From: Heliopora coerulea
Taxonomy: Eukaryota; Cnidaria; Anthozoa; Scleralcyonacea; Helioporidae
Length of the DNA: 64,000 nucleotides
Assembly: GCA_030142905.1 (NCBI GenBank)
Contig: JASJOG010000172.1
Span: 587,001 to 651,000 of the forward strand
Direction of reading: 5' to 3'
Shown here: in pieces, positions 1 through 64,000 of the stretch
Layout of the letters: each line of letters starts with the position of its first letter
Numbering within the stretch: position 1 is the first letter of the stretch
Notes under the pieces: model-generated
Seen by the model: the letters and a program-made list of their open reading frames with translations, nothing else
Databases searched by the model: none
What the model was told of the DNA's origin: nothing
Program-made: the position numbers and the translations under genes

Positions 1-447
1 GTATGGGACAGTATTGATCAAACATTGGGAGACCAATTACAAAAATTACAAAAACGAGCCGACCGTATCATCACAGGTTCACCATACCCCGTACACACCT
101 GTGATATTTTTAATGAATTAGGCTGGCATAGTCTGGCCCACAATAGAAAAGTTCAAAAAGCTACTATGATGCACAAAATTATAATTGGTCATGCACCATC
201 ATATTTATCAGAAATGTTTGAGAAGCAGCTCGGTACAACTTATTACCATTTGAGGTCAACTGATAATATTCAAATACCGAAGGTTCGCACTGAACAATGT
301 AAGCGAAGCTTTGCAATATCTGGCTCTCTTCTCTGGAATTCCTTGCCAAACTATCTTAAGGAAGAGAAGAGTCTAGCTGCCTTCAAAAGAAAAATTCAAA
401 ACTATAACTTCTGCATTGACAATACCCAATCTGCTTGTAGCTGTTAA
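1..447 (+). CDS. LINE reverse transcriptase, C-terminal end (5' cut by window edge)
   Basis: The frame is open from base 1, so the first ATG at 25 is not the true start. The protein has the layout of the region after the RT domain in CR1/jockey-like non-LTR retrotransposons: a LQKLQKRADRIITG helix, a GW.SL motif, an APSYLSEMF segment, and a closing WNSLPNYLK plus FKRKIQNYNF block. It ends at a TAA and is followed by about 150 bp of AT-rich 3' UTR and a TCTG/TCTA tract, which is a typical LINE 3' end. Catalytic RT motifs lie outside the window. The clade is inferred from general resemblance. Confidence 0.75.
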   Translation, partial: VWDSIDQTLGDQLQKLQKRADRIITGSPYPVHTCDIFNELGWHSLAHNRKVQKATMMHKIIIGHAPSYLSEMFEKQLGTTYYHLRSTDNIQIPKVRTEQCKRSFAISGSLLWNSLPNYLKEEKSLAAFKRKIQNYNFCIDNTQSACSC

Positions 448-591
448 TAATGTACATATCTGTCTTGTAGTATGACATATAACCTGTAAATAACATCATT
501 AATTTTTACATCTACACACGGCTTCTAGAAAGACCAGATCTAATAATTCTCTGTAATTATTTTAACTGATAGAACTACTGTGTAAATAAAA

Positions 592-633
592 TGTCTGTCT
601 GTCTGTCTGTCTATCTATCTACCTATCTATCTA
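592..633 (+). repeat. TCTG/TCTA microsatellite tail of LINE
   Basis: Tandem TCTG units turn into TCTA units directly after an AATAAAATG stretch. This position right behind the LINE 3' UTR suggests it is the element's repetitive 3' tail rather than an independent microsatellite. Confidence 0.7.
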
Positions 634-635
634 GG

Positions 636-1643
636 TGTAGTTAAGGTGCAGCAATCCTGTGAACATGTAGGAATGATTTTAGCTGGCAATGTTTCACAAA
701 AGGAGCAATGCGAAGTAGCTGCCAAGAAGGGGAAAGAAGTTGTGTCATGCTTGAGTTGTGGTATTAGACCAGGTGGACTGAACCCACTATGTGGCGCTGA
801 TCTATGACGCACTGTTGGTTTAGCTAGAGTGCTTTGCGGCTGTGAGCTTTGGAATAATATGTCGGAAACGGATCTTCATGTACTGGAAGTAACCAACCGA
901 TTTGCTGCAAAGAGGATCCAAGGGTTATGCAGTACGACGAGATCAGAAGCTGCTACTGATGGTATAGGCCTGTGTACAATTGAAGGATATATAGATAAAG
1001 CAAAACTTTTCTTTTTATATAAAATTATGAAGTCGCCCTCTACAACGATCCATAAAATATTTATTCATCAGTAGGTTGTCTCCATATTTAAACAAATTGG
1101 TGGCTAAGCCGCTTGGTTTTATTCCAGACATCTTTCGTATTTTAGAAAAATACGGTCTTTTGGATTGTATTGACAACTATTTAGCAAATGGCACCTTAGC
1201 AAGTGAAGATGAATGGAAAACACTAATCAAAGAAAGAATCGCTCGTCACCAAAGTGATATTTGGTTAAAGGGAGTTTCTGTGAAGCCTGAATTAATCAAT
1301 TACGGAAAAGTTCTTACCAATCTACAGCCCTTGAACCTACGCAAGTCGCAAAGCGTAATCCCTTATATATTCGAGAAATTTTAAATACAGTTAACATAAT
1401 TTGTGGCAACGTGCCGCAAGCATTAATGACCCCTGTGACTGATGAGGATACACATTTCCAATGCAAACTGTGCGCCAAAGACTTAACCGACGTCTCCAAA
1501 CACTTTCTTCTCCACTGCCTGCATTGAAGACGTTCGCGTGAATTTATGTTTAATAAAACACAAGATCTTTTGGACGTAAGACATTCCGCTAGCTTGTTCA
1601 GCCAACAAGATGACGAATTATATCTTAGTCTTCTAAGTGGTTA
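636..1643 (+). pseudogene. Second LINE, C-terminal reverse transcriptase remnant
   Basis: The remnant runs through at least three frames. At 640-800 it carries VKVQQSCEHVGMILAG followed by GIRPGGLNPL, the thumb-side region of a LINE RT. At 829-1074 it carries YG.ELWNN-like and LEVTNRF..KRIQGL blocks with IDKAKLFFLYKI. At 1076-1384 the C-terminal helices continue. At 1440-1510 a zinc-knuckle-like C..C....HFLLHC closes the protein, followed by a stop inside the last block. Frameshifts near 825 and 1075 and in-frame stops make it non-functional. It belongs to a family different from the element at the window start. Confidence 0.7.
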
Positions 1644-1921
1644 AATTACTTCGATGAGGGAAGATAACACTCATATCAGAGATAATTTTGTGATAACGGT
1701 GGCAATTGGCCTACTTAAAATTATTTATGATGTACTTTTATATAAAAACTTTTCCTAAGTTTTTACTAACTGTAAATATGGTATTTTAGCTTAAATGGTA
1801 ATATAGTTTTAAATTAGATTTAACTTGCTTCATCTTATTGAACTGTAAACGTAACTGTAAATAACTAAAGATAACTGTAAAGATAATTGTAAATATGTTT
1901 TAACTTAAATGGTAAATTAGT

Positions 1922-1952
1922 TTTATCTATCTATCTATACATGTACATATAT
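1922..1952 (+). repeat. TCTA microsatellite tail of second LINE
   Basis: A short run of TCTA units ending in a CATGTACATAT palindrome follows about 280 bp of AT-rich 3' UTR of the LINE remnant, matching the tail type of the first LINE. Confidence 0.5.
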
Positions 1953-2792
1953 TTCAAGACGTAAGTCCAAGAAAAGAATAGAGTTACCCTCTTACACACT
2001 AGAAACAATATTTCGACGAGTAAACATACAGCCCTGACAAGGGCTCAGCAGAGCGAGAAATGCAAAAACAGTCCTCGACATAACGGCGAAATAAGAGGTT
2101 TGAACTGTCTAATCGAATTCAGTTTATTTACACATTTTGATAGTTTGATTGCCCGATCTTTTATACATTTCGGGATTCCACATAACCTAAAGTTGAACTT
2201 GCAATAGACTGAACAAATATCTTAATGGTGGTCTATTGGCGCCAATAAATGCCCTTTGATGCAAATGGTTGCTCATCGATGCTAATAAATGTTACTTTTT
2301 GTGCAAAAATTTTAATTGAACATGACAAAAGCGCAAATAAATGTCGATTCAATAAAATGAAAGTATTTTCGCGTTAATGAGTTTAAGGTTGCGTTAATGA
2401 TAGTATATTTTCTGGTAATGAACAGCAAAGGGTGTATGTTTTATTTCATCATCATGGTTTAGGGGCTGTGTGCTTTGATCACACTGGTGAGCGAAGTGTC
2501 AAAAATTGATCGTCATCATAACGTACTTTGTTACCGTAATATCAGACAGTATAGCCAATCAAAAATACCCATTTACTTGTACTGCGAGGTTATCGCCAAT
2601 TTTAATCCAATCACCGCTTATGGTGGTTCTCGTCCCAGGGACGTAGTTTATAGGAGTGTGTGGGGGTGTGAGATACCCCCAAAAGGTTATAAAAAAGTTG
2701 AAAGTTCGGGCAAACATAGAGAGTTGGAGCATTAAATTTCAGGCAAAATATTTGGCTTGATAAGTTAGGGCAAAATCCCTTTTGGTTACTGA
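1953..2792. other. AT-rich stretch, no gene seen
   Basis: Short ORFs here have no recognisable domain. Repeated phrases such as GCGTTAATGA and GCAAATAAATG occur around 2,230-2,410 without a clear unit. The end of the stretch abuts the mariner repeat. Confidence 0.4.
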
Positions 2793-3364
2793 TATACAAG
2801 GGTGTCCCAAAAACATGTATAGACACTTTGAATGATGATAACTCACTATAACAAACTTTCTTTCGAATGCCACGCATTTGTGAGCAATTTGGAGATGAGT
2901 AGTTTTATTTCCAGCAAGATGGAGCACCTTCCCACTACCATCGTGATATGAGAGCCTAACTTACGAAAATCTGCCGAACAGATGGATTGGGTGAAGATAT
3001 AGCATTGAATTCCCCAACGTTCACCAGAACTCGCGCCTGTGGACTTTTTTTATGGGGATACGTCAAAGATAAGGTTTGTAGCACAAAACCTGTAACAATC
3101 AATGAGTTGAGAGCAGCAATTGAAAGAGAATACACCCAAATACCAAATGAAATGATCATAATTCGTAATGTTTGCAATTCCATCTGTCCGCGTTATCAGC
3201 AGTGCCTGGACCAGAACGGTCATCAGTTCGAACACCTGCGATAACTCAAAAAATTCTACACTTGTCTTCTTTAACTTGGGTTATAAAACTTAGATATGTC
3301 TTGATAAACATTGTATTCATAATCATTCAAAGTGTGTATACATTTTTTTGGGACACCCTGTATA
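2793..3364 (+). mobile_element. Internally deleted mariner/Tc1-type DNA transposon
   Basis: The ends form imperfect inverted repeats of about 45 bp that share GGGTGTCCCAAAAA and CACTTTGAATGAT and are bordered by TA, as expected for the Tc1/mariner superfamily. The 572-bp length is about half that of an autonomous copy. It lacks the N-terminal helix-turn-helix region and the first catalytic Asp. Confidence 0.8.
2896..3243 (+). pseudogene. Mariner-like transposase C-terminal remnant
   Basis: The frame holds the second catalytic block as FQQDGAPSHYHRDMRA, then a degraded third block (FTRTRACGLFLWGYVKD) in which the usual catalytic acidic residue and proline are lost, then the helical tail ending QCLDQNGHQFEHLR. 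An in-frame stop near 2,958 and loss of the third catalytic residue mean it cannot be active. It sits between the terminal repeats in the expected orientation. Confidence 0.75.
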
Positions 3365-4789
3365 TTTAGTTTACTTATTAAGGCTGAGGCAACGAGACTA
3401 CATTGTACAAGGCCTGAATGCGTGTCAAATTAAATTCGGACAATATTCAAAGGATACAATATCCAGCAAATTAAGCGGGACACGCCCTCAATTAAAATAG
3501 GTTGACTACGCCCCATCTCTAACCTTAAGTGTTGGAGTAATGGCGATCTACTACGGAGGTCATGGGCTTAGATCTTACGGAGCTGAGAGAAGACAAAATG
3601 AAGATTTACGGCCTCAGTGTGACCAGATTCAGCTCCAACCCTTTACCTTCATTGCTGGTGCTTTGACAAAAAGCAGGCTGAATTCGAGAGATACTTTGCC
3701 ATGGGGTTCAAACGGCAGCAGAATGTTTCAGATTTACTGTTGAATTTGGGACCCATCCATTGATAATTTTGTTGGTTAGTTGCCTGACTGACTTTCGATA
3801 AATGACCATTCCTAAACTGGGCAGGGAAACTGGCCACAATAAAGCTATCGTGGCACTGTTATTTGGGAGTAGCGATTTGTTTCCATCCATAAAAAACTTT
3901 CACGGCACAGTGCAGATCTGGTAGTTACCAGGTCCCTAGCGCAACTTCGAAATGGCTTGTAAATGGCAACAAAACGTTTTGGATATTCGCTCAATTTGGG
4001 GCCCATCCACTTACTTATGTGTGATTATATAAGTCATTGGGTTGACTTCAATGACGCCAAAAACAATGGGCATGCCTAATTTTAAAATATCTGTTCTAGC
4101 AATTCATTTACTCCACTTGTGCTCGTGAAGGTAGTGTGGACTTTTCCATCTCAAAATTTCAAAACTACTCAGTATTGTCGTAAATTTAGATATATAGACC
4201 AACAGGATAACTTGTGAAATATGCATGTAAAGAGGCCAAGAATGAAGCAGACAATTTTCGCTAAACTGTGCAGATATAATTAATATTTTACCGTTCATAT
4301 TTTAGTTATGACTATTCTGATTTTTGTAGGTTATAGCTGATGTTTCTCGTATTCCACTTTTGTTCGGTGAAATTTAAACTCGTGTCAGAGTCGAATGAGG
4401 CAGACATATCAGATGGTATGTACGAAAAGGGTTCTGACGACAGGTCACGTTCAAGCGAGACTGACTCTACTGATGTGTCCGAGGTAGGTCTGTTATCCCT
4501 TCTAGTTCTGAAGTAAATCAGACAATTCGATATTCTCCGATGCATGGATCCATGTCCGTTAAGGATTTCTTGTACACATTGTTTGACGAGTTTATCACAC
4601 TTGAACTGTTCTTGTTCTTAAAACCATAATACAAAGCTGCGCTTTTCAGTTTCTTCACCGCAAAATTGTTTGTAACTTAAAATACGAGAGATTTTTGTTT
4701 GAACTGTAATTACGGCTTCTTTCAAATTTTGGTAATTTGCTGAGAAAAAGATGTAGGAAAGGGGTAACAGTAGTAGTAAGTTTGAACCA
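3365..4789. other. Spacer, no gene recognised
   Basis: Several ORFs of 60-80 codons occur on both strands, none with domain signatures. The one at 4,312-4,545 (minus) is acidic and serine-rich. I find no repeat structure or RNA gene. Confidence 0.35.
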
Positions 4790-4801
4790 CACTAAAACTG
4801 C

Positions 4802-4900
4802 TTTCGCTTTCTGTAGAGATTGTCAAAAGGCAGATTGGAAAAACCATAAAGCTTCTTGCACGTCATCTAAAGGACAAAAGACAAAACGTGGTAAATAAAG
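4802..4900 (+). CDS. Candidate terminal exon with half a MYND zinc finger
   Basis: One frame reads AFCRDCQKADWKNHKASC and ends in a lysine-rich tail and TAA. This is the second half of a MYND zinc finger (C-x2-C ... W..H...C). The first Cys pair is absent, so it would have to be spliced from an upstream exon. I did not identify that exon. It could also be a fragment duplicated from the MYND gene at 12.3-14.5 kb. Known family role: MYND fingers bind proline-rich peptides. Confidence 0.4.
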
Positions 4901-6845
4901 TTTGTTCCAGTACAACTCCTGATCACGAACACAATAATGCCATACTTCTTTCCGAGCAAGTTTTGCTTTTGGGAATTTTGTTAGTTTGTTTTTAAAGCAA
5001 GATATTTTTAAGAAAACATGGTTCTTCGAGTATTATCACCTAGTTATCTCGTACAGACAATGCATCCACGTAAAGACGACCAATAGTCTTGCGCCATATC
5101 CTGCTTTTTCTTTTATAAACTACACCTTACTTTGAAAAACTTCAATGTGCTGTTTGAAAAAGACTACCATTAAAGCTAGTCTTTCCGAGAGAACGTACAT
5201 CAAGGAGTTATAAATTTCGAAATTTCGAGCTAAATCTTGTGAATAATATTCTCATTCGATCGAAGTATGAGGTTTGAATCATCAAACTTTCTTGTACGGA
5301 GAGCCGAGTCATACATATTTGTCTCTCGGAAAACTTTTTATGTAAATAACATGTTTAATGCAATTTTTTTAATGATATCCTGCATGGCGTTACATGATTA
5401 AAATATAAAAAACATTACTCAGAAAATCCAAGCCTGAACAAACTGTTAGAGTGAAATGACAGTTACACCGATATTAATAAAATACATTAAATGCACTTCC
5501 TTTTACTGGATAATTTGGACATCATAAATGTATGGCTTGTAAATATTACAAATTTTAGAAGAGAGTGCCATTTGTGTTCTGAATTACTAAAAAAATTATT
5601 TTCCCTTTATTAAGGTTCTGTGCTGCCTCCAAAAGATCGTGATATAAGGCTATCTTTTAATTCAGACATATTTCAGGGGGCTGAACACCATTTCTCGAGT
5701 TGTGTTTTTCAGTGTATAGGTTAATCATGAAATTTTCTTTTCATGTTTCTCTCAGAATGATTTTGAAATAGATATTGAAACACCATACGCATTCGTCAGA
5801 AGGTAAACATTCTGTCTGCAATGACCGAGAAATAGTGGGCTCAATTGCCTTCGTTAAGTGGTGCTTCACCTTTACTTGGCATTAAGATTGACTAAACTTT
5901 GACCATCGATAATTAACAGGTTTTAGCCCCAAAATATGCAAAGCCTGTACTTTTTGAAAAGTATGGACTGTCAGCTACATGTTGGAATAACATATTACCC
6001 AATTTGAATGCCTGGATTATAATAGGAGACCAAATAAACCACTGTTCACGAAAAGTTTTCACTGACTAAAAATGCCCCACCACAATATACCACACACAAT
6101 TGAATGAAATTAAATAAAAATTTCCCGGGTAAAAGGTTAAATATCAAACTATGCCTCTGAGTCATGTTTTGATATTTACTTTGGTTGCCATGGAAACAAT
6201 ATTTCATCCTAACTGACGAAAAATTAAGGTGAAGCGCCCCCTTAACCAAATTTTTGTTTCGGCAGAAGAAAATCCTACTTTCGCCGCTTGTCTATCCACT
6301 TTTAGGAGGTCCAACCATTGTCAAGCAAGATGTAATCTTGCCATTTAATATGTTTCCTTCCTTGAAATTAGCACAATGTCCATTTCGGAAAAAGAGTGGC
6401 GTTAATATTCTCATGAAGAACATGAAAGAATTTTCAATTTTTTTTGGCTAAAAGGATTTTTGTAGCAATTCAGAGCCAATTCGATGCATGGTTGGGGTTA
6501 AAGGCGAGCTGAGTTGTAAAATATATCATTCGTAGTCCAGTATTTAAACGTTTTAAATACCTCTGAGTCTAAACCGGCGAAATAAGAACTACCGATACAA
6601 CGCAATGGGGCAAGATGGACACTTACCCTTGGCGGATTGAACGTTCGTCAAACCCGTCAAGCATTTAATGTGAAGTTTCTCGAACAAAAATGACAAATTA
6701 GCTGAAGTTCGATCCGTATCTATGGTTAAAAAAACCTCAACAACTCGATTGTTTTATATAGTTTCACTAGTGGAAAAACTTTGGCTTTGCTTACGCATGA
6801 TATATTCAGTCGTTTTCCGAGCCGATCAGATCTAGAAACCTCTAT
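4901..6845. other. AT-rich spacer, no gene recognised
   Basis: I see only short ORFs without domains and no clear repeats. AT-rich non-coding DNA probably separates the MYND fragment from the LINE that follows. Confidence 0.35.
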
Positions 6846-7579
6846 CTATTTCGAGCTATCTCGGACATCGTTGACTAGATTCCTCCATTCTTCACGGTCA
6901 TCCATGATGTGTTTCAATTTTTCAGTGGATAATCCGGTATCTTTCCTCAGCTGGTCGACATAAGTAAGTGCTGGTCTTCCCTCTTCCTTGCTCCTTGCTT
7001 CGGTTCCCAAAGAAGCACTTGACTTACTAATTCCACCTTCCTCCTCCACATGTGCCCTGTAAACTTCAGTCTCCTTACACGAAGTGTTGATGTTATTCTG
7101 CGGAGATTTCCATACAGCTCATTGTTCGGTTTATGATCTTTCCAAGAAACACCGAGAACTGCTCTTAGCATTCGTGTGTACGTGCCATCTAATGGGTTAC
7201 TCATATCTTTTGTAAGTGTCCAGCACTCTACACCGTACAACAAAAAACTCTCAACTGTTGCTCTGAAGAGCTGTATTTTTAGCGATTTCTCTATGTTAGA
7301 TTTCCATAGTTTATCCATTTTGTTTAATGCTTGCCAAGCTAGTCCAATTCGTATTTCCATATCCTTTTTGCTAGATTCTATCCACGAACCAAGATACTTA
7401 AAGTCTTCAACCTGTTTCAGTTTCTTTAATTCATGTGTAACCAAATCAGCATCTGCCTGGTTATACAGCATGTACTCTGTCTTCTTGCAGTTAAAATGCA
7501 GGCCAGTATCTTCTCCTGCAATTCCCAACCTCAATAAGAGTAGTTGGACCTGCTCCACATAGTTGGAGAGTAGGGCCAA
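6846..7579 (-). pseudogene. LINE RT C-terminal region
   Basis: It begins after the FADD box with LHFNCKKTEYML and VEDFKYLGSWI, the thumb region, continues with ESFLLYGVECWTLT and ends after RPALTYVDQLRKDTGL and DREEWRNLVND. These are the conserved closing blocks of this LINE type. A frameshift around 6,950-7,050 splits it. Confidence 0.75.
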
Positions 7580-8437
7580 ATCGTCAGCAAAATCTGTGTC
7601 GGTGATATATACGGGCAGATTGCCGAGAGCCTTGTCGTTTTGATATCATGAACCCTATTTCTGGATCTCTTGTAGCTTCGCGAAGGGCATAATCTAATGC
7701 AACTATGAATAAAAATGTTGCAAGGGTATCTCCTTGTAGAATACCTACAACTACATCAAAAAACTCAGTGCCTCCGTCAGGAGTTAGTACTCGTGCAACT
7801 GTGTCTGTGTAAAGGATGTTAATTACTTCCACAATTTTAGTTGGCACTCCGTAGGATGTCAAGATTTCCATCAACTTTTCTCTGTGTATGGAGTCAAACG
7901 CATTGCTAAAGTCAACAAAGGTAAGCACTGCTGGTAGTTGTTTTGCCCTTATTCCTTCAATTAATCTCCTCAGGGTTAGAATTTGAGATAGAGTTGACCT
8001 TCCAGAACGAAAACCATTTTGGTTTGTTCGCAAAAGTAGATTCAGATGTGGTTTTTTTCTGTCCAGAAGCACATCTTGTTGTATATCTTAGCGGCAGTAA
8101 TCGCCAATGATAGTCCACAGTAATTTCCTGTGTTTCCAAGGTCACCTTTTTTTGGTAATGACACAATCCCACTCTTTACCCAAATTTCCGGTCTATCACC
8201 ATTTAATGTCTTGTTGCAGATTTCAAGAAGTTGGGTGTTTAGGGCATTTGACTTCCAGACTTCAATGGGAATGTTGTCCAATCTAGGTGCCTTGTTGTTT
8301 CTAAAGCCTTTTACACATCTCTTTAATTCTTCCATGCTGAAGTTATTCGTGTTGATGGGTAGTGTCTGCTGGACCATAGTTCTTGTTGGCTTTGGTGTGA
8401 TCACAGGTGGTTGTCCTAGTAAAGATGATTTTTCCAT
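7580..8437 (-). pseudogene. LINE reverse transcriptase palm
   Basis: Two overlapping frames give the RT blocks in order: NNKAPRLDNIP, a PKKGD block, the NQNGFRSGRST block, FVDFSNAFDSIHR with the first catalytic Asp, GILQGDTLA, and finally DTDFADDLALLSN at about 7,590, the FADD catalytic pair. Frameshifts near 8,050 and 7,590 break the frame. Confidence 0.8.
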
Positions 8438-8512
8438 TTCCTAATACAATCTTCCCCTATTGGTTCCTTTTCTTCCAGTGAATTCATTGACAGTCTCCCA
8501 CACCACCTTAGA

Positions 8513-9025
8513 CTACTGGTGTTCAGCAGCATTACTGATAACATTTACTTTTACATGTACATACCTTTCCTGCTCTAAGGCATAAGCTTCTTCTAGTTCT
8601 TTTCTGGCATCTTCTAGTTTCTTTGCACTGCTCCTTGTTTTACTGTGAATAGTTTCATTTAAGACCTGCTTCACTGCTTCCCTTTTACCAGCAATTTTAT
8701 CATTCTCCCATGGTACATACTGCTTAACCTTATTCTTCACAGGTATATGCTTTCTCGCTGCTTCTTCATGAGCCATAATGACATTGTCGTGCATCCTGCC
8801 TGCACTCTCCCCATCCTCTAGTTCTTGCAGGACCTGGAACTGGTTGTTTACTTCTACTGTGTATAGCTCTCTCATCTTGTTTTCAGCTAGACGTTTGCTC
8901 CAGTAGTGTCTAACTTTTTTAGTGTTAGACAATTTGCTTTGCCGCAAGCTCAATCTCAGTTTTGCAGTTACAATTCGATGGTCAGAAGTTACCGAACAAA
9001 AGGTGTTGTACGCTTCGCAGTTCAA
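8513..9025 (-). pseudogene. LINE linker between endonuclease and RT
   Basis: It starts with the endonuclease-closing SDHRIV motif and continues as a highly charged, helical Lys/Glu-rich segment, as normally found between the two enzymatic domains of LINE ORF2. It is out of frame with both neighbours. Confidence 0.6.
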
Positions 9026-9051
9026 AGCACTATTCTTCCAGTTTTCGTTTA

Positions 9052-9660
9052 TTAAGAGATGTAATCAATTTGGATTTTCGTCCCATTTGGCAAAACGTGT
9101 GTCCACAGCATTCCCTTTCGTTTCCTGTATAAAGTGTTAAGAGCTTTCAGTCTGCATTGTTGCATATAATCCAGTAGACGTTGCCCGTTTTCATTGGTAA
9201 CATTATTGTATGTGGAACCCTGTGCTTTCCTTTTGCCTATCTTAGCATTCATATCTCCACCAATTAATATGATGTTGTGTTTTGGCATCGACCTTGTTAG
9301 TTCGGTCAGCTCCGTATAGAATTGATCTTTCTCTTCATCATTTGAAACATTTTTTGGACTGTAGCAGGAAATAATGGTAACTGCAGGATTCCCACTAAAT
9401 GTTGCTACCATTATTCTGGGATTGATGGTTTCTATTGAGCTTAAAGCTTTGTAGGCGTTTGGACTGAGGAGCATTCCTACACCTCTGATAGTTGAATTGT
9501 TTAGTGCTTTTTCTGCTGAGCTAGTAAGCATTACCCAGTTGTTCTTCATATCGTGATGTTTAATATCAATATCCTCATAAGTTATACGATGTTCCTGAAG
9601 ACAAACAATATCTATGCTGTATTTCTGTGCTGAAGCCGTCAGTTGACCAAGTTCTTTTCT
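9052..9660 (-). pseudogene. LINE apurinic/apyrimidinic endonuclease domain
   Basis: The start of the domain is visible in a second frame as LQEHRITYED (catalytic Glu block). The main frame continues with SGNPAVTIISCYSP and IILIGGDMNAKIG, the GD.N block that carries the catalytic Asp and Asn. The final S-D-H block probably lies across the break near 9,030, where SDHRIVTAKL can be read in the next frame. The enzyme nicks target DNA for target-primed reverse transcription. Confidence 0.75.
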
Positions 9661-9875
9661 TAAGAAGGGGTTCTACAATTAAATGTGGAAACTAGTGTAG
9701 TTTTCTTACATTTCAGTAGTCTGTTGTTATTCGACACATCTTTACCAGTAACATTCTTTTCGACTCCAGTTTGGCATCCCACTGGGGGACGCGCTCCTTG
9801 TTGACCCATGCGACGAGCGTTGTGGTATGAATTATGCAAGTAACTAGCCATGATGTCTTTCAATTGGTGCCACAC

Positions 9876-12341
9876 TAGTGCTAGTATGGTTTTAGTGTTA
9901 GTGGTCGCAACTCCTACTTACAACCGCAGTATTCAACTGAAGTGAATTGGTTGATCCATGTCATTGTGGTTGACTGTGTCGATCATCTTCCGCCATCGAT
10001 CAAAGCATAACAAGCCAGTGTATCGGTCTGTTGATACCTGCCAAGCTATGTTACTGGAGGACTGCTGCCTACCCCAGGATGAGGTTTACTCCTCAAAGCG
10101 ATTACGTTTTTGTCTGGTTCCTACCCATTGACCTGTCTGGCTCGATTAGACCTGCCAGGAGAGTTACTCCGTCCAGCATAACTCTCCGGGCCAGAGGAGC
10201 ACACAAGCAACCCCACCATGACAAGGTACTTAATCTGGGAGTTGCATGTTGTATCAATTGTGTGCATAATACGTCAAAGTAGTAGTTAACAAATTTGTGT
10301 ATTACCAGCTATGGAATCAACGCTAGTTTCTTCGGATCTCAAACAATAAAACCCCAAATGCATTGAAAGTCCGCATGTAGAAACGTCTTACGACGGATAT
10401 GTCTTCTCATTGGTCTAAAATTAAAATGACGAGCTCTGATTGGCTCGGCGAGGAACAGTAAACCAATTTTGCTGTACGTACGGCAATTGCTTAGGCAACA
10501 GAGCGTGTTGGAGGCTTTATAAAGAGTAAATATACATACAATTTCAAAAATGACATACAATTTCAAAAAAAGTGAACTTTCATTTTCATTCAGCCCATTC
10601 ACTAGTGTTATTCGGCAAATGACACGATTTTCCCTGATCAATCGTTTCAACATATCGCGAACGTCGTTACCTTCGCAACCTTATTGGCTGATTGTGATTA
10701 CTTGGGTGGTTACTTAAGTCATTGCCATTCATAAGAAAACCAGGGTATTTACCGTACTGACAAAATAACGTGAAAAACCTGTAAAATTTATCTCGAAGGG
10801 ACGTACCACAGTTTAATAGTTTTCTACATACGTAAAACGAATGAAAATGTTTTCATTGAACTATACGTTCAACAAAAATATTGCAGGAGTGGCGCATCTT
10901 ATTAGAGGTAAAATAGCAATGCAAACAATATATAGGTAGTCCCAGCACTAATTTTCACGAATGGTTCAACAACCACAAGAACAGTTTGGCAAATTTTAGT
11001 GGAAGTCAGATATGTATTCCTGGCGAGGATTTGTATTCTCAACTTTTCAGTTTTGACCAAATTGGACTTTCTGACAAGTCTACTTATATCATAGTCGAAT
11101 TAATCTATATCTAAACAATTTTAAGTAACTCGAAAACTTTTGGACTTGCTTACGTTCCTTAGTACATTTCACTGTTTTTAAAGGTTTTATCAGTAGTTTA
11201 TTATTATTTTTGTGCACGTATTTCAGACTTGGAAGACGAACTTAGACCCAAGGAGGGCGCCTAAAACGATGGCAGTAACTTCGCACTGGCTACACAGGGT
11301 AGTTATGACTACACAATTCTCCTCACAGTGTGGTTATTTAAGAGTACCGTAACCATTAGTACAATGGGTCGCAAAAGTCGAATAGTGCATCATTGCAGGG
11401 ACAACTTGGTGTAGAATGTACAGTTGAACCTTTAACGTGAAGACACCGGTGGAAACCTTCGAAATGGTTGTTAAAGATGTCCACGGCGCGGAGATCAAGT
11501 TAAGGGTTAAACTATACAGTGATGTGTGAACTGGGTTTTTTAATAAATTACTGTTAAAATAGGGAAGGCAGTAATTTCCCTCCCGCATGGCGTAGCGATT
11601 GCTCAGTGCCACGTAGGCTGCTTTGGGGTATCTCGCACTAAAAAATGTGGGGAAAAGATTATTCAACGATGTTACGAACATTGTTTTCCTCTGTTCTCTG
11701 TATGACTGTGCACTTAATTCGCTGATATTGCGTCTGATGTTTCCGAAACTTTCCACGCCTAGTCAAGCGTGACACTGCAGTATATTCTCGACCTCTGAAG
11801 ATGTGTAATCGTATGTTATAAAAATCTTACGTAAAGAGCATAGATCGCGTACTAGTTATAGGTTTTTAGGACGTTCTAGAACACTAGATTACGGATATGT
11901 AAGGAAGTGAGTGTAACCTCGAATAGTAGGAGAATTTATTGAAGAGGCAGAGGTAAGTTTAACTAAGTATTCAGATGTTGTATTTAAGTAACTTCAGTCG
12001 TGCTTATTAAGATAGAGTGCCAGAAATCTGTAAGACGAAGACTCTTGTACACTCAGAAGACTACGTTGATTAAAAAAACTCAGCTTGTTGCCGCTACCGA
12101 CAACCCTGCGTTCTGTCTAGTCTACAAACAACCGTTCCGTTACATCCGACAAACGGAGCAAGTACGTAGAACTGCACGTAGTAGTAACCTCCATTTGCAA
12201 ATTCCATGACAGTTCACCAAACAGTGTCTCGATGACACGCGTGGATCTATTATCGTAAATTCAAAGTCATCTCCTAATGAATACGCATAAAGAGTAGGGT
12301 CTGCATGCAAGATAGCCAAAAATCTTTATGTACAAACTCAC
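9876..12341. other. Spacer, includes probable LINE 5' region
   Basis: The first 400 bp or so may be the 5' UTR of the adjacent minus-strand LINE. The remainder is AT-rich. A 140-codon minus ORF (11,334-11,756) has no recognisable domain, and I do not call it a gene. Confidence 0.35.
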
Positions 12342-14467
12342 TTACCACTCCTGATAAGAAGCCAAGTGATCCAGGAAAACTGTTAGCTTCTCCCCTTTTT
12401 CAGCAAACATTGCCCAGAAAAATACTTTTTTGCTTGTCAATTTCAAAAGTTTACCAAGGACACCACATTCCATTATCACGCTGAAGATTTCGGTAAGACT
12501 TTTATCGTAAACACGCATTAATTGTAAAGGGTGGCTATTCAGAGAGACGGTTTGAATCTTGACGATAAACCTTTCACGACCATTATGCTTTGGTTTAGGG
12601 CCTTCACCAATGCGTTTTAAATGAGTGCCAAATGTTCGCATCGTACCGTTTTCAGCTCCTAAACGAATGGTATAGACTGTCACAGAGTAACGACTTCTTA
12701 GCACTGAACATACCGGGTTATGTGCGGGTTCGTGCTTACTTTGACATTCTTCGCTACGGTAAGACGCAATGTTACAATTAGAGCAATTCTGGAGGAATAT
12801 CCCTTTACCTTTTACGCTATGGCAATATGTGCATCTACTGTGAATTCGCTCAACCACTTCTCTAGGATGATACATCCCTTCTTTATTGTTAAATTCTTTG
12901 TTTCCGTTAAGAATTGGTGGCTTAGAGTAAATTTTTTTTCTCCGGTAGGAATTGGAAAAAACTCAGAATCAGAATTTTCACCGGTAAGTAAACTGTTTTC
13001 AGTCGGAATGTTACCTTTGAAGTCTTGACACTCAAGCCACGGAACACTGTGATCTCTGAAAATGTTTGATTCTGATGCAACTCGCCCTGAGTAATTAACA
13101 CCAACGAAAATGCCACCACACTTGTTTCCAGAGGTAACATTTCCAACTATGTGTGCTGACGTACGGGATTTAGCGAGGATCCCCCAGAAGCCATTCTCAA
13201 ATATCTTGTTGTTGCGGATCAACAGTTGAGAATTGTGATCCAACGAAATACCAAAGGGTCTGTTATGATGTATATCGTTGTTATGTATCACTAACTTGTT
13301 CTTGTTCTTCACGGCAAGAATGCCCTCGTACGCATTTTCGAAGATCTTACAATTACTGACATCACATTCTCCAGCATCAGGCCCGATCAAGATACCATGA
13401 TAACCGTTATCAAATATCCTGTTCTCTGACGCAGTAAGTTTCCCTCTTTCCCTTGCTTCTAAAACCAGCTTGGTGATTGTTGTACAACTCGCATTTTGTA
13501 ACCATCAAGTGAGAGCCTTCGCCAAGAATCAGAGCGCCTCCACCACCACAGTTGTGAATAACACAGCATTCGAGATATGCGGAGTTCCCATTCGAAATCT
13601 GGACTCCCGGGTAACCTCCAATACCAGACGTTCCCCCGATTCTCCAAATTTGTAAGTACGATCGCAAGGCAGCTTTCCTAACGATGGAGTTATGCATCCT
13701 TGACCTCCGTTACATTCTGGATAGTCCTCACAGCTTGTGTCTCCTCCTGATATTTTACAGCCATTAAAGTGAATGGCTTTTTTCTCTCGACATGTAAGAG
13801 CAACATTTCCTTTGGGTAAAACTACATTCTCAAAATAGTATCTCGCACTGAAAATTGAAAAGGTTTCGATAAAAGTCAAAATAACTGCTGGTCCTAGACC
13901 AACAATCTGAAGGTCACTCAAAGCAACAAATTGAGCTAAACTATAGACTTCTTCGTGCAAAATGAGAGTTTCATTTCCTTGCGCGGTCATTAAAACAAAA
14001 GCCAAATGTCCTTCAATATGTATTTCTCTGTAGTGCACTTCTGGAAACATTAGACAAAACTTTTTGTCATGGGATAAATTGGAATCAAAGTGAATAGCTA
14101 TTGCTGCTGCTGCCCTTGCATGTCCTGCCAAGTAATTAGATCCACTTTTAACAAGTTCATCGAGGGCCCAGGCCTTGCGATGCAAGGCTGCGCTGTAAAA
14201 CGGTTTCATGGAGAGGCATACCTGGCAGTCGTCTAATGCTTTCTTTGGTTGACCAAGTTTTAAATAGAAGAGTGCCCTGTTGCTGAACAGCCGGAAGTCA
14301 ACAGATGACACGTTAATTGCCTCAGAATAACTCTTTAGGGCCTCTTTAAAGTCTTTCCTTTTTACTGCACGGTTTCCTTGTTCTCTGAGTTGATTTGCTT
14401 CCTCCTCCGTTCTCTTTTGAGAATCAGCCTTGGCTTTAGCGTCATTTTTTTGAGGAGAATGTCTCAT
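12342..14467 (-). pseudogene. TPR / parallel beta-helix / MYND finger protein, frame-broken
   Basis: Four consecutive minus-strand frames form one protein-like series. Residues 1-130 of the first frame are a charged helix and TPR repeats (EQGNRAVKRKDFKEALKSYSEAI, then NRALFYLKLGQPKKALDDC). Next come many right-handed parallel beta-helix rungs of the N-x-I-x-x-N-x-x-G-I type (VIHNNDIHHNRPFGISL, LIRNNKIFENGFWGILA). The series closes with a MYND-type cysteine cluster (CTYCHSVKG...CSNCNIASYRSEECQ...H). Breaks lie near 13,690, 13,455 and 12,850. No introns are evident. The role is unknown: TPR and MYND suggest protein binding, the beta-helix carbohydrate or protein binding. The start is only 11 bp after the neighbouring gene's stop, so both may once have been one gene. 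Confidence 0.65.
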
Positions 14468-14478
14468 AGAGTAGTATA

Positions 14479-16045
14479 TCAGCTTGTGATTCCTGTCTTT
14501 AATGGGATATCAACGAAATAATTCGGCACTTTGGAATCTTCCTTTGATGCAGACTCTTCAAGATGCACAAGAAAATCCAGTTTCAACTCCTGTATTTCTT
14601 GAGGTTTGATATTTGTTGAGAAACGCTACAAAATACTGCCGCTTCGTTGAATACACGCACAGTTTCTTCTGCGTGTACCAATTTACGAACGGATTCTCCA
14701 TGATTCAAAGAAAAGTTTCGCAAATGGTCTTGTAAATATGTAACATGTGAGGACAGCTTTCCCCAGAGATGCAACGAGGGAGGATTCTCAACACTAAAAA
14801 CAGCTTCTTCAGTGAAACTTTCGCACACTGCCGCTGGTGAGCGTGTACTTGCCAAAGCATGATAAAGGACTTTTATCGCGCAGGAAAGAACGCGTTCTTT
14901 TTGCTTTTTCTCCATGCGAGTACGGATCACCTCTTGGACTAGACGATGAACACTAAAAGAATTTATACCGTATCTTTGGAAAAAAGAAAACTTAGTAAGA
15001 AGGGACACTATCTCAGCCTGTTCCACCAAACCGCTTATGGTGTTAGAGCTGTCATTTTTTAGTATACTTTCATTGATCACTTCAAAAGGAATATCGTCGG
15101 GCCCAACAAAGGCAGACACGTGCATTACAAGTGTGAGGGTTCTTCCAAGATCCATCTCTTCTGAGATCCGCTTAATGCAACCAAAATTTAACTGCCACGT
15201 CGTGTGGACAGCGAGCCGGTCAGGTGAGGCATTTTCTAACAGATGCCGGGCTTTTTTCTTCTTTAAAAGCAGCACCTTTTGTTCTTTGTATTTCTTTAGG
15301 TAGACTTTCACGGGTGGGCGAACCCATCTTATATATGCCGCAGCTTGATCAAGTGCCAGGAGAAGTCCACCAAGCTCTCTGACCAGCTCACAGATCTCAT
15401 CCTCTTCTCCATCAGTTTTTCCAGTTCGTGTTCGTAAGAACTGTAGACCTTCATCCTCTGTCAAGCATTTCAATTCAACGCAAAACTGTTCTTCGATTCC
15501 TGTTTCCTCTTCGACTTCAGTAGGCTCTCTTGTGGTGGTTACAATGATATGTCCACGAGCCGCTTGTTTCCAGTGCCCAGTTAGCAGCATATGCAGGTCT
15601 GCAGACATCTCGAGCTCGTCAAGATTATCTATGATTAAACACCATAACTTATTACGCCTTCGCAACCACTGAAGAGTTCTTGATAATAGATTAGAAAAAT
15701 CTTTCTCAGAAGTGCCAATCTGGCGAGCCATCTCGCCAAGGGAAATCTCAAAAAGATTATTATTTTCACCGGAATTTTAAAAAATACCACCAGGATATTC
15801 TTTTCTTTGCCGCCAAAGAAACTCGATTACGAGAGAAGTTTTTCCAACACCCCCAAGCCCGCAAATGGCTGCGTACGCACAACTATTCTCAGTGTTTTTC
15901 AGTTGTCCTGCAATGACTTCTAGCTCAACATTGCGGCCGCAAAAGCAAGGATTCAGGCTAGGTATTTGAAAAGCGTTAGTATTGTCTGAGGGATCAAAAT
16001 TATCCTCTAGTGCCTTAACCCTAGAATCCAACTGATTTTGCTTTT
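14479..16045 (-). pseudogene. NB-ARC (STAND) ATPase, NLR/APAF-1-like, truncated
   Basis: Residues 58-66 of the upper frame are the P-loop (GLGGVGKTS). Below an in-frame TAA at 15,777-15,779 the same frame continues with the Walker B block LWCLIIDNLDE, the sensor block HIIVTTTRE, a GLPLAL-like LGGLLLALDQAAAYI, and a winged-helix MHD-like VHRLVQEVIR. A frameshift near 14,605 leads to a closing segment that ends at TGA 14,479. STAND NTPases of this type are innate-immune or cell-death switches. The N-terminal effector domain is absent because a Penelope-like element joins at about 16,050. With three defects it is probably a pseudogene, unless the indels are sequencing errors. Confidence 0.7.
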
Positions 16046-16057
16046 TTCCAAAGGTCC

Positions 16058-16860
16058 CTACCCGGGAGTTAAAAGTAACTTGGAGATCTTGTATAAGAAA
16101 AAACAGTTTTTAACTGAAAGGCATAAGAGTTTGCGAAATTGCGATGCAGAGAAACCATTGTAAAGTGCGGAATTGTTAAAAGCCTTGCTAACTATGATGT
16201 CTATTGTTTCGTCAAGCGGAACGTTAGTGAAAAGCGAGTTAACATCGAAGCTAGACATGAAAACTTTATCTGTATCAAAATTAAAACTTCGTAATTCTTC
16301 AAGAAAGGAAAAAGTATCATTTATCATAAAATGACTCGAAAGAAGGGGAGTAAGGGAATAAACAAGAAATTTAGATAGGTTGTATGTGTGAGTGCGAATG
16401 GCGGAGAGGATGGGTCTGAAAGGCAAATTAATCTTATGTATTTTAGGTAAACCGTACATGATACCTGGTTGAGAGCCTGAGGAACCTAAATGTTCATACG
16501 TTTCTTTGGATATAAATTATCTTTCTTGAGGTTACGGAGAAAGCTTCGAAGTTGGTTCTCCTGGTTGATGGTATGTTTGAATAGGTAGGATGACAGCGGT
16601 TTGAATTTGGTTGTATCGGCCATAATTTCATGCATCTTGGAGAGATAGTCGTCCTTGTTGACCACGACGATCCCGTTTCCCTTGTCAGATTTCATTTATG
16701 ATAATGTTGTGGTCATCTTTTAGATTCTTGAGAAGCTGATAGTCTTCCCGTGTTAACAAGAAATTGGGTGGTGAATAATTTTGGTAGCCTGACAGAGCAA
16801 TGTCTTTAAGTTTTGTCTTAAAAAATCATCGTCAAAATCGGAGTCCTTGCAAATAGTTTC
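16058..16860 (-). mobile_element. Penelope-like element RT fragment
   Basis: Minus-strand frames give KSDKGNGIVVVNKDDYL, then MYGLPKIHK, PFRPILSAIRTHTYNLSKF and SSFDVNSLFTNVPLDETIDI. These are the N-terminal and palm motifs (with the first catalytic Asp) of Penelope-like reverse transcriptases. Frame breaks lie near 16,690 and 16,480. It ends abruptly against the NB-ARC frame, lacking the second catalytic block and the GIY-YIG endonuclease, so it is truncated at its 3' end. Confidence 0.75.
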
Positions 16861-16869
16861 ACGTTTGAG

Positions 16870-16985
16870 CTGTCGGTAAACCAACCAACCAATCACTCAA
16901 TCGATCAGCTAGCCAACCAATGAATCAATCGGTCGATCCGTCGGTAGGTTCGTCGGTCAGTCAATCAATCAATCTACATAAGTAA
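16870..16985 (+). repeat. Degenerate AATC/GGTC tetranucleotide repeat
   Basis: Units related to CAATCAATC and GGTCGGTC alternate over about 110 bp with point changes. It borders the Penelope-like fragment. Confidence 0.6.
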
Positions 16986-18339
16986 ATAAAACCTTGTAGT
17001 TGCTGTTTAACACGATTTTACGATTACGAGGAACACAGTTTCAAAACAAGTCGAGATAATCATATGCTAGTTGCGTGCTATTGTTGTCAGTTTAAGCAAA
17101 AGTTAGCGGTAGTTAAGAAGGTGGAGTGAGTCACTAGATTGAAGATGACTTCATAGTCTTCACAGACGGAACCGTCACAGCATTGTACATAGACGCTCTC
17201 CCGACAGTACCTTTCTTAAAGACGAGCAAAATCATCTGGCGTAAGAGCAAAATAATGGAAGGCTGATCTCGCTGGGAGAGAGTAAAGGTGACGTAACACG
17301 GCACGATTTATGACGCAATAGTTTGCGTTAGTCATCGATATACAGTAGTCTAACAGCGCGCACTGTACATATTTTTTTACGGGTCGTCTTAATGGAAGCA
17401 TTTTAAACAACGGCATGTTACTCCATAGAATTTTTAGAAATTCGAAAGAACGGGAGTCTGCAGTTGAAAATCATGGTCAATGGTATTACACGAATCGATT
17501 TGATTAGAATTGATCTAAATTAAGTTGTTTTTTTTAACTTTTGGTAATCTTTACAGCTGCCATTAAGCAAAAATGTTTAACTTCATGCACATCAGCTGAG
17601 TAATTTTTAAATTTCTTCTTGTTGATCGCATTCTCTGTCTCAGTCCCCTCATTGGATTGTTAGATTGTGCTGGTTTGAGTGTTTTTGGAGAGACAAAGAG
17701 TACTCGACTCTCGACGATTTCTCGATTTTAACGGTTAATTGCTTTTCCTTTAACACGACTATCGGCTAACATTTAACTTTAGGCATATAACTTCCCAGAT
17801 AAACTTCACACATTGACAAGGTTAATAAGTGATCCCTACTAATCGACTTCCCCTTTAATTGAGAAAAATTAAAGGGCAGTGATTGTCCTTGTTTAATTTC
17901 TGAATTAAAAAATATATAAACAAACCTGATTTCCTCCTGAAATTGGTTTGTCAAAATGACCAGGAGTATCATTAGGTTTACTGTGAAGTCGCAAAGTTGG
18001 TAATAATTTGACTGAACGCCTTCGAGTCCACAAATCAAATTATAACCGACCAGTTTGATGAAAGAAGATAGGTAGATCGAAGCATTTCTGAAGACAAATC
18101 AGGAAATGTTTTCCAACACAAAGGCAAGTTACGACAATTATTATTATCACCACCATCCACATAATGACAATCGTCATTGTCATCATTGTTGTTGTTATTC
18201 GTTATTGTCATTGCTGGTGTTATACTCCCAGGCATCATCATGGAAGGGCTCCTATGACACCGAACAGTGACAATAACTCTAGAAATTTCATTTATTTCTT
18301 GGGTAATTTGTCTTTACGTTCAATATAGCTTAACGACTT
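16986..18339. other. Spacer, no gene recognised
   Basis: AT-rich, with an imperfect ATT/GTC simple-sequence patch at 18,135-18,240. No coding signal is convincing. Confidence 0.35.
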
Positions 18340-18344
18340 GTTCA

Positions 18345-18450
18345 AACTCCCTCACTTGACAACACAGCAAGGTTGCTTTGCTTGCAAAAAAACTGTGGTC
18401 AACCGTGTCATAGGGTTTTTATAGGTCAACGAATACAGTCCCACAGAGTT
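18345..18450 (-). pseudogene. Short LINE RT palm relic
   Basis: On the minus strand FVDL is followed, one base out of frame, by KPYDTVDHSFFASK, the block around the first catalytic Asp of LINE reverse transcriptases. Nothing else of the element was identified nearby. Confidence 0.45.
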
Positions 18451-21139
18451 AAGTAGTTAACCGTAAGCCAATGCATTGGCAAAAGTTTTTCAAAATAGTC
18501 TTTAACTCCCGAAAATCTTTTAGATGCCTTTCTACTCGGGATTAACACAAAAGTGTTGTGGCTAGCACGATGCCTCGAATGTTATTACTGACTACTGTGC
18601 ATATTCCATAAAAATTTCTTGGCTACAGCTGCTCAAAAATTTTATACCCCCATCCATTTTAAAGAACAATCGTTGCTTTATGGCAGTGTGGAGATCTTTC
18701 AACACCCGTTTCGTATTAAAATGTGGAATTCTGACCTCTAATTTACCAATTTATTGATTGCGAAAATTTCTCTTAAATTCAAACGTCATTCAAACATTCT
18801 TTTCTTCAACTAAAATCAGGAAAAAATTTGTTTAAAAGTCCTAAATTAATTGCTTTTCAAATGATATACTTATTTAGGTTTCGCGACTTATAGAGCGTGC
18901 AAAGAATATGACCCAAAATGATCTCCGAACCGCGGTGGAGGATTGTAATACCAAAAATTCACGTATTGCATATAAAGTTCTAATCAATTCGGCCTGGAAA
19001 TTTGGCGTACCTAATGCTTCCCACTTGAAAATTATTCTAACAAAGTTTTAGTTATTTATCAGTTGATATTTTCAGATGACTACCATTGAAGTAATAATGA
19101 CTATTATTGAAGTAATAATTTCCTGACTGTTCTTTGAGCAAATGTTGGTCGGATGATAAGGTAGAGGTTACGTCTTATACATGTGACGTCGAGTCATTGG
19201 TTAGTTGATTCCCACTGAAGCAACAGCTTAATATTAAGTCTGGTTGTGACGGTGAACACAAATATTTTAATCGTTAACGAGTGAAGGAATATTTAGACCA
19301 GGAATGGTGCTAAATTGGAACAAAATTCCATTTTCTGGGTAGGTTAATGCAGTTACCACGACATTCTTATGAGGACAAGCCAATTAGTTTCATTTACAAC
19401 AATTTACTACCCGTAGCCTTTTGCCCAAGCCACCTTTTTTGCCCCTCTTATTATCCCACCACAATCATCAGCCCCTGCTTTACTCAAATCCAATTTTAAC
19501 TAATCCTCGAACACAAAAAGGACTGGGTATGAGTCATCAGCAAACTTTGCGAAGACTTTCTTAGATACAACCCTCGTCGACATATAACCGGTTAGGAATG
19601 TAGGACATCGGATTTACTAACCCTGTCTCCCAGTCACGAAGGTCATCAACTTCTTTATCTTCGTCGCCTTTTGGAAGCCCCAGTGAACGAATTAATGTTT
19701 CCATCAACTGAAAACAATTGCTGTACTACGCAGCAGTCCAGTGGTCAAAATTGCAATGACCCCACTTATTTCTTACGTCAGAGCGTACATCGTTTGCATT
19801 GGTTTGATTACGAGCATGAAAAACAGACGCATTTGCGAGGATTCCTAACACTGCTGACAGGTCACACGCATGATCAAATCCTAGAAATGTAGAGATAAGT
19901 TGGTTAGTTTTTTGAAATCTTACTGATACATCAAGGCTACATCATACAAGAAACTCTCTTAAATACACAACATGGAAATTAAACAGTAGGAAATAACATA
20001 TTTTAAAACCACCCATGTTTACTACCATAAAAGAGATATTAATGCTGGTTAGAACTAATTAATTTATGAAAAAGGAGAATCTTCTGAGTACCGAAGAGCC
20101 ACTTTCTAATTATACGTAACTATACCTTATTGTACCGCAAACTTGTTATCGAATTATAGTTAAAACATATTTCCAAAGAAAAAAATAAAAAGAAAAAAAT
20201 AAAAAGAAAAAAAAACAGCTAAAAAACTAAAAATATAAAAAAAAATTAAAAAAAAACCAACTAAAAAAACCTTCAAAAAAACCAAAACATTATCTTGGTA
20301 GAAGCATAATTTCTTCGGAAACAGACAGCACAACGTAAATTGTTGGAGAGGTTCACCACGCGATGTAAATAATTCATAACTACATCCGTTCTTCATTACG
20401 ACTTAGCTAAGTTGATATCAAAATTGCTAATAGAATTACTAAAATACTTAAAATTAATACCCTTTAAAATTTGAATGAAACAATGTCCTACTAACCGCTG
20501 AAATAAAAAAATGTAAACGAGATTTAAAATATTTCGAAGGCAGTCTGGGTAATCACCACAAAATTTCGAAGTAAATCTTGTAGCTCGCTCTTAAACCCTT
20601 TCAAGGGTACTCTACCGAAGAGAATTGGCTACAAGTTACGACGAACAGCTACCGAACCAAAAACAATCAAAAAAAAATCTGTTTCTGTGAATTTGATTTT
20701 TTTGGTTAATTGGAAGAGTAAACAAAAAGCAAATAAGTCGAAGAGGAAAATTAAGAACAAGCTTAGAATGAAAAAAAAAGGAAGTGATGCGAGGAGCCAA
20801 TGCTGCACTTAGGAATGGAACCCAGGATTCAGGAATCGCAAAAAACCACTGCAGTGCTTTAAACCTCTGGCCACTGACACATTGCATCTACAAAAACTAT
20901 TTTTTATATTTTCAGTGTGGGTTGCCACGTTTAACTTACAACTTCGCCTTTTGTAATTTCCAGTGGTGATTTCCACATTTAAAACAAAAACGTTTACGAA
21001 TGATGACCCCCAACGACTTAAAAAATACGAAGAAAACAATCCCTTAAAATCAAAATACGACAAAAAGGTGGGCAAGGGGTGGTTGCATGTTCATATTCCT
21101 TGTTTTACATGTTTGGGTTCCACTTCAGTTCAATTTCTG
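18451..21139. other. Spacer with A-rich tract
   Basis: There is no supportable gene. 20,165-20,290 on the plus strand is a low-complexity A-rich tract, which produces a false hydrophobic ORF on the opposite strand. Confidence 0.35.
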
Positions 21140-21149
21140 CTACTCCATA

Positions 21150-21775
21150 TAATTCTAACCGACATAAATAAAAAAAAAAGTTCTTGGAATAGTAGTGGAT
21201 GAACAGTTAGAGTAGGATCAACTAACAAAACCATAATTGTCTATGAAAAGGAAAAGAAAAAAGGATGAATTACTAAATATGTTTACTTCACTTGTCTCAT
21301 CCCATTTCAGATATTGCTCTACAATATGGAACGTCGGTAACAGTACACAAATTGACAAATTATACAAGTTACAAAAACGAACCGCTCAAGTGGCGGGATT
21401 GATTGATTGAATTACGAACTTAGATCTGTCGAGATATTTGAAAAACCGAATTGGGATCCAAAAATCAATTTTGGAAAAACTTGATGACTTTATGAATTTC
21501 AAGGCCTTGCAAGGTATCACACCTTATTACCTTTCACATTTGTTCGTTATTAGTCACGAGGTTTGTCAACTGAGAAATAATGATCGTATACTTCGTTTCG
21601 GAAAGTCTACAACAAACTTCGTAAAAAACAGCTTTTCATACTGTGAAGCATTAGCATGAAATAATCTTCCAATTTTAATTATCAATAATTATGACAAGCT
21701 TTCCACTCATTTGTTCAAAACCTTACTTAATAAACACTTCCAAGGCTGGAATAATAATATGAAATTGTGATTAAT
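21150..21775 (+). pseudogene. LINE RT C-terminal remnant
   Basis: It begins with KVLGIVVDEQLE, continues with LVSSHFRYCSTIWN and KLYKLQKRTAQV, and ends with GITPYYLSHLF and a degraded WN.LP block. Order and motifs match the same CR1/jockey-like C-terminal region as the copy at the window start. In-frame stops lie near 21,215, 21,410 and 21,660. AAC/AAT repeats after 21,850 are its likely tail. Confidence 0.65.
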
Positions 21776-21903
21776 ATGGATTTTATTAGCACGGACGGCT
21801 CTTTGAAGGTCACGAGAATGAAAGGGCACTGTGTGTAAATAAGTTTAAACAACAACAACAATAATAATTATAATGGTAATAATAATAAGTCAACCTCTTT
21901 TCC

Positions 21904-22850
21904 TTGGTATATAAATATATTAACAGAATTTATATACCAAGGGGAACCGGTGGACGTGGACTTATTAGTGCTGAAAGCTCCATTCGAAGGGAGAAAAACA
22001 GTATGGGCTGGTATGTTAAACATAGTGTTGAGCTATTTCTGGAGTGTGTGAGGGTAGGGAATATAATAGAAACCGCGGAGTGTATTCAGCCAAAAGAATA
22101 TAACGGAATAGAAGAGGAAGAACAAGAGAAAATATGGAGAGAGAAAGATATGGTATGGACAATTTGTGAGAGATCATGAAGATGATGGAGAGAAACAAAA
22201 ATCCTGGGATTGTGTCACAAAAGCGGACTTGAAAGCTACTACTGAGGCGTTCGTTTTTGCGGCCCAAGAACAAGCTATAAGAACAAACTATATCAAATTC
22301 CATATTGATAGAACAATAAGTTCGTCTTTGTGTAGAATGTGCGGTCAGAAAGGAGAAACCGTTTTACATCTAGTAAGTGAAGGCAGCAAGTTAGCGCAAG
22401 GGGAGTATAAGGGTAGACATGACAATCTAGGCCGTAAATTCCATTGGGAAATATGTAGGAAATACAACTTGGAACATACAAACAAATGGTATGAACACCA
22501 ACCACAAGGAGTGTTAGAAAATAGTCATAAGTTATTATGGGATTTCAATATTCAATGTGACCACAAAATAGAACACAGTAGACCTGATTTAATTATAGTG
22601 GATAAAGAAAAGAAGACAGCGTGTATTATTGACATAGCGGTACCTGGAGATAATAGGGTGGGAACGAATGAATTGGAAAAAATTTTAAAGTACCAAGACT
22701 TGAAAATGGAAATATCAAGAATGTGGCCGTTCAATCAAGTGGAAGTCATACCAATAGTTGTTGGTGCCCTGGGAACGGTATCAAAAAGACTTGAAGGGTT
22801 GTTTTTGGAAAAGATTGGGGCTGTAATACCAGTTGAAATGCTGTAAAAGA
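21904..22850 (+). pseudogene. LINE C-terminus with restriction-like endonuclease region
   Basis: The 5' part reads IPRGTGGRGLISAESSIRREKNSMGWYV. After a frameshift near 22,165 a 226-codon frame carries AQEQAIRTNYIKFHIDRT, a zinc-knuckle CRMCGQKGETVLHLVSEGS, and HSRPDLIIVDKEKKTACIID, which fits the PD-(D/E)xK core of R2-superfamily LINEs. The last zinc-knuckle Cys is Gly here. It ends VEVIPIVVGALG and a QKTVLLGTSR tail. These elements nick their target with this nuclease instead of an APE domain. The R2-like placement is inferred. Confidence 0.65.
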
Positions 22851-22929
22851 CAGTATTACTTGGAACATCAAGAACCATACAAAGGGCCATGGACACGAAG
22901 GACATATAACTCTAGGACTTTAGGTTGCG

Positions 22930-23365
22930 GGTAGCAACTTGCTCCTAGTTTTATTCCAGTTTGTTTTAATAGACAGTGTGGAAAAACAATAATAACAATA
23001 TTGTAATAAAAAATAATATTAGTAATAATAATAGTAATAATAATAATAGTCAGCTGTTGGACTGGCGTCTAGCTTGCCTTAATTGGTCGGCTTTGCGGAA
23101 CAGACCCTTAGAATAGTCTGAGAGGAAGTGTGATGGTTATTGAGGAAGTCTCATGATTTGTAGGTGCAAAGCACCAGCCTTTGACCATGCCCAACCAACG
23201 GAATTGTGTATGTGAAACTGTGGTGTAAAATGGCATTAACTACTCACGATGTTTTTCACTTTGTGATTGCCATACCACTATAATTTATGGGACATGTGCC
23301 CGCTTTGGCATAATATGGCAATTTGGGCTAAACGAGCTCATTGGCTCGTATGAGCTGACTTTCCT
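22930..23365. other. LINE 3' tail and spacer
   Basis: AATAAT-type units at 22,985-23,050 probably form the tail of the preceding LINE. The remaining sequence has no recognised content. Confidence 0.4.
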
Positions 23366-23545
23366 CAGTAATAATAATAGTAATAATAATAGCAACAACA
23401 ATAGTAATAACAATAGTAATAACATTAGTGATAATAATAGTAATAATAATAGTAATAATATTTTTTTTATAGTAATAATAATAGTAGTAATAATAGGAAT
23501 AATAATAGTGATAGTAATAGTAATTGCAGGAGTAATAGCTATAAG
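23366..23545 (+). repeat. AAT/AAC/AGT trinucleotide repeat tract
   Basis: About 180 bp of imperfect AATAATAGT and AACAATAGT units, interrupted by a T-run at 23,461. The Leu/Ile-rich minus-strand ORFs here are artefacts of this composition. Confidence 0.85.
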
Positions 23546-23629
23546 AAAAATGCATTTCATGATCAAACATTGCATTATAGATAAAAGCTGGAAGTTCTAC
23601 GTGCTTAAACCCCGGGAAAACGATTTCCT

Positions 23630-23702
23630 AGCTCCAAACGCGGATCGAACCAGCAACTTTCTGATGACCTACAAGACCTTCTAACCACTGAGCTGCCGAG
23701 AT
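23630..23702 (-). repeat. tRNA-like (Thr-type) repeat copy 1
   Basis: Read on the minus strand it shows an A box with the pattern GCAGCTCAGTGG and a B box GGTTCGATCC at tRNA spacing, within 73 bp. It diverges from the copies at 23,853 and 24,196 and is probably a decayed tRNA gene or SINE head. Confidence 0.6.
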
Positions 23703-23801
23703 TCAGATGGCGAGAGCAGGAGCAAGTTTTACTACGCAGCAGCCAATAATGTTGATGATGTGATGATAATTTGATGTTTGAAAAACGTGAGAGCTTGGAA
23801 T

Positions 23802-24035
23802 ATTAAGGTAGATAAACGATCTTCAAGCTCGATACTCAGAAAATGATTTCTGAGCCCCAGACGGGGATCGAACCCGCAACCTTCTGACGACAGGTTAGAC
23901 GCTCTAACCATTGAGCTACCGAGACTCAGATGGTGAGCTAAGGTTCAAATTCGATATATAAATGTGCGACCTAAGCGGAAGCCACTATATATTAATAATG
24001 ATTGAAGCAGTTTGATGTTTGAGAAACGTGAGAGC
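23802..24035. repeat. Left arm of 234-bp inverted repeat
   Basis: It is the reverse complement of 24,086-24,319 with few mismatches and equal length, separated by a 50-bp loop. The arm contains tRNA-like copy 2 and a unique segment with AGCGGAAGCCACTATATA. Confidence 0.9.
23853..23925 (-). repeat. tRNA-like (Thr-type) repeat copy 2
   Basis: Minus-strand counterpart of copy 3, inside the left arm. It keeps the A box TAGCTCAATGG and B box GGTTCGATCC. The anticodon region differs slightly from copy 3. Confidence 0.65.
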
Positions 24036-24085
24036 TTGGATATATTAAGGTAGATGAACGATCTTCAAGTTCGATACTCAAAAAC

Positions 24086-24319
24086 GCTCTCACGTTTCTC
24101 CAACATCGAACTACTTCAATCATTATTAATATATAGTGGCTTCCGCTTAGGTCGCACATATATATATCGAATTTGCACCTTAGCTCACCATCTGAGTCTC
24201 GGTAGCTCAATGGTTAGAGCGTCTAACCGGTCGTCAGAAGGTTGCGGGTTCGATCCCCGTCTGGGGCTCAGAAATCATTTTCTGAGTATCGAGCTTCAAG
24301 ATCGTTCATCTACCTTAAT
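24086..24319. repeat. Right arm of 234-bp inverted repeat
   Basis: Partner of 23,802-24,035. The 50-bp loop holds a third partial copy of the arm's outer end (AGGTAGATGAACGATCTTCA). Confidence 0.9.
24196..24268 (+). tRNA. tRNA-Thr(GGU)-like gene or SINE head, copy 3
   Basis: A 73-nt cloverleaf can be drawn: the acceptor GTCTCGG pairs with CTGGGGC using G-U wobbles; the D stem is GCTC/GAGC; the anticodon stem TCTAA/TCAGA has one mismatch; the loop is CCGGTCG; the T stem is GCGGG/CCCGT with loop TTCGATC. The inferred anticodon is GGU (Thr), but base 33 is C instead of U, no CCA is encoded, and flanking DNA is repeated elsewhere. A tRNA-derived repeat is more likely than a working tRNA. Confidence 0.5.
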
Positions 24320-24388
24320 GTGATGATAATGTTAGCGATGTTCATTGAGACAAAACTTCAAGACATTAGTCCCAATGAACATTACTGA

Positions 24389-24461
24389 GTCTTGGTAGTT
24401 CAATGGTTATAACATCTCGCCGATTATCAGAAGGTTGCGGGTTGGATCCCCGTCTGGGGCT
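24389..24461 (+). repeat. tRNA-like repeat copy 4
   Basis: Same length and layout as copy 3, with a damaged A box (TAGTTCAATGG) and B box (GGTTGGATCC). Confidence 0.55.
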
Positions 24462-24620
24462 CAGAAATTGTTTTTATGAGGTTTAAGCTTCGCGAACATC
24501 CAACCATTATCCATGATTATGTCCAAGCTCCCACATTCAAAACATTAGTTTCAAATCTTCCATTAGTCGTGTAGTTTCAAATGCTGCTTGGGTTTCACAA
24601 CTGTGGGTGTCCGGGGGTGT

Positions 24621-24692
24621 TGGTGGCACAGTAAAACTGCACGGTTCTCTTCCCCTTGTAACTAGGGTTCGATTCCGGCTCCGTGCAGTTAC
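24621..24692 (+). repeat. Second type of tRNA-like repeat
   Basis: A box-like TGGCACAGT and a B box GGTTCGATTCC at suitable spacing, unrelated in sequence to the Thr-type copies. Probably a different tRNA-derived SINE head. Confidence 0.45.
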
Positions 24693-25491
24693 CTGACCAA
24701 GGTTCCTCTTAGTACTGCTCCCATCGGTTCATATCCATAATTGATTAATCGCTGTCAGCAATCGATTAATATCGATTAATCGTACTGAATAAATTAAATC
24801 ACGACCCGTCCACAGTGGTTTGTCTCTTCAACGAAAGGGGTGTGTTTTAATGTTTTTAAAGTTTCGAAATTTTCCAGTAGAAAAACTCAAGTAAAAAAAA
24901 CATAATATAATTATATAAACACAGAGAAATAGGCTAAATAAAGAAATATACACTTTGACTGTCTACATATTGTTTTTGCTTAAAAATAACAGTGTATCAA
25001 CAACGGCTGGTTTGAGTGCTGCACGCTTCTTCTTTGACCACAAATTGGCTGCAATGAGAGCGCGAGAATGCTATCTTTTCGCATTTTTTTTTTAATTTCA
25101 GAAAGAAAGTTCAGGTGAATATCATGCTGCGCGTGGTTGTTGTGGATGATCCGATTATTTTTATGAATAATCGATTGCCAAAAAATAATCGATTAATCGG
25201 AAGCAGCATTAGTTACCCTTGTTACTTGTGAGAAGAGTGTTATCCACTCTGACCCTTGAGTTACCGAGACTCAGGTAGCGAACTCACGAGCAAGTTATGA
25301 GCACTCACGGTATGAACACTTTCCCGGAGGTAGCTACCCCTTTGACTATTACAGTTGTTTGGCGATAGCCAGAGGAAAATAATAGAAGTCTTATCCCGCT
25401 GGGAAAGACTTTGTATGAAATACGAACTTGTACTTGGGCTCACCATCTGAAGGTAATGTTACACGCTGCGGTTTTTTCCTGCGACTTGTGT

Positions 25492-25525
25492 CCCCCCCCC
25501 CCCCCCCCAAAAAAAAAAAAAAAAA
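25492..25525 (+). repeat. C17-A17 homopolymer junction
   Basis: Seventeen C are followed directly by seventeen A. Such runs are hard to sequence, so the lengths are uncertain. Confidence 0.8.
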
Positions 25526-25754
25526 TTGTTGCAAGTTGCATGAAGGGTGTCATACAAGACGAACGTTATCCAACTTGTTGAAATGTGCTGCAAAAAGTAG
25601 AACCTGATTCTACTTTCCGTACGACTTGTGATTTTAAAAAATCAGTAACACGAGGGGTTGTTACACGCTATAAACTGCTATGCAACTTGTAACAATTTTT
25701 TGTCTCGACATAAGTTCCAAGAAAAATCATACCGTGCATTTAACATTAGTTTGA

Positions 25755-25826
25755 GTCTTCGTAGCTCTGTGGTTAAAGCGTCTCACCGGTCGTCAGAAGC
25801 TTACGGGTTTGATCCCCGCTGGGGCG
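25755..25826 (+). repeat. tRNA-like repeat copy 5
   Basis: Diverged Thr-type copy with the same anticodon-loop region (CCGGTCG) and a B box changed to GGTTTGATCC, one base shorter in the acceptor end. Confidence 0.5.
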
Positions 25827-25829
25827 TAT

Positions 25830-27717
25830 AAATCGTTTTCTGAGTGTTAGGGTTTGACAAACATCCACAGATCATCTAATACCTAGGGAAGTCGTTTTGG
25901 AGTTTTTGTCCATTGTATCTGTGAGTTTTGAATAAAAATTATTAGACGTTAGTTGTGCCTGCCATGCACCAGAGTAAACTTGGCCGCTGTTTCGTTGGTA
26001 ACTTTTGTCTCTTTTGGTACTGGTCTTCATGGAGGCCTAAATCCTGCTTTCTCCTCCTCTGTTTCTGTTTGGTTCCGTTCTCACCGTTTTTCAAATCGTC
26101 TTTTTCGCTGACAGTTGTTTTCCTGTTCTTTTTACATAGCGATAAGTGTTAAGCACTCGCCTTTTTTCTGTAAACGTTGTCTACCTCTGCTTTCCTCTGG
26201 TGACCGTTTGGTTTCACTGGCTGTTGATAGTTTAAATTTGAACGCTTGGGGTGCTCCTACCTAGCAGTCTAGCAACCAGTCCCAAGATTTGCACAAGGCA
26301 TTGCTGAGTGAACTGGAATTTGCGTATCTATATCTCTGTCTCTGTTTCTGTCTCTGTATCTGCCTCTGTATTTGTCTCTCCTCGTGGGTTTTGACGTGAT
26401 TTACCTCTCATGTACCACGTTCTCCTTGTCCTTATCACTATCACATTTCTAATTTTCCATACTTTTTTAATTGTTCTTATCACATTTAGAATTGTTCATA
26501 CTTTTTTCATTGCTCTTGTGCTTATTACAGTAAAAAAATTTCATACTTTCTATAAATGGTAAACCTGAAGTGTATGGTAATGTTGATATGTAATGGTGTT
26601 TATTCACATGACTTATCTCGAAGGACGTCGCACGACAGATAAATAGATAGAGATGACCCAAATAAAGATATGTGGTGGTTGCAACGGCGCTGCAGCTTGA
26701 ATTAGGTGAAACTCTGAAAAATTTTCGTTTGAATCAATAATAAAAATTCTTAAGTTTGCCTGCAGCTGCTTGTTTAATAAGGCTATCACACATGTTCCTT
26801 ACGTAAACATGCTACTAAGATTTTGCCCCCCTGGAATATATTGGAGTATATTATTGTAAATTTATCAGCCCTAATATCTGAATGATGACTAAAATCACCA
26901 AACGACTGACCTGAAAGAGATCAACCCAGGCTGTCTTAATTTAAGTTCTAAAACACTATTTGCAGGTATTAACAATGGTACTTTATTACTGTTGTTTTGC
27001 AGAGAGCCTTAATTAAAAATTATCGGACATCAAGAGCTTTATTTTACGAACACAATATTTCTCATCATCAATTTTACCATTACTAAACATACAGTGATCA
27101 ACTGAAATGCAGAAGGAAGTTTTACGTTCATCTGAACTCATCTTTAGAACTCTACTACAATGGTCAGAACGTCCAAAGGCAAAGCACTTACTGAAAAAAT
27201 AATTACATAAACCTGGTAGTCTAATATACCAGTTTTTGAGATTATAGTAGCTAACTTATTTAAAATGGGAAGATTTTTGGTTGTAACTTTTAAGAACATG
27301 TTTAATTTTCTGCCTATTTTTCCTCTTTCTCATTGCTCGTATAAATTTCTTAAAAGGGATCCTTGACTGTTCTGGGTTTCTAGTGCGCCTAATTAAAACA
27401 ACTTCCCTTTAACTCGACATATCTAAAATAAAATCTGAATCATATTTAATTTCACTTATGCCTGTGATATCACTTGATGCACATGCTTCGTGTCCCTTCC
27501 GATACAAAGTGATCGGTTACCACACATTCAAATACAGTGGTGCATCGTTCTCTTCCTAATAGGCTTATTTCGTTTCTTTTTTCCTTCATAAAGGTTCATT
27601 TTGTCTCCTCAAATAATGTTCAGTTTTTCTCCGAAGAGGCTTCTCAGTTTTCCCCCGTAGAGGCAGCTCAGTTTTCAGAAGTTAAAGATGAATACGTCTA
27701 AATCCCTCGCCAAATGC
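25830..27717. other. Spacer, no gene recognised
   Basis: Contains a short CTGTCTCTGT-type patch at 26,335-26,380. No domain-bearing ORF. Confidence 0.35.
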
Positions 27718-27965
27718 TTTCAACATTTCATTCAACATCCTTTAACATGGTTGCATGCAACATGTTGAACGCGTTTGGCCAACCATGTTGAATAAGAAAT
27801 TTGAACATGTTCAAATTTTTGTTCAACATGCATTCAATATATATACTGATCTTGACGACGATGAAATATGTTGAACGCGTTTGGCCATCCCTGACTTCAA
27901 CATCGTTCAACATCATTCGACATCGTTCAACAATGTTGAAAGGTGTTGAGCAAAATCTTGACAGC
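27718..27965. repeat. Palindromic repeat built from CAACATG / CATGTTGAA units
   Basis: Many copies of TTCAACAT and its reverse complement are arranged so that the strand folds repeatedly on itself. Phrases ATGTTGAACGCGTTTGGCCA (27,760 and 27,870) occur twice as direct repeats. Similar to a small non-autonomous DNA element; ends could not be defined. Confidence 0.6.
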
Positions 27966-29836
27966 CTTTGGCCAGGGCTTAACTGCAACTTGATTGATGC
28001 GTTTGAAACCTATCATTAAGTTCATGGGTAACACCCTGACAAAACCGCTGGAAATCACAATAGCAAATTGGTGGTAATTCATTGAAAAAATACAGAAAAA
28101 TACTCACCACATGTGGAGAAGATATGAGTTAGATGACACCACACGCCGAAGATATGAATTAGACGACTTCACAAAGGGAAAGGCCACGAACGAGTTCGGA
28201 AATAGTTGTTGTGCACCCCATCAAATATTCACTATTTAATTGGTTGACATTATATTTGCTATTAGATTGGTCGAAAATTCTGACTTACGCTTTTAGGACT
28301 TTCCGTAGAGTTGTCTACCAGCTAATACGCGCTGTAGACATAAAAATGGTACATTTAATTTCATGACGTTTAGGTCACGTGAGTCAAAGAAAGAGACAGT
28401 GAAGGATATGTTGATTTTCATGTTGTAGTACGGTTGTAGCAAGCATATTAATGAACTTAAGAAATGCCGTTTTCTGCGACGGCGACTGGATGTCATTTTT
28501 ACTTCCGGATGACGTTGTTGGTTTTCTTGATCCGCCCTATCACTAATCACATTCATTTAATCAAGAGTCGGTATATTTAAGCTTCAGTATAATATTTATA
28601 TTATTAAGAATTAATACATTTATTTATAAGATTACAAATTTATGAAGAATATGGAAATTTATTAAGTCCCAAAATTCTTTTTAGATCCGCGTATAACAAG
28701 ACCCCAGCCCAGTGACACAAAAAAAAAATTAACCTCTTGAAGGAGCTAAATAGAGGACTTACGGTAACTGTAAAAATACTACAAAACACTAACTTTTTGT
28801 TTCTACTAGGTATTTTAACCCCCAGTCGAAATGATATCATTCATACTTTTATTGCACTACAAAGACACGCATACATTTTTCTGTTTGTGAAAATGAAGCA
28901 TGATGAAAAGTTTGAAAGAACGAAAACTAGCAGTGGTAACTCGAGGCTCGGAGTGCTAGAGCTTCCTCAGCTATTTAGAATCCCCCCGACTTTCACACAA
29001 GCTTCTACGATGATCTGAGTACATAGAGAAAATGACTATTTCTTTCATTTGATTTTTTCTTTCAGACAACAATCAAAATTAGGTAATACCACTCGTTTAT
29101 TCAGGTCATCAAAATGCTAGATCTCCTTATGCACTTTCGACTATAACGAAATTATTTTCGCATGCATTGAGTGGTAAAAACTAGGTTTTCTACTGAGCAA
29201 AGCGTGGTTTTTCGAAATGTTATTTTATAAGGGCGAATATAGCTGTCACTTAGTAATTTAGTTGACATCAAAACTACCCATCGCACATCAGACATAACTA
29301 GTCAACTCTCCTTGTTTTAAAATCTTTAGGTAAGACATCAAAAGCTGGATGAGAAATCTTGTTAGACAAATTAGTACGTCGTAGTAAGTATTTCAGTAGC
29401 ATTGCTTTCCTGGAGAGTTTAATTTTCAAAGAGCTCATATCACACTTTTTGCATCGGCTTTATACTAAACTTCTAACTAGATGAGATGTTTTATTCACTC
29501 CATAATAACTTTGAGTTTGATTTCCCTGACTTTACTCTGACAATCAGCTGATATCGGTTTAGTTTTTCTACTACATTTGTGAAATATAGGAAACTAATTT
29601 TGAGGCCTATAAGAGTGTGTCCACCCAAGTGCTTTAGGCACAAGTTTGGGAATGGTGGAGGAGGGTAAAAATTCTAGATTTTGAAAATCCCTGAGATGTA
29701 CCTTAAAGTATTTTCAGGGAAATATTTGTTTATTTTCACACCTCGTAATCAAAAAAGGAAAAAAAACAGAACAAAATCTCTTCGTTTGTAATTATTGCAC
29801 ATCCTTGACAGTCGTCTGTCTTGTTTCTTTTTACAG
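27966..29836. other. Spacer, no gene recognised
   Basis: AT-rich, no domain-bearing ORF or clear repeat. Confidence 0.35.
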
Positions 29837-29886
29837 AATGATGCAATGGCTGGCCTACGATGAAGGAGTTGGCATACCATTCGAAG
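29837..29886 (+). CDS. Candidate 50-bp internal exon
   Basis: A strong pyrimidine tract and TTTTTACAG acceptor lie directly upstream and a GTATCA donor downstream. Between them one frame reads MMQWLAYDEGVGIPFE without stops. The short length makes this weak. Flanking exons were not recognised. Confidence 0.25.
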
Positions 29887-30946
29887 GTATCATCAATCGA
29901 TAATTTATTTTATATTCCATGTGGCTAGGTTTCTTCTGAGGCGAATATATTCAATAGCTTCTGTCAATGAACTGACTAAAAGTCTGGTTGCACTTTCTAT
30001 AAGTAAACAGGGAAAGCGGGGCCATAAACAACGCAGGAAAACAACGATATAACAATGAATTCGGATTCGCTTTTAATATTCCCCCCTAATATCCCACTGT
30101 AATATTCCCCGCGCCACTCCTTATCTTCCTTCCAATTTAAAACAAAAATAAGGAACACCAAGTACATTTCAACAATGCACATTTTAACAAGACTTATAAA
30201 CACATGTAAAGTAACTCACATTTTAAATACAACTAAGCAGTTGTTTGTATTGAAAGTACACGATTTGGGAAACGCTATCGTCTACCTCAAATTCCTTTGT
30301 TGCCAGCCATTCATGAACCTATTCTTGCTTTTTTATAAAACTTCTGGAACAGACTCTTTATCTTCCCAACTAACCCTTTCGCAGGTATGAAGAAAACGTA
30401 TATACTTATGACCTATTCAGTTGGATTCGATTCGCCAGAAATTTTGTGTTCAAAAAATCTCGTCCGACTCACCACTCATGTTTACCAAGTTCCAGCATAT
30501 TAAACCAACCAAACTAATCACTTTGTAATTTAAATATACCTCTTCAAAATTCCACTACTGATGTTCGTACTTCTATTGCATTATTTCAACGCTTTAGATA
30601 CGTATTCCGAAAGATCCTCAGAACAATAGCATCTCTTTGTACTTGTCTCTCGAATCAATCTCGTCCATGTGGAATATAAATAAATTATTTTGAGGCCACT
30701 CGGGGATATGAGGCTCATGCACCTAGGGCTACGCCCTTTCTGAATAAATCACATATCTCTTCGTTGCCTCAAAATAACCTATACCTATTTTTCCATTAGC
30801 TTGCTTATATGGGAAATGGAAAAGGCAATTTTTTCGAAGATAGGAATATGGTGACTGGGGGTGGGGGCAAATCCGATGATTGGGGGGGCATTTGCCCCTC
30901 AGATATACTGTTAAAATGGGCTAGAACGAGGGATTACCACCTTTGA
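29887..30946. other. Spacer, no gene recognised
   Basis: No supportable coding region or repeat. 30,690-30,780 contains TCGGGGATATGAGG and AGGGCTACGCCC, short GC-rich phrases without evident structure. Confidence 0.3.
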
Positions 30947-31417
30947 AACAACCTCCTAGCAAATGGCGTAGATCATTGGATAATATACCACCAGGCCATG
31001 GATTGTGTTGCGTGGATTCTTAGCGAGATCAACGGAAATATCGACCCATCTGATCCGGAAGAGTTTTGATATGAGCCTGCACGGGTACACTGATGAAACA
31101 AAAATCGTGAACGACACAAGCACAAACATTTTTTTGAACCTCCAAGTTGAAAGAAAAATACAACCAATAACGATGATGTCAAGGCTGACGGAACATTGCA
31201 ACCAATCGAAGCGAATGACTCTCCAAAGTCTCAACGAGGTGCCAGTTCGAACGGTGTTCTACCAATTGCCAACCTCAACAGCAGTCTCCCGGCTGAGGCA
31301 ACAGTTAAGGATACGGAATCGGACGTTAGTCTACAAGAGCATACAAAGAGAGACTTGGGGCCGTTTTCCACTAGAAGAATATCTTCGCGCGAAGCGACTT
31401 TTTCTTTTGTCTCGTGA
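30947..31417 (+). pseudogene. Decayed coding segment with four TGA stops
   Basis: A single frame of 156 codons is protein-like in composition (NGVDHWIIYHQAMDCVAWIL, then NGNIDPSDPEEF, then a basic NKNRERHKHKH segment) and is interrupted only by TGA at 31,067, 31,091, 31,094 and 31,148. All four fit CGA-to-TGA change at a CpG. I do not recognise the protein. The last 70 bp overlap a repeat that also appears inverted on the far side of the Polinton. Confidence 0.4.
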
Positions 31418-31462
31418 ACTTTCGGCTGGAACTAATGATGGATCTATTCAATTTTAACAATG

Positions 31463-31468
31463 AAAAGT
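31463..31468 (+). repeat. Target site duplication AAAAGT (left)
   Basis: Identical to 48,475-48,480. Six bases is the known Polinton target duplication length. Confidence 0.95.
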
Positions 31469-31548
31469 AGTAGTCTGTAATGTCCGGATTCTAGCACATT
31501 TTATGAATTTTAATGAGCTTTCAAAAATTGTATCAACTTCCGGTAATT

Positions 31549-31566
31549 GGTGATGACGTCATCACC
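31549..31566. promoter_or_regulatory. 18-bp palindrome with CRE core in left TIR
   Basis: GGTGATGACGTCATCACC is a perfect palindrome centred on TGACGTCA, the binding site of CREB/ATF bZIP factors. Present in both arms (48,377-48,394). A role in host-driven transcription or in end recognition is inference. Confidence 0.5.
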
Positions 31567-31639
31567 TGTCAATCATTCTAAAATTTTTGTGTGACCACAC
31601 CCACTTCCCAAATCTGGTTCAAACCGGATTTTGGAAATC

Positions 31640-31780
31640 AGTAAATTTTCTCACATTCTCAAAATTGATCAATTTTCTCACATTCTCAAAATTGATAAAT
31701 TTTCTCGCATTCTCAAAATCAGTCAATTTTCTCACATTCTCGAAATTGATCAATTTTCTCACATTCTCAAAATCCATGTG
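31640..31780 (+). repeat. 27-bp tandem units in left TIR
   Basis: About five units of the pattern ATTTTCTCACATTCTCAAAA plus seven bases. As 27 is a multiple of three, the array stays open and would encode repeated nine-residue units, but there is no evidence of translation. Confidence 0.85.
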
Positions 31781-31784
31781 AAAA

Positions 31785-32353
31785 CTAGATTTTTGAAACA
31801 GAATATTTTGAGTTGCAATTTTCACATTTTAAAAATGTTAATTATTTTTCATGCATTATAATTGTATTACTAGATTTACATTGTTTGCAAAAAACATATT
31901 GTCTTATATATTTTCTTATAATTTTTTCAAAATGTTTTTGATAATATTTTCCTCTAATTATTAAACATTGATCATTATTAAATGAACCAGTCGTTGATAA
32001 TTCAGATAAAATAAAATCTTTAAAATGTTTATAAGGTCTATTTAATTTATTACAAATTTCTAAAAAATTAATAAACCCAATATAACACCACCAATAATTT
32101 TAAAAATTATTGGTGGTGTTATAACTAATTTTCTACACCATTCTAGTTTTAATTCACAAGTGTCTCTATTTTGGTAAAATTTTTTTAATAATTCATCATA
32201 TTCAACATCACAACCATCAAGAGTTTTACCAAACTTGTCATTCTGGTTATTTATGGTTTTTGTTTTTGGTTTTTTCTTTTTAGTTGATAAATTTAAACTT
32301 TCAAATTCACAACTAATGTCATTCATTTTATTCATTTTGTTTATTTCATTCAT
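31785..32353 (-). pseudogene. eIF2-beta-like translation initiation factor homologue
   Basis: The first frame (32,353 down to about 32,085) starts at ATG and holds a Lys-rich TKKKKPKTKT stretch, VEYDELLKKFY and KLVITPPIIFK, which fit the K-box and pre-core region of eIF2-beta. After a one-base frame change the next frame carries FINFLEICNKL, FILSELSTTGS, LIIRGKYYQKHFEKIIRKYI and YVFCKQCKSSNT, the core and first CxxC of the zinc ribbon. Beyond an in-frame TAA at 31,842-31,844 the same frame gives FLKCENC, the second CxxC, and stops at TAG 31,785-31,787, next to the TIR. eIF2-beta is part of the ternary complex that delivers initiator tRNA. It could be a captured host gene altering translation; whether any product is made is unknown. 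Confidence 0.8.
32081..32123. repeat. 20-bp perfect stem, 3-nt loop
   Basis: TATAACACCACCAATAATTT is repeated in inverse orientation around a TAA spacer, inside the eIF2-beta-like gene beside its frameshift. Confidence 0.9.
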
Positions 32354-32385
32354 GTTATTTATTTTTTAAAAATAATAAATAAAAA

Positions 32386-32771
32386 ATAGGAAATTGTGCT
32401 TCAAAAACAAAATCTAAAAATACTTCACATATTGAAAAATCTGAAAAGGAAAAAAATCATTCACAAAGTTAGATTTAAATCTTCATGGTTATCCACCAAT
32501 AAATTTTAGAAAAACTCGAAAAAGTGGTTTTAGAATTGGTGCTCATGTTGATATTGGGGTTAAAGATTTTGAAGCTGGAGTGACTTTTGGAAAAAATTAT
32601 ATACAGGAAGTTAATTTTTCAGAAAATAATAACCATTTAAAGTTATTAAAATCTTTAGAAAATGAAGATAGAAGTTCAAATACAGAAAAAGATAAAATAA
32701 TTGCTTCATTAATTGATTTAAATAAAAAAGATCAGAATGCAAAACAACAAAAAGATAGAGAATCGGATTAA
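32386..32771 (+). pseudogene. Broken gene for a possibly myristoylated small protein
   Basis: A frame beginning ATA (where ATG would be expected) reads GNCASKTKSKNTSHIEKSEK; with a Met in front this would fit an N-myristoylation signal. It fails at an A7 run near 32,450. The next frame continues with LNLHGYPPINFRKTRKSGF and GAHVDIGVKDFEAGVTFGK and a charged C-terminus to TAA at 32,771. I do not recognise a family. An ATAAATAAAA stretch precedes it, similar to the start motif of its neighbours. Joining the pieces is my inference. Confidence 0.45.
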
Positions 32772-32805
32772 AAAATAATTTTATAATTCAATATATATTA
32801 TAAAA

Positions 32806-33384
32806 TTAGTTTGTTGATGAACCACCAGGTTCACAGTCATGGGAATTATGTGAATTCTGTGATTTTGGATTTTCAACACGTTTTTTAATAACATGTTTTC
32901 CAACTGTAATTCCCCCAGATAATATTCCAAGATATGGTAGATATGGGGATAGTTTTTCAACCACAGATTTTACATCTCTTTATTATAATTTATCTTTTAC
33001 CAACTCTTTTTCCAATTCTTCACTGCTTTCAATTGCTTCTAATCCTCCTAATAAATCTGCAAATTTACTAATTAATAAATCTGTTAAAAATGCATTTGCT
33101 TTTTCCGCTTGTTTTACTTCATATTCAGCATAAATTTTTAATATAATTTTATCACTTGCTTTTTTCAAATTTTGCACTGATTGACTAATTTCACCATCTT
33201 CAGACAATCTTATCAATTCTTCACGTTTTTTCATTACTTCTTTTTTAACATCTTGCGTTTTACTTTCTTGATCATCCGACTGATCACGTTGATTACTTAC
33301 ACCTTCGGTGCTGAGACCTCTGGTCGATGCGGATGTATTTGATTCCATTTGCGGGACTTCTATATGATCACTTGTTTCACTCAT
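32806..33384 (-). CDS. Small Polinton protein with possible read-through tail
   Basis: The 133-codon ORF (33,384-32,983) has a Ser/Gln/Asp-rich first half and a helical, Lys/Glu-rich second half and starts at an ATAAAATAAATG motif. After two tandem TAA codons the same frame stays open for 57 codons to 32,806 and contains a hydrophobic segment (LSPYLPYLGILSGG). Either two base changes split a membrane protein, or the tail is unrelated. It overlaps the ATPase gene by 8 bp. No recognised family. Confidence 0.55.
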
Positions 33385-33991
33385 TTATTTTATAACTAAA
33401 TGGAAAAATTAAATTTATTTCCAAACATGAATATTTTTTTGTTTTCAAAGTTTCTAAAATTTTTTCCAATTCTTTGCGGTCTTCCAAACCTAAATATTCT
33501 TGAACTATTGTTGTCATATCTTTTTTATTTGGATTATAAAATGTGATTAATTTTGAAATATTTTCTCTAAATGGTTTTGCAATACTTGTAAATTGTTGTG
33601 TAATTACAACAACGGAAAGATTATAGTGTCTAGCGCTAAATCCTAATTTAACCAATTCACTTGTTCTATTTTTAACATTTTTTCCACTTGCACAATCATC
33701 AAGAATAATTAAGCTTTTACTTCCTTTTGAAAAATTTACTATAAATTTTAACCAATCCTCAACGTTGTCTAGGTCACAAGGAATAACAATAAAATCTTCG
33801 TCTTTATCATATTTCCAATTTTCATAAGTTTTATTCCATTCAAATGTTGGACAAATTAGAAAAATATAATCAAAATAATTTTTATATTTTGATTCTATAA
33901 AATCCAAAAGATATTTTGTTTTTCCACAAGCAGTCATTCCAACAATTATCATATTAAATGGTTTAATTTCATCGTTCACGTTCATGTTCAT
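33377..33991 (-). CDS. FtsK/HerA-type genome packaging ATPase
   Basis: 204 residues. Walker A is GMTACGKTK (18-26), Walker B SLIILDD (93-99), and the Q-rich sensor block VVVITQQ lies at 127-133. This order and length match the A32-like packaging ATPases found in Polintons, virophages and large DNA viruses, which pump DNA into capsids. It lies just downstream of the capsid gene, as usual in these elements. The frame is intact. Confidence 0.85.
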   Translation of the reverse strand: MNMNVNDEIKPFNMIIVGMTACGKTKYLLDFIESKYKNYFDYIFLICPTFEWNKTYENWKYDKDEDFIVIPCDLDNVEDWLKFIVNFSKGSKSLIILDDCASGKNVKNRTSELVKLGFSARHYNLSVVVITQQFTSIAKPFRENISKLITFYNPNKKDMTTIVQEYLGLEDRKELEKILETLKTKKYSCLEINLIFPFSYKINE

Positions 33992-34007
33992 TTTTTATTT
34001 TTGTTTT

Positions 34008-35245
34008 TTAAAATTGAATTGAAGACAAATCTTTATTTACAATATTTAGCAGTCCATCACTTATTACAAATATATAACACATTACATTTGCAGGAATAGC
34101 AGTTTTTTAATTTCTAGCAATAATCCAGACTGTGTGTTTACTAATTTTTTACCAGTTCCATAAACAAAGTTGTCATCTAATGTTCTTAAATCCACACATA
34201 ATGCAAATGAATCTTTGTAGAATTTTTCAATATCCATAACTGCATCACAGTCAAAATATCCGCAGCGAAATATTCTAAATGCTTCTTCAAAAAATCTTCT
34301 TTTAGGAAAACCTTGGGAATATATGCTATTTGGAACCCCTTCAACACTAATTTTGACATCTTTTATATTTGGATAAACAAATTGCTCACTATCTGTTACA
34401 GTTTTATTTCTAAATAACAGTACAACTACTTTCATACTTTTATGTGGAATATTTATAGTTTCATTATGTAAAGTTGCGTTTTTATCCCATTCTACTGTTT
34501 TCATCAAAGTTATATAATTATATGATAGTGATCTTCCAGTAGTGTAATTTGTTAAAACATCAACTGCTAAATCTTGATTTTCAATCGTTTCATATTCCAA
34601 TTCTAAATTTTCCAAAGTATATCTACCAACACTTTCACCACTTTGCACTATCATAATTTCACTTGCTTTTGGGAAAGTTAAAACATATTGAAAATTGTTA
34701 ATCATTCCATGAGGAGCATATAATCCATGATCTGATAGTATTTTTTCCAATATTAAGCACTGTTTTGTACCATAAATATCAAACATTAGTTTATCAGAAA
34801 CTTTTTCAGAATTACCACTTGTTGCTCCAGAGTCATCTTTTGAAATTAATTTTCCAAGATTTTCTCGAGCGATTCCATATTCAACCATATCTGCTCTTTC
34901 GGATTTAGTTTTCCAGAGATCTTTGTAAATTTCCAAAATAGATTCTCCACTATTATCATAAACAATTTCTCCAGCAAATTTAACAACCAATCTTTTCTTT
35001 AACAATTTTGATAAGTTATTTAAAAACCAAGACTTGGTGTTTGCATTTTTAAAATTAAATAACAATTTTAATGAATCAGGAACAAGACACAAATTAGGAT
35101 TTAATTTTGGAATATCTATATAAAGGTCTTCTTCTGGGTTTACTGAATTTGGATTTAAAGTTACAACATGTCTTGTTCTGATTCCTTTAATATCGCTCAT
35201 TTTTGATCTTTTATATCCTGGATATAATTTGTCTATTCTATTCAT
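34008..35245 (-). pseudogene. Probable major capsid protein, one frameshift near C-terminus
   Basis: The main frame gives 387 residues starting MNRIDKLYPGYKRS, with a beta-rich body and conserved-looking blocks SWFLNNLSKLLKKRLVVKF, IYGTKQCLILEKIL and PKASEIMIVQSGESVG. At a T6 run on the plus strand (34,103-34,108) the frame is lost. One base away the reading continues with CYIFVISDGL to a TAA at 34,008, clearly the true C-terminus. Position beside the ATPase, size and abundance of beta strands suggest the major capsid protein. A double jelly roll is not provable by eye. Confidence 0.5.
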
Positions 35246-35276
35246 TTATTATTATACAAAAAAAAATTTTTTTTTT

Positions 35277-36700
35277 TTAATCTTTATTAACCTTTTGGTA
35301 TTGCACCTTTCGTGCTGAGAACTTCGTTCGATCTTTATTCTTTCTGTATTCCTTGTATTCATTGTATAAAAAGTAAGTAATTGCAATAACTAATATCCAT
35401 AAATTTTTAGCTAGAAAAGCAATACTTTTTGCACCCCATGATAATATTTGAGAAATTAAATTTAAAACTGCTGAAATGACTGCTCCAAAATTTTTACCAA
35501 TATTTGCAATTGCTTTTGCTACTTTTCCAACTGCTCTTGTACCTAGTTTTAATGCATTTCTTGCACCCATAACTATTACTGTAATTATACCTGCTACAGA
35601 AATTGCTACTGCTGATAAACCTGCGAGATTTTCTTTTGCCCATTTTTTAAATCTTTCTAATCTTCCAAGGTCAGATTCTTCAGCATTTTCGTTTAAAATC
35701 TGTATTCCTTCTTCACTAATTGGTCTTTCATTATTTTCAAGTCTCATTTTATCTGCGTTTAATTTTGCAATTTTTTTAAAACCTTCATATATACTTTTTT
35801 GCGGTTCAGCTGTTTCTTCATCAGCTTTACTTTCCCAATATTCATATTCTCTATCAAATGATTTAATTTTTTCGTGTAAAACATTTTTTCTTTCATTTTC
35901 TGATAAATCAAAATAGTCTTTACCACCAACCGGAGAGACAGCTTCTTCAAAATTTAATAAACCTCTAAATTCTCTTAATTCATCTGGATCAAATAATGAT
36001 CTTCTTTGATCATTTTCATCTTCAACTAATTTAATCAAGTTATTTTCATCAATTATTCTATTAACTTCATTATCAATTTGTGAAATGGTGTTTTCAACTA
36101 TATTTTTTCTCTCAATCTCTTTCATTTCAAGATTTTCTCCAGATATTTTTCTATCTATATTAAAATCTGGTGTTTTTTTATATTCTTGTTTTGCTTTTTC
36201 AAAAATATTTCTGAATTCTTTAACATTTTTATTATTCTTTCTTACAAATAACTCTGGTTCATTATTGATAACATTACCAATTTTTACATCTTTGAAAAAA
36301 ATTGAAACATTTCCTTTTTCATCTTTAACAAACGTAGTTTTTTCTAACAATATCTTATTATTTTTTCCATTTCTCTTTTCAGGAGTGAAATCAAATATAT
36401 CTTTGAAAGTATTTTTTTTATCACTAGTTACTGATCTTTTAATTCCTCCCAATTTTTTTTGAGTCCTTTAAAAAAATTTTCAGACTCAGGATTTTCAACC
36501 CTAACTTCATTTTGACCAGTTTGGTCAGTTTGACTTGTTAGGGGTAACAATCTAGTGGTTTCTCCAGTGTCTAAATTGGTGTCAGCAAAATTTCCTCCAC
36601 TTGTTTCACCCTCCTCATGTTCTTCCTCTTCTTCTATATTTCTATGAACTTGTTCGCTTCGCTCATTTAATTCTATATCATCAAAACCGTTATTATCCAT
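35277..36700 (-). pseudogene. Large membrane-anchored Polinton protein, frame broken at an A8 run
   Basis: The upper frame (36,700-36,428) starts MDNNGFDDIELNERSEQ at an ATAAAATAAATG motif and is acidic. At an A8 run (36,453-36,460) reading moves to the frame below, which continues for 391 codons: a charged coiled region, then two strongly hydrophobic C-terminal segments (LSAVAISVAGIITVIVMGA and LWILVIAITYFLYNEY) and a basic tail. Total about 475 residues. Function unknown; probably a virion or membrane-active protein. A8/A9 slippage could be error, mutation or programmed frameshifting. Confidence 0.6.
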
Positions 36701-36705
36701 TTATT

Positions 36706-37755
36706 TTATATGCTTTTTCTTTTTTCAGTCACCACAGATAATTCTTGTTCATAAAATTTCCCAATGATTGGTTCACCTTCAAGGTCTTTCTTCAATGTTT
36801 GGATCACCTATAAATACTTTAGTAATTTTAAAAATTTCTTCTGTAAAATTAGCTTCATAACCTTTCACGAATATATTCTTATATTTAGAAATCCTAACAG
36901 CATCACCAATTTTAAATTTAGGAATGGAAAATTCACCTGGAGTTCCATACAACATAATCCATACTTGATACTTGTTAGAATCGTTTACATCAACAGGTTT
37001 CATTTGAGTTGTTTTATGTTTAGTATTATTATAATTTTTTACAAGCTTGTCTAAAATGTCAATCCAATTATAAGTTTCATTTTTATAAAAATATTTCCAC
37101 ATGGATGTTTTAGAGTTCTGTTAAATCTTTCAACCACAGCTGCTTTTTTAACAGATTTTGTAGAAAAGTATTTAACACCCGCGTCACCAGTTTCTTTCAA
37201 TAAACTTCTTACACCAACATTATAAAATTCTTTTCCTTCATCAAATTGAGCTACATTTGGATATTTATCAAATCTTTCTTTGAATTTTTTCAATAATTCA
37301 TTAACAGCTTTTGTCATGCTGTCAGTATTTTTTCTGTAAACAGGAATAGCAAACGCATATCTACTCAAAATTTCAATAGTTGTAAGAATCCAATAATATC
37401 CATCATTTTGTTTTTGGTATTTTCTCATATCAATTAAATCCATTTGTATTTGATCAGCTAAATCTTTAACAAATGTTTTTTGGAATTTATGTTTTTTAAC
37501 AATTGGTTTGTATCTTGTAAAAGTATTTTGTGTTTTTAACCAGTCTTGCACAATTTTTCTACTGACTTTTAACCCCTTTGGAAGTCTGTCTTTTGCTTTT
37601 TGATAAAGTCTTTCTGCAGATTGATAACCTGTTTCTGGGTTGTAATAAATGTCTCTTAACTCTTGTTCAATAACAAACATGTCGGCAAACAGCTTCGCTG
37701 CACCTTTGGTGTCGTCTTTGTCGCTAATGTTTTTCGTTTCATTCATTTCGTTCAT
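36706..37755 (-). pseudogene. Retrovirus-type integrase, two frameshifts
   Basis: The first frame (37,755-37,051) has the rve core with D106 (QMDLIDM), D172 (QFDEGKEF) and E209 (VVERFNR), a DD-36-E spacing. At an A4 run (37,108-37,111) the frame changes to 37,102-36,779, which carries MWKYFYKNETYNW, the HKTTQMKPVDV block and an SH3-like KFKIGDAVRISKY. Near 36,780 a second change leads to GEPIIGKFYEQEL and a stop at 36,706. This is the usual Polinton integrase architecture, without a chromodomain. It starts 21 bp from the divergent plus-strand gene. All catalytic residues are present but the frame is not. Confidence 0.85.
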
Positions 37756-37779
37756 TTATTTTTATTAAAATAAATAATG
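37753..37779. promoter_or_regulatory. Divergent start region of both Polinton gene sets
   Basis: Two ATG codons on opposite strands are separated by only 21 bp of A/T. The stretch is nearly palindromic and gives AATAAATG to the integrase side and TAAATAATG to the other. It must contain the start signals of both genes unless transcripts begin inside the opposite ORF. Confidence 0.55.
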
Positions 37780-39270
37780 AATTCAACTGAAGAAATGGGA
37801 AAAATGGAAAGAAAATATTATGGAAAAAATTATGTCTATGTTATGAAAAATATTAAAGAAGATGTTGAATTGGAGAAAAAATATTTTAAGAAAAAATATC
37901 CATACGCAGACATGTCAAAGTTTACTTTTGAAGCTGATTTTGATAAAAATGCTGTTTTTCAAGGTTATCATATTTGGTTTAAAAATAATTCGTTTTTGTC
38001 AACAGATATAAATTCAGACACGTTTAAAAATGATCCAAACATGACAAAATATTTAACAATAAATAAACCTGTTGAACACAGCGACAGCGAGCGTTCCGCC
38101 CGCTTTCCAAAAATATGGAAATCCAATGGAACAATTCAAGAAATTCCAAAATCCAACCCATTAACTGTTGAAGGACTTACAATTTATGATAAATATCCTA
38201 ATCATTTAATATTAAATTATCCAATTGAAAATTTTAGAATTTATGTTAATAATAGAGATTATTTTTTATCTAAATTACCATTATTGGATATAACCACTAA
38301 ATATTGGATAGGAAATTGGAATGATGACAAAAGTTATTATAGAGTTTGTTTTTCAGTTTATTGTGCTACTTATTGTTGTGGAATTTCAATTCAATATTTA
38401 ACTCCGTCCAAAGACGTTTTTCCTACTATAACATCAATTATGAGATTTCATTTGTATTTTACTGTGAGAAGACTTTTAAGAAGAATGGATGGTGGAGAAA
38501 AAATGTCAGACATTAGTAGAGAATTTTCTGCGAATAAATTTTATAGAAACAATGAACATATTAGAAGAAAAATGATTTATAGACAAAAAGGTGGGGTTGT
38601 TTATCAATTATATCCAGAATCATTCAAAAATGATTACAAACGATATATTCCAATAAAAAGTAATGGTTTTACAAAAATTGGAATTCAATATTTAAATCAA
38701 TCTATTGAAGCATTTATTTATTCTATATTAGGTAGTCAAGCTAGAACAAAACAATCCATTTTTAGCATCAGAGCTAGTGCATTAGAAACTCAAAAAGAAT
38801 TTAGAAAAATTTTTGAAGATAGTGTAATAAATTATGATACAGCAACCTGGATAAATAATATGAATACAGCCATAACCACAACAAATGTGGTTTTAAATAC
38901 AGCTATAAGTCCAACTTTATGGTTAATTCCAAGCAGTCTAATAATTTTAAAAAATCCTATTGAAGGATATAATAATAAATTAAAAGTTTCTGATGAAAAT
39001 ATGGTTTTTGGAATTAATGAAAATTTAAATTATTACGGGTCAAAAACCCGCGAAACAAAATTACAAGGAAATGAAGTAAAGAAAAATGAGTTCAAAAAAT
39101 ATAAGAAAAATGAATCCAAAAAAGATTTGAAAAATAATACATTAAAAGACATTTCAGACCTTTCATGTAAATCTTCAAAAATTATTCCTCCAAAAACATC
39201 AAGTGATAATTTAATTATTTTATCTTTATCAATAATTGGAGGAGTTTTAATTTCAAAATATATATTATAA
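37777..39270 (+). CDS. Conserved 497-aa Polinton protein, C-terminal anchor
   Basis: Intact ORF. The middle has SERSARFPKIWKSNG, encoded by a notably GC-rich patch, and FTKIGIQYLNQSIEAFIYSI with LGSQARTKQS. Near the C-terminus there is a basic K-rich linker, then a hydrophobic segment (LIILSLSIIGGVLISKYIL) ending in the stop. It opens the plus-strand set next to capsid-like genes, so a structural or DNA-packaging-related role is possible. I do not recognise a characterised domain. Confidence 0.65.
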   Translation: MNSTEEMGKMERKYYGKNYVYVMKNIKEDVELEKKYFKKKYPYADMSKFTFEADFDKNAVFQGYHIWFKNNSFLSTDINSDTFKNDPNMTKYLTINKPVEHSDSERSARFPKIWKSNGTIQEIPKSNPLTVEGLTIYDKYPNHLILNYPIENFRIYVNNRDYFLSKLPLLDITTKYWIGNWNDDKSYYRVCFSVYCATYCCGISIQYLTPSKDVFPTITSIMRFHLYFTVRRLLRRMDGGEKMSDISREFSANKFYRNNEHIRRKMIYRQKGGVVYQLYPESFKNDYKRYIPIKSNGFTKIGIQYLNQSIEAFIYSILGSQARTKQSIFSIRASALETQKEFRKIFEDSVINYDTATWINNMNTAITTTNVVLNTAISPTLWLIPSSLIILKNPIEGYNNKLKVSDENMVFGINENLNYYGSKTRETKLQGNEVKKNEFKKYKKNESKKDLKNNTLKDISDLSCKSSKIIPPKTSSDNLIILSLSIIGGVLISKYIL

Positions 39271-39275
39271 AATAA

Positions 39276-39977
39276 ATGACAAATCTTAAAATATTTATCA
39301 AACAGGATGAGACCGGTGAAAACTGCGAAAAAATAATTCAATTAGATGAACCACTTATATTAACTCATTGCAAAGGTATGTTTGTAAAATCAGTAAGTAT
39401 ATTTTGGAATTATAATAATTTATATCAAAATATTCATCATTATACCTATGATGGAAGAAAAATTGAATTCAAAGACGGGTATTATACCTTTAATATTTTA
39501 AAAACTGAATTTGAAAACGTTGGAAAAATAGCATTGGAACAAGTTGAATTTTCTGGAAAATGCAAAATAAAATCGAATAAAACATTAAATTTACAAACAC
39601 TTGGTCCAATCATAGGATTTCCAGAAAATAAAGTAATACAAGCAAATACATTAACAGAGAGTGACAGCGAGGTAAATATTAATAACAACTTGGAATATAT
39701 AAACATAAGCTGTAATATGATTGATAAAAGTAAAAATTTTGTAAATGGTAAAAGAAGTGACATTCTTATTCAAATTCCAATAACAACAGAACAAACACTA
39801 AAAGGAAGTGTCTCAAAAATTTATCCACCTGAAGACAAAGGACCGGGAGGAGGAGTAAAATTATCAAATGGAATTTATAATGAATTAATATTCAAAGTAG
39901 AAGGAAACAATGGTAGTGGTCCACAAGGTGGTTCATCATCAATAGGAAATGTTTTATTAGAAATTATTATAAAATAA
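39276..39977 (+). CDS. Candidate minor capsid (penton-like) protein
   Basis: 233 residues rich in beta strands without signal or membrane segments. Blocks FVKSVSIFWNYNN, LGPIIGFPENKVIQAN and ILIQIPITTE are of the kind seen in single jelly-roll vertex proteins, but I cannot confirm the fold by eye. Starts 5 bp after the preceding stop at TATAAAATAAATG and ends directly at the ATG of the fibre gene. Ends in a Gly-rich loop and LLEIIIK. Confidence 0.4.
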   Translation: MTNLKIFIKQDETGENCEKIIQLDEPLILTHCKGMFVKSVSIFWNYNNLYQNIHHYTYDGRKIEFKDGYYTFNILKTEFENVGKIALEQVEFSGKCKIKSNKTLNLQTLGPIIGFPENKVIQANTLTESDSEVNINNNLEYINISCNMIDKSKNFVNGKRSDILIQIPITTEQTLKGSVSKIYPPEDKGPGGGVKLSNGIYNELIFKVEGNNGSGPQGGSSSIGNVLLEIIIK

Positions 39978-41174
39978 ATGAGTTTATTTTACGGATATGA
40001 AAACAAACATGAATCTGGTTTAGCAGTGAAGCTGTCTACTACAGGAGATATGACAGGGGACATTAACATGGGATCACACCATATCATAACATCAGTTGAC
40101 CCAACAGAAAATGCACATTTAGCGAGGAAGAAATACATCGACGTCGAAGTGAGTAAAGTGAAAGGTTCAGCGGGAAACCCTTCGTCAGCAAATATGTATT
40201 TATTAAAAACAAGAGGAACAATGATGGGAAATATCATGGAGGATAATAAAATTACAACAAATGTGAATCCTATAAGTGATAAAGATTTAGCGAGGAAGAA
40301 ATACGTCGACGACCGTATTGATGATAATTTAAACATTCTCAAAAAAGATGTTAGTTTTTCAGTGCTGAAAGATAATTTTTCTTTGAAATTTCATAATTTA
40401 TATTTTGTTGAATATAATTCAATTTATGATTTGTTGTTTGAAAGAAACGGAGGAAAAGTAAAAGAACTAATTGATTATGGAATTGAAGGAAACAATTTTA
40501 AACAAACAACAAAAAGTCTTCAACCTTCCTTGTGTTTAGAAAGTGAAAAAGAAAATAATAAATATTTTTTAAAATTTAACGGCGGTAGAATGATTTCAAA
40601 TTCCAACATTAATCCAATATCAGGAAAAAAAGATATTGTAAATGTTTTTGTTGTTTATAAATTGAATTCTGTTCCTTCATCTGGACATAGTTGGTTAAGA
40701 GGAGGAATTTTTGGACATGATAATGGAGGATGGGATAAATTTATTTGTTTTGCAAATCCAACTACAAGAGAATTAGTTATTTCTGGAGATAGTGCTGATT
40801 TTTTTGGTATTGGTTCAAATAATATAAATCATAGATCACCAATTGCTGCTTTTAAATCAAAAGCAAATGCTGGAGTTTTGAATAAATGGATATGTTTAAG
40901 TATTCATTGGGATATGTATACAACACCAAATAATAATGAAAGTAGTGTTTATTGTAATGGAAAAAAGTTAACATCTTTTACATCCAAAACTGTTTTAGGA
41001 GATACAACTTTAACAATTGGTAATATAAAAAATAACACAAGTTCACCTTTTGATGGATCAATATCTTTCTTTTCAATTTTAAAACACGAAAAAATGACAG
41101 ATAAAGAAATTTTGTTTTATCATTATGTTCTTTGTAATTTATACAACGTTGATCATGATAATATAAATATATAA
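39978..41174 (+). CDS. Fibre-like protein: phage-tail-fibre repeats plus lectin-like domain
   Basis: Residues 21-55 and 78-111 are two copies of a repeat running TGDMTGDINMGSHHI ... ARKKYID and TMMGNIMEDNKI ... ARKKYVDDR, the pattern of trimeric phage tail-fibre shafts. Residues about 160-398 form a beta-rich domain with VFVVYKL, NKWICLSIHWD, VYCNGKKL and DGSISFFSIL, resembling a laminin G/concanavalin A-like fold. The layout suggests a trimeric host-attachment spike. It is intact, begins immediately after the preceding stop, and is followed by a damaged paralogue. Confidence 0.6.
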   Translation: MSLFYGYENKHESGLAVKLSTTGDMTGDINMGSHHIITSVDPTENAHLARKKYIDVEVSKVKGSAGNPSSANMYLLKTRGTMMGNIMEDNKITTNVNPISDKDLARKKYVDDRIDDNLNILKKDVSFSVLKDNFSLKFHNLYFVEYNSIYDLLFERNGGKVKELIDYGIEGNNFKQTTKSLQPSLCLESEKENNKYFLKFNGGRMISNSNINPISGKKDIVNVFVVYKLNSVPSSGHSWLRGGIFGHDNGGWDKFICFANPTTRELVISGDSADFFGIGSNNINHRSPIAAFKSKANAGVLNKWICLSIHWDMYTTPNNNESSVYCNGKKLTSFTSKTVLGDTTLTIGNIKNNTSSPFDGSISFFSILKHEKMTDKEILFYHYVLCNLYNVDHDNINI

Positions 41175-41179
41175 AATAA

Positions 41180-42223
41180 ATGAGTGTTATATTTAATGAT
41201 GATGATTTTAGCTCAAAAAGAAAAAATTTCATTTTAAATGAATTTGATAAAAAATTATCAAAAACAGGTGGAACAATGACTGGAGATTTGGATATGGGAA
41301 ATCATCATATTCTTCATGCAGCAAATTATGTCCCATCTTCTGATCATCACATTGTGACTAAAAAATACGTCGAAGACCGTGTGAAAAATTTTTCATTGGC
41401 AAATACGGTTGCAAATATTTATAATTTACAAATGGATGATGAAGGAATTTTTGATGTGAAAGATGATAATAATTATATAGAATATACTGGAAGCAATAAA
41501 AAGGTTGGAAAACTTTTGAATTTGTCAAGAAAAAAAGATTGGAATTTCAAACAAGATGATACAAACAAACAACCATTTTTCAAAAAATCCACAATTAATA
41601 ATAATTTTTATTGTGTTCAATACCACACTGGTCTTGGGTCAAACAGTAACAATTAACATTTAACTTGTGAAGAAAATATTTTAAGTTACCAATACTTGAA
41701 TTTTTACTTTGTATATGGTTTAAAATCATTAAATTCATCTAACAATGAGGTATCGTTGTTTAAAATCATAGATAATGAAACAGTAAGTCAACCAACTCCT
41801 TTTAATTTTGGTATTTCTTATCGTAATTCATTATTATATATCACAAATTCATCCACGTCTGTAATTTCAAATAGCAGATGGCAATTGAAAGCAAATGCAA
41901 CTCAAATAAACAAATTAATATGTCTTTCTGTTCATTGGGATCAAGGTAATCTCAGAGGTGGTGAAAAAGGAAAACTTTATGTGAATGGAAAAGAAATTGT
42001 TTCTTTCTATACAAATGCTAGAAAGTATCACACTCCAAATATGAAAATTTATCTTGGATCAAAAAATAAAGACTACGGAAAAATGGATGGAGAAATATTA
42101 TATCTATATGTTTCAACAAGAAAAATGAAATATTCAGAAATTGTTTTAAACCATTATCTTCTTTGTAAAAAATATGGTGTTGATTTTGACGAAGATGAAA
42201 TATTAAAATATATATCTAAATAA
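41180..42223 (+). pseudogene. Second fibre-like protein with one in-frame stop
   Basis: Same architecture as the upstream gene with one shaft repeat (TGGTMTGDLDMGNHHI ... TKKYVEDRV, residues 30-65) and the same lectin-like domain (FYFVYGL, NKLICLSVHWD, LYVNGKEI, DGEILYLYV). The frame is continuous for 347 codons except for TAA at 41,654-41,656. The overall similarity to the first copy is low, so the duplication is old and both were probably kept by selection before the stop arose. Confidence 0.6.
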
Positions 42224-42600
42224 ATTTTGAATAACGCGATTGCTCGAAGAGCTCAGAACCAAAGGTTCAAGCATGACAGCAAAGCTGTTTTGAATAACTT
42301 TGAATAAATTTTAAATAACCACAAATGTTATTTAAAATTTACTTGAACTGCTTTGCAGTCCTTTTAGGTTTTACTTGACTTTATTTAAAAATAACTTTAA
42401 GTAACTTTTAAATAACTTTGAATAAATTTTGAATAACGCGATCGCTCGAAGAGCTCAGAACCAAAGGTTCAAGCGTGACAGCAAAGCTGTTTTGAATAAC
42501 AACAAATGTTATTTAAAATTTACTTGAACTGCTTTGCAGTCCTTTTAGGTTTTACTTGACTTTATTTAAAAATAACTTTAAATAAATTTTAAATAAATTT
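42221..42600 (+). repeat. Two direct copies of a ~200-bp intergenic unit
   Basis: TAAATTTTGAATAACGCGAT begins at 42,221 and again at 42,423 (202 bp apart). Both carry GCTCGAAGAGCTCAGAACC, GACAGCAAAGCTGTTTTG and ACTGCTTTGCAGTCC, surrounded by many TAAATAA phrases. It is the longest non-coding block inside the element and may hold promoter or replication signals. Confidence 0.85.
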
Positions 42601-42622
42601 TAAATAAATTTTGAATAAATAA

Positions 42623-43072
42623 ATGAGTGAAGAAAATAAAGTAACGACAGTTGAAAAATCTGTTAAAGCAAAAGACCCAAGAAAAGTAGAATTGGGAAAA
42701 AGATTGGCGAAAATTTCAAGAGAAGCAAAAGAAAGAAAAGCAAGACAGCAGAGCGAAGAAAATTCTAAACAACAAAGCGAAGAAAATGAAGAAATAAATA
42801 ATTACACCTTTGGTGTTGAACCTTCCACTTTGGGGTATTTGATTGGAGGGGTAGGGGTTGTTGCTGCGCTAGGTGGATTATACTTTGCATACAAAAAAGA
42901 CAAAAGGGAAAGCAAACGATCGTCCTTCAGACTCAGCAGCGAAGCTGCAAGTGAACAAAGAGAAGAAAAAGACAGCGAAGCTTACAAGTTAGTAAGAAAG
43001 AATGAGAACAAAATTAATAAAAGTATACAATTGCAGGGTGGACCCTCAAGGTGCTCTATTGAAAACCTGTAA
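42623..43072 (+). CDS. Small basic protein with one membrane segment
   Basis: 149 residues. The N-terminal 50 are basic and helical (KDPRKVELGKRLAKISREAK), followed by a hydrophobic segment LIGGVGVVAALGGLYFAY at about 73-90 and a charged tail. The composition suggests a DNA- or membrane-associated virion component. The stop lies inside a strong hairpin. Starts at GAATAAATAAATG. Confidence 0.55.
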   Translation: MSEENKVTTVEKSVKAKDPRKVELGKRLAKISREAKERKARQQSEENSKQQSEENEEINNYTFGVEPSTLGYLIGGVGVVAALGGLYFAYKKDKRESKRSSFRLSSEAASEQREEKDSEAYKLVRKNENKINKSIQLQGGPSRCSIENL

Positions 43073-43088
43073 GGACCTTACAGGTTTT
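43062..43088. terminator. 13-bp hairpin across the stop codon, followed by AATAAA
   Basis: AAAACCTGTAAGG, one A, and its exact reverse complement, then TTTTTAATAAAA. The TAA stop is in the left arm. In some giant viruses and virophages hairpins mark mRNA 3' ends; the AATAAA is also a host poly(A) signal. Confidence 0.5.
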
Positions 43089-43123
43089 TAATAAAAAAAT
43101 TTTTTTTTTATGTATATAAATAA

Positions 43124-43357
43124 ATGACCGAAATGAATAGAAAAGAAGTTATGAATAAATTATATGATTCTACAATAGTTACATTGGGTGCTGTGGGAAT
43201 TGGAATGATAACAAGAAGAGTATTTAGTGATGGTTTGTCAACTCCGGCTAGTTTAGTACCTACTTTAAAACTTACAGCAGCTGTTGGAATATCATCGCTT
43301 GCAGTTAAATATGCACAAGATAAGAAATGGATTCCTTCGGATCCTTTCAAATCATAA
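43124..43357 (+). CDS. Small two-segment membrane protein
   Basis: 77 residues with two moderately hydrophobic stretches (TIVTLGAVGIGMITRR and LKLTAAVGISSLAVKYA) and a basic DKKWIPSDPFKS end. Begins at TATAAATAAATG. Unrecognised function; intact frame. Confidence 0.5.
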   Translation: MTEMNRKEVMNKLYDSTIVTLGAVGIGMITRRVFSDGLSTPASLVPTLKLTAAVGISSLAVKYAQDKKWIPSDPFKS

Positions 43358-43414
43358 AAAGTGAACGAAGTGAGCGAATTGAGCGAAGCGAAAATAGAAA
43401 AAATGTATAAATAA

Positions 43415-43838
43415 ATGGAAACAGTAGTTGGTGGATTATTTAATGCAGTTGCTTTTGCAGGTGCTGGATTTTTATTTTCAAAATTAAATCATTCTGGATA
43501 TGAAAAAGAGATAAAAAGACATAATGAAGCAATGGAAAAACTTAATAGGGATAAGGAAAAATGGTATGAGGAGCAAGTAAAAAGAAAACAAGAAATTGAA
43601 AAATTAAGACAACAATTATCTGATGCAAATGCTGATATAAATAAAACAAACATGTCTGAAAAATCTTGCTGAAATAAATAATCGTTATAAATATTTAAAA
43701 GAAGAAGCAAATGAAGAAGATGAAAAAGAACCAAAATTAGAAGATTATTATTAACCTTCAAATGAAATGAAAGAATATCAAAATGTTTTTTTTATAGTTG
43801 GTCTTTCAGGAGGTTATGTAGTTTATAAATTTATTTAA
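43415..43838 (+). pseudogene. Coiled-coil membrane protein, frameshift and stop
   Basis: Starts METVVGGLFNAVAFAGAGFLF (hydrophobic) followed by a coiled coil (NRDKEKWYEEQVKRKQEIEK). Near 43,665 the frame is lost. The next frame continues NNRYKYLKEEANEEDEKEP and LEDYY, meets TAA at 43,752, and goes on with PSNEMKEYQ and a closing hydrophobic VFFIVGLSGGYVVYKFI to 43,838. The coherent two-anchor layout supports one damaged gene. Confidence 0.55.
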
Positions 43839-43873
43839 AAATTTTTCTTTAAATAAATAAATTATATAAATAA

Positions 43874-44221
43874 ATGGAAAACCATTATCAACAAAAAACA
43901 TTTAAACAATTGTGGAATATTGCAAGAGAAAGAAAAATAAAATATTATAAAACTTTTAACAAAAATCAACTTGAAGAAATGCTTAGATTTGAAATTAGCA
44001 AACCAAATGAAAAGTATGAGAAATATTGTAGAGAAAAAATGAAAAATCCAATCCCAGTAATATTTATAAACAGTGAAACAGGTGAAATCTTAAATTTTAA
44101 AAGTCTTAGATCTGCTGCAAAAAATTTTAATATGAATCCGGAAAGTATAAAATATAGAATTAATAATAAAAAAGATTTGAAATTTAATGATCAATCATTT
44201 TTGGTTTTTTATGACTGTTGA
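43874..44221 (+). CDS. SAP/Rho-N-like plus NUMOD1-type DNA-binding protein
   Basis: 115 residues. Residues 1-36 (FKQLWNIARERKIKYYKTFNK with a following LEEML) resemble a Rho-N/SAP helix-extension-helix. Residues 58-100 (VIFINSETGEILNFKSLRSA then FNMNPESIKYRIN) match the NUMOD1 helix-turn-helix of homing endonucleases. No nuclease domain is attached. It lies just upstream of a polymerase that carries an HNH module, suggesting shared ancestry or cooperation. Starts at TATATAAATAAATG. Confidence 0.6.
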   Translation: MENHYQQKTFKQLWNIARERKIKYYKTFNKNQLEEMLRFEISKPNEKYEKYCREKMKNPIPVIFINSETGEILNFKSLRSAAKNFNMNPESIKYRINNKKDLKFNDQSFLVFYDC

Positions 44222-44295
44222 AAAAAATTTTTTTTTTTTTTTAAATTTTTTTTTTTTTAAAGGAAAATTATTATATAAATAAAAGATAATAAAAT

Positions 44296-47200
44296 ATGAA
44301 CCATGTTAACTCAAAAAACCATGCTTTGAATGTTGCAAAAAGATATGAAATTGATCTGAAAGAAGTAGGATTATCTTTATATGATCCTTTGAGTTTGTTG
44401 AAAAAAATAAAACCATTGATAATTAAAAAATTCAAAAAATATCCAAGCACAAAACAACAAATAACTCTTGTGTGTTTGATGTCAAAAACAAATCCAGCAA
44501 CAGGAGAACAAACCACAGATAATGCTCATTTTCATAGTTACTACGAAGAAATTTTTGATGGAAGTAATTTAGATGAAATATATGAAAAAATGACTCAAAA
44601 AGTTATTTTAAGTTTTGAAGAATTTTTAAAATATTCAAGTTTGTGGAAATTTCACAAAGGATTGAAAATAATTCTTAATATTAATGAAATTAAAAGATTA
44701 CTTGCATCATCTTATATTCCTACTCCAGAGTTTTTAAAAAATAAAAAAGCAATTATCAACCCAGAAAATGATGATCAAAAGTGTTTATTGTGGTGTGTTG
44801 TAATAAGTGAACTTTTGAAAACTAATCCTAACTTAAAAAATCCTGGAAGAATTACAAAAATTTTAAAAAAGAAAGCTGAAAGTTTTAATGTGAAAGATAT
44901 TAATTTTCCATGTGGATTTTCAGATATTGATAAATTTGAAAAAAATAATAACATTTCAATTAATTTATTTGGATACAACGAAGAAAAAAGGTTTGGTAAT
45001 AAAAATCATGAAATTTTCCCTTTGAGAGTAAGTAAATTTGGTTTGGATCGACAGGAGAATCCAGAATCACACGTAAATATATTGTTAATAACTAATGAAA
45101 ATGGAGACAAACATTATTGTTTAATTAAAAATATGAGTAGATTATTTTCAAACCAAGTCAATAAAAGTAAAGAAAAAATACTTGTTTGTAATTATTGCTT
45201 ACAAAATTTTAGAAGTGAACAAACTCTTAAAAATCATTTAGAATATTGCTCAAAATATGAATGTGGAAAAACTGTTTATCCAAACAAAGGTGAAAAATTA
45301 AAGTTTAAAAATTATAAAAGAATGCATGATATTCCATTTGTGATTTATGCAGATTTTGAATGCAATTTAAAACCGATTCGGTGCGAGGATAAAAATATTG
45401 GAGAACCGGTAGGTGACCATGCTCCGCGTACAAAACAATTTCAAAAACATGAACCATCTGGATATTGTTATTTGATAAAATGTTTTGATGATAATTTATT
45501 AAGACCAAAATTATTAAAATATACCAAAAAACCTGGTGAAGATATTTCTTTAAAATTTGTAGAAAGTTTAGAAAATAATATTAAAAAAATACATGAGCAA
45601 TTTAAATTTCCAAAAAAGATAATATTAAGTGAAAAAGATAAAGTAGATTTTAGATTAGCTAAAAATTGTTATGCTTGTGGAATCAAGTTTGGAAAACAAG
45701 AAAAACCAAAAACAGAAAAAAACCAGGTGGATGATGAATGTGATGAATTTGAAAAGATGGATAAATTATTTATGGACGATAAAATTAGTGCAGAAGAATT
45801 TAAAAAATATTTTGAAGACAGAGAAAAAGGAAAAGAAAATGAAAAAGAAAACGAAGAAAAAGAAAAAGAAAAAGAAACGAAAAGAACCAATTTCACAGAT
45901 AAAGTTAGAGATCATTGTCATTTTACTGGAAAATATAGAGGAGCTGCTTGTATTAGTTGTAATTCAAAAATGAAAAAACCAAAATTTATACCAGTTATAT
46001 TTCACAATCTTCAAAATTATGATAGTCATTTGTTTATTACAAATCTTCGTGCTTCTGAAGGTGAAATTAATTGTATACCCAACACTGAGGAGAAATATAT
46101 TTCATTTACAAAAGAAATTATTGTTGATAAGTTTGAATCTATAAAAATAATTACAGAAAAACAACTTCAAAGTAAATGTAAAGAAAATATTATTGAATGT
46201 GAAGAATTACCATCAACTTGTGAAAACCCAAAGTATAAAATCAAAGAAATTATTAATGTTAAAAAACAAATTAGATTTATTGACAGTTTTAAGTTTATGC
46301 AAAGTAGTTTATCAAATTTAGTTAATAATTTAGATAAAAATGAAATGAATATTTTGAAGAAATTTTATAAAAATGAAGAAAAAAGACAATTATTAACTAG
46401 AAAAGGTGTTTTTCCATATGATTGGTTTGATAATATTGAAAAATTAAAAGAAGAAAAACTACCTGATATTGGAGAATTTTATTCTAAATTAAATGATGAA
46501 AATATAAGTGAGGAAGATTATAAACATGCGAAAAATGTTTGGAATAAATTTAATATTAAAAATATGAGAGAATATCATGATTTATATTTGAAAACTGATG
46601 TAATTTTATTAGCTGATGTTTTTGAAAATTTTAGAAAAGTTTGTAAAGAAAATTATAAATTAGATCCTGCTTGGTATTATACTTCACCTGGATTAGCATG
46701 GGATGCAATGTTAAAAATTACAAAAGTTGAATTGGAATTATTAAATGATCCACAAATGTATCTTATGGTAGAAAATGGAATAAGATGTGGAATTTCAACA
46801 ATCACAAAAAGATATGCAAAAGCTAATAATAAATATATGGAAAACAAATATAATCCTGAAGAAGATAATGTTTATCTTTCTTATTTGGATGCAAATAATT
46901 TATATGGTTGGGCAATGAGCAAAAAACTTCCTGTGAGTCATTTCAAATGGATGGTAAACAAAGAATTGGAAAATTGGAAAAAATATAGTTGTATATTAGA
47001 AGTTGATTTGGAATATCCAGAAGATTTACATGATTTACACAATGAATATCAGTTAGCACCAGAAAGATTAAAGGTTGGTAATGTTGAAAAACTGAAAGCA
47101 GCAAAGCTGATTCCAAATTTGAATAATAAAGAAAAATATGTTTTGCATTGTGAAAACTTGAAGTTATATGAAAAATTAGGATTAAAAATTAAACGAATTC

Positions 47201-48144
47201 ATAAAGGTATTAAATTTCATGAAGAAGATTTCATGAAAAAATATATTGATTTAAATACAAAACTGAGAACAAGCGCAAAAAATGATTTTGAAAAAGACTT
47301 TTTCAAATTGATGAATAATTCTGTATTTGGTAAAACAATGGAAAATGTTAGAAACAGAGTTGATATTCAATTGGTTAACAGAAAAGAAAAAGCATTAAAA
47401 TTATTTTCAAAAACAAATTTCAATAAAAGAACAATATTTTCTGAAAATCTAATTGCGGTGCATATGTATAAGAGTAAAATTAAACTAGATAAACCAATAT
47501 ATTTAGGAATGAGTATATTGGATTTATCAAAGACTTTAATGTATGATTTTCATTATAATTATATTAAACAAAAATATGGTGAAAATGCGAAATTGTTATT
47601 TACAGATACTGATAGTTTAATGTATGAAATTAAAACTGAAGATTTTTATAAAGATATTTCTTTAGATGTTGAAAAAATGTTTGATACAAGTAATTACCCA
47701 AAAGATCATAAAAGTGGGATAAAAACTGGATTAAATAAAAAAGTAATTGGAATGATGAAAGATGAATGTGGTGGTAAACAAATAGAAGAATTTGTAGGAT
47801 TGAGAGCAAAATTATATTCTTATAAAATGTATGAAGATGAGAAAGACAAAGCACCAAAGGTGTCAAAAAGATGTAAAGGTGTTAAGAAAAATGTTATTGA
47901 GAAAGATTTAACATTTCAAAATTATAAAGATTGTTTATTTACTGAAGAAGAACAAATAAGAAAAATGAATTTAATAAGACACAGAAACCATGAATTATAC
48001 ACTGAAAGTATTGAAAAAATTGCATTATCAACAAAAGATGATAAAAGAATAATACTTGGAAATAAAATTGAAACACTTGCATATGGTCATTACATGAATG
48101 AAATGATAGGCACTTATGAAAATATGTTTGTTTTTAAACCATAA
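44296..48144 (+). CDS. Protein-primed family B DNA polymerase with C2H2 and HNH modules
   Basis: 1,282 residues, intact. A C2H2-type finger lies at about 298-320 (CNYCLQNFRSEQTLKNHLEYC without its last residues). Exonuclease motifs: Exo I YADFEC (D353/E355), Exo II FHNLQNYDSHL, Exo III YLKTDVILLAD (D768). Between Exo I and II an HNH/endonuclease VII-type motif DHCHFTGKYRGAACISC starts at 539. Polymerase motifs: DANNLYGWAM (D865), KLMNNSVFGK (from K1004), TDTDSLMYEI (D1104/D1106). This is the element's replicase, expected to use a terminal protein as primer. It ends 14 bp before the right TIR. Short protein-rich Lys/Glu insert at about 500-530. Confidence 0.9.
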   Translation: MNHVNSKNHALNVAKRYEIDLKEVGLSLYDPLSLLKKIKPLIIKKFKKYPSTKQQITLVCLMSKTNPATGEQTTDNAHFHSYYEEIFDGSNLDEIYEKMTQKVILSFEEFLKYSSLWKFHKGLKIILNINEIKRLLASSYIPTPEFLKNKKAIINPENDDQKCLLWCVVISELLKTNPNLKNPGRITKILKKKAESFNVKDINFPCGFSDIDKFEKNNNISINLFGYNEEKRFGNKNHEIFPLRVSKFGLDRQENPESHVNILLITNENGDKHYCLIKNMSRLFSNQVNKSKEKILVCNYCLQNFRSEQTLKNHLEYCSKYECGKTVYPNKGEKLKFKNYKRMHDIPFVIYADFECNLKPIRCEDKNIGEPVGDHAPRTKQFQKHEPSGYCYLIKCFDDNLLRPKLLKYTKKPGEDISLKFVESLENNIKKIHEQFKFPKKIILSEKDKVDFRLAKNCYACGIKFGKQEKPKTEKNQVDDECDEFEKMDKLFMDDKISAEEFKKYFEDREKGKENEKENEEKEKEKETKRTNFTDKVRDHCHFTGKYRGAACISCNSKMKKPKFIPVIFHNLQNYDSHLFITNLRASEGEINCIPNTEEKYISFTKEIIVDKFESIKIITEKQLQSKCKENIIECEELPSTCENPKYKIKEIINVKKQIRFIDSFKFMQSSLSNLVNNLDKNEMNILKKFYKNEEKRQLLTRKGVFPYDWFDNIEKLKEEKLPDIGEFYSKLNDENISEEDYKHAKNVWNKFNIKNMREYHDLYLKTDVILLADVFENFRKVCKENYKLDPAWYYTSPGLAWDAMLKITKVELELLNDPQMYLMVENGIRCGISTITKRYAKANNKYMENKYNPEEDNVYLSYLDANNLYGWAMSKKLPVSHFKWMVNKELENWKKYSCILEVDLEYPEDLHDLHNEYQLAPERLKVGNVEKLKAAKLIPNLNNKEKYVLHCENLKLYEKLGLKIKRIHKGIKFHEEDFMKKYIDLNTKLRTSAKNDFEKDFFKLMNNSVFGKTMENVRNRVDIQLVNRKEKALKLFSKTNFNKRTIFSENLIAVHMYKSKIKLDKPIYLGMSILDLSKTLMYDFHYNYIKQKYGENAKLLFTDTDSLMYEIKTEDFYKDISLDVEKMFDTSNYPKDHKSGIKTGLNKKVIGMMKDECGGKQIEEFVGLRAKLYSYKMYEDEKDKAPKVSKRCKGVKKNVIEKDLTFQNYKDCLFTEEEQIRKMNLIRHRNHELYTESIEKIALSTKDDKRIILGNKIETLAYGHYMNEMIGTYENMFVFKP

Positions 48145-48158
48145 AATAATTCCAGCAA

Positions 48159-48474
48159 TTTTCACATGGATTTTGAGAATGTGAGAAAATTGATCAATTT
48201 CGAGAATGTGAGAAAATTGACTGATTTTGAGAATGCGAGAAAATTTATCAATTTTGAGAATGTGAGAAAATTAATCAATTTTGAGAATGTGAGAAAATTT
48301 ACTGATTTCCAAAATCCGGTTTGAACCAGATTTGGGAAGTGGGTGTGGTCACACAAAAATTTTAGAATGATTGACAGGTGATGACGTCATCACCAATTAC
48401 CGGAAGTTGATACAATTTTTGAAAGCTCATTAAAATTCATAAAATGTGCTAGAATCCGGACATTACAGACTACT
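48159..48474 (-). repeat. Polinton right terminal inverted repeat
   Basis: Mirror of 31,469-31,784, with the same 27-bp units and 18-bp palindrome (48,377-48,394). The polymerase stop lies 15 bp upstream. Confidence 0.95.
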
Positions 48475-48480
48475 AAAAGT
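48475..48480 (+). repeat. Target site duplication AAAAGT (right)
   Basis: Matches 31,463-31,468 exactly. Confidence 0.95.
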
Positions 48481-48520
48481 TGAATCGCGCTACAAAATTC
48501 GCCTAGTGGAAAACGGGCTT
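48475..48520 (-). repeat. Inverted relative of the left-flank sequence
   Basis: The reverse complement (CCCGTTTTCCACTAGGCGAA, then a GCGCG stretch and AACTTTT) is similar to 31,350-31,395 on the other side of the element. It suggests the Polinton landed in or beside a small palindromic element. Confidence 0.5.
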
Positions 48521-51214
48521 TAGGGACCTCTCGAAACCGTGACGTCCTCAACTCATGAGGATCATCAAGAGAGCGTTGGGAGCAACAATCCCCTAAAACG
48601 ATGAGGTGGTAAACTATGAAGAGTTGTTTATGCCAAGAGTTTTAACACCGTCTTGTTGGAAAATCAATTTATGTTAATTTGCATAGACTGTCAAGTAGTT
48701 AAAGCACAATTTCTTATCCCTCATCGACCGGAAAAGAACGGCAGGCAGAAGACAGAAAAAGGAGAGACGATTTTGAACTGCAGCGGAACCATGCATGCAC
48801 GCTGACGTTGGTTACCGGCCAGAAGCGTGACATATTTGACATATAAAAAAGAGGGTGTGACAAACGAAAGAACAGGTTGACGTTTTCATCAGAAGAGAAT
48901 GAAATAAGATCTTCTGAACCTAAGGTCACAAATTTATTGGTCCACTATAAAAAGAATAAAATTGTCTCAAAGGAAAACTGTTTCCTCTCCTGCCTGAGAT
49001 ATCAATGATCTATTAACCCTTTCCCCTCAAAAGCTCTCTCCTTGACCAGTAAAATCGACTAGTATTCGCCAGAGCAAAATAGTAGAAGATCGATCCTACC
49101 GGGAAAGAATTGATTAAGGATTTAAAGAAATTTGGTTACGTGGCTTTTACGATCGATCACTGTATTCCGACAAACCCGTTACCTTAGCTTCGTGGCCACT
49201 CATTTTCATGCGGTGAAGGGTGGATAGCCGGTAGGCAACAAGATGTTTAACTAGCAGCCGGATAGCCGTTGGTCTCGATCATATAATGCGCTACTCATCA
49301 AATCAAGTTCAATCTAATCCAACTTACTAGCCGTATAGGTCACTAGCCAGTGGTTTCTTCTATGGTAGCCGGTAGGTATTCGGTCACTTTAAGAAGGCTT
49401 TAAATTTGTAGCCGGGTAACCGGTAGTTTTGGATATTTAGGTCTCCACTCATTTGCATGAGGTCAACGTTATCTGCCCGACCGGCTAGGATAGCTCGGTA
49501 GTCGGTCGTCTTGATACAGCAGCCGGAAGGTAGCTGTACCACATTTGGTCGCAGAGGGTCGGGAGAAGAAATTGATCATCCAATTGAAACTTTCCGACTA
49601 ATTTCTCAGCTCTTCTAAACTCCTTTTGGGTTTCCTCCATTATCTCGAATCGTTGTACCGGTAAATCAGGGCGACTTGGCTACTGGACATGCAATTCGGA
49701 CCTACTTAATTTTCGCTGTTTTAAACGCACCATCCGCTTCCGTGCGTCTGAGTTTTTCATAGACACAAGTGCACGTAAAACGAACTAGAAAATGCCGAAC
49801 CAAACAGATGAGATCCACTGAACGGCAGACCTTCACATTCAAACAATCGAATCCACAAGAAGTTGGACCTCTCTCAGCAAACTGCAAACGGTCGTTCCCA
49901 ATGAAATCGAGTGCCGCAAGATTTTAGAAGAGTGTGGAAAGAAAAATAAAACCATTGTTTTGGCGAGTGATTTGACATTTGCGACGCGACTTGTCACTTT
50001 TGTTAAAGAAAGGGTTGTTGTCCAATCACCTGTCAAGATTAGACTCTCATAATGTTCGAAAATGCACAGCACAATAGTGGAATGGCGGACCCAACGATAT
50101 TTAAAACTATCAAGATATATGGATTCAATTAGATGTATTTCGACCGAGTTAGGTTAAGAACTGTTGATCACTACACTCGTTTTGTCGAACCTTTGTTCCC
50201 GACATATTGCGAATACCTGTTTGAAAATCAAAACAGTGCACAATTTCACAGAGCTGTAGAACTCGCTCTAAGGCATGTTAATATTTCAGGCCACAGGAAA
50301 GAACATTCATCCGACACGATACTGCAACCCAGATGTGGAAAAATCAAATCCAATACATGCTAAGTAGATTTTAGCATGAGAAGAACATCTGTGGATTCCT
50401 CTTGGAGGTGTTGGAAGACTACAAACTACACTTTTGATATTCAATATTCAACTTTTTATCTGCTTTTCTCAATTCGTTAAAGTGGTAGAAAAGCATCGTT
50501 TTCAAAAGGAAAATCAGAGTTATCTTTTTAAAGGTTCTTACCACATTTTCAACACGTGTAGCAAACATAACAAACAAATTCCCTGGAATTGTACATTAAA
50601 TAGTTGCTTCAGCTGAACTTTTGAATTCTTTCTAAAAGAATCCCCAAAACAATTGAAAAGCGCACAGAAATTTAGCAGTATTTTAGGTTTATAGCAAAGT
50701 AGCTTTCTGCTAATATCACTTAAATCTATAAAAAGCTTCCCTGAACACTCGGTTGTACTATATGAATATCATCTTTAAAAGTGGCTAGTCGTAGATGAAG
50801 ACGCAAGGGTCGCCTTGATCCACTTAGTTTAGGGAATTAAAAAACGTGGGGAAAAAAAAAAATACGAAGAGCAAAAAAACCAAACAAAAACATCATAACG
50901 TAACTTCAGTTGACTACCGCCCAAGGACTGTACATGAAGTAATCTTTTTCTCATTTTTGCCAAAACGTAGCGTCCATTATGAGCTAAAGTGAAAGAGACT
51001 TTCATAATTAACTCTCCACGGTCTACGGTATTGGAATTTTAATATCATTATTTTCCATCCATTTTTCTAAAAGTCTTGGTTTTCTTTGCTTGTTTGTTTT
51101 TTTGTTTTGTTCTTTTTGCTTTTTTGTTGTTGTTTTATATGTTTTTATAACAAATGCGTGGAGTACTGTTACACGCGTGGTGACAATGGAGAAAAATTTT
51201 CGCTTTGTGCATGT
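48521..51214. other. Spacer with degenerate TAGCCGGTA phrases
   Basis: At about 49,220-49,540 variants of TAGCCGGATA and TAGCCGGTAG recur at irregular spacing. Otherwise short ORFs without domains. Confidence 0.35.
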
Positions 51215-51218
51215 ATGC

Positions 51219-51221
<3 letters not shown>

Positions 51222-51260
<39 letters not shown>

Positions 51261-51331
51261 CACAAGCGTGGGACATTTGAGTTGCCTATAATGTAGGCTA
51301 CTCCATCTTGCTCATCTTATATATATATATG

Positions 51332-51391
<60 letters not shown>
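51222..51391. repeat. AT dinucleotide repeats flanking a unique block
   Basis: Two runs of (AT)n, 51,222-51,256 and 51,319-51,391, the second interspersed with GTAT and ATAC. They sit inside a larger inverted repeat (51,281-51,313 with 51,454-51,488). Confidence 0.9.
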
Positions 51392-51401
51392 AGATGATAT
51401 A

Positions 51402-51447
51402 ACTACAGACGGAACCGTTTCGGCCTATTGGGCCTCATCAGTGTAGT
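51402..51447 (-). ncRNA. Hammerhead ribozyme motif, type I, Penelope-type
   Basis: On the minus strand: stem I strand ACTACA, core CTGATGA, stem II GGCC-CAATA-GGCC, core GAAA, a very short stem III (ACG...CGT around GTTC), cleavage triplet GTC, then TGTAGT, which pairs fully with ACTACA. All conserved core bases are present. Such minimal stem III hammerheads are known from the terminal repeats of Penelope-like elements and retrozymes. It lies in a palindromic repeat; no RT gene adjoins, so it may be a solitary terminal repeat. Confidence 0.8.
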
Positions 51448-51488
51448 GCTAACGAGCAGGATGGAGAAGCCTACATCATATAGGCAAC

Positions 51489-52687
51489 TGAAATATATAT
51501 CCATGGATTCCGGTCCCTCAAAAATGCCGTGTGAAAGTTCGGGGACTGGTATGTTGTTGACCAAACCATACTTAGCTACCGTATTAGAGCAAATCGATTT
51601 GGTCTCGTTCTTTTTTTCCTTGTATGGATCTCTCGCAAGTTGTTTACGTTATTTGAACAGTGAAGCCAGTAAATGATTTAAGACCGGCAAAGTAATTGGC
51701 TTTCTTGGTGCCTGGTTTCGCTTTTGAGGGCCACCTCAGTAACTGGACAATTTATGACTTGAAAGAGCAGTTCTCAAAGTTAACTCCTTGGAATATGCAT
51801 TTGCCAACTGTTCGCTTTTTCCAGCAACGGATTGTCTTGGTTCTTTCTGATTTATATGAACAAAAGACGTAAGGGAACTAGCTTGCTGTCAGGACATTTG
51901 CTAAGCAACCAAGTGTATTAAAACGGCATTCTTCGCTGAAGTTGAATAGACGCTGATTTGCATAAATCTTGGGATTTTCACGTTCTGGTAACCACATACC
52001 TGAGCTACACAATTACAGGTACGTCTGAATCGAGTAGCTTTGAAATACAAATTCTGCGAACGGAATTGTTTTGAGCAGCTTTGAAAAGTAGCTTCCCGAC
52101 TTCATTCTCTCCTAAGGGAGACTTCTTGTACCAAATATTATCGCCTGGATTTTGCTAGTGTTTATTGGTAAAGTAGAATGAAGATTCTAGTTCATTCATC
52201 TGTGTAGGACGATTACTTTTGAACATTTTTCAGTATTTAACCGGACAACGTTCATGGTCAATTGTTTGAGAAGTGGGATAGCACACTCATCGTCCAGAAA
52301 AGTTGTCCAGGCCATGACAGTCTTCGGATGCTTTCTCCGCTTTCCACACAGAGATTTCATCGCCTCAATCAGGACTTTTTCCCTATGAAATGTCGCCCCA
52401 CTGAAGACGTTAGGATGTATTTTGGCTCGAAACAAAAATGCAAGGTAAATAGCCACCAGGTAACTCGCTGCAAAGCTACTTGATTTTGGTCACCAAATTT
52501 TCCTTCGGCAAAACAGTTGTCCGCTTCAGTCTTTCTCACTTCGAGAGTGATTTGTGCATGATGACTTCTACCTTATTCGACCAGTAATGTTTCCATCAGG
52601 ATTTTAAAACCTCTCAATAAAGTTGAAAGTCGACTTTGTGTAAATTTACCGTTGAACCCTTTGTAATGAGGTGCCACTGAATGCTTA
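51489..52687. other. Spacer, no gene recognised
   Basis: Short ORFs on both strands without domain signatures. Confidence 0.35.
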
Positions 52688-52903
52688 ACATGTTTGAGGA
52701 AGTTGATCGTCCAGGTTAGTGTAGTCTTGAGAAAGACTGTTGGTTGAAGTGACTGACGTTTCGACAGCCTTAGCAGAGGGCATCTTCACTCTCCTTTTGA
52801 CTCTGAAGATGACTGCCGCTAAGGCTGTCGTAACGTCAGTCACTTCAACCAACAGTCTTTCTCAAGACTGCACTAATCTAGACGATCAACTTCCTCAAAC
52901 ATG
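52688..52903. repeat. Inverted repeat of Penelope terminal-repeat type
   Basis: Arms 52,688-52,785 and 52,806-52,903 around a 20-bp loop share ACATGTTTGAGGAAGTTGAT, CTTGAGAAAGACTGTTGG and TGACTGACGTT. The minus strand of the left arm keeps a GTCGAAACGTC phrase after a stem-forming stretch, similar to hammerhead-bearing Penelope repeats, but the core is not intact in either arm. Confidence 0.65.
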
Positions 52904-54687
52904 TCACGATTCTCCCAGATTCAAACCATTTACTTTATTACCGAATGCTTAGTTGAAAATACACAAGAGTTGCAAATTTGTACGCCATTTTCCTTTATTA
53001 TTGATGGTTTACCGTGGAAAAAGTACGTCTTTTACTTCCCTCTTCTCGTTCTTCTTTCGAGAAAACGTGCACAAGGTTTGCTTGTCGTATTTTGTTTTAT
53101 GTTTTGTATTTTCCGATTTTTGGTAGGCGATAAAAATGCAGAACTCACTCATGTTTTCTTTGTTTATTTCGTCCGTTTCGTAATTCGTTTCATCTTCGTC
53201 AACAAAGTGTTGTACCTCCGGATGAATGCTTAGCATAAATCTTCCTCATAGCACTTCTAATAGACATTTTTAACCAACTTTGAGATAATATAGAATTTAT
53301 CAGTTTTTTAAGACAAAAAGTATCAAAAAAAATTTTCACTCATGAGCTGTCCTTGATGCTAATATCCGACCGGTAACCTTTGAGAATGATCCAATTTTAA
53401 GACAGAAAGCCTGGCTATCTAATAAAAAATCTTTCTTTAAAGCAAACTGAGTGAAAAATTTGATTTGGAAAACGACTCGAAATATCTCAAGATCGCAATT
53501 AATGCAGGATTTTGCTATGAACATCGATTGATAAGCAGTACAATTGTCAGAATGGATCTCTTATCATTTATTAAACCGTTAAAGGTTATTCTCACCAAAC
53601 GTTTTGTTTTAATAAAACAGAATAGAAATTTTAAACGTAAATATGACGACAAGCAATTTAAATGTAAAATAATTTCCAGTTTGGGTTGTTAATATTTGTG
53701 GCCAAATATTGTGTTTCCCTTTATTGCATTACCTCTTCCAGTTATAGTAAGGACGATTTGTCTTTTTGACAACCTTGAAAAATTATCAATGTTACTTGGA
53801 TTCTCGAGAGATGTATTGGAAGGGTGGGCGAGGGTTTGTTTCGTACACATATTTCTAGTACGAAATATATACTGCAAAACCTTGACCGGTGTGGTAGCTT
53901 ACAACGTACCGCTGCAAGCCAATTTCAGTCGAGGGGCTCGAGGCCTCCTACAATCTTAATCCGGCCCTGATGGCTACACTGTTTCACCGTTTGCGCCTCA
54001 CTTTTGGTATCCATGGCAACCGAGCAATCAGACAAATGATTTCACTGTGATAATTTTATATTCTTCTATGCCAAGAAATTCATTTGCCTAAATATTTAAA
54101 CATGACAAAAACAACCTTAAGAGCTGATAAAACGCATTATGAGAATTTCTAGAACAGCGTCACAAATAACATTGAAGTTTTAAAATCCATTAAGCTCAGC
54201 ACTTATTGTTAAATTCCAGTCTACATTTTAGGCTAGAAATTCTACAAAACTGCAGAATGAATCTTGTCATTCATGGAAAGGTGGTTTGGACTTTCAGATC
54301 TGATCACCATCAGGTACTCCTAACATTCGATAATTTTATCTGGTATCCCTGGCGTTTGGTCAGCAATAACATGCTGATGAAGTCTAAAAAGTCCTGCGTG
54401 TAGCCGTTCTTCCCGAGGCTCCATTTTTTGTTACATAGTAGGGTAAATATTCTGTACCCAAGTGAGCTCAGTATCATTTTTTGAAACTACATCGTAACTC
54501 TACACATCCGTTGCGTTCCTCCTGTCTCTCCTATTTCGGCTCACCATGGCAGAATTGTTACATTTTCACCTTGGTTTCTTCTTGAAATGTAATTTTTCGT
54601 TGGTTAAGCCATGGCGTCATTGTCGAGATCATAAAAAGGTAGAGGTGCTACGAAAGTAATGGCAACACAAAGATCAGCTGTACTTAC
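52904..54687. other. Spacer, no gene recognised
   Basis: T-rich, with a hydrophobic low-complexity ORF at 52,901-53,233 that I do not consider coding. Confidence 0.35.
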
Positions 54688-54805
54688 CAGGTCCTGTAGC
54701 TGCTGAGGCACCAGTTACAACTGTGGGTGTGGCCGGAGGTCCGGGTAGTCTTGTTGGGCAATATAAAATTTTAGGTTTTCCTGGCCCACTTGCCATCATA
54801 GAGAC
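54688..54805 (-). CDS. Candidate host first coding exon
   Basis: On the minus strand an AG acceptor precedes GTCTCT and two ATG codons, opening a frame MMASGPGKPKILYC then a Pro/Thr/Ala-rich stretch ending GASAATGPG, directly followed by a consensus GTAAGT donor. The unusual GC and proline content against the AT-rich surroundings supports coding. I do not recognise the protein. Confidence 0.4.
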
Positions 54806-57800
54806 CTAGACATAATATTTTTGCATTTATTTAACAATAATCCATGAATCTGCATTAAATGCGAGCTGACATATGTGAAAAGAGGCAAGGAGGCAATCAT
54901 TTCCTTTCCAACTAGCCTAAGAAGATTAGTTGTTCCATAATATGAAAAACCTCAGTATACACAGTTGTACGAATTGCACACGTACTTTAAAATTACTCTG
55001 CTCCACGTTTTCAACAAAGATTTTAAGTTACCTTCTTTCAAACGTGTTTTGCTGAAATTTGAGACAAGCCGAAAATCGAAGACCGAGCATTCAAAATCGA
55101 ACTTAAACGAATATTCATTAGGCGAAAACATAATAATAAAAATGATGCTTACATTTAAGCGGAGTGCTGCTTAGGCAATGTTGAACGACGTGTAACTTAA
55201 GAGGCCATAAAGGCCATGGAAATGCCAAAACTTATCTCCTCTGAAAAAGTTTCAACAGTTCCCCGACCCTTCTGGCTTTTTACATGTAACCTTGTTTTAA
55301 TTTACTCTACACCAGATGTTTTCTATTCTGGTCTGCAATGTGGTATTAAGTTCCCATAGAAGTATTTAGCATGGTAAAAAGCTGTCTTTTTGGGTGTACT
55401 TTCTAGAGTGCACTATCTTGAGTCTACGTTTGCAAGTTTCTACTAAACAGACACATCAAAGATTTAGAAGTTGTATACAAGTTCACAATGGCTTTGTTTG
55501 ATGAGTATAAGCATTCTCACAAATCTCTTGCATCCTTGTCAACTGAAAACAGTGTATTTTAGTTAGATAGAGCCAAAAACTGCCAAAACTTGCAAAGGAA
55601 ATTTTCCATGCCATAAGATTCGTTTGGTAACGTTGACTAGAAAATGTTTGCCAAATCCTCGTACCGACCTATCTTTACAAAGTTGGCATGTAAAAAGCAC
55701 ATTTTACCTGCTGAAATCACGATGCCGCTGAAATAATTATTCTCTCAAAGCCACTAGAAAATAATAAAAAAAATCTCGATTAAGGTGAAATGCTACTCGA
55801 ACCGTTAAAGCAGTTGTGAATATTTTCGTTCCTTGTTCTTGGACTGTTTCAGAATAAGTTTCTTCTATTCTGTTATCTTTTGGTAAATTTTAGAAATTGA
55901 TTTACTCAGAGTCGGATTTTGCGTCTACATGCTGTATTTACGTCGTATTTGAAACTTTGCACCAAACTTTCACACCTTTCCCCATCTCGAAACATGGAAG
56001 GTCTTAAGCTCCGTCCACATGCATGGTCACATTGTATACGTTGATTTTTTAAACTATTTAACTCAACACCTCTTGATGTACCTAAAAATTACCTAACTCT
56101 AAAAGTTGGGATGTGGTTCTAGGCATCCCATATCTAATATAGGTGAGACCGTAGCTGGTAGCCCTGTCAACGCAATGTTTACATCTTCGTGCTTCTCTCC
56201 GATTCTTTTTTTTCCTTCAAGCACCGTTCCTCGACTTTCTCCTTTTCGTCCCATTTCTGTCCCTTCCAGTCCTTCCGGGGGGCACACTGCCTTCTCTGGC
56301 CCATATCAGTTGCGCCACTGTATCACCTAAAAGGTATCCGTACGGACGGAGTTTCATTTGCACTTGTATCTCCTTGATTTGTTTGAAGAAAACGTCCGTT
56401 AATTACACATATGTAGCATTTTCTGTTCACTTTTCGAAAGCTAATTGTAAGTTGAGCGTTTAATGTTTTGGTATTGTGTTATACAGAAGCAATCATTATT
56501 TTTAAAAAGTACTGATGTACATTTCATTATGAGATCATTAACATCTGATTGGTTACATATTTTTAGCTTAGAGAGACTGCACCACCGCGTGAAAAATGTG
56601 CTTGTCACTAGCATGCATGCTGCTCAAATTGTAAAAGAAAACAAGTTATACGAGGCAAGAACTGCGTATAAATTCGCGATACAATACATATGATATTTGA
56701 TTCGCAGAACTTTAGAAAATGCTTATGATACTAAAAACCCCTTTTTTTCTTTAATTTGGCTCAATTACTCTTTATTGTGCACATTGTCTCCAGCAAACTA
56801 GACCCCCAACTGACTGGGAGATGCAAGGCCTACGATTTAGTTATCTGTTAAAACACGAATTAGGTTGACGTGATAACATACTTCCGTAGGCCGTAAACAT
56901 GTGATACAGTCATAGGAAAACTAAAAATGAAAGGTTTTGACCAAATCAAGTTCTTTATTTATGCCCTCGAAATAATCCTCTATGCATCGCAAAATTTTGT
57001 CATTTGCCATACAAGCAATCATGTCTGTATTGTCCGTTTTCTCCAGTCGACGATAGCCCGACTGGACACCTACACATTTACCTTTTGGACATAGAGTTAC
57101 TGGAGATGAAACTTATAAGAGATGAGCTTAACAGACCGGATAAACTATCACGGATAAAAGATTTTGCACCAATGCCCAATGCAATTTTGCTCCATTTGAG
57201 ATATTAGCCGTGTTCACACTATCGGCCTAGGCTAGGTCTTGGTGAAAGTGGTCAGAAGCTAACTTTTGCTTCGAAATGCCAGTAGTTAGGCAAACCATAG
57301 AACTGAAACAAGCTTTGATAATTGCAGGTTCACAATTTGTTTTCGAGGTCTTATCTCCTAGCGTTTGCAAACAGAAAAAGGATACTTCGTCAGTAGAGAT
57401 GTTTGTTTTCGTACGATTGAAACTTGATGTCAGAGATCTACTGAATACATCCACATAGTTTGTTTCAAAGCATCAACAAAAACTTTGTGCCCGTCTTGTT
57501 GCTTGTCAAAGAACTTGCTCTTGATGTCGATAAAACTAATTGTAAATTATGCCATCGTTCAATGAAGTTACAGTACGCAGAAAATTTCCCTCAACTAATA
57601 ACATTACCTTGGAAACCGTGTAAATTGTCCAGCCCCAATGCTTGTTGTCACGGTAATCCCACAACGGCCTGAGAGCCAAGTACAAATGACAACCCTTTCT
57701 CACTGGCAATTTGTCGGCCTAGTTTCACGACCAACCCAGGTAAAAACCGCTTACACTATCAAAAATCTTGGCCCAGGTCATGGTCAGACCAGGCCATTGA

Positions 57801-58699
57801 GGTCTGCTGTCTTGGTAGTATGTGAGCGTCATTATTAAGCCCCGTTCACACGGATGCGTTTCAAAATAATTTTGTGTTCAAATGATAATGCCCATCCATG
57901 TGGACGGTTCACGATCAAAGGTGGCATCAAGCAAACAAGAAATTCCCCACTTTCAGAATGTTTCTTGCCAAGTGCTTGCCGTGACTTGTAAACAATCGTT
58001 TCCGAAAGTTTCCGTTTTCACCACTCGCAAAGACGCAAATTTCGAAACCGTAGGCGGTTGACAACCTCAGTAATGGCCGACTACATCACCAGACTACGTT
58101 GGTAGTATCTTCATTTCATTTCGTCTGTGGAATAACTTCCTCAGTCTCAGCGGTCACGGCCCTTCAGAATAGTCAAGGTCAAATTTCAGTGACAAGCGCG
58201 TGGTAAAGTTGCTATCATAGCAAATTTCATTTGAGTTAAACCACTAAATCTAACCCTCACCAAAAGCAAATTCTAAGGTTAAACAACAAAATGAATAATA
58301 TAAATGATAACATATCTAAAGAGTGGGAGTAACGAGGTGGGATACCACAAGGGAATTTCGGTCTTAACTGGAAAGAAACACAGTAATCCTTATCTCTTGA
58401 GCATTTTGTCTCATCACTGGTCACCCCATATCCTTCAATGATTGTTGTATTCTTTCTTCCTGTTCCTCTGGCTTTGAGCTACTCCTTTGCCAAAGCATTT
58501 TCATTAAAGAAATCAAACCTCCTCTCAACTCTAATATAAGTTCCACCCCTCTTTATTACTTTTAATTTACTCGTCGATGCCTCTTAGCGTCACCTTTGTA
58601 GTTTGATATGCTTTGAGCTTAAGTCATTCAAGTTCTAACAATTAAATTGTTATTGGTGATTTCAATAGTTTTGATTCTCCTTAAATAACTTAAATAACT
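54806..58699. other. Long spacer, no gene recognised
   Basis: No ORF here has a domain I can name. 56,106-56,330 is Ser/Pro-rich in two frames, a compositional effect. Confidence 0.35.
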
Positions 58700-59441
58700 T
58701 GTCACACTAGCTCTGACGATGTAGCGAGATGTAACGAAACGCAAGCATTAAAATATTTTAAGCACAAAGTTTGTGTTTGTGGCCTTGACACCGACATGAA
58801 AATACACCGTGAACAACATTTACGCAAAAACACCCATTAATTAGATGACTCACAAGCTTGTTATTTCCATTAGCGTATAGTTAAGTATATAAACACCTTT
58901 GTCAAATAGTTAATTCATTTCCTAAACTGAAGATGGCATAAGCTTGCCGAAAAATGTTTACCATTAAAAAGATTGCCGTTTACTTGAAGTTTGTCACAAA
59001 CAACAAGCCGACCAAATAATCAAAAGGACCAACGAATTAGGCGACAAATACACAAGACATACGATCACAGCCTCACTTCAATCTACAAGAAAATTAAAAA
59101 GACTACAACAAAACCAACCCTCCAGCAAAGCTACAAGCACCGGAAATAACACATCCACTGCACGCACATACCACGCATACAACCCAACCTTCCTCCTTCC
59201 ACAGCACCATCACACCCATCTACTGATAAACAGAACTAACAAGTACATCACTACTAACATAACCCAACACATTCAACATGGTATACAGGATTTTCTTATC
59301 AAACATCTACACAATCTACTCAAATAACAACCACAATTAACACACCTACAACTACCAATAATAAAAACTCCATTCTTAAATACATCAGCCATAAATGTAA
59401 CAACAATAACAACCAATACAAGAAAAAACTCCAGCTAATCA

Positions 59442-60385
59442 CGAGTCCCGAATAATTTTATATGTACGATTATTCTTTTTGGGCAAAATTTCCACTCTAT
59501 ATGGCCTTATTCCAATCTATATGTTTATTAATTTTTGACATTTCTGCCCCACCATACGAACCTTTAACTTGCTAAAAACGATTACTGTAGTACAGCTTTC
59601 CCTTCAGCCCGGTTTCCCTGCATCATTTGAGCTCGAACAGCCGCAATATCACCTGTCAAAAATTAGTCGATCGAGAAGGAACTGGCCGATGCGATGCGAT
59701 GAGATCGAAACAGAAGTGACTTCCACATGAACTTCGGTCAGCGGTTATATTATGCGATTAGGAATGTACTGTTTCTTCTCTGCTTCCCCATGCTGCTGTT
59801 GCTCTCGGTGTTTCAGTTCTTGTGTAAGATTTTCAATTCCATTTGAAATTCTCTGCCAAAGTGAGTTATTTCTTAACAAACCGTAACTCAAAAATTCAGC
59901 ATAAAGGTCATTTCTTGTTCTATTAGCTCCCTGGTCCTTTCAGTGCTTGTCATTCATGTTTCAAGCATGCTAAGCATACTCCCTGTTGTCTGATCATGCA
60001 AATGGAACTCAGAGAAGTATGAAATAATGAGTTTTGACTCACTGTATATGTTTATTAACATTTTGAGATTTTTCCACTCTGAAGGGGAAAGGACGGGGAA
60101 GGCCGGGATGGGGAAGAGGACGGGGAAAGCCGAGGATGATATGAAACCAGGTTGTGGAAAAAGACATGAGAGAGTGCGGGTTGAAGAGGGAATATGCGAA
60201 GGATAAGGAGAGGCGGAGAAGGCAGCCGTGAAGAGCCAACCCCTGCGTAAGCAGGGAAAACGGCCGTAAAATTACTGTTGTTGTTGTTGTTGTTGTATGT
60301 TTATTCAGGCATATACGTTTATTTACTTGCTCATATTTTTCCACTCTGTATGTTTATTCCATCCTATACTATTATTCGGGACTCG
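59442..60385. mobile_element. Non-autonomous insert with 15-bp perfect TIRs
   Basis: CGAGTCCCGAATAAT opens it and the exact reverse complement closes it. Internal phrases CCACTCTATATG and CCACTCTGTATG recur near both ends. A (TTG)n run lies at 60,279-60,297 and a purine-rich G-tract at 60,080-60,130. No target duplication or ORF was found. Confidence 0.45.
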
Positions 60386-60759
60386 AGAGTACACAAACAA
60401 GCTTACAGCCACCCTATACAGAACAGTGTTATCAATTTATCTGATACGCCACTATCCAAACCCATCCCAACCTCCTCTCCAAATGACTCAAATTCGTCCC
60501 ATCACCCAACCCTACACACTATAATACAGTCTACCAATCCTTTCTTAATTACAGACATAACATGTACACTAAATACTTCTTCTGGATAACGCCCCAACAA
60601 AACATCACTTCAATTACTGCAAGTAAATTCATACCACCTCAACCAGCCAACTCTAACCTGCTAGAATACATATCGCTTGTATACCATGAGTTAAAAACAC
60701 AACACACTCAACACAACAATTATAAATGAAACATATCTCCCACTGACCTCAACTCCATC

Positions 60760-61159
60760 AATGAACATAAAACCAGCAATGATATAATAATCAAACTAGC
60801 AGAGAAAGGTGGAGCCATTGTAATCTGGCCCAGGAAAGATTATCTGTCTGAAGTCTACAAAAAACTTAACTCCACAAAACATTACTCAAAAATCACTAAT
60901 GACCTAATACAACAAATACTGCTAGAAATTAGAACATTTGTTGATAGAATACACAATAACAAACTAATAGATCACACGACATATAAATTTCTCTGTCTAG
61001 AAACTACAACAAGAACACCAACCTTATATTGTCTTCCCAAAATACATAAGGCTGACATCCCTGGTAGATCAATCATATCAGTACAACTCTCTCAACAACT
61101 CTCACAGTATGCTGATCACCTCCTCAAACCACTATTAAAAGACATACACACTTATGTCC
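60760..61159 (+). pseudogene. Penelope-like RT, N-terminal half of palm
   Basis: One frame carries NDIIIKLAEKGGAIVIWPRK, KFLCLETTTRTPTLYCLPKI and GRSIISVQLS, the N-terminal and finger motifs of Penelope-like RT. It stops at the transposon junction. Across the 2.77-kb insert the frame resumes as QDTTDFL at 63,926, showing that the insertion disrupted a once continuous frame. Confidence 0.75.
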
Positions 61160-61297
61160 CAGGCCTCTCAATGGGACCCGCGCGATCGCGCAGGCACGCG
61201 CCCCAGTGATGTTACGCGCGCAAATGTTAAGTTCCGCTCGCCTGTCAAACTGTTTTATTTTCAAAACGCTCCCGTGCTTGTCGTTGCATGGTACTCC

Positions 61298-63702
61298 ATG
61301 GCGACTGGCGGCAAAGGCAACAAAGTCGACTTTAATACGTTTAAAAAGTGGGGGAAAGATAATATAATTGGTTACAAGACGATCGAAGAAGGAGGTCGAA
61401 AGTTTGTGAATTTTGTGTGGTGTAAGGTTTGTACCCGTAACAAAGATTCTATTTTCGCGCATCCGAATTGTAAAGGGTCAATAAAAACAGCAATCAAAGC
61501 CTACACTGACGGAACGAACTATGTCACTAAGCATAATGTTACACGACATCTCGAAGGGGAGGGACATCGTATTGCCTTAAGTTTCGAGAAGTCAAAACCG
61601 GAGAATGAAAGAGTTGTCGTTGGGCCACAACATGCAAGTGGATCTGGGGTAAGTTGATGATTGATTTTCTATCAATCTCTTCCAAAATTGTTTCAGCGTA
61701 TGTAAAGTTTTTAATTGTATGTTTTTTATCCGTTGCCAGCTCCAAACCAATATTCAAACATCGTTTCAAAAATTGACAAGAGATGCATACAGAAGTTTAG
61801 TTAAATGTGCGTACGAAATGGCAATGACACCTACAATGCCTCAAAGCCATTTTAGTGTCCTTGTAAAATGCCTAAAAGAGAACAATGTTCGCCTTATCGA
61901 AAGAACAGAAGACGGTAGAACTGGACGAGAATTCGTTCATTGCATTGCAGAGGCAGTTAAAGAGAAATGCGCTGTGATCTTAGCAAGCTCAAATTTCATG
62001 TCAATTTTGAGTGACGGGAGTCAAGCCCGCAAAACTGGCAAAGAAAAAGAGTTAGTTCTCATAAGATGTGAGAGAAATGGCATTCCGACTTACATGGTTG
62101 TAAGTCTCCTTGAAATGCAGAAGTTCGGGGGTTGCAATGCAGATGCTATCTTTCAAGGGATCAACAGTCTTTTCCAAGGCTCGAGTCCATTCAATTTGCC
62201 GGAAGACGTCTACAAACACAAGGTGATAAGTGCTACAGCTGATGGAGCGAGTGTGAACATGGGGAAATATACAGGAGTTTTGACACAGCTGAAATCTGAT
62301 CGACCGTGGCTATTGATGATTCATTGCGCCAATCATCGCGTGGAGCTGGCCGTAAAGTCCGCATTCGACATTCCTGAATTTAAAGCAATCGACGAGTTTT
62401 ACACAACAAATTTCTATTTGGCAAAAAGATCGGGGGAAATTAAAACTGAAGTCGCTGAATGTGCCAAGGCCGTTGGAATAGACTTCTACAGTTTACCCAA
62501 AATTCATGGAACCCGATTTATCAGTCACAGGCGACGTGGTTTGAAGGTTCTTCTGGAAACGTGGCCCGCTTACATTCTCGCCTATGAAAACGTGCAAGCT
62601 GACACAAGAGGTCACAATGCCAACACTCGCAGTAAAGTAGCCGGACTTCTGAAGAAGTTTAAATCGTACCAGTTCATGGGCTACGTTCAACTCTATTTAG
62701 ATCTGCTTGACGACATAGTTCCTTTGTCCCTGGTTTTTGAATCAGAAATGCTGCTACCGTTCGAAGTACCACTTTCCATTTCAAAGACAGTTCTTGAACT
62801 CACACAAAAGATTGACGAAATTGGAAAAGAAGATGAGTTTCTTGGCAGTTACATCCAGCGCTTTCAAGTAATAGAAGATGGAAAACTTAGTGGCGAATTC
62901 GTCACCGCAGGGAACAAACGAAAACGCCAAGAAAACCGACGTTACTTAAGCGAAGAAGTAGCGATGGATCCATTTTCACGCGAGGCATGCATAGCAAAGG
63001 TGCAGCAGATCAAACGACAAGTCATCCTTTCGCTGGTTCAACTGCTGGAGTCTAGATTTTTGGACTACAACAGCGAAATCTACATGAAAATGCAATGGTT
63101 CGACCCGCAATTCTGGGGCGATGAAGTTGACTATAGAAAGAATGAACTGTTGGAACTTGCCAAGCATTTCGAAGAGCCCTTGGCGTTCGTTTCGTTCAAC
63201 CCCTGTTGCCGTTACCAGAGAGTGGAAATCCTTCAAGAATTTTGTGCGCAGCTATTACGCCAAAATCCCAAGCGCAAAAGATCTCTGGAAGTCTGTAATG
63301 AGTTATCGGCGCGAGGAATTTCCAAACCTTTGCAAGATTGCCAGTATAATCATTTGCACTTCTGGCTCAAACTCTCAAGTAGAGAGAACGTTCAGCACCG
63401 TCACGAGCATCCTCTCGGATAGGCGTTTGTCAATGACCCATAACGCTTTGAATGAAAGCCTTATCGTCTACGGAAACAACCCGCTTTGGAGCAGACAAGA
63501 GAAAGAGGCCATAATAGAGCGTGCTGTAGACATATATATGACATCAAACAGACGGAAAAAGGTCTCTCAACCAAATCAAATTACGTCAGAGAGAAATACT
63601 GTTTACATTGTTGATGAGGTCCATGCAACACTTGACGAAGACGAAAGAAGTAGTGAAGACAGTGAATTTGAAGTTTTCCAGGAGGAATTCGAAAGCGACT
63701 AG
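61298..63702 (+). pseudogene. hAT-like transposase, two exons, one frameshift
   Basis: Exon 1 (61,298-61,648) starts MATGGKGNKVDF and has a BED/TTF-like zinc finger (FVWCKVCTRNKD ... H...H). A 91-bp phase-0 intron has a GTAAGT donor at 61,649 and a TTGCCAG acceptor ending at 61,739. Exon 2 carries SDGSQARKTGKEKELVLIRC, SATADGASVNMGKY with MIHCANHRVELAVKSAF, and ends in the hAT dimerisation block SNSQVERTFSTVTSIL and LSMTHNALNESL, then an acidic tail to 63,702. A change in a C4 run near 63,200 breaks the frame. The start was chosen as the first in-frame ATG before the zinc finger. Confidence 0.8.
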
Positions 63703-63914
63703 AACTGAAAATAATATCTTAACGTTTCTGTTCCTTCTTTTTTATAAAAAACATTGATATGACATTGTATTCATATCTGAAATAAATTAATCTAATTGCA
63801 AGATAATTGAAAATTTTTTTATTTTTTTGACAATCCCCTCAATTTGTTGTTAATTAATCGCGCACGCAACGTAATCTGCCCGCGCGATAGACCGCTCGCG
63901 CCAAATTTCGAACG
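63703..63914. other. hAT-like transposon 3' UTR
   Basis: AT-rich, with AATAAATTAA at 63,781 as likely poly(A) signal, then a subterminal region with GCGCGCACGC-type phrases mirrored near the left end. Confidence 0.5.
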
Positions 63915-63925
63915 TGAGAGGCCTG

Positions 63926-64000
63926 ATGTCCAAGATACAACTGACTTCCTTAAATTGATATTCTCATTGAACAACAATCTATGTAACAACATAATACTTA
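63926..64000 (+). pseudogene. Penelope-like RT, continuation after the transposon
   Basis: The frame reads DVQDTTDFLKLIFSLNN, the next conserved RT segment after the left part. It runs off the window edge before the catalytic Asp. Confidence 0.65.

Follow-up and report, generated by a model that had tools for sequence, protein, structure and literature searches.

Some copies of a Polinton family in Heliopora coerulea carry a short eIF2-beta gene

Results

A Polinton with a broken eIF2-beta gene beside its left end

The window is the whole stretch of DNA analysed here, 64,000 nucleotides of Heliopora coerulea (contig JASJOG010000172.1, positions 587,001 to 651,000 of the forward strand). It contains an element of 17 kb with inverted ends, which spans 31,469-48,474 and whose features are given below in window coordinates.

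31463..31468, left target-site duplication AAAAGT, read from the sequence; the same six bases stand at 48475-48480
31469..31784, left terminal inverted repeat (TIR), with 27-bp tandem units inside
31785..32353, minus strand, gene for an eIF2-beta homologue, disrupted by a single frame break and a single TAA (31842-31844)
31788..31841, minus strand, second Cys pair of the zinc ribbon, past the TAA
31845..32087, minus strand, core domain with the zinc ribbon's first Cys pair, matching PF01873 at E=1.2e-21
32060..32353, minus strand, N-half with one Lys box and the YDELL helix, whose yeast counterpart binds eIF2-gamma
32383..32756, plus strand, MGNC gene, here broken and transcribed divergently from the adjacent eIF2-beta gene (tblastn pieces 32383-32454 and 32475-32756)
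32851..33384, minus strand, homologue of a neighbour gene of ~165 aa; the open frame here ends at 32983
33377..33994, minus strand, A32-type packaging ATPase (PF04665, E=1.9e-18)
34082..35245, minus strand, capsid protein candidate, labelled from size and gene order
37051..37755, minus strand, rve integrase (PF00665, 31.2 bits against a cut-off of 32.6, E=2.8e-7; transposase PHROGs)
44293..48144, plus strand, DNA polymerase B of protein-primed type, by the motifs YADFECNL, DANNLYGWAM and DTDSL
48159..48474, right terminal inverted repeat
48475..48480, right target-site duplication AAAAGT

The terminal inverted repeats are 316 nt long and identical between the two ends at 315 of 316 positions; a repeat search reported them as a 317-nt pair of 100% identity. 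Two criteria of Polintons/Mavericks, long inverted ends with a 6-bp target duplication and an A32/FtsK-type packaging ATPase, are thus both present in the window element. The integrase scored 1.4 bits below the Pfam cut-off. No polymerase profile in Pfam or the other profile searches matched the ORF at 44293-48144, in which we take the three motifs to be those of family-B polymerases. The capsid candidate matched no family in the same kinds of search, and its label is presumed from size and gene order. Our designation of the element as a probable Polinton rests on its ends, target duplication, ATPase and integrase together with motifs and gene order.

Several weaker features were seen in the same element. 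The polymerase ORF includes a piece resembling endonuclease VII, slightly below the cut-off at E=6.9e-5, and its first half weakly matches a zinc finger. A small ORF at 43874-44221 gave weak Rho_N and NUMOD1 matches, both below cut-off. Fibre-like genes at 39978-42223 encode TGGTMTGD-type repeats and have a weak laminin-G match. The element is flanked by 42-bp arms, 79% complementary, at 31361-31402 and 48475-48516; given these arms, a small inverted-repeat element may have been its insertion site.

The eIF2-beta gene begins with an ATG at 32,353 and its final stop at 31,785-31,787 abuts the inner edge of the left TIR (31,784). Its N-half is open from 32,353 to 32,060 and encodes STKKKKPKTK (the Lys box), YDELLKKFY and KLVITPPIIFK; alone, this half matched no Pfam family. 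The C-half lies in another frame (32,087-31,785) and is interrupted by the TAA at 31,842-31,844. The 81 C-half residues before this stop matched PF01873 at 77.2 bits (E=1.2e-21), against a cut-off of 27 and well above what chance would give. The frame break falls between the halves, beside a short palindromic stretch. The original prediction had read an eIF2-beta homologue here from a Lys-rich box followed by KLVITPPIIFK, FINFLEICNKL, FILSELSTTGS, IIRKYI, YVFCKQC and FLKCENC. All of these peptides were found on the minus strand in that order, the single frame break and single TAA were as described, and the PF01873 match of the C-half supports the identification.

The divergent neighbour starts with MGNCxSK, which we take to resemble a myristoylation signal, and is conserved, occurring also at 2044-2415 of L002. 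Its window piece had no Pfam match. Since the MGNC gene is broken in this copy and the next gene shortened, this end of the window element is decaying. Judged by its sequence, the segment at 31,785-32,353 demonstrably derives from an accessory Polinton gene that encoded a trimmed eIF2-beta and has since decayed.

Polinton-associated copies across the genome

The genome assembly (430 Mb, 769 contigs) was scanned with PF01873, yielding 29 matches from 34 candidates, all of them scored. One GFP-like exon most resembles fluorescent proteins such as DsRed, which come from Anthozoa, in line with an anthozoan host. Twenty-five matches represented 23 copies beside Polinton genes, the association being established by tblastn for 22 copies and by ORF reading for L012. 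One match was an exon of the host's own intron-bearing eIF2-beta (L025), with two Lys runs upstream, and the other three were eIF5-like exons on contig C67. This C67 trio (L018, L020 and L026, near 3000-3500) consists of copies of one eIF5 N-domain exon, and a reverse-transcriptase ORF lies near L020 and L026.

The domain frame was open almost end to end in 12 of the 23 element copies; the remaining 11, the window copy among them, were broken or partial. One open copy, L005, is a close relative of the window copy elsewhere in the genome. Two of the 12 (L009 and L010) are arms of one palindrome. On contig C162 these inverted arms (L009 at 2525-6435, L010 at 4899-886) span ~3.8 kb and are 99.97% identical, each holding a TIR, the eIF2-beta gene and part of PolB; the palindrome looks as if it arose from a Polinton by deletion, or else reflects an assembly error. 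Intact copies in other Polintons, for which the original prediction had suggested looking, were thus found: beyond the window there are 22 copies beside Polinton genes, 12 of them domain-open. These copies also rule out a lone host pseudogene. Some copies of this Polinton family therefore carry a short eIF2-beta gene.

The copies fall into three sequence groups with different positions in the element, and every group includes an open copy. Group A comprises 14 window-type copies between the TIR and the MGNC gene, L001, which is ~50% identical and has the same position, and L009/L010, which sit at the PolB end. Group B (L012, L015, L016 and L019) adjoins a gene like that at window 42,623-43,072. 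In group C, L017 adjoins PolB, whereas L021 lies past the MGNC gene and shares its strand. Genes similar to the fibre-like genes of the window also adjoin group-B copies. In the window, the gap where eIF2-beta stands in group-B elements (42223-42623) holds direct repeats with TTACTTGAACTGCTTTGCAGTCCTTTTAGG; a remnant of a group-B eIF2-beta there was rejected, as none was seen on reading the sequence.

In four elements lacking the gene (L030, L037, L039 and L043), the TIR match starts no more than ~31 bases from the MGNC start. The eIF2-beta gene is thus an insert in an accessory slot. A PF01873 match lay within 1.5 kb of the ATPase in 7 of 150 scored ATPase copies, from lists read by eye (C166, C27:320217, C82, C405, C761 and C112 twice). 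A further ATPase, C27:324542, is 2.3 kb away from a PF01873 match yet is part of the neighbouring piece. The genome holds at least 150 ATPase copies (150 of 1122 candidates scored) and at least 107 copies of the capsid candidate (107 of 1358 scored). Twenty ATPase ends hand-picked from the 150, excluding those seven, contained no eIF2-beta, a 0 of 20 that is not a frequency. The eIF2-beta gene is accessory, and most listed elements do well without it.

A single large duplication behind the A copies was rejected. The outer flanks of the 15 copies at the A position (the 14 window-type copies and L001) are mostly unrelated, sharing only one dispersed repeat (L004 and L007) and pieces of 57-81 bp (L003, L005 and L006). 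These flanks were cut at hand-set places, and that of L005 holds another element.

The encoded protein keeps the parts of eIF2-beta that bind eIF2-gamma in yeast and lacks most Lys boxes

In open copies the frame runs for about 150-207 codons without introns. Five open copies matched PF01873 at 91-105 bits (cut-off 27), and comparison with cellular eIF2-beta gave a probability of 99.9% for group A and 98.8% for group B. PF01873 also covers eIF5-like exons in this genome, as noted above for C67. An eIF5 identity was rejected for the element proteins by comparison with PDB chains, in which one open member per group was closer to eIF2-beta than to eIF5. For L005 (group A) the match to human eIF2-beta had E=1.2e-31 and the best match to eIF5 1.1e-5; the values against eIF2-beta and eIF5 were 7.7e-17 and 2.7e-8 for L012 (group B), and 2.2e-19 and 4e-7 for L017 (group C).

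The open-copy layout is one Lys box (none in group B), a helix of the eIF2-gamma-binding type, an alpha-beta core and a four-Cys zinc ribbon; helix, core and ribbon are common to cellular eIF2-beta (human, yeast SUI3). In yeast, the alpha1 helix and zinc ribbon hold eIF2-beta on eIF2-gamma (PMC11230868, PMC5175340). Key residues were tabulated for 11 open copies, leaving out the broken copies and the second C162 arm. The gamma-contacting Tyr (yeast Y131 position) and the S264 position were kept in all 11. All four zinc cysteines were present in ten, L011 having Tyr for one of them. The yeast T238 position was Q, N or E in the copies examined, and the ELGTSGS-type loop was lost in group B. In P0006, a relative from metagenomic data, the S264 position is occupied by Ala.

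The element proteins differ from their cellular counterparts in length, introns and ends. The human chain has 333 residues, well beyond the length of the element frames, and the host gene has introns whereas the element copies have none. Cellular eIF2-beta has three Lys boxes and a C-terminal tail. By contrast, groups A and C have a single lysine run and group B none, so the several-box N-terminal region of cellular eIF2-beta is missing; the tail is mostly missing too, with a trace in L009. Of the predicted order of K-box, core and zinc ribbon, the Lys box is therefore real, but the elements have one lysine run at most. Since the three Lys boxes of eukaryotic eIF2-beta are not all there, the element protein is filed as an eIF2-beta homologue and not as a full eukaryotic eIF2-beta. 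In yeast, deleting all three Lys boxes is lethal, and E189K abolishes the GDI action of eIF5 and changes the response to reduced eIF2B (PMC5175340). The second result tells nothing about the element proteins because this residue is already Lys in animals.

Selection on group A and composition of the genes

A codon model fitted to six open A cores (137 codons) gave an omega of 0.166. Fixing omega at 1, with one parameter fewer, was worse by 2dlnL 21.5 (10.8 log units). With seven A cores (L001 and L009 in, L011 out) omega was 0.108 and the corresponding 2dlnL 82.8. Group A was thus shown to be under purifying selection while the elements multiplied. Simple pairwise counts gave dN/dS of 0.34-1.40, near or above 0.5 in many pairs; they were set aside post hoc on account of extreme AT content and of N-ends that were untrimmed and partly out of frame. 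The eIF2-beta genes of elements have a GC content of 17-25%, other element genes 24-30% and two exons of host eIF2-beta 34 and 41%. A low GC like that of other element genes, and unlike that of host exons, fits long residence in elements.

Origin and relatives

In the core, group A is 40-49% identical to host eIF2-beta, group B 32% and group C 36%. In a tree with an archaeal sequence, group B paired with the latter at 65% and the three groups were not united in a clade separate from the cellular sequences. Without the archaeal sequence, cellular and element sequences were split at 95%. Cellular sampling consisted of host, human, yeast and four diatom-like rows, with no giant virus, and the tree left out broken copies, the second C162 arm and P0002. 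An AU run, from which the archaeal sequence and B_P0006 were removed as well, along with three diatom-like rows that were nearly identical, did not reject a joint origin of A, B and C (p = 0.51). A scenario in which group A alone was recently captured from this animal lineage was rejected, albeit with few cellular sequences, since a grouping of A with host and human to the exclusion of B and C had an AU p of 0.029. The low core identity to the host and a joint origin that is not rejected are consistent with an old eIF2-beta lineage held by elements. The element eIF2-beta accordingly looks, from sequence comparison, like such an old lineage and not a recent host capture. The original prediction of a captured host translation factor holds in that Polintons carry an eIF2-beta homologue, but with a core identity of 32-49% it was not recently captured from this host.

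Relatives outside this genome were few. The protein database contained three A-type proteins (74-89% identical) and one B-type protein, on contigs of 709-5,776 bases. In a profile search with 1045 matches, those with a name among the 120 listed were either translation factors or unnamed eukaryotic proteins. No relative turned up in viral contigs, whether they were scanned with eIF2-beta queries (A, B and cellular) or with the capsid candidate.

Discussion

Polintons are often regarded as minimal selfish elements. The window element shares inverted ends, the 6-bp target duplication and an ATPase, and probably the integrase and the polymerase motifs, with Polintons/Mavericks and presumably with animal adintoviruses. 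It differs from these elements as published in having an eIF2-beta gene. No report of this gene in Polintons, Mavericks or adintoviruses was found in the literature searched, including the surveys PMC11071296 and PMC11071308, most subscription journals lying outside this scope. This agrees with the original prediction, which knew of no such gene described in Polintons. In PMC6505742 the relevant words occur in unrelated senses, and no such gene in Polintons is mentioned.

Translation factors in giant viruses, to which the same prediction had pointed, are borne out. PMC6401483 and PMC11946776 place eIF2-beta in mimiviruses, klosneuviruses, marseilleviruses and Loki's Castle viruses, with several origins. 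There the gene belongs to large genomes, often with other translation genes, whereas here a trimmed protein is encoded by a 17-kb integrating element. An eIF2-beta gene is thus known from giant viruses and, as far as the literature searched can tell, appears to be new in Polintons. The eIF2-alpha mimics of poxviruses and ranaviruses are also viral copies of an eIF2 subunit, but of another one (PMC11946776). Such mimics imitate a kinase substrate, which eIF2-beta does not contain.

We consider the prospects about even that the trimmed protein joins host eIF2-gamma and alters initiation. If the element is expressed, its protein would take the place of host eIF2-beta on eIF2-gamma. Since eIF5 and eIF2B-epsilon dock on the Lys boxes, most of which this protein lacks, eIF2 would come under altered control. 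Element mRNAs might then still be initiated when the host limits initiation through eIF2-alpha phosphorylation, or start-site choice might be relaxed. In favour of a subunit role are the retained Y131 and S264 positions, the omega of 0.17 and the eIF2-beta identity of all three groups. Against it, the T238 position, which touches the nucleotide in yeast, is not kept and group B is much altered. A subunit with one box or none may also not work, given that full Lys-box deletion is lethal in yeast (PMC5175340). The Ala of P0006 at the S264 position, the cysteine lost in L011 and the majority of listed elements that manage without the gene weigh against it too. More tentatively, and with somewhat less than even confidence, we propose that an eIF2-beta long kept by the elements and moved between slots could replace the host subunit, giving an element-specific initiation factor that would escape control by eIF2-alpha phosphorylation. 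No description of such an eIF2 subunit swap was found in the literature searched.

The same retained residues would serve a protein that binds without working. As a decoy, it would occupy eIF2-gamma or initiator-tRNA complexes in an unusable form and lower host cap-dependent translation (shut-off), with element mRNAs escaping otherwise. The reduction of the Lys boxes and tail fits such a role, as does the essential nature of the boxes in yeast (PMC5175340). However, the core and S264, needed for activity beyond binding, are kept and selection spans the whole core, and we regard a decoy as unlikely. It is more doubtful still that the protein has become a zinc-ribbon nucleic-acid-binding protein of eIF2-beta descent, serving the element's own replication, transcription or packaging instead of acting in host translation. 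Groups B and C are strongly diverged (32-36% identity to host), and eIF2-beta is reported to bind mRNA through its Lys repeats and C2-C2 motif (PMC11946776), yet even these two groups retain the gamma-binding Tyr and S264. That a host eIF2-beta cDNA was picked up by chance and copied without function is very improbable: 11 of 23 copies are broken or partial, the gene is absent from most listed elements and pairwise dN/dS, composition-biased and partly out of frame, is near or above 0.5 in many pairs, but the codon-model omega of 0.17 largely refutes a passenger, three diverged groups occupy different slots with an open copy each, and key residues are kept despite low identity to the host gene.

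The reading that we prefer, in which the element protein enters eIF2, suggests that small elements may interfere with host protein synthesis. That a gene for a translation factor is conserved suggests that Polintons compete with an animal host over protein synthesis, a contest outside the giant viruses. Should the protein enter eIF2, it would be a natural short eIF2-beta and could reveal which parts are needed for control by eIF5 and eIF2B. The eIF2-beta gene would also mark elements that are, or formerly were, expressed as viruses.
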